From NCBI GenBank assembly GCA_949358305.1, contig OX442318.1, positions 11,266,517 through 11,330,516 on the forward strand: a stretch of DNA of 64,000 bases. The letters run 5' to 3'. Both the position numbers and the translations under genes were made by a program. Below, in pieces: positions 1 to 64,000 of this stretch. This DNA comes from Strigamia acuminata (taxonomy: Eukaryota > Arthropoda > Chilopoda > Geophilomorpha > Linotaeniidae). Numbering within the stretch: position 1 is the first letter of the stretch; the number at the start of each line of letters is the position of its first letter. The notes under the pieces were generated by a model. The model did no database searches and was not told the DNA's origin. It saw nothing but the letters and a program-made list of their open reading frames with translations.

Positions 1-513
1 TGCCTCAAACCGTACTCCTTACCCCACCATCTCCACCACGCATCGGAAAAGTGATTAAAACTTTATTTTATTTTTTAAACCGGTCGAAATGTAAACTTTT
101 AACTTGTAAAATTTTACAGCATCAGGATCCTGACTGGTTGCTGATATTTACTATTTTTGCAAATTTCACCTTCATCAGAAATTAAAGAGCACGCACAAAT
201 CTGCACTTATTTGATGCACTAAAATTAACATAATAATAAAAATGTAAATTCTTATTTTAAATGTATTCCATCATAAAGCAGAAGAGGGAAAAAGCGGTAA
301 AGGTGAATAACGTGTTCACGAGCACTGATTACAAAGAAAAAGGTCATAATTTCTTTAAGTTTTGGTCACCTTTAGCCCACGCTTTGAACAATTTTCAGTT
401 TTTCTGTCACGTTTTGTTCACATTACAGAAAGACAGGAAATGTAACTCAAAAAGTATAACCTTTTTCAATGCTCTTATAAAAATAAAATCATTACCGGTA
501 ATAGCAAACTTAC
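1..513. other. AT-rich spacer, left edge
   Basis: No gene is supported here. The stretch from about 60 to 640 is recognisably similar to 55850-56520, so it belongs to a dispersed low-copy repeat that also includes the candidate exon at 514-618. Confidence 0.5.
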
Positions 514-618
514 CTGGATTTGCCAATTTTAAATTCGAATCCAAACCATTTGCAGCGTGTCCTAGACAACCAATGGTCAGATCTTCATATTTTACATCAT
601 ATATCCTGTTTGTTTTGG
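514..618 (-). CDS. candidate internal exon, unknown family
   Basis: Read on the minus strand, this 105-nt block is bounded by an acceptor (TTTAG, ending at 619) and a donor (GTAAG, starting at 513). It is open in one frame with phase 1 at both ends. It would encode about 34 residues including the stretch YEDLTIGCLGHAANGLD. I do not recognise the family. Shorter copies at about 56.4 kb and 61.65 kb keep the flanking splice signals but carry an internal deletion that changes the phase, so those copies look decayed. No partner exons could be joined with confidence, and the gene, if real, would continue off the left edge. Confidence 0.3.
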
Positions 619-1225
619 CTAAAGTATAAAAGAAACGATCAGAATTAAAATTCGATTTTGTGGGTCACAAAACTTTTCGCAACAAAATTAAATATTAATT
701 AATTTACAGATCAAATCTAGAAATTCTAGACAAAAATTTTGACAAATTATTATAGGATGCCAGTAGCGGGCATTCGGACATCGCGCGGGCTGTTATTACT
801 TCCTTGGCGCCGTCTACATCTACATCTTATTGTAAATCACATTTTCGAACCTGTTCCTTCTTTAATTAGATGTTTTCTTTTGATAAATCTAATTCACGAG
901 GCCACGATCATCATTGGCGAGGAAGAGAAACTCAACTTAACCTTGCTGCCATTCCGACATTTTGTTTTAGTTTCACAATGTGATCACAGAGGGTGACACC
1001 TCACTTTTCGTCCAACAAGAGAGTTACGCACGCACTTCTGGGTCACCACAACATAGTTCGCCTTTTTGTTGTGAAATAAATGTTTTACTTATTGCGTCCA
1101 ATTCAACCAAAAATACTAAACTTGACTCATTTCATTCTTATTTTCCTCATTTCATATCAACAACCTGTCGGAGAAATCCAGGGAGAAAACTCATTTTCGA
1201 AGCAAGTGCAATTCACACAAAGCGT
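619..1225. other. spacer without supported gene
   Basis: Short open frames occur on the plus strand, but they lack splice context or recognisable motifs. Nothing further is supported. Confidence 0.4.
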
Positions 1226-1230
1226 AGTAT

Positions 1231-1236
1231 TATAAA
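1231..1236 (+). promoter_or_regulatory. TATA box of peptide gene copy A
   Basis: TATAAA lies about 210 nt upstream of the ATG. It is followed within 30 nt by a TCAG-containing block, a possible initiator, and by a CCGGATTCAACTCACA block. The same order of TATA-like motif, CAGATAG/CTCAG and CCGGATTCAACTCACA recurs before all four peptide genes, which supports a shared core promoter and leader. Confidence 0.5.
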
Positions 1237-1444
1237 TTGTGTAATCTGATAGTTCAGAAGATGACCTTTCTTTTCCCGGATTCAACTCACATTCCGTTAC
1301 ACCGAAACACATCGCAAACACATCCTAAACTTGGTAAAAAAAAAGTTATAACTTTTCATTATTTATTTATTCCACATTTTATGTTTTTACATCTAAAAAA
1401 ATATCATTCATTACTGCACCTGACTCATTAAGTCACGAAACAAC

Positions 1445-1913
1445 ATGAAAAGCATTTATTTTGTTGCATGTTTAGCAGCTTGTGTGAGTTTTCTGTGCAG
1501 AAATTTTGATGATCTTCATTTTAAAGCTAAATTATATTGCAGTGTGTTTTAGTCAATTCAAAACTGTGTAAATCAAACGAGGACTGCAAAATCAATCAAT
1601 GTTGTCATCGTACTGCAGGAGTTGCAAAACGGTAAAAAATAATTCTTTAAACTAAATTGCAGTTTAATTTATTCTACTTGCCGATTCAGTTGTCAAAAAT
1701 TGCGTGATTATGCGCAAAAATGCGGTGGAAGATTTTTGTGCGAGTGCCTTCCAAATTTGACGTGCACACCCAGACAAGTAACATTCTGTCCGTCAAATTG
1801 TGTTTGTGGTGTAGAAATAATGTCATATACATTTCTTGTAGGGAAGTTTTTTAAATATTTTCAAAATGGGAGCTGGAATTTGCACTGCTGTCAACTCCCC
1901 TTATCGTGCTTGA
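1445..1913 (+). CDS. secreted 10-Cys prokineticin/astakine-like peptide, copy A
   Basis: Four exons (1445-1483, 1543-1631, 1690-1777, 1842-1913) join in frame with intron phases 0, 2, 0 to give 95 residues. Exon 1 encodes a short hydrophobic signal peptide starting MKSIYFVACLAAC. The mature part has ten cysteines spaced C-x5-C-x4-CC-x9-C-x9-C-x5-C-x-C-x5-C-x17-C. From family knowledge this order closely follows prokineticins and arthropod astakines, which are secreted five-disulfide ligands of colipase-like fold, although the gap before the seventh Cys is much shorter than in prokineticin. The N-terminal AVIT receptor motif of vertebrate prokineticins is absent, as in astakines. Some arachnid venom peptides share this fold, so a toxin role cannot be excluded. 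All splice sites are GT-AG. Copies B, C and D share the same structure. Confidence 0.8.
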
Positions 1914-2603
1914 TTTTCTTATTAATCGAGCACCAAAAATTTTCAGACTATGCTCCCGTTGGCCTTTCTCCCATTGGCCGAGCCATTTCACTTGTGTATT
2001 GATACAAAAAAACGGACCAAAAACACCAGAAAGATTTGGTGAACGAGGCCGCTATTGTATATTGCGACAATCAAAGATCAATCTGCCTCACTAAACATCA
2101 CCGAGCATTCAACAGATCAAAACATATCAACCTGCGATACCATTTTGCTCCAGATATGCAGGAACAAGGAATTATGAACATTTAGCAACTAAATACCGAA
2201 TTATAACCCAAATCGAGCGCTACGGATCGACCGCTTATCGGAATGGTCTGTACGCGTAACAATACTGTAAGCCGACAGAAGAGATGTCAGCAGATGTGTT
2301 CACGAAGAGTTTACGGGGACCCAAACACCAATTACGAAACAAAATGTTGGGACTCGGCTCAGTAAAGGTAAGATCCAAGATGGCACATTTAGGAGGACTG
2401 TTGGAATGAAGAAACCATCTTTAGAAAAAAAGGGAAATTAAGAACAGGCGTTCAGGGGCGGAAATTATAATATCCTGTCTTGTCTTGTGACCCAAACCCC
2501 TTTTCTCACCCACTTGGTATATGAATCCCCTTGCAAAAAAAGCATATTCAGTCTGCACTTAGCATTTACCACAGTCAGTCAGTCTCCCTTTTTTGCGGTT
2601 ATA
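1914..2603. other. spacer downstream of copy A
   Basis: No gene is seen. It contains one copy (about 1970-2005) of a motif, CCCATTGGCC(G/A)AGCCATTTC followed by ACTTGTGTA, that recurs near 4336, 16516 and 19060. Confidence 0.45.
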
Positions 2604-3001
2604 GTCATTTTAGCAATTTTTACAAAAAAAAGTCTCATTTTAACGATCACGTTTTAGCGACAATAAGGTAATTTTTCAGTAGTGATCGGCACGTTTTAGC
2701 GACGCGACATTTTAGCGATCACTACGTTTTAGCGACGTGACACGATTTACCGCAACAATCCGGCTCAAAAAAGTGGCTTTGCATCAAAAAACCAGTAAGG
2801 TTAGGTTCGGGGGGGGTCAAGGGGGGGATGCGCCCCCCCTTGTTAGCCCTTCTTAGGAATTAAACCTAAACTATATGGTTAGGTTAATATTAGTGTTAGT
2901 ATTAGTGCCTTTTTATCGACCATCACTTTAGCGAACATGTCATTTTAGTGATTTTTGTGTCGCTAAAATGAAATCGCTAAAATGAGATTGCTAAAATGAA
3001 G
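2604..3001. repeat. foldback repeat built from TTTTAGCGA units
   Basis: The left half repeats TTTTAGCGA or CATTTTAGCRA on the plus strand at least six times. The right half carries the same motif as its reverse complement (TCGCTAAAATG) several times, ending GCTAAAATGAAG. The two arms can therefore fold back on each other, as in a foldback-type MITE. A GC-rich run of G and C tracts (about 2805-2840) lies in the middle. There is no coding capacity. Confidence 0.6.
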
Positions 3002-3388
3002 TACATCCATTTATTTGGTTAAAACTCACAAAATCCAAATATTTTTTGAAAATTACTTATTTCAATTTGATAAATGTCTGATTAATAATCTCATTGTTAT
3101 GTATTTATAACAGAATAAGAGTTAAATGCAATTCCCATAGTGTTATGAAGTGTGTGCAATCAGATAGCTCAGAAGATTACATTTCTTTTCCCGGATTCAA
3201 CTCACATTTTGTTCCGCATAAGCACACTAGAAACACATTCTAAACTTTATACATATGGATAATAAAAATTTATGACTTTTGATTAATTTATTTATTTATT
3301 ACACATTTCATAATTAATGTACACCTAAAAAAATCATTTATTAGCCATTAAGCACCTCAAATCCTTACATTCCTACTCACAAAACAGC
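3002..3388. promoter_or_regulatory. upstream region of copy B
   Basis: It contains the conserved leader block of the peptide genes: GTGTGCAATCAGATAGCTCAG near 3152-3172, then CCGGATTCAACTCACA near 3189. The TATA position is degenerate (TATGAAG) compared with copies A, C and D. Confidence 0.4.
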
Positions 3389-3872
3389 ATGAAGTACATT
3401 TATATTGTATGTATAGCAGCTTGTGTGAGTGCCTTGCTAGTGATAACTGACTGATCTTGATTTGACAGCCATAAAATTACGTTGCAGTGTGTTTTAATCA
3501 ATGCAAACACGTGCAAGTCATACGACGACTGCAGAGCCAATCAATGTTGTCATAATATCGGAGTAGTTACAACAAGGTAAGAAGTTTTTTTGTGTAAATT
3601 ATTCTTGAATAATTAATTATACCGTTTGTCCGATTCAGTTGTCTGGAACTGCGTAGAATTGGGCAAAAATGTGGTGGAAGATTTCACTGTGAGTGCTATC
3701 CAGGGCTGACGTGCGAACCCAGAGAAGTAATATTTCCTTCCTTCAGTAAATTGGCTTTGCGGTGTAGCAATCATGACAAATATATTTCTTGTAGAAAAGT
3801 ATTTGGAATAGATTTAAAATGGGAAGTGGAATTTGCTCTCCTATGCCCACTGCAACCACTCATCGTGGCTGA
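3389..3872 (+). CDS. secreted 10-Cys prokineticin/astakine-like peptide, copy B
   Basis: Exons 3389-3424, 3488-3576, 3639-3726 and 3795-3872 join in frame (phases 0, 2, 0) to 96 residues. The signal peptide, MKYIYIVCIAAC, is one residue shorter than in the other copies. All ten mature cysteines and the GGRF, ECYPGLTCEP and GSGIC segments are present. The sequence is about as diverged from copy A as from copies C and D, so it is an older tandem duplicate. It has an intact open frame and consensus splice sites, and I see no disabling change. A secreted signalling or defence peptide is inferred from fold and signal peptide only. Confidence 0.8.
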
Positions 3873-4199
3873 TTTTCATATAGACCGAGGAAGTGCACAG
3901 CTCACTTGGCAGTGATAACTTCAATTCAAAATTCAAATTAGAAAAATACATTTTTTGAATGAAAATATAAAACAAAGAAAAAAATTAATTTTTGAATAAA
4001 ATTATAAAACAAAATAAAATTAATTTTTAAATTAAAATGTAAAATAAAATAAATTTACATCAAGTAGCAGACCAGTTTTCAATGGGATTCTCTTTCATAA
4101 ATCTCAGCCGAATCTCAGCAAGATGTTGACCAAGGCCTATCGAAAGACACAGAACGATACCTTAATAATAAAAGAGCACACTGTGACGTCAAATTGAAT
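3873..4199. other. AT-rich 3' flank of copy B
   Basis: Mostly A/T runs, including AATAAA-containing stretches about 120-140 nt after the stop that could serve for polyadenylation. No gene is seen. Confidence 0.4.
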
Positions 4200-4714
4200 A
4201 AGCCAATCACTGAAGACTTAATGATGACTGAACCTTATATCCTCGTTCGACCTTGCATGTGAACTAGGTGGCTTCACCAACGCGCGTTGGCCGAAGCGCC
4301 TTGTGAATTCGTGCGACTTCAAGGTTGGCCTAACTCCCATTGGCCAAGCCATTTCACTTGTGTAGTGACACATAAAAGTCGATCAAAACTCCAGAATTGC
4401 ATTAGATGTACAGAGAAAAAACTATACTAACAATAAAAAAGCATTGTTAATATGCATATAATATTAATATTAAAATCTTAATATTGATACACTTACTTGT
4501 AATCCAAAAAGTAGGTCACCCTGGTTTCAGCAACGAGAGCTGTTGAATGCACTTTTCATATTCAAACCCGTCCACTTCATCCTGAATTTAAATTTAAATT
4601 TAGATAAACATATCTTTCTTGTTTATAAACACTTGACAATCATCAATCTGTTGGTAACAACATCACATTAGAATAGAAATCTCAATTGTGAGTCAAGTGT
4701 AATTCACATGATAT

Positions 4715-4720
4715 TATAAG
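4715..4720 (+). promoter_or_regulatory. TATA-like box of copy C
   Basis: TATAAG sits about 150 nt before the ATG. It is followed by TTGTGTGCAATCAGATAGCT and GCTCAGAG, the conserved block shared by the peptide genes. The transcription start is inferred, not seen. Confidence 0.45.
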
Positions 4721-4868
4721 TTGTGTGCAATCAGATAGCTCAGAGAAGAATAACCTTTCTTTTCCCGGATTCAACTCACAATTTGTGATACAAAAACACA
4801 TTTCAAACACATTCTAAATTTTATCCACATTGGTAACAGAAAGCCAAAACCATTAAATGACAAATAAC

Positions 4869-5358
4869 ATGAAGTATATTTATTTTCTTGCACGTTTAGC
4901 AGTTTGTGTGAGTGTCTCAGTACAGAAAACTGACTGATTTTGATTTCACAGCTATAAAATTATATTGCAGTGTGTTGTAGTCAATGCAAGAATTTGCAAC
5001 TCATTTCAGGACTGCAAAACCACTCAATGTTGTCATAATATTGGAGTAGTTACAAGAAGGTAAGAAAATTTTTTGTGATAATTATTGCTAAATACGGAGT
5101 AGTTAATTAAACTGTTTGTCCGATTCAGTTGTCTGGATCTGCGTAGTAGTGGGCAAAAATGTGGTGGAAGATTTTTCTGTGAGTGCCGTCCGGGATTGAC
5201 ATGCGAACCCAGAAAAGTAACATTCTGTTCAGAAAATTGGTTTTGTGGTGTAGAAATGGTGTCAAATACATTTCTTGCAGCCAAGTTTTTGGAATGATTT
5301 CAAAATAGGAACTGGAATTTGCACTCCTATTCTCACTGCAATCCCTTATCGTGGTTGA
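4869..5358 (+). CDS. secreted 10-Cys prokineticin/astakine-like peptide, copy C
   Basis: Exons 4869-4907, 4971-5059, 5129-5216 and 5281-5358 join in frame (phases 0, 2, 0) to 97 residues. The signal peptide reads MKYIYFLARLAVC and has an unusual Arg in its hydrophobic core. Mature cysteine spacing is as in copy A. The last exon encodes PSFWNDFKIGTGIC followed by a short tail. It differs from copy D by only a handful of residues, because both belong to the duplicated 1.4 kb block. The frame is intact. Confidence 0.8.
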
Positions 5359-5560
5359 TTTTCTTATTTCATCGACGACCAACAATTTTCAGGTTATAAC
5401 TTTCTCGATTGGTGACATTACGATTATGATTATGGAAAATATTTACTGTTAGCTAAACTTGATTGGAGGACAAATTATAACTGAATAACACTCGATTTAT
5501 TTCGGCTACTGAACGTTGGTCACGCACCCCATTGGACGGTCAAACAAGAAGTGCTCTTGA

Positions 5561-7859
5561 CCCCACTTTGTTGTTTGCCACTGTCAATGCAAATATAAAC
5601 AAATCCCACAAATAAAGGTTCAAGCTCTATTAAGTAAACTCTTGTCACCAGTACACATAATGTATAACAATTATTGGTATTTTTCTGGTCTCGCAATCTT
5701 TTCTCTCGTTGAATATTCTTTTTGATAGAAATTAAAATAAAATTCAATAGCTATAATTTTGCATTTTTATTGGCACAAGATTGCTGTTTCCATTCCTGTA
5801 ATAGCAACAGAAAAACATAAAATTTATATCCGCGAAAACAAACATTGAAATGCTTAATCAAACCTCTTTCTTTGCAATCATTTGTAAACATTGCTCTGAA
5901 ATATTTTCTTATTGACACAACGTTGGAAAAATAAATAATTGCAGTGGTTAAACAAATACGGAGTATTTAATTAAACAGCTTGCTACCTATCATCCACGTC
6001 ATGATGTTTCAATAGATTACGTAAGAGTTTGGTTACCGGTATGTTATTGTATGCAGTCAACTTAGAAGAAATTGAATAAATAAATAAATAAAATGTCAAT
6101 ATAGTCTTTGAGCCTAAAAGGCATTTTTTATTACAAATGTGAATTGTTCTTTTTCCAAATTTAAGTTTTTTGTAAATCATCAATAGACGACCACATTTAA
6201 AATGACCAATTTTTTCTGGCACTGTGAATAGTCGCCGTAGACAGCTGTCACTACACTCATGCTGTGGACACATGCCAATTATTATTTTGACTGAAGAATT
6301 ATTATAATTATTATTCTGCCTGGACAGTTATTATATTGTCGTTTTATGATGAGAGAAAACATGAACCAGTGACAGAAAAACTGTATGTTTTTACATTTAA
6401 TTATACACATGGTGTTGTTTGTACAAAAGCAAATTACTGGTTTGTAGTGTTAAGTTTATCAAAACAGGAAGAACATCTGAAGCAGCAGGTGAATCGATCC
6501 ATTTGACTGTCTAGGAGAAATTCAAACTAAGAGTTCATGTTATTTTTCAAATAATATAATAATGAAATGCAAGTTTAGGTTTAACTTCTTTACAAATTTC
6601 AATGCTGTAGACCTAAACCGTTTGGAAAATTGGGGTGACAATGTATTAAATAGAAAAATGATTTGGCCAACCAGAATAATATATCAATCAGAAATATTGA
6701 TTCAAAATTCATAATTTGCATTAGATATTTCTTTGAAACATATTTAAGATATCCAGAGTACATACCAGCATGTCTTCCAGTGAAAATGAATGCCCATGAT
6801 AGTGTCGAGCCTCGTTATAACGAATGGCAAAGGACTCGAGAAATTGGTTCTTTATAAAAAAAAAGTTTGTTATATTGAGAATTTGTAACTTGGTATTCTA
6901 TGAACCAGCAACCAACCAAGCTATTTTTTTTAAGTATTCGTCATACCTAGAAATTCGTTCCATTGCGGCTCGACTGTACTACAGTTCAGTCCCGGTGTCC
7001 TGATGCTAAATTGAAACTGCGCATACTGTACTGACAAATGACAATCTACCCTTTCTGCTCAAAAAATTATACACAGATCACGTGGTCCATTTTAGTAGTA
7101 TGAAGGAGGCCACAGCCAATGATAACTTTACGTATTTAATCAAATATTTCAAAACTATAAACTGTATCAAAATTCAATTCTTTAAATGTTAACGAACAAT
7201 TTGTTAATTTTTTGGAAAAATTTCAGTTCAATGCATTTTTATTTAACTTTAGTTCAAAAAGAGAAGAAAAGTGTTGACATCAAAAAAGTCAATGAAAATA
7301 TTAACCACATGTTTGTTGAGAAACAAGACCAATTTCCTCTGAGAAAACATTTTAATAGTAGGTGTTCTGACATTGAACTTATAATTATGATCATCAAGTT
7401 TTCCATAGTCACTTACTTGTCTTTTTGTGATGATTTATTCAAACTGTCATTGATTTTCTCAAACTCTTCTACCAAAGACAACATCAACACACCTGTTGTA
7501 CATTGCAGTGCGGATACAAACGAAACGAGTGCGACTGGTTCCAAGAAACACACCTTCGGAACTGTGAGCAAAGTAAGCGAACCAAAAAACTTCACTTATT
7601 ATAAATTATATCACATTAACCCTCCCTGCCCTAAAAGTTGTCTGCGTCTTCTGCCTTCATTAGTGCACAGGGTGGATACACAATTTGAGATGTGTGTTGT
7701 TCATTTACCACATTTTATTCCTCAATGCATTTAACATTTCCGGCAAACCGGATTTTCTATCTCTAAATTAAGGATAATCGCCGGTGAGAAGCCTAACCTT
7801 CTCAACGGCCTTAGTTAGTCTAGGGGAATAATACAACTTATACAATTCAAAAACATTTA
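5561..7859. other. AT-rich spacer
   Basis: No gene is supported. A plus-strand open frame at 7186-7734 (182 codons) has no signal, domain or splice support and reads like chance sequence. A small cysteine-bearing stretch in another frame near 7470-7570 was noted, but it has no partner exons. Confidence 0.4.
6797..6980. repeat. possible short pogo/Tigger-like MITE
   Basis: The left end reads GTCGAGCCTCGTTATAACGA and the right end reads GCGGCTCGACTGTAC, its approximate inverted counterpart. The 180-nt interior is noncoding. The terminal similarity is short, so this is tentative. Confidence 0.3.
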
Positions 7860-8305
7860 TTTTTGAGAAATGTTTTGCATGTTAACATGTGACAAGTCAG
7901 TGATTTGTGTACTTGGTTGCATTCAGACTTTTGATGCAAATCTTAAATAAACAAAACGCAAACAGCACAAACACTACAAAATTTCTTAGTCATTTTCGTG
8001 TTGACATACGAAGAAAGCGTGATGTTGTATTTCAGCATTGAAATCGTTTAAATTATTCCTTTTTCCCATTCATTCTATGAATACACTGTCACGGCATTCA
8101 AATGTTAGCTCTTCATACAATATTTTCTAAAGAAAATACTGAATACTAAATACTGATTATTGTAATTTCAACTTCACTCCTTAGTTTCAAGAGACGATAA
8201 GACATTCTAAAAACTCCAAGCTGATACAACGTCGGCAACAGTCAAGAAAAGTAAGTTGAAAACTTAAGTAATCATTCATATAAATTAATTTGTCTGTTAT
8301 CCGAT
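7860..8305. repeat. duplicated block upstream of two-domain channel gene 1
   Basis: Similar in order to 21420-21955, which lies upstream of channel gene 2. Shared stretches include CATTCATTCTATGAATA, ATTCAAATGTTAGCT, AATATTTTCTAAAGAAAATA and TAAGTTGNAAACTTAAGTAA. Its place before both genes suggests it was carried along in the gene duplication, and it may hold shared regulatory sequence. Confidence 0.65.
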
Positions 8306-9235
8306 GACGTGACACAGCCTGATTCTATTGGCCATCTAGCTGAATTTTGGTTGTTTACATTTTCACACGGGTTGTCAATGCTGTGCAGTCGATAAAATAT
8401 CTTATCACATCAATCACGTGACCCAATGCAGTGGCACACTTACCGCACCCAATTATTTTTATAAATAAGATTTAAAATAAATTCATCAGGAGGCCCCGAT
8501 GCGATCTTTTTGCAGGGAAAGTCCATTGATTAGTTGATGTGTCACTGACCCAATAAGCTCATTGCTTTACGGTTACGTAATTCATTCATGTCTTCTTTGT
8601 ACATAAAACAATTAAAGAGAAATTTATGCCAGCAATGTCCTATCTATTGATCATGGCCGACATTAAAGTTAGACATCCACCATTTTACCCAATGCAGTGG
8701 GCCCCACCCGAATTTGTCAAATTTTACTCAAAATTTCGAAGGAAAATTTTAAATTTCTAAGAAAGACCATATTGTCGGTCTTTAAAACATTGTAAAAATT
8801 AAAATTTTCTTTCTAAGACAAGTTTTTAATTATTTTGGTTGAATGGCTGCTTATATCATCTTGTACGAAACATTGTTTTAGCATGTAACCATTTACACCG
8901 CTCTCGATGTAAACAATTGTGCAGACAACTCAAATATGATGCGAAGCTCCTGCCTCATTTTTGGGTAGTGTGCATAGCCCATGGAACTAGGTTAGCGCAA
9001 ATACTGTAGTTAAAATAAACTTCTGACGGTTATAGACTCGTATTTGTCAATGTTCACACTAGATGGCGCTGTTTAAATAACGCGCGCAGTTTAAATTCAA
9101 GAAAGTTAAAAGTTATGATAAATCATTACTTGGAGAAGTTGAATAAAATATAAATATTTTATTCAGGATAACTTAAGTATTATTTACTTAAACTTATTGA
9201 TTCTATCGAATCAATACTCAATTTACTTACCTTTC
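8306..9235. other. spacer without supported gene
   Basis: AT-rich and noncoding. It includes phrases such as CCCAATGCAGTGG repeated twice (about 8421 and 8690). No open frame of note. Confidence 0.4.
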
Positions 9236-10215
9236 GAAGGGGCCCCACTGGGCCCATCTGGACACAGTCTCTTTTAGGTCCGGACTAAGGACCCACGAAT
9301 CCGTCGATTCAGGCACCCGATTGGCTGTCGCCAATCTGATTGTTCTACAGAACTATAGCTTATAGGCTCTGGTTTTCCAACCAGTAACCCCCTTGGCTTG
9401 ATTATGAATATGTCTATATTGTCTGTAGTTGAATTGCTGTTATCGTTTGATCTCACTTTCTCTATCAACACATCAGGCCTCCTCAGCTCTCCACAATTAG
9501 TATTAATACTATATTGTTATTGTTGTTGTAGGGCTATTTCGGGAAGGCTAACTCCGGTAATAGACATGTTAAATACATGAAATGGCCCCGTAGCTTTAGC
9601 TTGCTGTTCTAAGGAGCAGCGAGATTCTGTACGGTGGCTTAGTATATCGTTCATGCACGGGATTGATTAACCCGTTAAATAAATATCAAATTATATGATC
9701 GGTGATAGTCGCATGTATCTGAGCGATTCCTCGGACGAGGGTCAGACGCTCTGCCAAGAGCATGTGCGCGGGAGGTCCCACCCGAGCACGAAACAAACAC
9801 GGACAAACGTTTCTCAGGGCGAATTGCTTAACATAGGTCCTTCCGTACTTTAGCGGTCGGTAAAGAGCGTATTTACAGGTACACACGCCGGGATAGTAGC
9901 CCGTGAGCGGTATACAAGAAATACTGTGATAAACAACTACTCGGGTATTGGTAATCCTGTTTTGCTAACCCATAATAATGTTTACCCGGTGGTTGGGACC
10001 ACCGATAGCGACTTGTCGTTTACAAACAAATACTCGGCACCTGATCACGAGATCTTGTTGTCGTAAGGCATGCTGGCGGATGGAGCCTCAACAACTTCCG
10101 CGACGGTTCTCTCAACTGTCGTGACTGTCCCCGCCCAAATAATAATTACATAACAATAAATTGTTATGTTAAACTAATGTCTTTGTATTCGCTTAAACCC
10201 GGAATATTTTAAAGA
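9236..10215. other. GC-richer noncoding island, probable transposon remnant
   Basis: Base composition rises clearly above the AT-rich flanks between about 9236 and 10150, for example GGGGCCCCACTGGGCCCA at 9240. Open frames are short and lack motifs. I could not define termini or a class. A decayed LTR or non-autonomous element is the simplest reading. Confidence 0.35.
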
Positions 10216-10857
10216 ATAACCCCACCAATGCGAAGGACTCTTCGCATTTTTAGATATCTGTGCTACGGGAACCAAATACACCTCCGTAGCGATATTTGTG
10301 ACGATGTCGCAAGTCAGCCATATTCCTCTGGCTTCGCCCGGATCCTCAACCAGTTGATGCCGCCCGTTTACACGCGCTCAGAACCTTCAACCAATGTTAT
10401 TATGATTAATAAATATGTTATGTCACCCAAAACCGTAAGTTATATTATTTCGATCAGTTATTCAGAACACACAGACTTCCGTAGCTTATCTTGGTTAGGT
10501 TGTTGGTAGACTTAGCAACGTCTTGTATAAACCGACTTCTTATCTCATATAATGATTAAAAAATTAGCCAAAAGTAGAATCGTCACAAACTTATTAAAAT
10601 GAGAGAAAAGTTCCAAAACAAAACTCCTCGAGTTCGATTTTCAAATTATTACTAATGAAAGAGGGAAATAAATAAAAATTACTTGCGATTGGACAAGTTC
10701 TCTGCTACGCTTCGATGCACAATTAAATCCGAAAATGAGATCGTCAATTTTATGTAATTTTAATTCATCATAAAAATGAATTGGAGGCCAGTCCAGCACT
10801 GGTCTCGTTGTAAATCATTTGAAATAATGAAAATCAACCTCCATAGCAAAGCAAACA
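10216..10857 (+). promoter_or_regulatory. immediate upstream region of channel gene 1
   Basis: The region contains an in-frame TGA 30 nt before the chosen ATG at 10858, so the coding sequence cannot extend further in this exon. The ATG context is ACAATGG, a good start context. No clear TATA box or initiator is seen. Confidence 0.4.
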
Positions 10858-13800
10858 ATGGATAAAGTCAATCGCCACAGACCATTTGGCCAAATTCAAC
10901 AACTAAGAAGACGAAAATTGGTTCAACTTGTTCGCATTACTTTGGCGGAGCAATCGAAGACCCCATCATTCGTCAAATCTCTGAAAAAGATGTCGGAGAA
11001 GAAGAAAAATATTCGTATTTTACTTTATACATTCCTAATTATCAATTTGGCGGCTTGTATTTACCAAACAACGGATCGAATATTGCATCTCTTGGACGAA
11101 CCAACAGCAGTTGATGCACTCTTGATTGAAACAACACACGGTTCCTTCCCCAATGTTTATATATATCCAGGAACTACACAAGAACTCAACAATTTCATTG
11201 CCAAATTTAAGAAGGAGGAAGGCTTTGGATGTCAAAGAAATAGTTACAATTTTAATCTCAATGACATAATAAAATATATAAGAACACATAGTTACATAAC
11301 TGAGGCCTATTTCACTACGGTAAATCATTTATCCTTTTTCTTCTTCCCGTAAAATAAAATTTGATCGAAAATGTAAAACAAAATAAATATTTACAGCCTA
11401 AATTAAACATTAACCTTACTATTGCAAATTACGAGACTCTAACTTGGCCCGCTGCACAATTATTCAGTCGTAAGTAAAAAAAAAATTACTGTCCCCTTGA
11501 TTATTCCAAGTTTCTGCTTTTTACTTACTGTAGCATTACCAATTCCATACGGGAACAATGCTTACAAGATGTTGATTAAACTTAAGTTTCCCGAGGATTG
11601 TAATTTTGTATTTGTAAGTATTTAATTTAGATCAAACATGAGATCATTTAATAATCTTTCTTGAAACTATTCTATTGAATTTCAAGTCTCTTGTAGATCC
11701 GTCAATAGTAGTTTATCATTTATTCGAAGAATTTTTCCATTTCCTAGACATAGGCAGTAGTAAAAAGGCAGTTACAACTACGGTGCAAAAAGTAAGAATA
11801 AAATTATTTATTAACTGTAGCATAAATTGTTGATAAATTTAATTGTGACAAGTGATTTTTTGGGTAGTTGTAATTTGCAAAAATGTCTATGGACGTGTTT
11901 TTTTTTTAATGCAACAATCAGGACAAATTCATAGTTAAAGCATGTTGTTCTATCAAATATGGCCTTTATGTGATTACGAGACAAAAAGAAAGTGTAACAT
12001 AAACGCTCTGCAGGCAGAAGAGTAGAAAATCGACCTGGCATTTGTGTGGTCACTAACAACACGACACAACCCAAATGGCTCAGTTCAATCCGACCCGCCA
12101 GTTGGAGTTAATAGTTGAGGGATATGACCCTGATGACATCACATCCGACACTAAACCAATGGGAAAAGGTACTCTTGTACCCATGGTGAAAGAGTGGACT
12201 ACAAAGGGCCCAACATACTATTTAGGCCCCAGAATTAAGCTTACTTAGGAACAGCTATGCTTCACACCTTGCTGTTCTCCACTCTTGTTCACCATGGAGA
12301 TGCTTAGGGATTGTGCCAGCATGTCAATCCCTGTACCGTCAGTGATAGTGATCCATGGGCCAGAATGAACAGCTGACTGACCATGCTGCAGCAATGCAGC
12401 AGTAGCAACAGGAGTCATAAGAAGCTGACCCTTAGACACTGAATAAAGGCTATAAACCATTAAATACAGTCTCTTGTGATCTTTTCTATACATGCGTCTG
12501 GCATTGTTTAGGTGTTCCCATGCCATAATGGCATCCGTCCACTCTCACATACCTTTCAATAGTAATATATTTGTAACCTTTGTTTTAGTACCACTTTATC
12601 AACACTAAGAAAAATCCATGCGATAATAACTTAGATGATTGCTTACGTCCATGTCTCGTGAAAGAAATGAAGTGCAAGTAGGTGTTTGAATACAACTCAT
12701 TAACACAACTTGTGTGAAGGAACAGGTTTGTCTGTAAAAAACTACCATTCAGCACAGTTCAAAAATGTTCTTTCACTGACTGTTATTAATAAAGATGCAA
12801 CAATAAGCGAACAAAATTCGAAAATTATTAAAATAAAATTTGTCATAATAGATATCCATTTCATGAAGCAAAAAATCTGCCAGAATGCAGTGACAAAGAC
12901 ACTTTGAATCAACAGCACAAGTTACAACTATTAATCTTACATAACCGGACAATTTCAAATTGTAAATGTCGTAATTTATGTGACATAACAAGTTTCAGCC
13001 TAACATACGATACAACAATTGATCATGAAAATATAATGGAAGTTTATGTTGTCAACAATTATGTTCGAACATTAGTTGAACATTTTTCATACGACATCAT
13101 CGATTTGTTATGTGACATTGGAGGTAACATCGGCCTCTATTTCGGCATGTCTTGTTTAATGCTCGTTGAAATATCTCTTCACGTGTTCAAAATACCCATC
13201 AGAAGTACAACAACAGCTGAAGCCAAGTTGAAAGTTGAAATTCAAATGGCACTAGACAAAATGAAGAAAGAAAAAAAAACATTTTTAAAAACTTTACTGA
13301 GAATCATTACGGCACTATTCTTAATCGCGATATCGGTGTATTACATTTACAACTTGGTTGTTTCTTATTTCGATTATCCTCTCTTGAGAACAATTAAACT
13401 CGTTCAAGACGACATCATTCATTTTCCACTCATTGTTCACTGTGGAGATAATGCAATAATATCTCAAGCTAAAAAGAAACTGAAAACGACTGATTGTAAT
13501 CGTTTACAACTGTACAATTTACTCCATCAGTCATCTGAATTTGCAAACAAATCACTGCAATTGTGGAAAGCCTCCTCTGCTTTTGATTACTATAACAATA
13601 TCCAAAAGGATTACTTCAAGGTAAAAAAAAATATTAAATCATCAGGGTAAATGTATATAAATTTAGTCAACTTCTACAGAGATCGGGCAAAAGTTTAAAT
13701 GACATGTTTTATGCCAATGTGTCAGTTCTGCCAACATTATTTGGAATGTGCACAGCGTTTAAAAAAAGTAACGTAGCAAAACTATAAATAAACTTTTCTT

Positions 13801-14669
13801 TTTCTAATTATTTTTTATTTCTTATTTTTCCTAATTATTTTTCCATAGTTGACCTGCCATTTGCAGAAAAGAAAAACCTTTTGATTATTAATGACCAGCT
13901 CCAAGAAGAGTGTAGTTTAAACCAAGCTGTGAGATACATGTTCTGCACATTCTCATTGCACCAGTTGTTAATTGGAATTTATGTATTCCAGCATTTCATG
14001 TTCCCACAAAATCAATTTTTTCACCCAAAACATCTTATTTACGTACGAAACAATTGGGAAACTCACATTGACATAGCGCGTCAAACGGTAACTTCAGATA
14101 ATGATAAATCCACTGTTATTTAAATTAGCACGTTCATTCTTTCCAGTTTGTTCGAATCAATACTCCAAAAAGTCAGTGTAGACCAAATGATGAAGTTTTA
14201 GAATGTGAAGAAAAATGTTTTGGGACAAAACTAAAACAACATCATTTCAATTGCCGGTAACTTTTAACAAATTGAGTATTTACTTTGTATTCTTCATACG
14301 TATATTTGTGTTAAATATTGTTTCGTTACTAGATTGCCATTCATGAATGAGAGTAAATTGCAACTCTGCTCGTCTGAAGAGACAGCTAAAACAACGCACG
14401 AAGCATATTTAAAAATACAATTCGAGACAAATCCCAGGAAAGACTGCTTCTGCCATCCACCCTGTCAAGAAACCATATTTATTCCTTCATTAATAAAATG
14501 CAGTTCTGACGTATACGAAGGAGTTAAATACACCATTGAAAAGCAAATCCGAGAAATAATTGAAGAACAGAGAGTAGTTTCCATCATAAAGTTATTGTGC
14601 AACATTGGATCTATTATTGGTATCTTGACTGGTCTCTCGTTATTTTCTATTGTTGAATATTTTATTTGA
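10858..14669 (+). CDS. two-domain DEG/ENaC (pickpocket-like) channel, gene 1, intact
   Basis: Ten exons (10858-11319, 11397-11469, 11534-11613, 11687-11791, 12589-12677, 12852-13620, 13680-13767, 13849-14087, 14147-14256, 14333-14669) join without a frame break into 783 residues. Domain 1: TM1 about residues 50-68, a cysteine-bearing ectodomain, and TM2 with LLCDIGGNIGLYFGMS at about 353-380. A basic linker of about 33 residues follows. Domain 2: TM1 about 414-440, the post-TM1 motif FPLIVHC at 461-467, GMCTAF, and TM2 with LLCNIGSIIGILTGLS near the C-terminus (GLS at 772-774). Exon 6 alone encodes TM2 of domain 1, the linker and TM1 of domain 2. DEG/ENaC proteins are trimeric, amiloride-sensitive sodium channels that normally carry one such domain per subunit, so this is a natural concatemer at the plasma membrane. 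Gating stimulus is unknown. Confidence 0.88.
12070..12560. repeat. insertion in intron 4 of channel gene 1
   Basis: Intron 4 is 797 nt against about 60-250 nt for the others, and the excess is this block. It carries a small plus-strand frame (12075-12248, 57 codons, begins MAQFNPTRQLELIVEGYDP). A minus-strand frame (about 12245-12555) includes REWTDAIMAWEHLNNARRMY. A related fragment lies at about 15655-15735 in the opposite orientation. It is probably a remnant of a dispersed mobile element, but I do not recognise the proteins. Confidence 0.5.
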
Positions 14670-14749
14670 CCACCATAATATCCCCCGACACCTTAATTCA
14701 TTCAATTTCAAGGTTACTTGTTTTCTTATGTGCACAAAAGTCACTTTTT

Positions 14750-14755
14750 AATAAA
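14750..14755 (+). terminator. polyadenylation signal of channel gene 1
   Basis: AATAAA lies 81 nt after the stop codon, a usual distance for a short 3' UTR. It is the first such hexamer downstream. Confidence 0.5.
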
Positions 14756-16359
14756 TCTGACACCAGGCACAGCACGTCGCACGTGCATTAATAAGTTTTG
14801 ACAACACATCGTAAAACAAAAAATATAACATTAAATGGAGTGATATTGTAGATTCAATAGAACTTACACGATAAATTTTAGACAGTCATTTTAACAACGA
14901 AAGTTATTTTAAAGCTGTAATAAATTTTTAACATTCCACTAAGTGTGTTTAAAATTGCAGTCACCTATAGACTACAACCCCTGGCAGAAAGTATGCGATA
15001 CTTTTCCTGCTTCAAAAAATCAGTAGAAAAAGTTGCTGTAAAAAACTGGTGTTAAAGAATTAGATGGAATCAATAAAGGGCTTTAAAATAACCATATTTA
15101 ATCTAACTTTTGGCTATTTCCAAAAAAAAAAAAATTCTAAGCTGAGAAATCCCATGTCTAAACTGCACTATAATCTGTCTAATTGGCGGCCATTCTTATA
15201 TTATGTCAACACCATAAGCAGTTTGTCGTTTAAAAATATATTGTTTAATATAAATGACTTTTCTGATTCAGCTGATGTATGTGATGTTGATGTTTTCGTA
15301 ATTTTCAACATTACGAAATAAAAACAAACACCCAAAACACTTCAAACAGCTTTTTAAATGCAGCTGCCTGTTTGTTTTAATAACTTGAACAATATTACTC
15401 CTGCACATTTCTTTTTACTTTATGCTCTTAGAGAGTTTACCACTTCTGACAATATTTTCTCATATAAAAACCCAAATTAAGCAAAAACCTCAAATGAATT
15501 GGGCCTCATTCTTGGGGATTTTTGTTTACACTGTAATTAAAAGTTTCATCTTCTTCATAATGATTATTACCCTCCCTCTCACTGCAAAATTTGTAAATCT
15601 TGAATAATAAATTGCTAATTGTTACCAATTTAATTGATTACCACATTATAGCTTATGGTGCGAGAGTGGACGGATGCCATTCGGGCATGGAAATGCCTAA
15701 ACAGCGCACAACATGTTAGATAGAAGTGAACATAAGAGACTGTATTTGATATAGCAAACTTTCGTTATAACTAACCGATTTCTCGGATCGCTTGCAATAC
15801 ACTGTACTGTACAAACATTAAAATTTCATTGTACAAACACTAAAATTTCATTGATTTAAATGCATTAAAATAATATTCTATCCACTATTATCACGTTAAG
15901 TATGAACAATGCAAATATTTTCACCCTCTGGTAATATTTTGCAAACTTGTCCATTGTAATTATGTATAAATTTGTTTTAGACTACTGTGTGAATTAACTA
16001 ATTGAATATAAAAATATTGATTACAATGTTATTTACCAACTGTAAACGCAAATACTAGTATAAAAAGGTCCCAAAAATAAACGTCCAAACACTATTATGT
16101 AATTTTTTGTCACCAGTACACCGTATAATAATTCACAATATTATTGAAAAATGTTATTTAAGCTAAATGATTTTTCAAATGCAAATGTTTTCTCGCTATT
16201 TCGAATTGTTTCTGTAGAATACTTGTACTAATTACCAAGTGTAATAAAATTCATTTACCACAAGCAATCTAATCGAGAACTATTTATGAAAATATTCCTG
16301 AACCTCGTATCAAGAAAATGGCACAAATTTCATCATACATGCTGATTCTGAGCGGTCAA
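14756..16359. other. AT-rich spacer
   Basis: No gene is supported. Position 15655-15735 resembles the intron-4 repeat at 12470-12555 in inverse orientation. Short open frames at 15064-15321 and 15422-15607 lack motifs. Confidence 0.4.
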
Positions 16360-16895
16360 GACCCAATCACAGAAGACTTAATGATGACTGAACCTTATAT
16401 CCTCGTTCGACCTTGAATGTGAACTAGGTTGCTTCACCAATGCGCGTTGCCCGAAGCGCCTTGTGATTTCGTGCGATTTCGTGCGACTTCAAGGTTGGCC
16501 TAACTCCCATTGGCCAAGCCATTTCACTTGTGTAGTGACACATAAAAGTAGATCAAAACTCCAGAATTGCATTAGATGTACAGAGAAAAAACTATTAACA
16601 CTACTATTAACAATAAAAAAGTATTGTTAATATGTGTACAGTATAATATTAATATTCAAATCTTAATATACACTTACAGTACTTGTAATCCAAAAAGTGG
16701 CTCAGCCCTGGTTTCGGCAACGAGAGCTGTTGGATACACTTTTCGAATTCAAAACCCGTTCACCGCATCTTGAATTTAAATTTTAAATTTAGATAAACAT
16801 ATCTTTCTTGTTGATAAACACTTGATCAATCATCAATCTGTTGGTTACAACATCACATTAGAATAGAAATCTCAATTGTGAGTCAAGTGTGATAT

Positions 16896-16901
16896 TATAA
16901 A
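16896..16901 (+). promoter_or_regulatory. TATA box of copy D
   Basis: TATAAA followed by TTGTGTGCAATCAGATAGCT, the same block as in copy C. It lies about 155 nt before the ATG. Confidence 0.45.
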
Positions 16902-17053
16902 TTGTGTGCAATCAGATAGCTCAGAGAATAATAACCTTTCTTTTCCCGGATTCAACTCACAATTCGTGATGCAAAAACACATTCCAAACACATTCTAAAT
17001 TTTATCCACATTGGTAACAGAAAGCCAGCCAAAACCATTAAATCACAAACAAC

Positions 17054-17542
17054 ATGAAGTACATTTATTTTCTTGCTTGTTTAGCAACTTATGTGAGTGT
17101 CTCAGTACAGAAAACTGACTGATCTCGTTTTCACAGCTATAAAACTATATTGCAGTGTGTTTTAGTCAATGCAAGAATTTGCAACTCATTTCAGGACTGC
17201 AAAACCACTCAATGTTGTCATAATATTGGAGTAGTTACAAGAAGGTAACAAGTCTTTTTTTTTTATAAAAAATGCTGTTGAATAGCTAATTAAAGTGTTT
17301 GTCTGATTCAGTTGTCTGGATCTGCGTAGTAGTGGGCAAAGATGTGGTGGAAGATTTTTCTGTGAGTGCTGTTCAGGATTGACATGCGAACCCAGAAAAG
17401 TAACATTCTGTTCAGTACATTGGTTTTTGTGGTGTAGCAATGGTGTCAAATACATTTCTTGCAGCCAAGTTTTTGGAATGATTTCAAAATAGGAACTGGA
17501 ATTTGCACTCTTATTCCCACTGCAATCCCTTATCGTGGTTGA
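17054..17542 (+). CDS. secreted 10-Cys prokineticin/astakine-like peptide, copy D
   Basis: Exons 17054-17092, 17156-17244, 17312-17399 and 17465-17542 join in frame (phases 0, 2, 0) to 97 residues. The signal peptide MKYIYFLACLATY replaces the usual final Cys with Tyr; that position is in the signal region, so mature disulfides are unaffected. Ten mature cysteines keep the family spacing. Exons 2-4 are almost identical to copy C, consistent with recent duplication or gene conversion. The frame and splice sites are intact. Confidence 0.8.
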
Positions 17543-17774
17543 TTTTCTTATTCGATCAACGACCAACCATTTTCAGAATAAAAACTTTCTCGATTGGTGA
17601 AATTATGATTAAGATTATGGAAAATATTTACTGTTAGATAAACTTGATTGGAGGAAAAATTATAACTGAATAACACTCGATTTATTTCGGCCACCGAACG
17701 TTGGGCACACATCCCATTGGACGGTCAAACAAGAAGTGCTCTTGACCCCACTTTTGGAAAGTATACGATTCATA

Positions 17775-17995
17775 TGTTAGCGACATCATGAACCAGGATA
17801 ACATGGACACGTATCTGTGTTTTGCTTACTATTGATTTGTTGTTCTGTCTGCTGATTGGATTAAAGCAATCACATGTCACACATTATTTGCTAACTAAGC
17901 ATGTTTGTTACTTGTTGTCATCCCAGAAAACAGTGCGGCTGTATATTACATGGCACCATCGGTGACAAAACGCTCTGAACATGTTGTGACGATTC
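17775..17995. repeat. dispersed repeat, inverted relative to 21110-21335
   Basis: This block (CATGAACCAGGATAACATGG, then ACAAAACGCTCTGAAC near its end) matches 21110-21335 in reverse orientation, with moderate divergence. It is noncoding, and its class is unknown. Confidence 0.5.
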
Positions 17996-19247
17996 TACCT
18001 TTGGCTGAAATACAAGTAATATTAGCCTTAAAGATAATCTTAATCTACGCGAGATACTAGTAAGCTAAACTGTGCGCTAAGTGAATAAATAACTGAATAA
18101 TACGAACTTACGGTTACGTGGAACATGATTATGTTTATTAACAAAAGGGAACTGAGTTCTGGGTTCTGGGAACTTATAACCTCAAACAGTTTGCATGTGT
18201 GAAACAACTTCCAAATCCATCAATTCAAAGAATACATCAGTTTATAACCCCTGGAAAAAAGTATTCGATCCTGCAGTGACTGGCATCGTGACTGGCCCCC
18301 AGGAATGCAGTAGGCTTTTAAAATATGTACCTTACTTTTCCAATTAAAATTTAATTATTTTAAATAAGTAAATTGTATATCTATGGATGACCACATTTCA
18401 AGATGACCACTTTTATTGCTAAATGAGGATGTTAGGTTACAACTAAATTTATTCAAAGTGTTGTCATGTCGAGAAGCCGTTCTGCTCACCAGCTGGCTTC
18501 TGCGCGCATTTTCAGTAAGTTTAGTTCAATAAAGCATCCATAGATGGTATTTGACCACTATGGAATCATGGGATGATCAACTAAACAGAATGGGGGGAAT
18601 AGGAGTTTATCTTATAGCTAAGGAAACCCAATTAAGAAATTCTCCGCGAGCTCTCAAACTGATAACTGACTACCGGTGAACGGCTTGTCAGAAACTCAGT
18701 TCTTCTGAATTGAACCATAAACACATCATCCTTATTCTGAATTTATTTGACTTTGTTTGATTCAATTAATGGTTTAGAAAAACTAGATTTTCAGGGGTCT
18801 CTGTTAACGAAAAGATTGAAGGTCCACAAGCGCCGCAACTCTTAATACTGAACCACGGTGGTAACTCATTAAAAAAGGCGTCTGTTTGCAAAATCTAATA
18901 TTTGTTGGGTGCAAAATATCAGCAAGATATCTAGCAAAATATCTAGCAAAATGGCAAACTGTAGTGCGCAAATTAAGACCGCAATACCTTGTCTCACTGA
19001 AAGAGAGCGTTGTCACTATAGTCTTTCCACACTCAAAAGACTCCCCTTGAAGCTTGGCTCCCATTGGCCGAGCCATTTCACTTGTGTATTGATACAGAAA
19101 AAGAACCAAAACACCAGAAATGCATTATACAGACATACAGATATAAATAGAAGTACAGATATTGCAATCGATTTCCTATTGTTTGGAAATTGTTTGCTTA
19201 TTGCAATTATATTATCATTTCAGTGATGTAAATTACATCATTCTATG
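17996..19247. other. spacer without supported gene
   Basis: No gene is supported. It contains the fourth copy of the CCCATTGGCCGAGCCATTTC motif (about 19060) and a short tandem ATATCTAGCAAA repeat near 18930. Confidence 0.4.
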
Positions 19248-19390
19248 ACTTGCTTGAATTGTTGATAATTCAGATTATGATAAGTCAAATTATTCATTTG
19301 ACTTTGAATGCACCCAATGACTTGCATGAATTGTTGATAATTCAGATTATGATAAGTCAAATAATTCATTTGACTTTGAATGCACCTAAT
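19248..19390. repeat. two-unit ~70-bp tandem repeat
   Basis: The unit, including GAATTGTTGATAATTCAG and TTTGACTTTGAATGCACC, occurs twice in direct tandem with few differences. It lies directly before the channel exon fragment. Confidence 0.65.
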
Positions 19391-19417
19391 GTGTAAACTG
19401 TTACATTTATTACTTAG

Positions 19418-20168
19418 GTAACAGGTCATGGGAACATTCTGAACTTGCAATGGCATTAACAGCAGAAGTGGTTGAACCTTTTGGAATCTATTACGTACAG
19501 TATACAAATACGAAGTCCTATTTATTCTTCTACATTTAAGTCTGTTATAACGCCTCATTTTAGCTCTCACTCGATGTACCATTTGATTTTCAATTCGTTT
19601 TGAATATAATGCCGCAAGTTCAAATATCTATTGGCTTCACCATAACAAAAGTAAAAATAGTGATTAAGTAAACTAATACTGCACATGCTAAGAAACTAAA
19701 CTAATAGGACAAATGCTAGTTTGTTTATTATGCTATTTTAGCAGCAATGAACCATTATTAAAAATTCTGTTACCACTGCATTATATCATGTAACATTTTT
19801 ACTACATACCAACAATGAGTAGCAAAAACGTTACAAAAAATGGCTTTAACATATCATATTTTTTTGCAAGTATAAACTGTATTAGCACAATTTTTTCTAG
19901 TATTCCTTATTAAACACGAAAGAAGACCCATGTGTGCAGAACAAAGAAATTATATTGTGCGGTATACGATGTAACAAACTGAACTTCGAGAATGATCCCT
20001 GTTGCATTCCTTATTCTTTCCTGAAGCAATGTAACAATCCTTGTAAATATTCTGAAAGTACAGCCAACTTGATTCTAAAACACAAGAAGATAGTAGAGGG
20101 ACTAACGCCAACTGCTGACTGCAACTACACAAGAAGCTGTGAAAATAAAGTTTACAATTTACAAGTTG
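19418..20168 (+). pseudogene. truncated DEG/ENaC exon set (exons 3-5 of a paralogue)
   Basis: Three exon copies are recognisable: 19418-19494 (77 nt, like 23659-23735), 19564-19650 (87 nt, like 23805-23891) and 19901-20168 (like the start of 24645-25085). Their splice sites, lengths and phases match the exons of channel gene 2, and the frames stay open (for example SLDVPFDFQFV and DPCCIPYSFLKQCNN). The fragment stops before TM2, where GC-rich repeat sequence begins (GTGACCCCACTGGGGTGGGT), and exons 1-2 with TM1 were not found upstream. It is therefore a partial paralogue truncated at both ends. Its conserved frame is useful because it confirms the exon boundaries chosen for gene 2. Confidence 0.75.
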
Positions 20169-21100
20169 TAGTGACCCCACTGGGGTGGGTCGAAAATGGA
20201 GCAATTTCTCGGTGACCCACTTGCGGGTGTGGGGGAGTTGTGGTTGCGCCTCCCTTCCCTTGGTGCACTGACATCCATTCCAATGGACAGGTGTTTGCCC
20301 TGAGGGGATGGGGGTGACTCGACTCACCCACCATTGGGTGACTTTGGTCACCTGTGACCCTGCTTTTGTGCAGAGGAATTTGCCTCAGCACAGAGCGGCA
20401 GAACCAACACAAAAACTGAACCGAATACACGTACAGATACAATCGTCCTACCGATCAAGCTAGGGATGAGAACGGGACCGGGAATGGTCCCGGTCCCGGT
20501 CCCAGTCCCAGACAAGGAGTAACCAAGGACCAAGGATATTTAACGTGAGTAAACTCGTTTTATGTACACCTCCGTAGTATAAAACGTATAAAAACGTATA
20601 AAACCATATAAAAACTAACCAATAGCTTTGGCATCAACAGCCAGAGAAGCGATAAAAACACCACACTTAGAGGGTTACAGAGGAAAACGGCCTCGTAGGC
20701 CTAACTGTGGTAACCCCGACGACTTTCCCGCCGCTCTGTATATCGCCAAGAAACTGAGTACCACATGAATGTTATGTTGAACCGACTACGTCACCCATGG
20801 GGCTCACGCGCTGTGTGTGACGGGTCGGTTGCCGGTGCGGTGTGCCTAACTGGCAACCCCGCAACGGGTGACATGATTCCCCATACCCCTAGACAACAAG
20901 TATTAAAGACCAACGACCATTAATAGGGAGTCTTAGTTATTGATTCGTGAGTATGCGTCCCACACCAGGATACCCCGGGTTACCTTGGCAAAGACCATAC
21001 TTTTGAAGTTGAAAATCTATTTTACCTATGCCTACACGGAGGTCTAAGAAAGCATTGACGAGAGCATTTTAATTTAAAAAGAAATTATTTTGGATGCATT
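20169..21100. repeat. GC-richer repeat insertion truncating the channel fragment
   Basis: This noncoding insertion contains a CCGGTCCCGGTCCCAGTCCC simple run (about 20490). A segment near 20810-21000 resembles 61040-61260 (GACGGGTCGGTTGCCGGTG with GTGCCTAAC; CCCCTAGACAACA with TATTAAAGACCAA). It is probably part of the same family of large noncoding DNA elements as 60464-62832. Confidence 0.5.
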
Positions 21101-21109
21101 TCATCATGA

Positions 21110-21335
21110 ATCAAGAATGACATGGACATGTGCCCCAAGTTCAGTGCGTTTTGTCACAGATGGCACCACATTATATGTAGCCGCACTGAATTCTTGGATG
21201 ACAACACGTAACTAACATGCTTAGTTAGTAAACAATGCATGACACGTGATTGTTGTCATCCAATCAGCACACAACGAATCAATAGGAAACAACACACGAA
21301 TACGTGTCAATGTTATCCTTGGTTCATGATATCAT
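21110..21335. repeat. inverted partner of 17775-17995
   Basis: Reverse-complement counterpart of 17775-17995; see that entry. The pair encloses the truncated channel fragment. Confidence 0.5.
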
Positions 21336-21419
21336 ATTCCTGTAAACTTTTTTTTGTGTACAGTATGTACGACGTAATACATTTTATGCACAAAATTGGA
21401 AAATTTTCATGAAAAATGT

Positions 21420-21955
21420 TTTGTAGAAAAGTTTGCTTTCATTTCATGAAACGTCAGAAATGTGTGTACTTTACTGCATTCAGCCGCCTTTCATGCAAAT
21501 CTTAATTCAACAAACTTGTTCAAACATCAAAATGTTTACAAAATTATTACGAATGACGATGAAAAGAATTTTCAAATCAAACTGAAACCAGTTAGATAAA
21601 TAAAATGCGAACCGGCACGAACTTCTATTGAAATCTCTCTTACTTTCATTTTAATGTTGACATAGCAAGCGTGATGTTGTATTTGAACAGTGAAATTGTT
21701 TACATTATTCATTTTTCCCATTCATTCTATGAATATACCGTCACGACATTCAAATGTTAGCTATTCATACAATATTTTCTAAAGAAAATACTGAATACTA
21801 AATACTGAATATTGAAATTTCAACTTCACTCCTTAGTTTCATGAGACGATAACACATTCTAAAAACTTCTAGCTGATACAACGTTGGCAACAGTCAAAAA
21901 AAGTAAGTTGCAAACTTAAGTAATCATTTATACAAATTAATTTGTCTGTTACCCG
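21420..21955. repeat. duplicated block upstream of channel gene 2
   Basis: Paralogous to 7860-8305 upstream of gene 1, with the same order of conserved words and small indels. See that entry. Confidence 0.65.
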
Positions 21956-22372
21956 TGCAAATGCAAATTGCATTTATACAAGGTAACTCTTCCCCTTTAT
22001 ACCACTCACTTCCTGTTTTATCCTCCCTTTCTAATAGTGACTTTGATTGATTGAATGACATTAAGTACTTTGTTTAAAAAATAGAAAATTTTAGCCTAAA
22101 GGCAAATTTGTTTCAAGGCACTTTAATTAAAATAAAAAATAGATAATCATACACAAGGGGAGATTGATTAAATGATAGGTTAGATTGATTGATAGGGTGG
22201 GAGAAAATGATTGATAGGCAATTAGACAAACCTTCTATCCATTTTCCCCCTACCCCATCCAATTACCCCTACTCCACCCACTTCCCCCTACCCCGCCGAC
22301 TTCGCCCTCCCCACCCTCCCCCCTACCAAACCACAACCACCTGTTTTAGGATTCTCAATTTCCGCCTACTGC
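21956..22372. other. pyrimidine-rich spacer
   Basis: It contains a long C/T-rich tract (about 22235-22330) made of CCCCTAC and CTCCACCC units. The open frame there is a low-complexity artefact. Confidence 0.45.
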
Positions 22373-22553
22373 CCACTGACAGCACAAATTCAAATCCAAT
22401 TGTTGTTGCCATCTAATAGCATGGGTTGCAATTACACAATCAATTGTTAGTTAAAATTAAGGAGTTGCCATGGTTCCATTGGTTACTAAGTTCGATTATT
22501 TGTTCATTCATTAACAAACAGGAAAATATTAATACAAACTTTTTTCTATTTAG
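22373..22553 (+). promoter_or_regulatory. conserved 5' region of channel gene 2
   Basis: This block ends directly before the ATG at 22554 and is repeated almost word for word at 63826-64000 (CACTGACAGCACAAATTC, AAATTAAGGAGTTGCCATGG, TTGTTCATTCATTAACAAA). Conservation next to a start codon suggests promoter or leader sequence. Confidence 0.55.
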
Positions 22554-25109
22554 ATGCTAAATCAATGCAGATTCAGAATAGATCGGCGTATTATAACATC
22601 TTCAATCGTCGAGTCCATCGATAAAGATAAGAATGTAGCACCAGAGTTTTACATCCTTCTAGACCGCACGCGTTCACAAAGATTTCGTATTTTTTGGGGG
22701 TTTCTTGTCCTGATCTGTTCTCTCATGTATTGCTACCAAATGTACGATCGCATCTCATACTTCATGACAGAACCAAAAGCTGTTGATGTATTTCGAAAGA
22801 AAATTGAACACTTTCCAATCCCACCAGCGTCTATTTGCACAGAACATAATAATTACTCAAGAGATTATATGATACAAAAGAAATTATATAACTATCTGCC
22901 CAAACTCATAGAATTACCTGATTTCGACCTGTCTAAACTTTGGAATTTAGACTACCGATTCGATTTAATTGAAAACTACACATTTGAAAAAGCTAGCTAC
23001 AAGGTAAGATGCATATTCTTATGTCTGCATTTAAATTTTATTTTTGTCTTTTCTTATAGCCAAAGATACCCATCGGTTTTCTTCAAAAACACAAACTTAC
23101 ACCATTTGGCACATGTACGCAAGTAACCAGTTAAGTATTACAGATGCAGCATTTTGCCTAGAACAGCACACCAAATTTGCCAAATCATAATTTTTTTGAG
23201 TTTAACCTTCCCATAGCCATGGTAGGTCAAAAAAATTACAGAAGTGGAAAAATCACTGTAATTCTTTTTTTTCTGATAATTAATTAATGAGGTTAACTTG
23301 TATTCCTCAAAAACTTTTTTTTCTTATTTTATAATGTCTAAATACAAATAGTTTTTCAATTATTATTAAGATAATTTAATATTTATAACATAAAACACCC
23401 TTAATGGGAGCGCCGTACACTGCTTTGCCATCTGTTTGCACTAGGTGGCGTATTAAAATTAGTCCTACAACATGTGCTTTTACCAGGAAAAATGGGATTG
23501 CACCAGGAAAAATGTGATTCTGCACATGCGCAGAAGCATTTTAAAAGAAGGCCGATTTGACCGACCTTAGCTAGCAATGGTGGAAACTAGGCTTGGCTAT
23601 GGGAAGGTTAAGTACAGTATGTTTCGTTGTGTAAACTGTTACATTTATTACTTATTAGGTAACAGGTCATTGCAACATTCTGAACTTACAATGCCATTAA
23701 CATTAGAAGTGCCTTTAGCTTTTGGACCCTATACCGTACAGTACACATATACGGAGTAATATTTATTCTTCTACATTTGAGTCTGTTTTAACGCCTCATT
23801 TTAGATCTCACTCGATCTACCATTTGATTTTCAATTCGTTTATGATATCGCGTTACCAGTTCAAATATCTATTGGCTTCACCATCACAAAAGTAAAAATA
23901 GTGATCAAGTAAACTAATACTGCACATGCTAAGAAACTAATAGGTCAAATGCTAGTTTGTCGATACTGCTTTTTTCTATAATGCTAACCTGCAAAAATTC
24001 TAAAATGTAAGCTTACACTTTTATAAGTTTGAAACGCTTGGCCCTATTAAGACAGCCTTTTGGAGTTAAATTACATTATTGTCGTGTTGCGTGTGTTACC
24101 ATTACAATAACATCGTTATAACGCAGTGCACTAAGCAGAAAGCATAACTTAACGGCACTGTTGGACATGGTACACTATACATTACAACGGGTACCGGTAC
24201 TGTACCGATATCGGTACCACGGTACTTTTGCCGGAAAAACATACCGATACCGCACCGCAGTACGTTTGCTGGAAAAACATACCAGTACCGCTGTACTTTT
24301 TCCAGAAAAACGTACCAGTACCGCGGTACCCTCGTACCGATCCAATGTACCATGTATCGAATTGCGGTACATCTCACGGTACATGAGAAAACGCGAGATG
24401 TCACGCAATGTTAAAAAATTTCATTTTTTTTTCCACAAAATAACATATTTTTATGAATGTAGAATTAATTTGTAAGTTTTATCGAATTTTCAACAAATTA
24501 CAAACTTACAAATTCCACGAGTTATAAAAAAAATTGTTGTGTACTTTACTTAAGGTCTGTCTGATACCATAATTATCAGATACCAGCTGATACCGATATT
24601 ATTTTCTCCACAAACAAAAACTATATTAGCGTAATTTTTTCCAGTATTCCTTTTTAAGCACGAAAGAAGAGCCATGTTTGCCGAACGAAGAGTTTAAATT
24701 GTGCGGTATACAATGTAACGAACGGAAGTTCAAGAATGATCCCTGTTGCATGCCATATTCATTTCTAAAGCAATGTAACAATCCTTGTAACAATTCTGAA
24801 GGTACAGCCAACTTGATTCTAAACCACAGGAGGATAATAGGAGGACTAATGCCAATTACTGACTGCAACTGTATAAGAAGCTGTGAAAATGAAGTTTACG
24901 ATTTACAAGTTGAATTAATAACTTTGAACAAAGTTCGGGTTAATTTCCACTTGGCTGATCAACACCTAACTGTGTTTCAAGAAAGATGGCTCTATGACTC
25001 CATCTCTCTACTCTGTGACTTTGGTGGGAATCTCGGTCTTTGGTTGGGTTTTTCACTCCTTTCTCTAATTGATTGTCTAATTGGTTGTGACGATGACTAC
25101 CCGGGATAG
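22554..25109 (+). CDS. two-domain DEG/ENaC channel, gene 2, first-domain half up to the gypsy insertion
   Basis: Exons 22554-23003, 23060-23129, 23659-23735, 23805-23891 and 24645-25085 join in frame to 375 residues. TM1 lies around residues 47-66, followed by FPIPPASIC and then PFGTC in exon 2. The ectodomain carries DPCCMPYSFLKQCNN, and TM2 reads LLCDFGGNLGLWLGFS (GFS 363-365) close to the end. Exon 5 corresponds to exons 5 and 6 of gene 1 without the intron. After Gly375 the LTR of a gypsy element begins; translation would run through seven LTR codons (CDDDYPG) to a stop at 25107-25109. The 382-residue product would be a complete single-domain subunit. Without the insertion the frame continues at 35618 into the second domain. 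Confidence 0.85.
23202..23611. mobile_element. piggyBac-type MITE in intron 2 of channel gene 2
   Basis: The termini are TTAACCTTCCCATAGCCA and its inverted counterpart TGGCTATGGGAAGGTTAA, with TTAA at both ends, the target duplication used by piggyBac elements. The interior of about 400 bp is noncoding. It is absent from the same intron position in gene 1. Confidence 0.65.
24183..24400. repeat. GTACC-rich tandem repeat in intron 4 of channel gene 2
   Basis: About four imperfect units of 40-50 bp with a GGTAC..TTTTGCCGGAAAAACATACC pattern, many palindromic (GGTACCGGTACC-like). The array could form hairpins. Open frames here are repeat artefacts. Confidence 0.6.
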
Positions 25110-26533
25110 GAATTAAGACTAAAAGGACAAGTGAAACTGCAGAGTGTAGTAAAGTGCAAAGAATGAAGCGTTTATGTTTCTCAAAACATAGAACATTTAT
25201 TCAAGTCAAAATAAGTTATATAATAACTATGGCCGACAAAATGGCCAGTAAAATATGTGTGTAACTAACTATACAAACGAGTGGCTCAAAAAGCCCTAAT
25301 AACGTTAACAGTTGTGTTCAGCCTTGAAATAAGAGTGTGTAAAGTTCTTATTTCGGGCGTAAAAGGTGTCGTCTGCAATCGGACTGATTGTCGTCTGCTT
25401 CGGTTGGTTCTGTGTAACCAAATTATCCGAGGAATGCGGTTGTCTTTGCTGCATCGTCACAACTTTGGGTGACCATTGGTTTAAATATCTATTCGTAGAT
25501 ATTTACCAATTGGTCTATTTATGATTATCAAAATAACCATAAATAAAAGTTACTCAAAGTTAGACTTCGAAACTCATGTTAAATTTACGAATAAATCCAA
25601 ACATGCAAAGGTATGAATTGAGTTATTAAATTACAAATAATCTAATAACCAAACATAACTAAAAAAACCTGTATAAATAAAACGATTATGAAAAGACCCT
25701 GTCGATTCTGTTGCACCAAAGTACAACCAGCCCAGAATTGAATCAATGGCGCTCACGTCAATCCAACACTAGGTTTGACCCTAATGTCTCGGCGGAAAAA
25801 GGAATTGAGCACGGCATAAAATGCACGTGCCCCTACAACGGAATGTTGGCATGTAGTCAGGTAAAGGGTTTGAGCACGGCATTTTACTGCACGTGCCCCT
25901 ACAACGGAATGTTGGCATGAAGTACGGAAAGGGTTTGAGCACGGAATTTAATGCACGTGCCCCTACAACGGAATGTTGGCATGAAGCGAAGCGAAGCGAA
26001 GCGTAGAATAAGGGCTCAAGTAGATATCAAACAGAAACAAAAACAAGAGCGAGCTATTTCCGGTTTACACTGGAATATATGCTCAGTAGAAACAATGAGT
26101 TGACCATTGCTCCAATAGGAACACTGGTCACTCAAAACTGTCCAATCCTAGTAAATAGGAAGTGGATACAGGGGACACAGTCTTCTACAAAGTCTGTCCC
26201 AGGAAGTGGATACGGAGGACACATTTGCAATTAAGGCTATTGTCTTAATTCAAAGTGTATCTTCAAACACTGTGGGTGGTGAGGGGTGACTTAATCCTTT
26301 TGCCCAGGTGTTGTTATAATTTGTCCAAATCATAACACAACTGGAGGAATAACGACTCAACTATATCATACTAGTATGATATAATATCTAAGGATACCGT
26401 GGATTTATATAAAACCTTTAATTTTATATAAATATCACATAAATAACATGTATATTCGAATTTCCCGCCGAAATGGGAAATAGCGCCATCTATCGGTGAA
26501 CTTGGGACTAAATATGACGTCATGACCGTCACA
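25086..26533 (-). repeat. 3' LTR of gypsy 1
   Basis: 1448 bp, matching 34167-35614. On the minus strand this is the downstream LTR. It provides seven codons and a stop to the interrupted channel frame. Confidence 0.93.
25807..26000. repeat. three 65-bp tandem repeats in the LTR, each with CACGTG
   Basis: Units start at 25807, 25872 and 25937 (GAGCACGG...), each containing TGCACGTGCCCC and CTACAACGGAATGTTGGCAT. They are followed by a CGAAG run. The same array is in the other LTR at 34888-35081. Repeated CACGTG E-boxes in an LTR may act as enhancer sites for bHLH factors; this is inferred. Confidence 0.8.
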
Positions 26534-26548
26534 AGTCCCCCTTAATTA
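26534..26548 (-). other. polypurine tract of gypsy 1
   Basis: On the minus strand, AATTAAGGGGGACT directly precedes the 3' LTR, the expected place for the plus-strand DNA primer. Confidence 0.65.
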
Positions 26549-27001
26549 GGCTGAAGTGCAAACACTTCGACTAATTCTCAAAAACAAACAAGTTCACCGG
26601 AAATCATCATTAATCTCAACTTTTATCGTAACCGAAGATCAAACTAATTTTTCGAGAAAACTTACGATTGAATACGTGTCGGAACTCGAATCTCGGCAGA
26701 TCTAGACGAAGGCAATGGTTGCGATTTGTCAAGTGAAGTGTCACGCTTTGAGTAATACGAAGGTGAGAAAAACTACTCTCTAACTAGGGGTCAACTCTAA
26801 TTTCGAGGGATCTTCTCATTGGTTCGTAATTACTCATCCTGGAATTTGTTATTAATTCACAGGGGTAGACACTTGTATGCAAATGTTTACACGAGGATTA
26901 ATTTAAATAAATAACTTCGTGGAAATCGAGTCACACAAAATTAAATTTAGTGAGTAATTTCGAAAAATTATTTACTAAGGCAATATATAAGTTCCAAAAA
27001 A

Positions 27002-30000
27002 TCAGGCCGATTTCTTTTGATTTCTGACTTTTCTAATTCGAGGGGATTTTTCTTTAAATCCCGTCCAAGTTTTTTGACGTAATGATTTTAGCAATTGTAC
27101 AAAATCGGTTACGTATTTAGGATTAGGTTTGGTAACACGTTTTGGCCTTTCGGCGGGTGTTTCCAATTTTCGTTTTTTACGAGATTTCTGAGGAACCTCG
27201 TCTTTACGACTCTCTATGGGAATTTCGGTTTCCATCGGGATATTTTCTTTTATTAATTTCTCGGAATTAGTAGCGTGTTCCTCCATCCATTTGGGGGTGG
27301 GATGAGGACCGCTTGTTCCTACTCTTTGGTCTATTGTCCATTCCTCGATCGGGTAGGAAGGGATGTAAGGCGACAAATCTTGGATATTCACTGATGGTTC
27401 CTTGGAACCATCAGAGATTTTCCTTAAAGCGTAAGCGCTACCGCCGCTGAGAACCGCCGTGATTTCCCACGGTCCGTTTCTCTTTTCGGCGAAACCTGCT
27501 GAGATTCCCTTATCTTTATTGGATAAGATGTGTGTTGCCTTCCATACTAAATCTCCAACAACAAAATCACAAATATAAAATTTATCTCTGTGAATTTTAT
27601 CGTGTTTTTCATAATTCCGCTGTATTTTTCTATGCATTTCCTGGTGTGCTCTTTTGATCACTTCCAGAATGCTAAATACATAAGCTTCGGGGTTTTCTCT
27701 GTCGAACTTGATCGCATGTTTTATTATGCGAGGATCGAACGGCAAAGGAACAGTTCTTCCCGTGTTAAGTAACATCGGAGTTGTATTCGTCGCCTCGCTC
27801 TTGGTCGTGTGCATTGAAAAGGCGAAATGGTTTAAATATTTCGGCCAGTGGGAGTGCACATCGGAATAAATTGCCAATAACATTTTCAGGTCTCTATTGG
27901 CCCTTTCTGTAATGTTAGCGGCGGCGTGATACGGACTGACGTGAATAATGTCAATGTGGTTTCTTTTGCAGAATTCTTCAAAAACAGTGCTCACAAATTG
28001 TCTTCCATTATCAGATATAATCTTTTTGGGGTAGCCCCATCTGTGAAATACTTCACTTAGGCGATTGACAATGCATTCGCTAGAAGCTGTGGCTAGTGCG
28101 AACACTTCCACCCACTTCGTACAGTGATCAATGACTACTAAGATCCATTGAAGCTGTGATCTACCCGCTGGTTTTGGTCCCATCAAGTCGATGCTGACCG
28201 TCTCCCAGGGGTTCGTCATGTTATGCGGCACATAACCAGATCGTCTTTGTTGATGCTGGTTTGGCTTGTATTGCTGGCAATGAGGGCAGCTGCGCACGTA
28301 GTTGCGCACGTCTTTTCTCATTTTTGGCCAAAAATACATGAGCTTTGCTCGTTCTAGAGTTTTGCTCATACCTGCATGGCCAGTGAGTGGGTGACCATGA
28401 CAGGCAAACAACGCTCGTTTGACTAAAACACGTGGAATCACGGCTTTAAAACCATTTCCCGAGTCGTTGAGTTCTTCTTCGTAAGTTGGACAGAAGTAGA
28501 TGAGCATTTGACCGCCATCTTCTTCTTCTTCGTCCAAACTATATCTTTGGGTAATATTTAACCAATATTCATCGGTAATTTCCTTTTTCTGTTCATCTGT
28601 GGCTTTCAGATAAACTAGAATTTTACTACACTCCTGATCTTTCAACTGCGCGTCAATGATTTCACGACGAGTTGGAGGAGCTTCTTTTAAAACATCAGTT
28701 AGTGCACTGTAAAGAGTTGCATTTTTGTTTTTGCAACAATTATCAGTATCCTCCCCCTTTTCTCCAGAAATAGCCGATACGTCAGCATTGGCTGCTTCTG
28801 GAAAATCGTCAAAATGAACGTGTAAATTCGAGAATGTCGCACAACGTTTGTCGGAAGGTTTTAGACACAAGTGTCTATTTCCTGTCCAATTTGGGAAAAA
28901 TTGGGTGATCTCCTCCGGCTCTAGGTAGTCATCCGCTGGAGTATCCAGTGCTGACAACGGAGCACGTGAAAGAGCGTCGGCTACTTGATTTAAAGCGCCT
29001 CGACGAAATTCGATTTTGAACGCGCCGCACTGAATGCGCACGGCCCATCGACCAAATCGACCCGATGGTTCCGGTGTGCTCATTAGCCATTTTAAAGCCT
29101 GAGCATCCGATTCTAGGGTGAAGGTAGTGTATTCTAGGTAGGGGCGAAACTTGTCGACTGCCCATACCACCGCCAAACACTCTAACTCCGGGGTAGAATA
29201 ACGTTCTTCTGCTCCTCTCAAAACTCGGCTGGCGTAAGCAACCGGTTTTGGGTGTAAAACCATTTTTTGCTTTTTGGCGTCAAATACCTCAACGTCTTGG
29301 CAAAGGACGGCACCGAGACCGTCGTGGGACGCGTCGGTCAAGACAACGAATTGTTTAGTCATGTCCGGCATATGTAATGCTTGGTCTTTGTCGCATAAAA
29401 TGTCTTTTATGCGCTCAAAAGCGTCTTCTTGTGCCTTTCCCCAAACGAATTTTGCGGAATCGTGCATTATACTAGTTAATGGACGAGCTATAGTCGCATG
29501 GTGCGGAATAAATTTTCGAAAAAAGTTAGACAGTCCATGAAAGCGTTGAATATCCTTAGAGCAGGTAGGAGTTGGAAATTTCCTAACTGCTGACGTCTTA
29601 TCTGGGTCGGGCAATAATCCCTCAGAGGTAATATAATGCCCGAGAAATTTCAAGGCGGTCCGTCCAAACTTGGATTTGGCCTTATTAATAGTTAAATTGG
29701 CCTTATCCAGTTTTTCCAGGACGTCCTTAACATGTTCTAAATGTTTTTTCCAACTAGTTGAAAAAATAATAATATCGTCGAGATAGACTAACGCATGATT
29801 GTAAAGTGCTTCGCCCATTACTCCACTCATTAAATGTTGAAACGAAGAGGGTGCGTTGCACAAACCAAAGGGCATTCTTTTAAATTGGAATTTCCCTTTG
29901 GGCGTGTAAAATGCTGTTTTACTTTTATCCTCCTCTGCCATTTCCATCTGATGGTAACCTTGAGTCAGGTCCAGAGAAGTAAAATATTTTGCTTTGTTAG

Positions 30001-31138
30001 TATTATGGATTAACAGATCAATGCTTGGCATCTGGATCGTGTCAATTACCGTAATATTATTTAGCCATCTGTAATCGATGCACAGTCGATAAGTCCCGTT
30101 AGGCTTAGCGACTATCACCGGGTGACTGATGTAGGGACCGGTAGAGGGCTCAATTAGGCCCTCTGCTTCAAGTTCCTCTACGAGCTCTGTCATAATCGCC
30201 TTCTTGGCCGGATTATACATTCTATATGGCTGCAATTTCCATTTAGCACCTTCTTTGAACTTGATGCTATGTTTTGCAACGTTGGTGCAGCCAACCTTGT
30301 CACGAAAGGCATTTTGAACACTCAAAATTACCTGTCGTAATTTCTCTTTATTCTCGTCGGAGCTGTCGCAATCTGCCACTAGTCTCTCCGCCCAATCAGC
30401 TGGGGTGTGAGTTTCGTCCCCCTTAGCATCAATTGCGCGGAGTCTTGCTAGACTGCAGTTCAACTCCGTGGTTTCATAAGGAGCAGTCCAACCAGGCATA
30501 AAATCACAAGTGAAGACAGCCCGGAGTGGATTTAAATTTATTCCAGTCCTTCTCATGAAGTTGTGGCCAAGAATTAGGCCACACACATTCTTTTCGAGAA
30601 TTATGAAATTAGTCGGGGTCATTTTAGTTTTGTTAGCCCAATTGACACAAAGTGTCACTTGACCTAACGGCTTGTGGTCGATTCCTACGGCACAAACACG
30701 CATTCCTTTTGGACATTCTTGGATGAATTCCACTGGAATCTCGGTGTTTGACAGTAGTTGAATCCCAATAAAGCATTGGGTCGCCCCCGAATCCATTAGA
30801 GCATTATAATTTAATCCTCCAATATTTATGTTCATTCGAGGATCGTCGATGAAACGAGTAGCTGATTTACTGTCGTAAACTTTGCTAATTTTTTCAACTC
30901 TATCTTTGGGGACAAAAATCTTGCCAAGTTGGGATCTTTTAATTTTTCCAAACTTATTCTTGATTTTATATTTATTCCAATTTCCGTGAAAAATGGATAA
31001 ATTTTCGAGTTGATTCGTCATCGAGTCTATTCCTTCGTTCACTCCACCAGTAGAACTCGTGGCTTGAACGAGAGTCGGAATCAAATCAAAATCAATCTCC
31101 ATATCAAGTGGGTCGAGTGAATTTTTTGAATCACTCAA
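27002..31138 (-). CDS. pol: gypsy 1 Pol polyprotein
   Basis: 1378 codons from the first possible internal start, but the frame is open back to the gag stop at 31263, so Pol is most likely made by -1 frameshift. Numbered from the residue at 31138: aspartic protease DSG at 116-118; reverse transcriptase with YLDD at 452-455; RNase H with TDAS near 601; integrase zinc finger H914/H921 and C951/C954; catalytic core residues D984, D1043 and E1079; and a C-terminal GPY/F-type module (GPWEITAVL). The order protease-RT-RNase H-integrase is that of Ty3/gypsy. All key residues are present and there is no internal stop, so the element may be active. Confidence 0.93.
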   Translation of the reverse strand: MSDSKNSLDPLDMEIDFDLIPTLVQATSSTGGVNEGIDSMTNQLENLSIFHGNWNKYKIKNKFGKIKRSQLGKIFVPKDRVEKISKVYDSKSATRFIDDPRMNINIGGLNYNALMDSGATQCFIGIQLLSNTEIPVEFIQECPKGMRVCAVGIDHKPLGQVTLCVNWANKTKMTPTNFIILEKNVCGLILGHNFMRRTGINLNPLRAVFTCDFMPGWTAPYETTELNCSLARLRAIDAKGDETHTPADWAERLVADCDSSDENKEKLRQVILSVQNAFRDKVGCTNVAKHSIKFKEGAKWKLQPYRMYNPAKKAIMTELVEELEAEGLIEPSTGPYISHPVIVAKPNGTYRLCIDYRWLNNITVIDTIQMPSIDLLIHNTNKAKYFTSLDLTQGYHQMEMAEEDKSKTAFYTPKGKFQFKRMPFGLCNAPSSFQHLMSGVMGEALYNHALVYLDDIIIFSTSWKKHLEHVKDVLEKLDKANLTINKAKSKFGRTALKFLGHYITSEGLLPDPDKTSAVRKFPTPTCSKDIQRFHGLSNFFRKFIPHHATIARPLTSIMHDSAKFVWGKAQEDAFERIKDILCDKDQALHMPDMTKQFVVLTDASHDGLGAVLCQDVEVFDAKKQKMVLHPKPVAYASRVLRGAEERYSTPELECLAVVWAVDKFRPYLEYTTFTLESDAQALKWLMSTPEPSGRFGRWAVRIQCGAFKIEFRRGALNQVADALSRAPLSALDTPADDYLEPEEITQFFPNWTGNRHLCLKPSDKRCATFSNLHVHFDDFPEAANADVSAISGEKGEDTDNCCKNKNATLYSALTDVLKEAPPTRREIIDAQLKDQECSKILVYLKATDEQKKEITDEYWLNITQRYSLDEEEEDGGQMLIYFCPTYEEELNDSGNGFKAVIPRVLVKRALFACHGHPLTGHAGMSKTLERAKLMYFWPKMRKDVRNYVRSCPHCQQYKPNQHQQRRSGYVPHNMTNPWETVSIDLMGPKPAGRSQLQWILVVIDHCTKWVEVFALATASSECIVNRLSEVFHRWGYPKKIISDNGRQFVSTVFEEFCKRNHIDIIHVSPYHAAANITERANRDLKMLLAIYSDVHSHWPKYLNHFAFSMHTTKSEATNTTPMLLNTGRTVPLPFDPRIIKHAIKFDRENPEAYVFSILEVIKRAHQEMHRKIQRNYEKHDKIHRDKFYICDFVVGDLVWKATHILSNKDKGISAGFAEKRNGPWEITAVLSGGSAYALRKISDGSKEPSVNIQDLSPYIPSYPIEEWTIDQRVGTSGPHPTPKWMEEHATNSEKLIKENIPMETEIPIESRKDEVPQKSRKKRKLETPAERPKRVTKPNPKYVTDFVQLLKSLRQKTWTGFKEKSPRIRKVRNQKKSA

Positions 31139-31260
31139 GTATGGTATTGTTAACCCCTTTGTTAAAAGTTTGGGTTGTTCTAACGATACCGCATCGATAG
31201 CCTTATCCAGCGAAATAAAAGGTTTAATCGGGGGTTGAGAAATCGTGTCAACCCCCTGAA

Positions 31261-33369
31261 TTAGTTTTTTTTATCTTCACTAGGAGTGGGAACTGGGGCA
31301 GTCGCAGCTTTAAGATGTGATTTAAATAAATCCGTCATCGTTGCTTGAAAGTCTGCGAGCTTCGCGTCAAGTTTTTGATCGAGAAACTCGGCCGTTACCC
31401 AGTTGGGTTTGGGTCTTTTAGACAGGTCAAGTGTTGAAGAGGGGTTAAAGCGCTTGTTGGAGTCGCTTTTTCCCCCATTTCCTTCTTTTAATTTGTTGGC
31501 GAGCTTGAGACAATTTCTTTTTATGTGTCCCGGCTCGTGACAATAGTAGCACTTTCCAGTAGTGCTTTCAAAATGAGCTGCGAACATTCTCTCCATTGAA
31601 CTCTCCTCGACTTCACCGTCGGTGTCGTCGGAGTCTTGTTCATTCGAGTTTTCTTCTTCCGTGTGAGTAGCACGAAAAGAAGTTTTGCTTGGAAATAGTT
31701 TTGATTCCTTGTTGTTTTTAGCAACAGAGGGAGTCTCACCATTGTCACATTCGAGTTCCGCAGCAAGTTGAGTTGCGTTCTCGAACCTGCAGCGATGTGT
31801 ACCGACATATTGAAGTATGTCGTCCACTGTACAATCTCCGTAGAGTCCGTGCGTCATTAAAAGTGAGAAACTCTCTTGGTTAATGTTTTTAAACAAACTG
31901 GTGGTACCTGCCATGTCGCCAGGCGGTATTTTCCCTTGTTCCTGCGTGAACCGCAGGAGGAAACAATACAGTGATTCGTCACTGCGTTGTTTCACATTGT
32001 CGAGTCGTCTCGCTCGAGTGAGCGGGACCAGATCGAATCTCTTTACAAACATTCTTTCGAAAGTCTTCCAATTCGAGAATTGGTGGTTATTTTGATGGAA
32101 CCATTTTTGGGCATGGCCCAATAAATGCCCGGGTACATCTTGATGTACCATGTCATCCAGTGGCACTCCTCTACCGAGCGCGGCTGCTTTCACGATTTCT
32201 AAAAATCGAGCAACCTCTTTTTGGTTCCCGTCGAAAATCGGAATTTCCAAGCTTTTTCCAGATTGTCGATTTTGGTTTTGATGATTACGGCTCTGACCAG
32301 ATAATCCTTGAATTATCTGTCTCAGGCTGTCGTTAGATAAAGGTGGCGCAGAATTATTCGAAGAAAAATCCTGACTCATTCTCGGTGAATGGCTTCGCCG
32401 AAAATGATTTCGATTGTTTCGATCGTTTTGATCGTTTCGATCATTCCGATCGTACTGGTTATTTCGATCACTCCGATCGTTCTGATAATTTCGATTATCT
32501 TCCTCGTTCTGATCGTTACGATCATAACGTGGGGGATAAAAATTATTACGCCCACCTCGAGAGTGAGGGCCGTAATTATCTCTTCCTCGATGATTATAAT
32601 TAAAATTATCATCATCAAAATCGTTATAATTATTATTATTACGATCATTGAAATTGTTTCGAACCGGAGAAACGTCACGTGAACGATTTGAGCGCGAGGG
32701 GGAAATTCGCGTAGAATTTCCTCGTCGTGGGGAATTTTCTCGTCGTGGACTTAACCTTCTGCGATAAAAGTTAGGTGAGCGCAGTTCGGGTTGAGGAGTT
32801 CGAGTATTTCTTAACCCATTATCTTCACGGCCGTCGGGAAACGGATCACGCCAAGGCGGGGTGCGTCTGCTTTGTTCCCGCTGGCGTCGTGAAGTGGGAG
32901 ACGCTGAACGTCTCCTTTCCGGCGTTGCAGGTCCGATCCGATCGATTTCTCGTTCTTGACGCGAACTGCTACGCGGTGGTGGATTCGGCTCAGAATTTTC
33001 CGCTGCGAACAACGGAGCTTCTTCGCGCGGCCTCGATCTAGCCGCTTCGGGATCTGGATTCCTATCACGCTGGTACGTGTTAGGAAGCGTTCCCCGGCTA
33101 GTCTGCCTATTTACCACTATCACTTCGGGTGAAAGTGGTTGAGGAGGCGGGCGTCCACGGCAATTCTCCGTGAAGCGCCTCGCTTCTCCCACTGAGGAAA
33201 ATTGTGTCATATTTAACTGATAGTGACGACAAAATACTTCGAGCTCATCAGGTATGGGTAAATGTTCGGTCCTGAGGGAGTTTGGATTCGAGCGTTCGAT
33301 AGGCCGATCGCCGTCTCTACTGCCCCCGTGCACTGAGCCGAACAACACCATAGACTGATCGCGTGGCAT
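31261..33369 (-). CDS. gag: gypsy 1 Gag
   Basis: 702 residues. The N-terminal part is Pro/Arg/Ser-rich, with an Asn/Asp/Arg low-complexity stretch (about 230-345). A retrotransposon capsid-like segment (about 365-540) follows, then one CCHC zinc knuckle CYYCHEPGHIKRNC at 607-620. Gag packages the element RNA in cytoplasmic particles. The ATG at 33369 starts the frame. The frame ends with codons AAA AAC TAA, which form the slippery site for Pol. Confidence 0.9.
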   Translation of the reverse strand: MPRDQSMVLFGSVHGGSRDGDRPIERSNPNSLRTEHLPIPDELEVFCRHYQLNMTQFSSVGEARRFTENCRGRPPPQPLSPEVIVVNRQTSRGTLPNTYQRDRNPDPEAARSRPREEAPLFAAENSEPNPPPRSSSRQEREIDRIGPATPERRRSASPTSRRQREQSRRTPPWRDPFPDGREDNGLRNTRTPQPELRSPNFYRRRLSPRRENSPRRGNSTRISPSRSNRSRDVSPVRNNFNDRNNNNYNDFDDDNFNYNHRGRDNYGPHSRGGRNNFYPPRYDRNDQNEEDNRNYQNDRSDRNNQYDRNDRNDQNDRNNRNHFRRSHSPRMSQDFSSNNSAPPLSNDSLRQIIQGLSGQSRNHQNQNRQSGKSLEIPIFDGNQKEVARFLEIVKAAALGRGVPLDDMVHQDVPGHLLGHAQKWFHQNNHQFSNWKTFERMFVKRFDLVPLTRARRLDNVKQRSDESLYCFLLRFTQEQGKIPPGDMAGTTSLFKNINQESFSLLMTHGLYGDCTVDDILQYVGTHRCRFENATQLAAELECDNGETPSVAKNNKESKLFPSKTSFRATHTEEENSNEQDSDDTDGEVEESSMERMFAAHFESTTGKCYYCHEPGHIKRNCLKLANKLKEGNGGKSDSNKRFNPSSTLDLSKRPKPNWVTAEFLDQKLDAKLADFQATMTDLFKSHLKAATAPVPTPSEDKKN
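31264..31270 (-). promoter_or_regulatory. -1 ribosomal frameshift site A_AAA_AAC
   Basis: On the minus strand the heptamer A AAA AAC is in the gag frame immediately before its TAA stop. The pol frame is exactly -1, and after slippage the next codon would be CTA in the open pol frame. This is the canonical X_XXY_YYZ arrangement. A downstream stimulatory structure was not evaluated. Confidence 0.8.
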
Positions 33370-34146
33370 GGAGAAGGATACACTGAAGGAAAATAAGTCG
33401 GAAAACTAGTAAAGCCTTTTTTAACACTCGAAGAATATTCTAGTTCTTCTTAAAACGCAATTTGTACACTTGTACAAGAAGTGAAATACACTTTTAAATC
33501 CCACAAAAGAATAAAAGTTAAACTACGCGTTTTTTCAACGAAAAATACGCTTAAATTAAACTAATAACGGAAATATTTCCTACCTTTTCGCGATCTGAAG
33601 TGGCTACGGGCACAAATGGTCTGGTCTCGGTCAAAACTGGTCGGCAAAACGGTCAAGAAGTGGTTCGAAATGGCACTGGTTCAATGTCACGTCAGGTTGG
33701 TCAAGCTGTTGGAAAGCAAGTGAGAACTTGGCACTTTTGCTTTCTTGAATCCTTTGTCCAAATGGTCAATCGTGATTGGAAAATTGAGAAATACCTGCGG
33801 AGTTTAGTCCCAGATATTTCTATAATCCAAAAGTGATGTGACCTCCTTCGAATGGCATTGTTCCTGGCTCAAATCTCACATTCTTGCCCTGCTTTGGATT
33901 ATTTCAACAGTTTTAACCTTCCAGTGAAAGAATAAAACTTAGAAAAAATAAGCAAAAAATTCTCTTTGAAATATTTTTCAGAAAAAAAAAAAAAAATATA
34001 CAAACAGATTTTTCACGAGAAATCCAAAATTTTTTAGTTAGATTTTTGTACAAAAAATAACTTAGAAAAATTTTCATTTTTCAAATTTTCAAATTTTGGT
34101 AAAATTGCACTTTTTAAACTCAGAGTTCACTTTAAAATTGCAACCT
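33370..34146 (-). other. gypsy 1 leader (5' untranslated)
   Basis: About 780 nt between the primer-binding site and the gag start, noncoding, with long A and T runs. It probably carries packaging signals. Confidence 0.6.
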
Positions 34147-34164
34147 ATCTCGGTAGAACCTCCA
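34147..34164 (-). other. primer-binding site, tRNA-Gln type
   Basis: Two nt after the 5' LTR, the minus strand reads TGGAGGTTCTACCGAGAT, complementary to a tRNA 3' end of ATCTCGGTAGAACCTCCA. From known eukaryotic tRNA-Gln sequences this is the expected tRNA-Gln 3' terminus. Confidence 0.75.
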
Positions 34165-34166
34165 CG

Positions 34167-35614
34167 TGTGACGATGACTACCCGGGATAGGAATTAAGAC
34201 TAAAAGGACAAGTGAAACTGCAGAGTGTAGTAAAGTGCAAAGAATGAAGCGTTTATGTTTCTCAAAACATAGAACATTTATTCAAGTCAAAATAAGTTAT
34301 ATAATAACTATGGCCGACAAAATGGCCAGTAAAATATGTGTGTAACTAACTATACAAACGAGTGGCTCAAAAAGCCCTAATAACGTTAACAGTTGTGTTC
34401 AGCCTTGAAATAAGAGTGTGTAAAGTTCTTATTTCGGGCGTAAAAGGTGTCGTCTGCAATCGGACTGATTGTCGTCTGCTTCGGTTGGTTCTGTGTAACC
34501 AAATTATCCGAGGAATGCGGTTGTCTTTGCTGCATCGTCACAACTTTGGGTGACCATTGGTTTAAATATCTATTCGTAGATATTTACCAATTGGTCTATT
34601 TATGATTATCAAAATAACCATAAATAAAAGTTACTCAAAGTTAGACTTCGAAACTCATGTTAAATTTACGAATAAATCCAAACATGCAAAGGTATGAATT
34701 GAGTTATTAAATTACAAATAATCTAATAACCAAACATAACTAAAAAAACCTGTATAAATAAAACGATTATGAAAAGACCCTGTCGATTCTGTTGCACCAA
34801 AGTACAACCAGCCCAGAATTGAATCAATGGCGCTCACGTCAATCCAACACTAGGTTTGACCCTAATGTCTCGGCGGAAAAAGGAATTGAGCACGGCATAA
34901 AATGCACGTGCCCCTACAACGGAATGTTGGCATGTAGTCAGGTAAAGGGTTTGAGCACGGCATTTTACTGCACGTGCCCCTACAACGGAATGTTGGCATG
35001 AAGTACGGAAAGGGTTTGAGCACGGAATTTAATGCACGTGCCCCTACAACGGAATGTTGGCATGAAGCGAAGCGAAGCGAAGCGTAGAATAAGGGCTCAA
35101 GTAGATATCAAACAGAAACAAAAACAAGAGCGAGCTATTTCCGGTTTACACTGGAATATATGCTCAGTAGAAACAATGAGTTGACCATTGCTCCAATAGG
35201 AACACTGGTCACTCAAAACTGTCCAATCCTAGTAAATAGGAAGTGGATACAGGGGACACAGTCTTCTACAAAGTCTGTCCCAGGAAGTGGATACGGAGGA
35301 CACATTTGCAATTAAGGCTATTGTCTTAATTCAAAGTGTATCTTCAAACACTGTGGGTGGTGAGGGGTGACTTAATCCTTTTGCCCAGGTGTTGTTATAA
35401 TTTGTCCAAATCATAACACAACTGGAGGAATAACGACTCAACTATATCATACTAGTATGATATAATATCTAAGGATACCGTGGATTTATATAAAACCTTT
35501 AATTTTATATAAATATCACATAAATAACATGTATATTCGAATTTCCCGCCGAAATGGGAAATAGCGCCATCTATCGGTGAACTTGGGACTAAATATGACG
35601 TCATGACCGTCACA
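34167..35614 (-). repeat. 5' LTR of gypsy 1
   Basis: 1448 bp, matching 25086-26533. Its plus-strand end happens to place an ATG (35603) in frame with the second half of channel gene 2. Confidence 0.93.
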
Positions 35615-38600
35615 GGTTGTGCCAAAAGAAATAAAAGATGGCTAGGGAGCAACCGTAACAATGTCATTAACAAATTCGAAAAACACTTCAACAAACATGA
35701 AACAAGATTCAAAATGTTTGCTCAAAAAATAGAAACTGATAACGCACAGAGCAAAAGCAAATGGATCCGTGCAATTTATTTTAGTTGTACGATACTCTGT
35801 TGTTATATTCTGCAAAGTCGAATAAACAGATATTTGTCGGGACCCATTCAAAAAGCAGTCAAGATTGAAGATCCTCCAGTCGTCACATTTCCAAACATCA
35901 TTACTTGTCCAGGGCCACACAGTGGAAAACTCAATTTCCATAAGAAAAAGTATTTCGACCGCTATCTCAAGATGAACACAACCAAGTGTGAAGTGGATGC
36001 TTATGACCTTATACATTTCAATAAAATAGATGTGGAGTCTCTTTGGAATACGAAATTTCAAACTAAATTGCAAGATCTTGACACCTCTCAGGTAATGATG
36101 TAAGTTATTAGTAGGGTGTGCAGTTAATATATTTTGTGATTGCGGTGCGGTTTCTATAAAAAACCGCGATGCATGCAATATATCGCAAAATCGCAAAAAC
36201 CGCAAAAAACCGGAAAAAACCCATAACCGCAAAAAACCACATAGCCACAAAAATCAGTTTTTTATCGGTTTTTATTGATTTTCACTAATTTTTGTTCATT
36301 GTTATTGTTTTTTATTTGTTTTTATCTGTTTCTATCCGTTTCTATCCGTTTTTCTTGCATGTCTTTGACTGTTTGTTTTTGTAAGGTTTTGCAGTTTTAT
36401 GCGTTTTGCAGTTTTATGCGGTTTTGCGGTTTTTGCGGTAAATTGCGTTGCGGTTTTTTTGTAATAATCGCAGTGCGGTTTTTGAAAATAATAAAACCGC
36501 AGTGCAATATTTCACACTCGTGAACAGCCCTAGTCATTAGACGCGTTCAAAGTTTCTGTTTTTACCATTTTTCCATTTCTGTAAATGGAATGGACTTCAA
36601 AAATAGCCAAAAACCATCACAAAACCGCAAAACAAAAACCATGCTATACTCTGGCTCACCGTTAGAAGCTCAGCTCTTCCTATTGGCTGAGCCTTAATCC
36701 TTTCAATCCATCCCACGCACGACCTGGTTGCAATATCTGAACCAAATGATATCGCGAGCCTTATGTGGTCCGCTGGCTACATGTTCCCCACCCACGATTC
36801 ATCCATTCATGAAGGATATAGTTAGTACAACAGCATGCTATTCGGCATTGCTGTAGTGAATAGGAAGAAGTTTGGACCTGCTCAGAGTATTGCTACATGT
36901 GCTTGGGGATGAGATCGCACAAGTAGGAAGATGATAGAATGAGTCAGTGTGAACTAAACATGATAAAAGGATAAAAAGACAACTACAGAGTACACTTTTA
37001 TTTTACGAAGTGGCTACATTCACGTCCGACGTGAACGTACCGTTTTCAAGGCGCGCTGTGATTCGTTGAGAGATGCATTGAATTACATTGACGAAAAACC
37101 CCCATAGGTGCCTACATTGCTAAAAACAGATAAGGTTAGGTCTGGGGAAGTCTGTTTGTAACAATGTGAGAGAGTCTTGCATTTAAATAAAGAAAGTATT
37201 GACTGCTTAGATAATAACAATACTTTATTTTTTTAAAAATTAAACAATTGTGAATTACACACTCCTGCTGTCTCCTTGTCAACCCGTTCTTTCCCTTTGT
37301 TAGAATTGAAAGTTTGTTTCACGTTATCACCAGGTGATAAAAACGTATCACCTGCATATTGTGCCGACCAATCAGGATCGAGCACATGGGTATATTGAAT
37401 TAGAATAAAGTTGTAAACCTAACCACCTGTCGTATCATTGTATTCCCAACCCTCGAGTGTTTAAACCTACACCCTTTACTGGGTCACTCCACCCCGTGGT
37501 AAAATAAGTCTGAACTTGTCGCCATTGAACCCATGGACAAACAAGCTAGACCAAGCGATGACAACCAAGAGAGATGACAAACAAAATAAGAAAAACTAAA
37601 ATCCTTTGGAACACATATACAACCAACTGTTTTGCCACTGTCTTAATGTCTTGGAACAATTTTCAGAGTTTCAGTAGTGTTGAAATGTATAACAGCAAGA
37701 GTACGTTAAACTATACAGATGGTGTTTGCGTAAAACTTTCATTTGGTAATTATTATTGAGATGAAATCCATCAATTATTATTTTAATTATATTTTTTAAT
37801 CTTTTAAGTGCCAGGAAATTATAAAACAACGTCGGCAGCTGCTATTATGATAATGGAAGTCAATAATATGTGCAAACCTGACATTTCAAATGTAAAGACA
37901 ATTTTAATCAACAAGTTTTTGGTGTAAATAACTTTTATGTTTTGTTTCAGATCTATTTGAGTCCACCTGAAGATCCGAATTTTCCCAATACATTCAAAAT
38001 GGAACTTCCTTCTGCACGTTTTTCTTCAATCTTTTTTAAAATATTACGGGTAAATAAGCTTACACCCAATTGTGTTTTAACACGGTCTTTAATTTTTTAC
38101 TTGATTTTGATTTCAATACAGTCTAGAAAAATGAATTCAATTTTGTTTTCACACAATTTCTTTTGATTTAGCACAGTTAAAAAAAATTGCCTTTTTAAAA
38201 TTTTAATGCAGCTAGTATAAAAACAATTGTATAATCAATAGACACCGTGCATCAGTTTAGTGTCAGATAAATAGAATGCACACTAGTGTGATTTTATAAT
38301 TCTTCTTTCCAATATATTAGGTGGAACACTTGAATACCCTACAAAACCCATGTACTTTAAATGTGAGTGAATATTATCATTGCAAGCAAAACTGTTTGGC
38401 TCAGAAAATGAAAAAACTCCAACTCTGCAGGTCAGATATTTAGTTATTTACATACTGCATCGCCCCTTTCGTCACAATTAAAAACTCATAAGTTGTAGCT
38501 TAACCCTCGCAGCCCCAACCTAAAAAAAATCCCTTACTCACCCAACCCGGGTCATTTTTGACCCCAAGCCGAAAAAATTTTTCCAAAAATGAGTAAAAAT

Positions 38601-41600
38601 GATTTTATTCTCTGAGTATTTCATGTTTCTGAAGAAATTTAATCAATTCGGTATGTCAAAAAAGCGCGACAAAAATAATTGACATTGCATTCAAAAGTAG
38701 TGAGTAAACAAAGGAATTTTGTGAAAATTTTTTTTTGCGATTTTTAAATCTATTATTTATTTTTATTGTTTGTTATGATGTTAAATGAAAATACATGAAA
38801 TTTCAGAATGAAATTCCCAATAGTTTTTGAGAAAAAAAATAAAAACACTTTTGGAGGTCAAAATTGATCCTAGGTTGGGGTGGGGAGGGTTAAAAGCAAG
38901 AAAAACAACAATCAACAACAAGTATTAACAGTTGCACAGCTAAACTGAGGTCAATTTGACCTCATAACCATAGAAACAAAAAATCAAAAAAAATCAAAAA
39001 AACCACATAAAACCACTATGTATTCCTGATAAAATGTAATCAGAATTATTAGAGATTGTTAATCTTAGACTTCTAAACCTGATGTTTAAAAAGTCTAATG
39101 AAACGGTTCTGTCCGTCCGTCCGTCTGTCTGTCCGCATCCATGTCTCAAAAACTATAGCAGGTAGAGCCAAACGGGCAACGGCAATGAACTCAGCATACC
39201 TGTATTAGCTTTCTAAGGTCTTTTCGTATTTTTCCGACCTCCGGTTTAATTAATAAACTGGTTTTACTAGCTTACACTTTTCGACGACTATTACAGGCTG
39301 ATACCGGAAATGACGTATTATATTGTATGAATGGTCAGCTCCTATTGGCTGTAACCACAAAACGTTTATCGGACATATCAAAATGCCCGTGTTACATCCG
39401 AACGCCCTCTCGCGACGTGTTGTCGCCCGTCTGTGCATTTCTCGAACCAGAAAACTCACGTCCATATAGTTGACAGCACATTGTTTCAGAAATGGCTCAA
39501 ACGTTTGTAGTTTGTTAGTCATGGTTTGTATTGTTTGTATGCCAAGTTTGGCAATTTGTATTCTGATAGAACTAGAATAAACCATGGTTTTCCAATGTGC
39601 TGTCAACTATATGCCTACAGCACACTTTTCCAAATTTGAACTTTTTTCTGCAGATTCTGTTAGTATTCCGTTCAGGGCCGTCTTTACACTTTTTGCCGCT
39701 CTGGGCTAATGAAAATCAGGCGCCCCCCCCCCTTAAAATAATTTAAAAAAGATTCATTGAAACTTTTACATCTAAGCTTATATTATTTTATTATTAATTT
39801 TTAACAAGTAAGTTATTTTTTTACAATTTCAAACAAAGGATATGAATACAATCAATTAATAAACTTTCTTCTACATTTTTTTTCTGCAAAATCATTTATC
39901 ACTACATTTAGATCAATAGAATCCAATATTTCAGATTCAATTGCTAAAATGCTTAAATTGTTCAGTTTACACTGCCCTAACGAAGATCGGAGATAATTTT
40001 TTGTCCTTTTTAAAACAGAAAAGAATCTCTCTCCTGAACAATTAGTGCAAGCAATAGTTAAGAAAATTCTTAATGCAGTAACTACATTTGGAAAGGTAGA
40101 TTCAATATTTGAATTTTGAGGTGTTCTTAGACAAAGCCCCGCTTTTCAGGAGAGTTTATCATCAGTTATTACATTAACATGTTTAAAGTGCAAAAGTTCT
40201 TCAACTATATTTTCCTCTAAATCATTGGGATATACATTTGTCGCGTCCTACCTGGTGATAGGTTTAATGAGCTAACGTGTATTACTTTACCTGTGATTCT
40301 ACTAAATATGTAAATTACCCAAATGAATACTAAGTATATTTAAATGAACAAATAGGTTTATTCAATAGGCGTAAGCCTTAAAATACACTCAGTATAAAAC
40401 TCGAGTCGACTTGGTCAGAGTCGAATAAAGGATTTCCCAAGATGGCGTCGTCGGTTCCGCGTGGTCGGCGGAACAAAGGCGGCGTCTCGAGTTGTCGTAA
40501 ATTCGTCACGGATTCGTCGTTCACGGACGCGGTGGAATGCTCTTTCGAGTCTTCTATCCGTGCCTGTTGTCTAGGAGTTGGTTTTAGCGTCGCAAGGCTC
40601 CGTCCAGAAACGAGGAGTTTCTTACAGGGCACTCGGACACTTTAGTGATGGAATAACCGTGGGTCGGTTATTCGGTGTGAATTCACAAGGGTTATTTTCC
40701 TGCTGTCGCGGGAAATAAACGCACAGTGTAAATTCGTGAGAGTTACAGTTGCACTGGAATCAGCGGTCCTCGATCAATCCTAACTTTTGGTGGAGTTGGC
40801 CTGACGGTGAGGTAGTTGCTGTGTTCTTGGTGTCGTTTGTGTAAGTTCTGCTTGTAGGGCGCGAAACTCTACCTGATATAGGCCAGGGTGAGGGGCCTGG
40901 CTCGGCCAATGGGGGCCGTCCACGCATCACCTCACCCCCTCGGGGCACGCGCTTCCCAGGGGGGGAAGGCGGAGCCAACGCGAGGGAACTGACCTTTCCT
41001 AGTGACTCATGCGGATGGCGTCCACTGGAGGGACGACCACCCGCGGGGTCACCACACGTCCCTCCCCCAGCTTCGATCATCGATCGGGGCGATTACCCTA
41101 TCTGGTCCCTCAGCGCAATAGCGGGCAACTTCCCTCCGCGGGGACGTAGGATTGGGAGATTAACGGCTGGCGGAGGCGGAGGAAGGCCATCGGGCAGCGA
41201 TGTGGTCAGATTCGCTGGATTCTCCGATTCGTTAATGAAGAATTGAGCGTGGCCGGGAGGTCCGTCCGTGCTGCTTCTTCTTTCATGTACCCAGATTTGG
41301 GTCGAAGCGGGGAAGCGGTCGGGACATCGACGCATCCGATGCGATTCCGGCGGTGTGAGGGGCTCTCGGTGAGCCCGCTGGAGCCGTTGATGGAGGATCG
41401 GGTCGTTGGTCAACCTGATTTCCTTCGCCATCCATTGCAGGAACGATTCACCTTGGCGGTGAGTGGCCAATAACGCTCGGCGCGTTGTCTCCGACATCTG
41501 TAAATTCGGATATTCTACTTCCAGTCGTAGATAGAGCTGGGTCGGCGCAGTCGCCGGTGTAGGCAGTGGCGGGGGAGACGGCGGTAGTGGAATCTCCAGT

Positions 41601-44600
41601 GGTGGAGTGTTCTCCTTTATGGACAGGGCGTCCATGCTCGTAGAAGGCGGCGAGGGCGAAGGCAGCGGTGGAGTTCGAGGCCCCTTGCGCGATCGCTTCG
41701 GGACCAGCTTCGGTCGCTGACTCGTCCTTCGTTCCTTCGGGAATACCGGCTTTGGGGTCGGGATATAACTCCGGGCGGCAGGCTCGGGAGGAACCGTCTC
41801 GGCCACCACGATGGGGCGGACGGCCTCCTCCTTAGCGGACGCCTCTTCGGCGACCTTTCGTAGCAACGTCGGGTGGACCCCTGGGTTTTGGTAGCGGAAC
41901 GCCATCGAACGCATCTTCGCGAACTGGAAATTCGGGTTTTCCATGGAGCGGGCCAACTCGAATCGGAGGTTGGCCGCGGCTGGTGTAAACTCGGCCCAAA
42001 GTTGGTAGAGGGCCCTGTTCAGGAATACGCCCTCTCTGTCGATTATGGTCCAGGCGGCCATCGACTGTCGGCCGTCCAGGAAGAGGGCGGGAGACAGGAT
42101 TTCGGACATCACGCGTGTTACCTCGGCGTTTAAGCTGCTCCGGCTGAGCGGCAGGGCGCGGTTTGGATCTGCCGAAAAAGTGGCGGATAGTTTGCGCATT
42201 TGGGCTATCGCCCAATTGATGTGCTCCGTCTGAGCGGCGTCAGCCTGCGTCAAGGCCCGTTCGGCGGTAGCGGGGTGCTCACATTCAGCCTGGTGGGCCT
42301 GTAGTTCTCCCAAGGTGGGATTCGCTGCCTCTCGTCGGTTTCGGGCATCCCGCTCCTTCTCTTCGTACCACATGGCGTCACGAGCCGGCCTCGGTGCCTG
42401 AGTCGGCGGAGGAACTGGCGGGGGAGCCAGTCCTGGTGGTCGGTGCGGGACGTATTCTAGGAACGCCTCGCCTGGTCGCATGTTTCCAGGGGGCGTCCAT
42501 CGAGTTATGGCTGGTGGTGGGGCCTCGAGGAGAGGCGGCCAGCTTGGTTGGACCGGATGGAAGGTTGGTGTGGGTGGTGCGAGCGCGGTTTGGTCCGTAG
42601 AGGGCGTTGGCCGGTTCGCGGAGAATCCGCGAAAGGCGTTGGTGAGCACTTCGGCCAGTTCTCTTCGTGACATGGGCTGTTCTGTTTTTGGCCCTTCGTC
42701 CAAATCCATTTTTTCTTCAATGGTTTCGCACCATCCTTCGGGTCCCTTCTTCCGATTGGAGGACGACACGGCTGTGGGTTCGGCTCTGAGCGAGTCCGAA
42801 CTACCGGCGGCGGTCGGCCTCTTCTCGGCGGCGGCGAGTTTTGCTAGCAGGGTTTGCATTCTTTGCCTGCGGCGGGCTCTGCTCTTCCGGTTGCGCCTGG
42901 TGTTGGCGGTTGCGACGTGCGAAGAGGTTACCGAGTCTCTTCAGATTTTGTACGGAGGTTCCGCTTGGTCGAACATGGTCGACTCCTCGTCCGACGGCCG
43001 GACGGTACGCACTAGGAAGAGAGAGGGCGCGGCTGTGGCAGCCGCTTGTCTCTCCTGTTCGTCGACCCGGTCGCTCCACGAGTTGGACGGTCCGGGCTCT
43101 GGATCCAGCCGCAATTCCTTGGATGAGGCGGGTACAATCACAACTGAGCGCAGGCCTCCCGACTGGACGGCCGTTTGAGTTCTCGAGTCGCAACTGTTCG
43201 AATGGCCGGGTTGCGTCCCACTCGTCGACGGGCCGCTCTCCTCGGTGGAGAAGGCCTGCCTAATCTGAGCGGGGCCGCCGTTTGAGCTTGAGGCCTGTCT
43301 CTTCAGCCTCCTGACTCGTGTGCCGCTCTGAAGGATGCCGACTTGATGCAGTTGCCACATTTCGGCTTGAGTGGCGATAAAGCCGACGGGCGGCACCCAC
43401 GGTGTTCCTTGGCGATCTTCGCGGGCCTCTCGTAACCATTCTTTGATTTCTCCCGTCGAGAAACCATTCCGCTCCAAAACTCGTATTACGACACTGGTTG
43501 CCGTTCGCTCTAGGTGAGCGATCTCTTCGCGGACGATTCGTCTCCGCTCTTCCGGCGTTGCGGCGTTGCGCCACCGAAGGCCGGTGCGCTCGTCCGCCTC
43601 GGTACCGCCGTACCGAGCTCGCAGTAGCTCTAAAAAAATAGGGCTCGACGGATCGAAGTCGGGATCGATCCGTGGCCCCACCCTTTCTCGTATTTGCCTG
43701 GGCAAACATTCGACCAGCGTCCTGGGTCGGTCAAAGAATTCTTCGATCGCTCGGGAGTAGCGTAATCTCAGGGCCCAGACATCAGTGTCTTCCTCTGGAT
43801 AGGCTAGCCGGATAAATTCTGGCATCGCTAGCCGGAAGATGTTGCCCTTGGTGGGCACTGTAGACGGCAGGGCGTCCCATGATTGTAGCGGGTCGATCTG
43901 AAGCATTAAATACATTTTAATTTCGATACTCTTTTTATAAATATTTGGAATAAAAATTGTGAGATCGGCGGTGGCACCAAAATTTCTTTCGGTTGTGGCC
44001 GCTCCTCTCTGTCCTGATTATTCGCAGGTCCGCGGTGGTTGGCCGCTGGTGTAGCTCAGTCTTTCTCTTGCTACCTTTTTTTAGATTCAGGAGGTCCGCT
44101 CAAAACAACGTCGCGTAATATAAAAGAATCGGTTGTTTTTATTTAAGCTTTTCTACTCGTATTTTAATTTATTACGAAGTTTCAACGTTACTTTCAGTTC
44201 TCCATTTTTTCTAATTTTTTAGCGACGCCATCTTGGCAAACAATTCCTTTGTCTGGGTTTGGAGATCGGAGATCTTCGAGCACGAAAAAGGTTTCCGCGC
44301 CCGAGCTCTGATTCTACCGAAAATCAACAAAATAAATACAAAAAAGAATTCATCAGTCAAGTTATCACGCGCCACAATCCGGCACGGTGTCGGATGTCGG
44401 CGGATTACATTTTTTGATCTTACGGGAAGATCTTATGTTACCTGCAGTTGCTCCGGCTCATCCCAATCTTCTTCCTCCGCCTCGATGACCAATCCTTCGC
44501 TCTCGTCTCTGGAGGACGAGGCGTCGGGGTCAATTCTCGGGTTGCGTCGATCAACCATCAAGAAAAAATCCAACTATTCGAGAAGAAAAGAGGTTCTGAA

Positions 44601-47600
44601 AACGATTTCACGGGGAAATCGTCAGGAACGCGTGCTTTTCGTGTCAGCGAACAATCGGAAACGGAACTGATCGGCGCGGAGGATTGTGGGTCACGGACGC
44701 GTCTCGTACGGTACGAGATTTGTCCGTGCGAGCGTGGAGCTACGGGGCCGACGTATGCGATCGAGCCGTGCGCATGTTACGCTACGGGGTTTCGACCGAT
44801 ACGTCATGCAATCTCGCTTTTTGATATTGACGGTGATAACTGACGACGAAGTTCGGACTTAGCCGAATTTTTATGTCTCGACATGCGTTGCAGCTCTCGT
44901 AAGTGAATTTCTTCAATTTTACGACGCCGCAATCACATGTTTTGACCTTTTTATTTCTTTCTAGTTTCTCCCGGTGATTTTTCCGTCTTGGATGAACGGA
45001 TTCTTCGATTTTCGTGGTCGAAGGTTGCGTTTTTGCTCGCGAGTGGTATCGGCTCCCACTTGGTCGCTCATCTCCGATGTTGCGGTATTGTTTACTTCTT
45101 TTAATTTTGTTTTTTCTTTTTCAGAAGTATTTTCTTCTGCTTCCTCCCTCTCCGAGATTGTTTGCCCCGCTGGATCGGGAGCATCTGCGGGTTGGGATTC
45201 GGCTTCGAAAAATTCGTCATCTTCGTCTGCTCCTTCGCCGATTTCGTTGTTATTTTGGAATGTGTCAACCACTGTGCCACCTTGGCCGCTGTGTGTCTGA
45301 CCTTCCAGCCATATTTCTTGGCGAAATTCCGGTAGATATGGTTTTAATTCCCGGCCGTTGATCGACTGGAAATTCTTATTATCTGTTAATCTGCGCAATT
45401 GGTAGGCGTTGCCGCCGTGTTCTGCCACAATTACATAGGGTCCGTCCCTTTTGTCGGCCAGACCCGCGGCAATGCCCCTCGCAGCATTCGATAATATGTG
45501 TGTTTCCTTCCACACCAGGTCGTTGACCTTGAAATTCGTAAAATCTAAATCTCCTTCTTTTTCTGCGACTCTTTCCCGTAGGTCAAAGATGTGAGTCATT
45601 AGGTGCTGATATGTGTCGGAAATTGTCTGTTCCAAACGACATACGTACTCGTGTGGGTTAGCGGGGTCCAGTACATTCACTGCCTCCGCAACTCGTGGGT
45701 CCCACGGCATTCTTAGTTCGCGGGCGAAATTAAGAAACGCCGGTGAGAAGTCGCGTGTTCGTGATACGGTGGAGCGAATGCTGAACGCTATCTCACGTAG
45801 ATATTCATCCCACCGATTGTGTACGTCGGTGAACACCGTCAAAGCGTATTTCACGTCTTTGTTTAGCCTTTCCACCGGGTTCGTTTGAGGATTATAAGTG
45901 GAGGTGTTTGAAATTTCCATCTTAAATTTCTTGCAGAACTCTTTGTATATTTTGGACCTGAATTGGGGCCCGTTATTGGAAATGAGCTTCCGAGGAAACC
46001 CAAATCGCAACGCCACGTCGTAAAGACACTCGGCGATATTTTCCGCCGAGGGCTTCGCGAGGGCGTACAACTCGGGCCAACGGGTCGCTACGTCCATAAT
46101 TACAAGTATATACATGTTGCGGTTGCTTGTTGTGGGCTTGGGGCCCATCAAGTCAACACTCCAACAGTCGAAGGGAGCATAGGGACCAAGAAACATTGTG
46201 TTTCTGGCTACTTTGTCGCGAGGTCGGCATGCTTGGCACCGGGAGCAGTGACGAATAAATTTCGTTATTTTCTGGCGGGCTCCGGGCCAAAAAAATATCT
46301 GCTTCACGCGGTACAATGTTCTTGCTATGCCGGCGTGGCTAGCGAGTGGGTGCCCGTGCATCAGCCACAGCAATCGGGTGTGTAGCGAGACAGGCACCAC
46401 CACTTTTATTGCGTTTCCCGCTCCACTAAGGTCGTCCTGAAACGTCGGGTGGTATTTCAGTAGTAACCCGTCGTCTATCAGGTAGCTGGTGGCTTCCTTA
46501 GCAAATTGCTTCCTGCGATGAGGATTCGTCATGTCGATCGGATATTCCCCTTTTTCTAGGAATCGAGTCATTATTTGACATTTGGCGTCGGTCGCCTGAT
46601 GTTCGATAAACTCGAGTCTTGTTGGCGGTGCGTATTGCGTTTTCTTTTCTATTGTGGCCGTGAAGGCACGCAGCGGAGTTTTTGGGGTCTCTTGGACGAC
46701 TGGAGGGGCTGCCTCCGTCTTTGCGTCGGTTGTTCCAGCTGGCTGGTACGTTCGAGTCCAGAAACCACAAAAAGTTTTATCAGCGGGCTCCATCACGGGC
46801 AATTCGTTCGCTTTACGAAGGCGCCAAATCCGTCTGGGCGTCGGACAATAAAGTAGACGCGAATCGTCTTCGCCGTCGTCGTCCGGACCATGGGGGTCGG
46901 ACGCCGGGGCTCGCGATAAAGCGTCGGCTACCTGATTGAATTTTCCGGGGCGATATGTTATTGTTATGTCGCACGCCATGAGTTCGAGTTGCCATCTGGC
47001 GAGTCTGCCGGATGGTTCTTTTAACTTCATCAACCAACTTAATGCTTGATGATCGGTCTGCACTTCGAAATTCGTATACTCTAGGTAGTCACGAAATTTC
47101 CGAACAGCCCATATTACGGCTAAGCACTCCAGTTCTGTAGCCGTGTAGTTTTTCTCGGCTCCCTGTATTTTTCGGCTTATGAACATACAGGGTACTTCTT
47201 GCTCTACTCCGTTATACGTGTGTTTTTGCAAGAGGGCTGCTCCCAAGCCAACTCGGCTGGCGTCGGTATGCAGTACGAACGGTCGGTTTAGATCGGGTAG
47301 CGGCATTTTGTCGACGTCGGCCAGCATTTGTTTTATGGCGTTGAAGGCGGCCTCGCATTCGGCCGTCCAAGCGAACTCGCGGTCGGTTTGCAGGAGGTCC
47401 GTCACAGGCGCGGCTACTTCTGCCAAATTGGGGAGCAGCCTGCCGAAAAAATTAATCATTCCCATGAATCTCTGGACTCCCTTTATATCTTCTGGGGCCG
47501 GGAATCCGTTTATTGCTCGTACTTTTTCGGGATCAATGGCGATCCCTTCAACTCCGATTCGATAGCCTAGGAAGGCAAGTTCTTTTCTACAGAACTTACT

Positions 47601-50600
47601 CTTTCCGGGGTGGACATGGAGTCCAGCTTTGGCTAAACGGGAGACCACTCGGTCTATGTGCTCTATGTGTTCCTCAAAAGTGTCTGACGCAATAATGATA
47701 TCGTCGAGATAAGCCCATACGAAATCATGTAACATGTCTCCGAGGACGCTTTCGATTAACTTTTGAAATGTGCTTGGTGCGTTCACTAGTCCGAATGGCA
47801 TTACGTTGAACATTAATCGCCCTATAGGCGAGTAAAACGCCGTCTTTAGTTTGTCTTCCGGTCGGAGTTCGACCTGCCAGTACCCTTTTGACAGGTCCAT
47901 GGTGGTTACCCAATTAAATGGAGCCAGCTCCCGGAGAATCGCTTCGATGGAGGGCATCTGTATCGGATCTATCACCGTTATAGCATTGAGCGGGCGGTAG
48001 TCGATACACAAGCGAGGCTCGGAGCCGGGTCGCATTACTAGGACGATCCTCATCGCGTATTCGCCCAATGCTTCTGTGACGATGCCTTTGTCGAGCATGT
48101 CTTGACACATCTGGGTCACTATATCCCGTTTTTGGGGATTCATCCCCTTGTATGGCACGCGAATTGGTTTGTCCGTCGTCAGTTCGATCTCGTGTACGGC
48201 TTCGGTCGTCCTTCCGGGCGTTTTGGTGAGGATCCGCTCGTGCTTACGAAGTATTCGTCTCAGCAATGATGCCTCGTTGACTTGCAGAGCGGCTTCCTCG
48301 ACCAACGTGTCCACCATGTTGCTTCTTTGCAGTTCCAGAGCGAAGGCTACGAAATCGTAGTCCTGTACGAATTTTCGCAGTCCTCTCTCGTATTCCTCCT
48401 TCTCTTGGGCCTCGTCCAGTAATTTTTGGGGTACTACTGGAATGGGCCTTTCACCTTCGGGGCTTATCCAATTCCACGATCTCGTTATCGGATTTGGCTG
48501 TATTTTTAGTTTAGCCATGATGTCGATTCCGAGGAGGAACACCTTGTCGTGGGATGGCAGCACCAAGAAAGGGTGGGATAGGTTCCCTCCCCTCCAATCG
48601 ATGGTGATTTTTATTACGCCCCTTGGCTTTACATAGCCATTAGCCGTGAGTAATTCCACATTCTCATTGACTTTCATCATTTTGTCTTCGATGTCTAGGC
48701 TCTCGACTAGATCTTCGGATATGAAAGAACGATCCGCTCCGGAATCCAGTAGTCCCAGTAACTTTTGGTTTTCAATGGTCACTGGTAACATACAGAGTGT
48801 CTCGCAATGTGACTTTGAGACGTTGCAGTGGAATACTCGCAATTTCTGCGGTACGACTTCCAAGTCAAACGGGAGTTCGGCCCAACTATCGTCTGTCTTG
48901 GCCTCAGTTCTCACTTGCATGCCCCTCAGTATCACTTTTTCTTCCTTTTCCGGTGCGGATTGGGCTCGGTCTTTGACCTGCGCATCAAGTATGGCGTGAC
49001 CGGCAGGTCCGGTATGGAATTTCTTTTTCCTTGTTATTTCCTCGGCTTTCGCAGACGAAGTCGATTCTATTTCTTCGACGACGCCTGCGCTTGGCAGTTT
49101 TTTGCCAGGGCGATATTTAACTCTGCCATCATCTTCATCATAGTTTGTGTCTCGCTAGTGACTTTGGCCTTTTTTTCGCACTTGTCGGAATAATGGCCGT
49201 ATTCCCCACAGCTGTAGCATTTAATATTGCTTTTGTCGCCCGTGGGTGTGAAACCCGGTTTTTTCGGGACGAATGCTGTTGGGAACCGTCTTTTTAGGCC
49301 CGGCGCCCCTTTTTCCTTGGTGGCTCGGGCGTGGGCTCTGAATTGGGTGATGGCTAGCGCTCGGTGCGCGTGATGAAGGTACGGGCCTTGGTCGTTGCAC
49401 CCCGTCGATAAGTTTTCGAGGTGTTCGTGCAGGTCGTCTTCATCGCTTGATTCCTCTGTCGGCTCGGCGACCGCCGCGGGAGGTGACGCTTCTTCTGCTT
49501 TTGCCGAGGTGGCTAAGTCAGTCGAGGTCACCTGCATCGCTGTAGTCGTCGGAGCTTTCTTTGGGGCAGCAATCGGGTTGCTTGGGAGCGTTATACCGGT
49601 TTTTGGTGTCAACGTCCGTCCCGAAGACGCCTCAGTGAGGCTCATTATGCCGCTGAGGTATTCGCTCGGTCTCATTAGTTTCTCGGAAGCTTTATGGCGT
49701 TCGGCGCTGGTTATCAGTCGCTTTTCGTGGGCTTCCGCTTCTTCGGGTGGCAGTGAGGCGTAATACCTTTGTTCTATCTCCAGCGTATTGGTTAGGAGAT
49801 AATTACTGACATCCCGATAGTTGCCAGTGCGGGGAGCACGCATGTCCAGCAATATTCGTTGTGAATGTGCTGACAATCCCCCATAGAAAATCATCGTAAA
49901 CCCGGCAGGGTTAATTTCGTACGGTGCCCGGGCGAAGAGTAATTTCGCTCGGGCGTCGTAGTCGGCGAGCGTTTCACCTGGGGCTTGACGGAGGCCACGC
50001 AATTTGTTGCTGATCTCGTCTGGTGTCTCGCCGTATCGAAGGTCGAAACGGACGAGAAAGTCGTCCCAGGTCGGATTTTTCAGCCCTTGGTACCACTCGC
50101 GGGCTGATCCAGTGGTTAGTTCCACTAGACCGTGCGTAAGCATATCGGCGACGGTCGCCTTTGTAGCTTTCTTGATTCTCATGACTTCGTCGAGGAAGCG
50201 GTCTCCCGCTTTCCACGAACCGTCGAATCGCGTTTGTACGTAGTGCTGCCAGCGGATGTTGCCCGTGGCTTCGGCCGCTGGCTCGTTACGCACGCCATAT
50301 TTGCGTTTGACCCTTTCACCGGCGCGGTTATGTTCATCTCCGGGGTGGCCCAAGTCGATTCCTTCCTTTCGGAAAGAGTTCAACAAGGCACGACCCAGTT
50401 CAGCCATTGTATATTGTCGGCCGGCAGAGTCCTGGAAATTCCCCTCCTGCATGGAAGGGCGAGAGCTGTGCGAAGATCGGTTGGAGGCATTCGGTCGGTC
50501 CGAATGGTGCTGGTTGCTGCCGCGGCTCTCTCGGTGCGGTCCGGATGACGGTCGACTTTGGTCGTCGTCGTCCGATGAATCAGAGGGGTCGGAAGGGTCG

Positions 50601-53600
50601 CCTTGTGGGTGATCTCTTGGTCCCTTCGGGGGGACTTCTTCGCCATCCCGTGATTTCTTCGAGTCTCCGGAGGGCGGCGGCTCCTTTTCGTCGCTGCTCC
50701 CGCAAAAAGAATACCATTTATTCTCTTCGCTTCCTGGGCGCTCGCGGTCCTTATTCGCGTTCTTTTTGTTAAGCAACGCGTCGATTGCGGCGCTTCTTTC
50801 GGATCGTTTCGAGGGGTTACGGTTTCTGGATTTTTTATCCGGTTGGTCGTCATCCTGCGACTTCCTCTTTTTTGTTTCGGCTTCGGAGCCACCGGTGGGC
50901 TCTTTGTCCGTCTTTGGATCCTCCTTTTTATTCCTCTCTGAAACGTCCTGCTCGTACTCTCTTTGGAATTTCTCCGCTTCCTTTTCCCAGTTTTCGGCTT
51001 CCCATCGTTTTTGCTCGTCAATTATCGCTTTTTTCTTAGCTTGGTACTCGTCGGTCCATCTGTACCGCTCCCATTCTTCGTGCTGTTCAAGAAGTTGCTC
51101 CTTTTCTCTCCTTGCTCTTGCGGCTTTCATCCTTTCGTGGTATTGCTCTTCCCACTTCTGGTGTTGCCGCTGAGCTTCTTCTCTTAGTTTCTGCAATCTC
51201 TCGGCTTTTCGTTGGGCTAGGAGGGCTCGGAATTGGTCTTCGTAGTCTTGGGCCTCTCTGTGCCTTCCTTCTACGGTATTATTCCATTCTCTTCGTATTT
51301 TTGCTTCCTGCTCTTCTCTTATTTCTTGCACCATTTCTTCCGTTCTCTCCATGGTTCTTTTTTCCCGCTGTAGTCGTTCCTCTTCCTCGTTCCAAAGTTC
51401 TCTCCTTTCAGCGCTCACTCTACGCTGACGATTTATTGTTTCCTGCCTCGATTCTTCTCGGGCTTTCTCCCGAGATTCGTGAAGGGCTTTGTGAGGATCG
51501 GGCACGAAGTTACCTACGTCACTCGGCGTTTCTTGCGCTACAGGCGTCTCCGCCGCTGGTCTTGCGACTGGCGTCGGGGCCTGTGCTGCGCAAATCGCTT
51601 TAGTGAGTATAGTAATCGAGTCCCAAACTGACGTTCCCGGCGGAATATTGGTTACTGCTTTCAGTCGGGCTGCCTGTTGCGATAGGTGAATTAAATGGGC
51701 TACCTCGGGGGAAACAGGGGCAGGTCTCGCCGAGGCACGGGAGGCCATCGGGGTCCCGCTCGTGTTTCTCGCCGGAGTTTCATTTAGGGGGGCCGAATGG
51801 TGGCTTTGCGCTGGTGATGGGTTGTTGTCGACTGTGGTTGTTCGCCTCGAAGTTTCCGTCTTCTCCTCGGCTACCAGTATCGGCACTCGTCCTGTTGTTG
51901 TATCGCGAATTTCTTCTTGATTTTCTAGGACTTCCGTATCGGTGTCTTCGACAAAGGGCATATCTGAGGAGAGCGGCTCTCGCTCGGGCTCGGTTAGGGC
52001 CTCGAGCGAAGCAGCTGTTTCCTCTTTCTGCGCCTTTGCTTTCCTCCGATTCGCTCGGGCTTTCGCCTTCGCGGATTGTTCGGGGACTGGGCCGCCCGAC
52101 CTTAAGTTATAGTCGGAGGTCCGTTTTCCCTTTTCGAGCGTAGGTCGCTCGTTATCAGACGCGGATTGTTCATCTTGGTCTGACATTTCTTTGAGTAATT
52201 CTTCGATTTGGGTTATTATATTGAATGAGAGATCACAAGTTCAGTTGAGATTTATTTCTAAATCCCGGACAGGCCCCCACGTGTCGCGTCCTACCTGGTG
52301 ATAGGTTTAATGAGCTAACGTGTATTACTTTACCTGTGATTCTACTAAATATGTAAATTACCCAAATGAATACTAAGTATATTTAAATGAACAAATAGGT
52401 TTATTCAATAGGCGTAAGCCTTAAAATACACTCAGTATAAAACTCGAGTCGACTTGGTCAGAGTCGAATAAAGGATTTCCCAAGATGGCGTCGTCGGTTC
52501 CGCGTGGTCGGCGGAACAAAGGCGGCGTCTCGAGTTGTCGTAAATTCGTCACGGATTCGTCGTTCACGGACGCGGTGGAATGCTCTTTCGAGTCTTCTAT
52601 CCGTGCCTGTTGTCTAGGAGTTGGTTTTAGCGTCGCAAGGCTCCGTCCAGAAACGAGGAGTTTCTTACAGGGCACTCGGACACTTTAGTGATGGAATAAC
52701 CGTGGGTCGGTTATTCGGTGTGAATTCACAAGGGTTATTTTCCTGCTGTCGCGGGAAATAAACGCACAGTGTAAATTCGTGAGAGTTACAGTTGCACTGG
52801 AATCAGCGGTCCTCGATCAATCCTAACTTTTGGTGGAGTTGGCCTGACGGTGAGGTAGTTGCTGTGTTCTTGGTGTCGTTTGTGTAAGTTCTGCTTGTAG
52901 GGCGCGAAACTCTACCTGATATAGGCCAGGGTGAGGGGCCTGGCTCGGCCAATGGGGGCCGTCCACGCATCACCTCACCCCCTCGGGGCACGCGCTTCCC
53001 AGGGGGGGAAGGCGGAGCCAACGCGAGGGAACTGACCTTTCCTAGTGACTCATGCGGATGGCGTCCACTGGAGGGACGACCACCCGCGGGGTCACCACAC
53101 ATTGTACAGAACAGTAGCTTTTTTTTAACAACGTCTTCATCCAATTGTTTTAAATTAAGTAATACATCAAATGTTGAAAAAATATTGTCATATGCACACT
53201 TTCTTTTTTGAATTTCTGCTAGGAGCTTATCAATAATAACATAATATGTATTGATCTAAAAATGTTCATCTTTTTGGAAATTTGTGTCCATTGATGTTGA
53301 CCTATTCTCGTCTTCGTCAAACTGTCTTTTCCTTTTGATTTTTCTTTTTGATTGATACTCGTCACACCCAGATAATTCAATTCTTTTAACTTTATAATAT
53401 TTAAAGACATCCATATTGCGCTTTTCCTGTAAATAACTTTCCAATGAGCTGTACAAAGAGACTATAGTGTCAACATCAATGTCCACCTTTTGTAGGGATG
53501 TATTAATTTTATTCATTGTTTGCAAAATATTATTCCAAAATGTAAGCATCAAAGCAGTCTACAATAAATTTAATTGTTTTTCCAATCCCTTTGCTTCCAA

Positions 53601-55444
53601 TTTGGCACAAGGTTTTTGTGTAGAATTGACAGATATGTCATTTAGTGCATTTTTAAAATATTCATAACCATTAACTATAGCATTTACAGCTTCAGTACTT
53701 GCTGACCACCATGTGTTACTCAACGTTTTAGGTACCTGACATGCCAATGGTAAATGGTCTTTGAATATTTTCCATCTACCAGTTAAAGCTGAAAAGAATT
53801 ATACAAGTTTTGTACAAACATGAATAATTTCGGAGCTTCTAAACAACTTTCCGCAGCTGATTCCCCAATTAAATTTATTGAATGTGATGCACATGGTACA
53901 TAAATGGCTAGATTCGAAAGCAAGCAAGTTTTGCACGAAAGATATGCCTACAGAGATTCACCAACGGAAAAACCTAAGCCATTCATCGAAAGCGTCGGAA
54001 CCCGAATCCGTAGTGGATAGTTCACCCGCCGTATTCAACTCTCTTCCAGTGAATACAAACAATAGAAAAACATGAACCATCTATCTGTAAATAAAATGGC
54101 ATGACAATCAAGTTCTAAGACTTCAACGTCATTTTACCTAATCAAACACACAGACAGCTGCCATTACACCATTGTTGTGCCCGTAGCGCATTATGGTGCC
54201 AGAAAATGACAATTATTTTTGCTGAAATTGTGTTTGTTTGTGTATACTGTACATATTTATGTTTACACGTTGAGACTCTTTATAGGAGGCGCCCAGCGTC
54301 CTTCAGTGCCCCTCTGTGCCAGGCACCCTTCTGTTCTGTAACAGACACCCATGCCTACAGATCCCCTAATCTGTGCCCATACCTTTCTGAGCCCGGCGCC
54401 CCTCTGAGCCCGGCGCCCCTGGGCTGCAGCCCAGTTAGCCCAATGGTAAAGGTGGCCCTGATTCCGTTAGTATTCATTTGTAATGTATAAATTATCGTTT
54501 GTATTGGTTTGCAACAAATTCTAGGCAGTGTGCTGCCAACTTGATGCTAGAATACACACACCCAATTTGACTTTTCTTTACAGATTCCGTTAGTAATCTG
54601 TTAGCATTGATTTGTAATGTACAAATTGGCGTTTGTATTGGTCCGTGCAAGCCGCAAAATCGATTTGACCGTTTTCGGGCACTCCGGGGAACAGACAGAC
54701 AGATGTATTTCTATACAGAAAAGTGTAGAAGGGGTTTAGAAGTCTAATATGTAATGCTTCCCTGCATTACAGATGTTTACTTGTTTAAAAATAAAAGGAA
54801 TTTTTTTGTCGCACGGCGATGCTCATACTTTCTGCCCAGCAGACATGGTCGGTCATTTCTGTTGGGAATAAGCGTTGCACGAAATAAAGAAGTGTGTTTG
54901 GTGATTGTTAAATTTACAAGTGATTTATTCATTTAAAACAAAAGGTTCAATACTACAAGATAATATGAACACTAATCTCTGATTGCAACACACAATCCTA
55001 TGTGATACTTTTCTATTGTTTTTTTCCAGTATGCCATTTGCCATCAAGGAGAACACAATTATGTGCAATTCTTCATCAATGGCCAAAAATGTGCGCACAT
55101 TGTATTACGAAGTTCATTTATCTACTGATGTTGAAAAAGAATGTGCTTGTCCACGACCTTGTCAAATTCTGACGTACAAACATACCTCATACAATTATCC
55201 AACTGACTTAGGTATGCCCTTGTTTGGAGCAATATTCAACATGTTTACAAATAAAGTTGAGTTCATAAAAGAAGAATTCTTGTATTCGTTCGGAACTTTG
55301 GTCTCCGACGTTGGAAATGCATTAGGCCTTACACTTGGAATTTCTCTACTCATTCTAATGCACATCACGTGTAATCAACTTTTTCCTTTCGTTCGCATGA
55401 ATTATAATGCTGTATTTAACAGAAATTTACCAAATCCCAAATAA
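35603..55444 (+). CDS. two-domain DEG/ENaC channel, gene 2, second-domain half
   Basis: Coding resumes at 35618 after the duplicated target bases. Exons 35618-36091, 37667-37745, 37809-37921, 37951-38049, 38321-38430 and 55030-55444 join in frame to 429 residues. With the first half this gives 804 residues. It contains a basic linker, TM1 around 425-445 of the joined numbering, FPNIITC at 466-472, GVCVKLSF, cysteine-bearing ectodomain exons, and TM2 with ALGLTLGIS (GIS 770-772). A 32-residue cytoplasmic tail follows TM2. Phases match gene 1 exon by exon; one gene-1 exon (13849-14087) is split into two here. The last intron is 16.6 kb because of nested transposons, but its donor and acceptor are intact. 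An LTR-supplied ATG at 35603 is in frame; use of it is speculative. Confidence 0.85.
36112..36532. mobile_element. hAT-type MITE next to a splice donor
   Basis: The ends read TAGGGTGTGC and GAACAGCCCTA. An 8-bp target duplication flanks it with one mismatch (GTTATTAG at 36104-36111, GTCATTAG at 36533-36540). The interior is rich in GCAAAAACCGC and its inverse, so it can fold back. It sits only 20 nt after the donor of the 35618-36091 exon. Confidence 0.7.
36541..37666. other. intron sequence of channel gene 2
   Basis: Intron between exons 35618-36091 and 37667-37745. I see no gene. The acceptor at 37665-37666 is preceded by a short T-rich run. Confidence 0.5.
38500..38893. mobile_element. 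piggyBac-type MITE in the last intron of channel gene 2
   Basis: Ends TTAACCCTCGCAGCCCCAACC and GGTTGGGGTGGGGAGGGTTAA are inverted and include TTAA target duplications. Internal inverted words (CATTTTTGACCCC and GGAGGTCAAAATTGA) extend the symmetry. Noncoding. Confidence 0.65.
39850..40100 (-). pseudogene. hAT transposase C-terminal (dimerisation) remnant
   Basis: The minus strand encodes a stretch with [20 protein letters not shown], the typical hAT C-terminal dimerisation motif of ZMYM1-like transposases, followed by [14 protein letters not shown]. The upstream part of the protein is separated by the 12.9 kb gypsy insertion. Confidence 0.75.
40239..41056 (-). repeat. 3' LTR of gypsy 2
   Basis: 818 bp, matching 52282-53099. 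On the plus strand it begins TGTCGCGTCC and ends GGGGTCACCACA. Confidence 0.93.
41059..41070 (-). other. polypurine tract of gypsy 2
   Basis: The minus strand reads GGGGGAGGGA two nt before the 3' LTR. Confidence 0.6.
41093..43915 (-). CDS. extra sense ORF of gypsy 2, unknown product, one in-frame TGA
   Basis: One frame runs from an ATG at 43915 to a stop at 41093, broken only by TGA at 42941-42943. The first part is 324 codons. After the TGA, 27 codons lead to a Met at 42859 and a further 588 codons. The first part has a compact N-terminal region (about 1-170) that looks folded, then Ser/Gly-rich sequence. The second part is rich in Pro and Glu/Arg, with several polyproline runs and helical stretches. 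There is no signal peptide, membrane segment or zinc knuckle, so it is not an envelope protein, and I do not recognise it. The TGA may be a nonsense mutation (CGA to TGA is common) or a read-through stop. Its length without other breaks argues for selection in recent copies. Confidence 0.7.
43916..44960. other. noncoding segment between pol and extra ORF of gypsy 2
   Basis: About 1 kb without a convincing frame on the element's sense strand. A 145-codon frame on the opposite strand (44233-44670) lacks motifs. The spacing suggests that the extra ORF is expressed from a spliced or separate transcript. Confidence 0.5.
44961..48935 (-). CDS. pol: gypsy 2 Pol polyprotein, integrase Asp-to-Asn
   Basis: 1324 codons as listed. 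The frame is open upstream to at least the gag stop at 49067 and is -1 relative to gag. Numbered from 48935: protease DSG at 64-66; reverse transcriptase YLDD at 409-412; RNase H with HTDAS around 555; integrase HHCC finger ([10 protein letters not shown] ... HCSRCQ); catalytic core with VDLMGPKP; then ISNNGPQF, where the second catalytic Asp is Asn987 (codon AAT at 45975-45977). The Glu of NPVERLNKD is kept. A GPY-type C-terminus (DGPYVIV) follows. The D-to-N change should abolish strand transfer by this copy's own integrase. No canonical slippery heptamer is evident at the gag stop. Confidence 0.92.
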   Translation of the reverse strand: MILRGMQVRTEAKTDDSWAELPFDLEVVPQKLRVFHCNVSKSHCETLCMLPVTIENQKLLGLLDSGADRSFISEDLVESLDIEDKMMKVNENVELLTANGYVKPRGVIKITIDWRGGNLSHPFLVLPSHDKVFLLGIDIMAKLKIQPNPITRSWNWISPEGERPIPVVPQKLLDEAQEKEEYERGLRKFVQDYDFVAFALELQRSNMVDTLVEEAALQVNEASLLRRILRKHERILTKTPGRTTEAVHEIELTTDKPIRVPYKGMNPQKRDIVTQMCQDMLDKGIVTEALGEYAMRIVLVMRPGSEPRLCIDYRPLNAITVIDPIQMPSIEAILRELAPFNWVTTMDLSKGYWQVELRPEDKLKTAFYSPIGRLMFNVMPFGLVNAPSTFQKLIESVLGDMLHDFVWAYLDDIIIASDTFEEHIEHIDRVVSRLAKAGLHVHPGKSKFCRKELAFLGYRIGVEGIAIDPEKVRAINGFPAPEDIKGVQRFMGMINFFGRLLPNLAEVAAPVTDLLQTDREFAWTAECEAAFNAIKQMLADVDKMPLPDLNRPFVLHTDASRVGLGAALLQKHTYNGVEQEVPCMFISRKIQGAEKNYTATELECLAVIWAVRKFRDYLEYTNFEVQTDHQALSWLMKLKEPSGRLARWQLELMACDITITYRPGKFNQVADALSRAPASDPHGPDDDGEDDSRLLYCPTPRRIWRLRKANELPVMEPADKTFCGFWTRTYQPAGTTDAKTEAAPPVVQETPKTPLRAFTATIEKKTQYAPPTRLEFIEHQATDAKCQIMTRFLEKGEYPIDMTNPHRRKQFAKEATSYLIDDGLLLKYHPTFQDDLSGAGNAIKVVVPVSLHTRLLWLMHGHPLASHAGIARTLYRVKQIFFWPGARQKITKFIRHCSRCQACRPRDKVARNTMFLGPYAPFDCWSVDLMGPKPTTSNRNMYILVIMDVATRWPELYALAKPSAENIAECLYDVALRFGFPRKLISNNGPQFRSKIYKEFCKKFKMEISNTSTYNPQTNPVERLNKDVKYALTVFTDVHNRWDEYLREIAFSIRSTVSRTRDFSPAFLNFARELRMPWDPRVAEAVNVLDPANPHEYVCRLEQTISDTYQHLMTHIFDLRERVAEKEGDLDFTNFKVNDLVWKETHILSNAARGIAAGLADKRDGPYVIVAEHGGNAYQLRRLTDNKNFQSINGRELKPYLPEFRQEIWLEGQTHSGQGGTVVDTFQNNNEIGEGADEDDEFFEAESQPADAPDPAGQTISEREEAEENTSEKEKTKLKEVNNTATSEMSDQVGADTTREQKRNLRPRKSKNPFIQDGKITGRN
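49067..52186 (-). CDS. gag: gypsy 2 Gag, long coiled-coil type
   Basis: 1039 residues, longer than most gypsy Gag proteins. The central part (about 245-420) is extremely Glu/Arg/Lys/Gln-rich and predicted coiled coil. A charged Asp/Ser/Pro-rich region follows, then a retrotransposon capsid segment with [16 protein letters not shown]. One CCHC knuckle [14 protein letters not shown] lies at 990-1003. It starts at ATG 52186, only about 75 nt after the primer-binding site, and ends TCG AAG AAA TAG with pol in the -1 frame. Confidence 0.9.
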   Translation of the reverse strand: MSDQDEQSASDNERPTLEKGKRTSDYNLRSGGPVPEQSAKAKARANRRKAKAQKEETAASLEALTEPEREPLSSDMPFVEDTDTEVLENQEEIRDTTTGRVPILVAEEKTETSRRTTTVDNNPSPAQSHHSAPLNETPARNTSGTPMASRASARPAPVSPEVAHLIHLSQQAARLKAVTNIPPGTSVWDSITILTKAICAAQAPTPVARPAAETPVAQETPSDVGNFVPDPHKALHESREKAREESRQETINRQRRVSAERRELWNEEEERLQREKRTMERTEEMVQEIREEQEAKIRREWNNTVEGRHREAQDYEDQFRALLAQRKAERLQKLREEAQRQHQKWEEQYHERMKAARARREKEQLLEQHEEWERYRWTDEYQAKKKAIIDEQKRWEAENWEKEAEKFQREYEQDVSERNKKEDPKTDKEPTGGSEAETKKRKSQDDDQPDKKSRNRNPSKRSERSAAIDALLNKKNANKDRERPGSEENKWYSFCGSSDEKEPPPSGDSKKSRDGEEVPPKGPRDHPQGDPSDPSDSSDDDDQSRPSSGPHRESRGSNQHHSDRPNASNRSSHSSRPSMQEGNFQDSAGRQYTMAELGRALLNSFRKEGIDLGHPGDEHNRAGERVKRKYGVRNEPAAEATGNIRWQHYVQTRFDGSWKAGDRFLDEVMRIKKATKATVADMLTHGLVELTTGSAREWYQGLKNPTWDDFLVRFDLRYGETPDEISNKLRGLRQAPGETLADYDARAKLLFARAPYEINPAGFTMIFYGGLSAHSQRILLDMRAPRTGNYRDVSNYLLTNTLEIEQRYYASLPPEEAEAHEKRLITSAERHKASEKLMRPSEYLSGIMSLTEASSGRTLTPKTGITLPSNPIAAPKKAPTTTAMQVTSTDLATSAKAEEASPPAAVAEPTEESSDEDDLHEHLENLSTGCNDQGPYLHHAHRALAITQFRAHARATKEKGAPGLKRRFPTAFVPKKPGFTPTGDKSNIKCYSCGEYGHYSDKCEKKAKVTSETQTMMKMMAELNIALAKNCQAQASSKK
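52261..52279 (-). other. primer-binding site of gypsy 2
   Basis: The minus strand reads TGGGGGCCTGTCCGGGATT two nt after the 5' LTR, with the same CG spacer as gypsy 1. The complementary tRNA would end AATCCCGGACAGGCCCCCA. This resembles a tRNA-Pro 3' end with a changed acceptor stem; the identity is not certain. Confidence 0.6.
52282..53099 (-). repeat. 5' LTR of gypsy 2
   Basis: 818 bp, matching 40239-41056. Confidence 0.93.
53256..53870 (-). pseudogene. hAT transposase middle-region remnant
   Basis: The minus strand shows [20 protein letters not shown] and [12 protein letters not shown], then, after a frame change and a stop near 53558, [20 protein letters not shown] and a basic stretch ([11 protein letters not shown]). 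These match the order of ZMYM1/DUF4371-type hAT transposases, whose C-terminus is at 39850-40100. The frameshift shows the transposase was dead or decaying apart from the gypsy insertion. Confidence 0.7.
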
Positions 55445-56379
55445 GAAATTACCTTTCTGTCTGTAACAATTGATTTAACTGGATGTCCAATTTATTACAA
55501 CGTATTTTACAATCTGCATTTGCATCATCACCACATTGTAATTTGTCTCTGTTGTTCTAAATGTCCATAACTTTGTACTCTATATGCATGCATACTAATA
55601 TGTTAATGTTAGTTTTAAGTTATTCTTATGTTGCTGTAACGTGTTTGAAAACGTGTGTATTGCGCGCACTAATGTATTGTTGTGAATTTTCGAATTCAGT
55701 TCGACTCGTCTACCTTATAGAGTAAACACTTGTTTTATGTTCAACCGTTCAACTCACTTTTCCCCGTTCATTTATCGACTTACAAGCGATTTTGCTAGCA
55801 TTACAGTTAATTGTCCCTTTCCTACACTAATTCAACCGTAAAATCATTTAAACTTGTTTACATTTTTCAACCAATCTAAACGTAAAATTTAACATTTAGA
55901 ATTTTACAACATCAGCATCTTGACTAATCTAGTAATCTCTAATATTTTCTATTTTTGAATGTTTCATTTTTATCAGAAATTATATTGTACACTTATTTGA
56001 TGCACTAAAATTAACAACATACAGTAATAAAATGTAAATTGCTATGTTAATTGTATTCGATCATAAGTAGAACAAGAAAAAAAGTGGTACAAGTGCAAGT
56101 GACTTGTTCATGAGCCCAGACCAGTAAGAAAATGGTCACAATTTGGTTAGCAATCGGTTAGAAATTGGCCACCTTTGGTCAATTTTTGGCTTTTCTGTCA
56201 CGCTTTGCTCGGCAGGTTTTGTTCACACGACAGAAACTCAAAAAATGTACCACAAATAATATAAACTATTTACAATGTAAATGTAATTTTCAATTGTAAT
56301 ATCATAAGCTTATTTATTAAACTGTTTGCAGAATAAATCCGAAAACAGTTTGTACTGTACTCACAGTTCAGTGAAATAA
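55445..56379. other. 3' flank of channel gene 2 and dispersed repeat
   Basis: No gene is supported. From about 55850 the sequence resembles 60-640 at the left edge (for example CTTATTTGATGCACTAAAATTAACA), so this is another copy of that low-copy repeat. Confidence 0.5.
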
Positions 56380-57232
56380 AATCATTAATAGCAAGCTTAC
56401 CTGGATTTGCTAATTTTATCTTCAAATCCAAAACATCGGCATGTCCTGTTTGTTTTGGCTAAAAAATAAAAAAAAGCGATGAGTAAGTAAAATTGGATTT
56501 TGTTGGTCACAAAACTATTCGAATCAGAATTAAATATGAATTAATTTACAGATACACACATGGATTTTAATTTTAAAAAAAACATTAACTTATTAATTCT
56601 GAATCCACTAACATTTAATTTCTCATCTTCATATCCCATGTCATTTTCACATTTTTCCTGAAAACATATAAATGTAAAATTAAATTCATACATTTAAGGT
56701 AATAAAATATAATCGTACATTTGAACATCTTCGATGTAGCTATCCAAAAGTTCCTGTCTTCAAGACTTAAAGACTTAAAGAGAAACCTAAACGAAAAACG
56801 AAAAAAAATCATTTAAAAAATATTTAAAAACCAATTGTTCATATATATTCGTACCTGATTCTATTGATGGATCGCGAATGTTCAACGGGGAATCAATGGC
56901 ATAAATCCTACAAAATTAATTGAATTTAACCAATACATCAAAAACTAACATTTATACTTTATCAGAACTGTAAAAAATTGCAATAATATTAAGACACGTT
57001 AAATAAAAATAAAAAACTAAACTAATATGCGAATTTTTCATATTTTACGATTCCTGTTGGCTTCCGTGACGTCTTCGCAGTCGCCTGGAAAGCTGGAAAC
57101 TCAATTCATCACGTTAGACATCCCCTTGGCTTCTACCAAATAAGCTAAATGCAAACTTAACAGGGAGCTGGAAGCGGGAAAGAGGCTTCCAGCGATAGGC
57201 CAAGAGTTTTAAATTAAAAAATAATCAAAATC

Positions 57233-57949
57233 CTACATTTGGCTGATCTTCGCGACTGCACTCCCCTTCATCTTCATCTCATGTCCACATTTCACCTGAA
57301 AAACCAAAAATATACAAAAACAAAATCAATAAAGAGAATTATGCATTATTCCATTTATAACTAATAATTTAAAAACTTACATTTGTATGTTCGACAGTAG
57401 TCACTACCTGTAACTTTCCACCCAAAGGCGAGACCTAAACTCGGACAAAAGAAGATTTAAAACAATTAAAACAGAATTACTCATGAGGGTACCTGAGTCT
57501 GCACGATCGTGAGTGCACAAATTGGCTAAACAATGTCAAATCAAACGGCATAAATCCTACAAAATTAATTCAACTTAACCATCACATCAACAACTAACAT
57601 TTATACATTACCAAACCTGTAAAAAAATCTTTATAGTATTAAAACACGTTCAATAAAACTAAAAAAAAATGCGAATTTTTAAATTACGATTTCAGGTTGT
57701 CTTCAGTGATGTTTTCGCAGTCGCCTGGACAGCTGAAAACTCAACTCATAAAGTTAAACATCCTCTTGGTCTCTACCAATTCAGCTAAATTCGAACCTAA
57801 CCGGGAGCTGGAAGTGGGAAAAAGGCTTCCAGCGAAAGACCAAGAGTTTTGAAATGTAAAACATCAAAATCCTACATTTGGCAGTCTTCGCGACTGCATT
57901 CCTCATCATTTTCATCTCCATCCCTTTTGCACTCACGTAGATATTTCAC
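57233..57949 (-). CDS. candidate small exons, duplicated and partly decayed, unknown family
   Basis: On the minus strand an exon-like block 57381-57434 (phase 0/0, encodes VSPLGGKLQVVTTVEHTN) is followed by a terminal block 57233-57295 with a stop. A paralogous terminal block 57872-57949 encodes VKYLREC then an acidic tail with EECSREDCQM and a stop; it is bounded by a TTTCAG acceptor. The copy at 57233-57295 has lost 15 nt and several cysteine codons. The surrounding 56880-57300 and 57490-57960 are tandem duplicates. Together with 514-618 these may be fragments of one small secreted-protein family. I do not recognise it, and no complete gene could be assembled. Confidence 0.25.
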
Positions 57950-58215
57950 CTGAAATCCATTTAATTTTCATTTTTTACCTGAAAAATAAAATTTAATATT
58001 AAAAATTGCAGCCAGAATTAACACTACCGAAAAAACATTTATTCGTACTGCCTTAATTACTAAATCAAAATCACGTAACATCTTGGGCCATCAAATATTC
58101 ATTAGACCGAATAAAAACCTTTAGTTTACACGATAAATTAAAAAGAAGTCCGAAAAATTATTTCGGAAAAAATGGCGGCTCAGACGATGCCGGGATGGCA
58201 CGGGATGAACTAATG

Positions 58216-58523
58216 CAGGGGTTCCCAAACTTTTTAGCATCGCGCCCCACTTTTTAAGCAAGGTGATCTTCTGCGCCCCACTTCATCTACCAGTGCATTA
58301 ATTTTTTAAAAAATATACTACTAAAAAAAAAAAAGAAGTTTTTATATAATTTTGCATAAAACTTTGTATAATTTTTTATGTAATTTTATATAATTTTGCT
58401 TAAAAATTTACAAAAATTTGCAAAATAAGCTTGTTTTATTTAGGCATGTATGATGGGTGCGCCCCACCAAAAATCAGCTCGCGCCCCACCAGTGAGGCGC
58501 GCCTCACCGTTTGGGAAACCCTG
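58216..58523. mobile_element. hAT-type MITE
   Basis: Ends CAGGGGTTCCCAAACTTTTT and CGTTTGGGAAACCCTG are inverted. An exact 8-bp target duplication AACTAATG lies at 58208-58215 and 58524-58531. GCGCCCCAC words are repeated inside both arms. Noncoding, 308 bp. Confidence 0.85.
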
Positions 58524-58531
58524 AACTAATG

Positions 58532-59650
58532 AACATCATTTTATAAACGTTTTTGAATTGTGTTCCTCGCTCGAAATCTCTCGCTAAAGCATCTTAAATT
58601 CCGTTTTCATTCTCATCAAATACAGGCGCTTAACCAGGAGCAACGAAAGATAAGCGGAAGATAACGCCGCGCGATCGTAAATCTTCGATTTCTCTCCTCT
58701 TTTAGATTTTTTAATAATTTAAACAAGTAAATATAAAAAACTACGTTTTGGAAAAAGGCTTTTATATTGGTGCTTCAAATCGCCGCCAGAGTGCGCTACT
58801 ACCGCAGATTGTTTCGTGATTGCCGTGATCGTGCCAAAAAAGCTTCAGCAAAGTACTTTTTCTAGACAATATTAAAAAACAAAATGTATGGGCAGACAGG
58901 AATTTTCATTTCAACCAGATTTAGCCTGGTTTCAGAATTTTTAGAACGTTTTTTGGTATCGAAAACATCAAAATCCGTATCGGGCGAACATTTTGGCATC
59001 CATTAAAGAACACGGGTTCCGCCAGGTGGCGCTGCGGTTTGAAAAATTACATTACAGGTCACGTTACAGGAACCGGAAGTACCGGAAGTCGAACCCCACA
59101 AACAAACAAACACACAAGTCAAGTTAAATAAAAGCCTTTAAAAACAAGTTCTCTCGACTTTGCCCTGTCAACACCAACATTCACCATTTGCACTCTCCAC
59201 GATCGGATTTCAAAAATCGGTAAGTCACTTCTGGTTTAGAATGCTTGCTGCCGTCTCGCGGTCCATCCACACCGATTGTTATTTACCGATGTTTATTTAC
59301 TGTCTTTATTTTATACAGAGGTATTCTTTTTTTTTAGAAGAAAAAAAGACATGAATTCCTACCTAACGAACCTTTTTCTCTCACCAATATTATTTCCTTT
59401 TTTCTTAACACTTTATTTTTCGTGACGTAACATTAACACCTTGAACTTGGATCCCTTTGACAACATTCACATTGTTTATCTTGGAAAGTTTCTTGACATA
59501 ACACAAACAAGTAAGTTACATTTAGTATTTATTTATTCCTAAATGAACATATTATTTTCATAACTAAATCAAATGATAGAACAAAACTGATTCATATAAT
59601 CCATTTTCCCGCATAAATAAATGGATAAAGTTAACTGATTGATTGATCAA
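58532..59650. other. spacer without supported gene
   Basis: No gene is supported. A short open frame at 59160-59354 has no motif. Confidence 0.4.
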
Positions 59651-60463
59651 TTATTCATTATCGTGTTTGATCATATCAGAAACCTTTTCACCAATCATCT
59701 GAAAGGGAGCAGTAGGATGGCCAGATAGAATATTGGGCATAATTGATGCATCAGCAACCGTAATACCATGCACTCTGCAACAAATGACGAAATAGTTACT
59801 ATAGTTAAATATAAACAATTGTTTCTCCACATAGATTACCTTAATCTGTGATCTACCACAGCCAAATGGTCACTTGCCGGCCCCATTTTACATGTAATGG
59901 TTGCAGGATCAAATTCTTGCAAAAGACCAAAGTATGTACAACGAGCACTGATGTGCAAGTCTCGAAATACCCATCTGAGCACCATATTTCTGAAACGCTT
60001 CTGTCGCAGCAGGTTTCATCACTAATATAACTCCTTCGACTGACGTCTCGATATCATCTGGATGAGGCAAAAAATTGGAATTTATAATGGGGTGATCGTG
60101 AGAATTATTGCTCGTAAGAGTTACATATCCACGACTTTTAGGACGTAGGACAACTTTAAGAAATGAAATGAAATCTTCAGTTAGTGACGGCAACAACGGT
60201 AATAAACGCTGAAATTTAGTGGTTAATTATTCAGTACTGCTGAAAATATCAATTTAAACTACAGTAGATTTACTTACAGGAATAATATCTTTTTGAGTAC
60301 TGGACTTATGTCGTCTGAATTAAAAAAAAACACTTTAATATCTGTATAGTCAGTAACATCTTTGACGAGTTTAGATTGGTAAAAAACAACTCCTTCTAAA
60401 GCTGCAGGAAAAGTCATAGGACCAGTCTTATTCGCATACCACTCGTCGAAGTATTCTGACCGT
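59651..60463 (-). pseudogene. GMC oxidoreductase (glucose/choline dehydrogenase-like) 3' end, decayed
   Basis: On the minus strand three exon blocks are seen: about 60278-60463, 59840-60208 and 59651-59774. Family signs are [43 protein letters not shown] and the C-terminal VADASIMPN with [19 protein letters not shown], the FAD-dependent GMC C-terminal domain. The middle exon needs a frame change near 59950-59970 and lacks about a dozen residues usually found before TCKMGP. The phase between the first two blocks does not match. The N-terminal FAD-binding half is missing, because the sequence breaks at 60464 where a TIR element begins. It is therefore a truncated pseudogene. Confidence 0.7.
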
Positions 60464-62832
60464 TTGACCACCCAAGTGGCCTATGTCACTCCACACACTG
60501 TGCACTAGCCCTACGGTCATCCCTCTGTGCGGGGGGACTGACCCTGTGTAGGGAAAGAGGGAGCCGAGTGGTGTAACGAGAGAGGAGCAGAGGCTGTCAA
60601 CTGAGGAGGTCGACAGCAGTGAGCAGTGACGGCGCGGGTGAAGGACGAATGCTGGAAACGTGCGGGACAAAGAGCAGCCATGCCCGGAGTGACTGTGATC
60701 TCCTCGTTGTGACCGTTTGGCCACCCTGCGTGGCCTACGTCACTCCACACACCGCCTGTTGGCCCCAAACCGTCCCTCTCATGGGAGTGGACCGGCCTAG
60801 CAGGAGGAGGTAAGAGCTGATTGGTATGATGAGAGTAGGAGACATTGCTGAGAGGGGCGAGGGTGAAGACGTGCCAGGGTGAGCTGCCACTGTCCTAACT
60901 ATAGTAGAGACCACTACTAACTCCGCTCCTCTCACCATTCACCACTGTGACGCTCAGTGGCAGTATGATGGCTGTCGCATCACCATGAGTGGCTACATGG
61001 GCTGTAGGTAAGTACAGCAGAATGTTCGTCCGAGGCATCCGATCACGTCGTACATGGGGGCTACGCCCTGTGTGCGACGGGACGGTTGCCGGTGTAGCGT
61101 GCCTAACAGCACTCCACACAGTGAGATGGGCGACCCCAACCCCTAGATAACGATTAAAGGCCAAAACCCAACAATCTGGAGTCTCTGTCTCGTTATTACG
61201 TGATGTATGCGTCTCTCCCTTGTAGTAAATCCCCATACTATGCGGGTAAGACCATATCCAGTCACAATTGAGGGCCCTGTCCTGGATGACAAACTTGAAA
61301 TATTTTTTTTTGTTTAACAATTTCTTTCTTGCATTTTTGGGGGAGTTGAGTGTTTTCGGTGTTTTAGTGCGACTTGGAGTCATTTTGGCCAAGGTTAGGA
61401 CTACCTCCGCCATTTTGTCCCCTTTGTTGTGTGTGAGCGCCGGACTTCATCCTTGTCCGCCATTTTTGTTTGAGGGATTTTGGAGGGCAGATTTGTGTTT
61501 TCTCCACCATTTTGTTTGTAGGGCTTGGGTGCGGCAGCGGGAGTTTCCTGCCCCGTCCCCTTGCCCTTACCCGACCACAAACTATTTACAGAATAAAATT
61601 TGAAATAAGTTTGTACTGCACTCACTTCAGTGAAATAAAATGATTAATAGCAAGCTTACTTGGATTTGGCAATATTATCTTCAAATCCAAAACATCGGCA
61701 TGTCCTGTTTGTTTTGGTCTTAAAAATAAAAGAAGCGATGCGAATTAACGAGTCCTGGCCAGGATTGGCGAGCCGAGGTGAAGACCAGAAAGTTGGGGAA
61801 TTCGAAACGAAATGGTGAGAAAATCTTTGTCAAATGCTGACAAATGAACTAAAAACTAGGCTTTGACCGATATCGATATTTTGCAGTATCGCCGATACCG
61901 ATAATCAGCAACTGAATATCGGCCAATACCGATACCTGCGCCGATATTAAAATTAAAATGTTTGACCCCCCTCCCACCCCCAAAATGAAAAAAAGTTTAA
62001 AATTTAAATAATTCTTACGACTTGTAAGACAAGTATTGTTTGGAATTATTTGAATTTTTCGTAAGTTTAGAGGGTGCTTACGCGTTTCTAAAATTTCTAA
62101 TTACCACAAAATGTACTTTTGTGACGCGAAACAGAAATGTGTTGTGGCATAAATAAATGATACTCCGTAGTTGATTTTCATTTTCAATTTATTTTGCATT
62201 TAATCAGAAATACTGTATCAATAAACTCCATTTAGAATACCAACGGGGTATTTTTCACTTTTTGAATGAACCTATGTTACTCAATCTAATTGTTTAAGAG
62301 TCGTGTTCATGTTTCCTCATTTGTTTGCTAGTCTAGTTGGTGCTGCCATCAAGTGGCCACTTATGTATTTAAAATATTAATAAAGTTGTTCCTTTATGCA
62401 ATGGTGAAAATTCTAAAATAAGATTCACATAAACAAAAAATTAGAATTTGTTTAAAACTGAAATTTGACTGACTGCAAGCTCAAACTACACACATGATTG
62501 TTGTTCAACTCAAAATTATTCAGTTTTAGATCGACCACATTTTGACAATTGAGCTTGTAGGAAACTATTAGCAATTCGAGTGAATCACTCATCATCTCCT
62601 TGAAGAGGATTTATCGACACTAGTCACTGCTGTGACGATTTGCCAACCATAGAGTTTTGAAGCACAAAACTCAAATTAACTCGGCTCTCTCAGCAACGTC
62701 TCTCTCTCACCACACCACTCAGCTCCCTTCTCCTCTGCTAGGCCGGTCCACTCCTCCAAGAGAGAAACGGTTTGGGGCCACCATGCGGTGTGTGGAGTGA
62801 CATAGGCCACGAGGGTGGCCAAACGGTCACAA
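60464..62832. mobile_element. large noncoding TIR DNA element
   Basis: Inverted termini of at least 110 bp: left from 60708 (TTGTGACCGTTTGGCCACCC...) and right ending at 62832 (...GGGTGGCCAAACGGTCACAA). The left end is preceded by a second, diverged copy of the same terminus starting at 60464 (GACCGTTTGACCACCC). The interior has no transposase and includes a segment shared with 20810-21000. Its left edge coincides with the break in the GMC pseudogene. Confidence 0.7.
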
Positions 62833-63449
62833 AATAATGTAATTTTAATTATTTGTTACGATAAAATATTTTTTCAATCATAAAAAAGTCCAACTTAATT
62901 AAGAAAAATAAGTATTAAAATCGGTAAAAAAGTTAGCCATAAAATAAACTCTTTGGTTTATCGGAAACCAGTGTGGCCAATACTGCAATGTTAAATGTAT
63001 TTTAAGCTTACATTACATTAAACTGTCCACATGTCGTAGAAATTCTAGTCCTGATTGAAGTAAACCCCACTTGTTTACTTTTACTTTATTAAATTAGATT
63101 TTGTGCCATAAACTACCAGCTGTCAGAATTGACATGTGCGTGTTAAACACACGCATACATCCATTAAAAATTCCGTTCATGATAAATAAACTACGCAGAA
63201 ATCAATGCGTTTTAATCCAGATAAGTGTTTTGCATTTTATTTTTATCTCAGGAAGTGTTTTAGCAAACTATTTCTCCGCCTCACACGCCAAGCAGGCCTG
63301 GAGATATAAGGTTGGTGCACATAATGCACATAATAAAGATATTATTGTGTATTGTAAGTTGATTAGTTATTTGTCTGTCTGTTAGTGTGTTAGCTAGGGG
63401 TTATCCCGTCAAAGAGTACATATATATGTATATCAATTATGGTGTAATG
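62833..63449. other. AT-rich spacer
   Basis: No gene is supported. The remaining part of the GMC gene was looked for here and not found. Confidence 0.4.
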
Positions 63450-63564
63450 CAGTGGATCCCAAACTTTTTTTGGTTCATGCCACCCCTGTAGGCCAATCAC
63501 GACACCCCCGCAAGTTAGTCCAGCGTCCCCGTAGGCCCGCCGTGGCGCAATTTGGGATCCACTG
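63450..63564. mobile_element. short hAT-type MITE
   Basis: Ends CAGTGGATCCCAAACTTTTT and AATTTGGGATCCACTG are inverted. The flanks GTGTAATG and GTGTAACG are an 8-bp target duplication with one change. 115 bp, noncoding. Confidence 0.75.
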
Positions 63565-63825
63565 GTGTAACGTATGGTGGACGTTACAGTTTTCGGACGA
63601 TAAGACGCACTTGGGATCATAAAATTTGGGCCAGTGTAAAAATAATTGTAAATATTTTCATCAAATGTTTCCCAAATTTGTGGGAAAGAGAACGCAAGAT
63701 CCTTTTAGTGCTCATTAAATTAACGGTATGTCAAATATAAGAGTTATTCGCGCCATTAAAAGAAGTGTGAATATCAGTTTGGAAATGTACAAGAAATCGT
63801 TCATATCTGTTCTACCTAAAATAGG

Positions 63826-64000
63826 CCCACTGACAGCACAAATTCAAATCCAATTGTTGTTACCCTCTAATAGCATGGGTTGCAATTAAACAATCAATTG
63901 TTTGCTAAAATTAAGGAGTTGCCATGGTTCTTGGTTACTAAGTTCGATTATTTGTTCATTCATTAACAAAAGCCATTCCTAAATAACACTAACAGGAAAA
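63826..64000 (+). promoter_or_regulatory. copy of the channel gene 2 upstream region at the window edge
   Basis: Nearly identical to 22373-22517, which ends about 35 nt before the ATG of channel gene 2. The order of words is the same, with a small insertion near the end. A start codon of a third paralogous channel gene is expected within a few tens of bases past the window. Confidence 0.6.

Follow-up and report, generated by a model that had tools for sequence, protein, structure and literature searches.

The locus at 10858-14669 of the window, by which we refer to the whole analysed stretch of 64,000 nucleotides of Strigamia acuminata, is probably a genuine gene fusion that codes for a DEG/ENaC subunit with two units, i.e. 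a natural concatemer. The anatomy of the gene is solid, and its expression as one chain appears likely as judged from the sequence. In place of the one unit per chain that characterises DEG/ENaC subunits, which assemble as trimers, the gene model contains two units in one frame, and the predicted two-unit chain constitutes a new variant within this family. Such a natural chain would represent a concatemer made by evolution which keeps two paralogues at a ratio of 1:1, and it raises the question of what fills the third place in a trimer.

The splice model was re-derived from the sequence and spans 10858-14669 on the forward strand, comprising ten exons with a coding sequence of 2352 nt and 783 residues. 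The predicted 783-codon sequence is free of internal stops and all introns (9/9) have GT-AG boundaries. Ten exons keeping the frame from ATG to stop (783 residues) and two full TM1-ectodomain-TM2 units had already been proposed in the initial annotation; the same exon model was obtained here independently, and the two units were recovered by ASC matches in both halves, four hydrophobic segments and the alignment of the units. The gene is composed of the following features:

10858..11319, + strand: exon 1, with the start codon, the N-terminal tail, TM1 of unit 1 (approximately residues 50-72) and the first part of ectodomain 1
Start of exon 1, + strand: start codon, ATG context AAACAATGG, read from the sequence
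11397..11469, + strand: exon 2, ectodomain 1, phase 0 to 1, counterpart of exon 7 of unit 2
11534..11613, + strand: exon 3, ectodomain 1
11687..11791, + strand: exon 4, ectodomain 1, preceded by a 73-nt intron which is without counterpart in unit 2
12589..12677, + strand: exon 5, ectodomain 1, cysteine-rich
12852..13620, + strand: exon 6, the fusion exon, with the end of ectodomain 1, TM2 of unit 1, the linker, TM1 of unit 2 and the start of ectodomain 2
13680..13767, + strand: exon 7, ectodomain 2
13849..14087, + strand: exon 8, ectodomain 2
14147..14256, + strand: exon 9, ectodomain 2, cysteine-rich
14333..14669, + strand: exon 10, with the end of ectodomain 2 and TM2 of unit 2, immediately followed by the stop
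14750..14755, + strand: AATAAA, possible poly(A) signal, 81 nt 3' of the stop

The start of exon 5 marks a phase-0 intron position that is common to all four DEG/ENaC units in the window. According to the hydropathy analysis the chain has strong hydrophobic segments at residues 50-72, 355-387, 411-445 and 751-783 as well as two weaker peaks, both located in ectodomain 2 (535-553 and 583-601). All five N-glycosylation sequons are located in the ectodomains, and the linker is free of them.

The AATAAA at 14750 is one among many AATAAA or ATTAAA sequences in the A+T-rich surroundings. Inverted repeats of 45 and 31 nt, which resemble a dispersed repeat, flank exons 6-10 (12459-12549 and 15659-15750). 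An Rfam search of the whole window gave no matches at the gathering threshold.

The domain search that had been suggested in the initial annotation yielded two matches to Pfam ASC (PF00858) on the gene model, one per half, with 38.4 bits for unit 1 and 49.2 bits for unit 2, both above the curated cut-off of 23.6 bits. The best match in unit 1 spans residues 255-377 only, i.e. the C-terminal part. Its TM1 half was recognised via hydropathy and the alignment to unit 2, and it was matched with an E value of 6.6e-07 by a profile derived from the other three N-terminal segments in the window. Based on hydropathy, the list of cysteines, the sequons and the alignment, two TM helices around a cysteine-rich ectodomain are present in each unit.

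Both TM2 segments contain G-x-S, the general form of the DEG/ENaC TM2 motif, namely G-M-S at residues 368-370 in unit 1 and G-L-S at residues 772-774 in unit 2. Gly-Ala-Ser is described for TM2 of the channel PDPNaC1 and of ASIC (PMC12714832). The His-Gly motif before TM1 was detected in neither unit; the sole HG of the chain (residue 94) follows TM1 of unit 1. However, this motif does not seem to be obligatory for DEG/ENaC proteins since the centipede channel PDPNaC1 is likewise described as lacking a canonical one (PMC12714832).

Comparison of their sequences and gene structures identifies the predicted units 1 and 2 as old paralogues. They align by blastp over nearly their full length with 23.7% identity (E 3e-11), and their identity in the unit alignment is 27%. 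All four introns of unit 2 (4/4) coincide with introns of unit 1 in the same phase and within one alignment column, while at least three coincidences occurred in 0 of 200,000 trials of random intron placement. Unit 1 has one intron more than unit 2. Given the coinciding introns, the structure typical of a DEG/ENaC gene has been retained in both units.

Exon 6 is the terminal exon of one DEG/ENaC gene continued into the initial exon of another. In the initial annotation the exon at 12852-13620 was assigned the TM2 segment of unit 1 and the TM1 segment of unit 2 with about 33 linker residues between them, and it was concluded that no neighbouring genes have to be joined to obtain the fusion. The exon was found to have this very content, and the conclusion holds since TM2, linker and TM1 are located within one exon. 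Two features of its central part are of importance for the reading frame:

13189..13290, + strand: linker, residues 383-416, with Met402 (at 13246) and Met407 inside
13271..13279, + strand: A9 run in the linker, on whose length the linker frame depends

The genomic frame contains no stop between unit 1 and TM1 of unit 2. Profiles that omitted the tested unit matched the exon 6 ORF at both of its ends, the TM2 side with an E value of 2.4e-19 and the TM1 side more weakly (E 0.0034). The linker is lysine-rich and net positive, with ten K/R versus four D/E, and should therefore be cytosolic according to the positive-inside rule. The linker frame does not stand out by its codon usage (0.173 vs 0.168 and 0.065), and an AlphaFold prediction of the fusion exon alone, run without alignment, had a mean pLDDT of 40.5, too low for the model to be of use.

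A chance open frame was considered as the whole explanation and was ruled out due to the matches of both exon 6 ends to the leave-one-out unit profiles. An open run of 33 codons by itself is weak evidence for a fusion: in the region 14700-22500, 14% of the 33-codon stretches are open by chance, and none of the 256-codon stretches.

This 14% expectation also speaks in favour of the fusion being non-functional, within an array that is decaying, or of an assembly error in the A9 run, a reading that we regard as unlikely. Sequences in this array can be dead, as is shown by its partial gene copies at 19501-19739 and 19874-20168, which are approximately 86% identical to stretches in and before the last exon of unit B, a further DEG/ENaC unit of the window. 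The array also harbours retroelements with identical LTRs. Furthermore, the frame closes if the A9 run is changed by one base, namely two codons later upon loss of one A and about 30 codons later upon gain of one A. However, the ten exons contain neither a stop nor a broken splice site, and with the A9 run one off either way unit 2 would be left without an upstream in-frame ATG: in the frames opened by such a change no ATG precedes the run, and the first downstream Met is residue 535 in the ectodomain. Moreover, the linker of a second gene of the same plan, described below as gene BC, appears to have been open until an element inserted there very recently.

It seems very unlikely that the locus gives rise to two one-unit proteins, with unit 2 being translated from Met402 on a transcript of its own in a close-packed or dicistronic arrangement. 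In unit 2 a Met precedes TM1 by about 16 residues, and in unit C, the fourth DEG/ENaC unit of the window, by about 17 residues; this Met may represent an ancient start codon. In Drosophila, operon-like transcription tied to DEG/ENaC genes has, furthermore, reportedly been recorded by Ben-Shahar in 2007. However, unit 1 lacks a stop, so that its product would always run into unit 2, and the candidate starts of unit 2 upstream of TM1 (Met402 and Met407) are found in the fusion frame only, which makes two separate proteins unlikely. The N-terminal tail from Met402 would moreover be short, with about 16 residues compared to approximately 50 for unit 1 and approximately 46 for unit B, and the linker leaves little room for a promoter, which could still lie in intron 5. 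A scan of 13101-13620 for donor sites (GT[AG]AG or GTA-type) detected two besides the real site, one at 13338 within TM1 of unit 2 and one at 13496 downstream of TM1.

The best support for the predicted two-unit architecture is provided by gene BC, a putative second gene of the same plan which is missing from the initial annotation. Two further DEG/ENaC units were detected on the + strand of the window, unit B from 22554 and unit C ending at 55444, and gene BC begins about 8 kb downstream of the intact two-unit gene. It consists of the following parts:

22554..25085, + strand: first unit (B), running into the LTR at TM2 without a stop
22554-23003, probable ~23060-23122, and 24645-25085, + strand: exons of unit B
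25086..35614, no strand assigned: LTR retrotransposon inside the TM2-linker-TM1 exon of gene BC
25086-26533 and 34167-35614: the LTRs of this element, 1448 bases each, identical
35618..36091, + strand: rest of the split fusion exon, continuing the frame of 24645-25085 and containing the linker and TM1 of unit C
38321..38430, + strand: cysteine-rich exon of unit C, with the same intron phases as exons 5 and 9
55030..55444, + strand: last exon of unit C, with TM2 and the stop

The middle exon of unit B and the second exon of unit C were not found in the gene BC model within the window. Gene BC is known from parts, and its former completeness may be regarded as putative.

The inserted element ends with TGTGAC...GTCACA and has GGT on both sides, a repeat of 3 bp which is shorter than the usual target repeat of LTR elements (4-6 bp). 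Its gag and pol ORFs are located on the - strand and include reverse transcriptase, RNase H and integrase domains. A further pair of identical LTRs (40239-41057 and 52282-53100) lies in the last intron of unit C.

Unit B meets the LTR at 25086 directly after TM2. When the flanks of the element are joined with one GGT, the frame is open from 24645 to 36091 without a stop; therefore, the exon before the insertion presumably held TM2 of unit B, a linker of about 50 residues and TM1 of unit C. The insertion in gene BC is very recent as judged from the identity of its LTRs, and for the same reason it is possibly polymorphic. In the LTR, unit B encounters a stop after seven codons and unit C gains an ATG in frame at 35603, so that the putative two-unit gene could have been divided into two one-unit genes by the insertion. 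If gene BC was indeed fused and then cut, fusion and fission of one kind of gene could be compared in one animal. The presence of a predicted second, transposon-split gene makes an isolated artefact at the intact locus less likely.

The two-unit plan may or may not predate the divergence of the two genes. In terms of raw local scores, the best match of unit 1 among the units of the window is unit B (150 for the C-terminal and 70 for the N-terminal part), and that of unit 2 is unit C (153 and 62, respectively), and such like-with-like pairing would result from the duplication of an old two-unit gene. This pairing is not firm, however. The z-scores for the C-terminal part are about equal, 19.6 for unit 1 against unit 2 and 19.3 for unit 1 against unit B, and the best N-terminal partner of unit C is unit B (67), above unit 2 (62). 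A maximum-likelihood quartet test rejected none of the three topologies, the concatenated data slightly favouring the pairing of unit 1 with unit C, and a six-sequence tree of the C-terminal parts had weak support (43-75).

The two-unit gene may have originated by loss of the first stop and the intergenic DNA, probably together with most of the second N-terminal tail. Its product would be translated whole and is predicted to have the layout TM1-ectodomain-TM2-cytosolic linker-TM1-ectodomain-TM2, with both ectodomains outside and the linker inside. The chain presumably fills two positions of a trimer. For the third position there are three candidates: one of the units of another two-unit chain, a single-unit subunit with a gene of its own and a single-unit splice form derived from the two-unit gene itself. 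The product probably serves as a subunit of a gated sodium (cation) channel of the arthropod sensory type, with two different paralogues fixed at 1:1.

The initial annotation had seen a stoichiometry puzzle in this architecture, as two units per chain do not fill a trimer evenly. The third place still has to be filled, but the puzzle is softer than stated since engineered dimers and trimers of ASIC conduct. A dimeric ASIC1a fusion is described as producing typical currents, with lower bands that may be cleavage products, and its authors favour a tetramer (PMC4529235). Trimeric ASIC2a/3 concatemers are likewise described as functional (PMC10329638). Based on these engineered concatemers, a two-unit chain seems to be compatible with the assembly of a channel.

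The homology of the two units also opens up the possibility that the gene is real and that its main products are single-unit chains, formed by splicing between homologous introns (exon 1-7, 2-8, 4-9 and 5-10). Splicing of this kind drops the TM2-linker-TM1 exon and connects the N-terminal portion of unit 1 with the C-terminal portion of unit 2. All four joins are in frame and give uninterrupted proteins of 411, 406, 388 and 381 residues with one unit each, near the 421 residues of PDPNaC1 (PMC12714832). We nevertheless consider this explanation quite unlikely. Exon skips that keep the frame are overall no more common than expected by chance (12/36), and in-frame joins are expected from homologous units even if they are not used, so that they are no proof of use. 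In addition, four or five exons would have to be skipped together, and the splice sites of exon 6 are ordinary. Since such skipping would result in single-unit chains, cDNA without the linker exon would alone be no disproof of the two-unit gene.

A more extensive scenario, in which the genome has a concatenated DEG/ENaC family with two members here, splicing of the intact member supplies a 2+1 trimer and the LTR element has split gene BC into one-unit genes, appears rather doubtful on present sequence evidence. If it applied, a 2+1 trimer from a single locus would have a fixed order of subunits.

A subunit translated as one two-unit chain, which we consider the probable product of the intact gene, resembles several known systems in part. 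Among the chains in the PDB, which may include few arthropod channels, the closest to unit 1 is PDPNaC1 of the centipede Scolopendra (9jf7, E 6.3e-10), and the closest to unit 2 is BRTNaC1 (Broad-range thermal receptor 1, e.g. 8ymw, E 1.3e-07). Both centipede channels share the cysteine-rich region and TM2 with the units described here. However, each of their chains, 421 and 431 residues long in the PDB entries, contains a single unit, and their C-terminal parts are 22-31% identical to the units of the window. PDPNaC1 is described as a homotrimer encoded by a gene with nine exons (PMC12714832).

No natural two-unit DEG/ENaC protein was found in the literature searched, which is weak evidence of absence as the search was limited by the spelling of the family name and by subscription coverage. 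Automatically predicted genes with a pair of ASC domains do occur in sequence databases.

The closest counterparts in architecture are the engineered ASIC concatemers, in which two to four units are described as being arranged head to tail in one chain (PMC4529235, PMC10329638) and which have been used to work out the stoichiometry of heteromers (PMC10329638). However, these are man-made and consist of identical or close subunits, whereas old paralogues with 27% identity are joined here in the genome. The reported operon-like transcription in Drosophila is similar insofar as neighbouring genes share one transcription unit.

There, separate frames lead to separate proteins, whereas one reading frame covers both units in the gene described here. 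Two-domain channels in which the repeat unit is covalently doubled also exist in other families, such as K2P and TPC. In those channels two units per chain divide evenly into the pore, whereas in a trimer two do not.

The second DEG/ENaC gene of the two-unit plan (gene BC, comprising units B and C) contains the following features:

25086-35614, LTR retrotransposon with paired, identical LTRs of 1448 bases
38431-55029, last intron of unit C

The retrotransposon splits the TM2-linker-TM1 exon of gene BC. The element itself provides an in-frame stop for the first half of the gene, 7 codons in, and likewise an in-frame ATG for the second half at 35603.

The last intron of unit C harbours another pair of LTRs, at 40239-41057 and 52282-53100, whose 819-base sequences are identical. 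It also contains a pol ORF on the minus strand (44967-49154) and further long ORFs that had no Pfam match.

The region 19501-20168 comprises partial copies sharing about 86% identity with the unit B stretches 23742-23975 and 24618-24912 and is a broken duplicate inside the DEG/ENaC array.

In the intact two-unit gene exons 6-10 are flanked by a pair of inverted repeats (12459-12549 and 15659-15750) with arms of 31 and 45 nt (84% and 87%).

Both second units, unit 2 of the intact gene and unit C, carry a methionine approximately 16-17 residues ahead of TM1 (at 13246 and about 35715, respectively), which possibly represents the start codon of a former one-unit gene.
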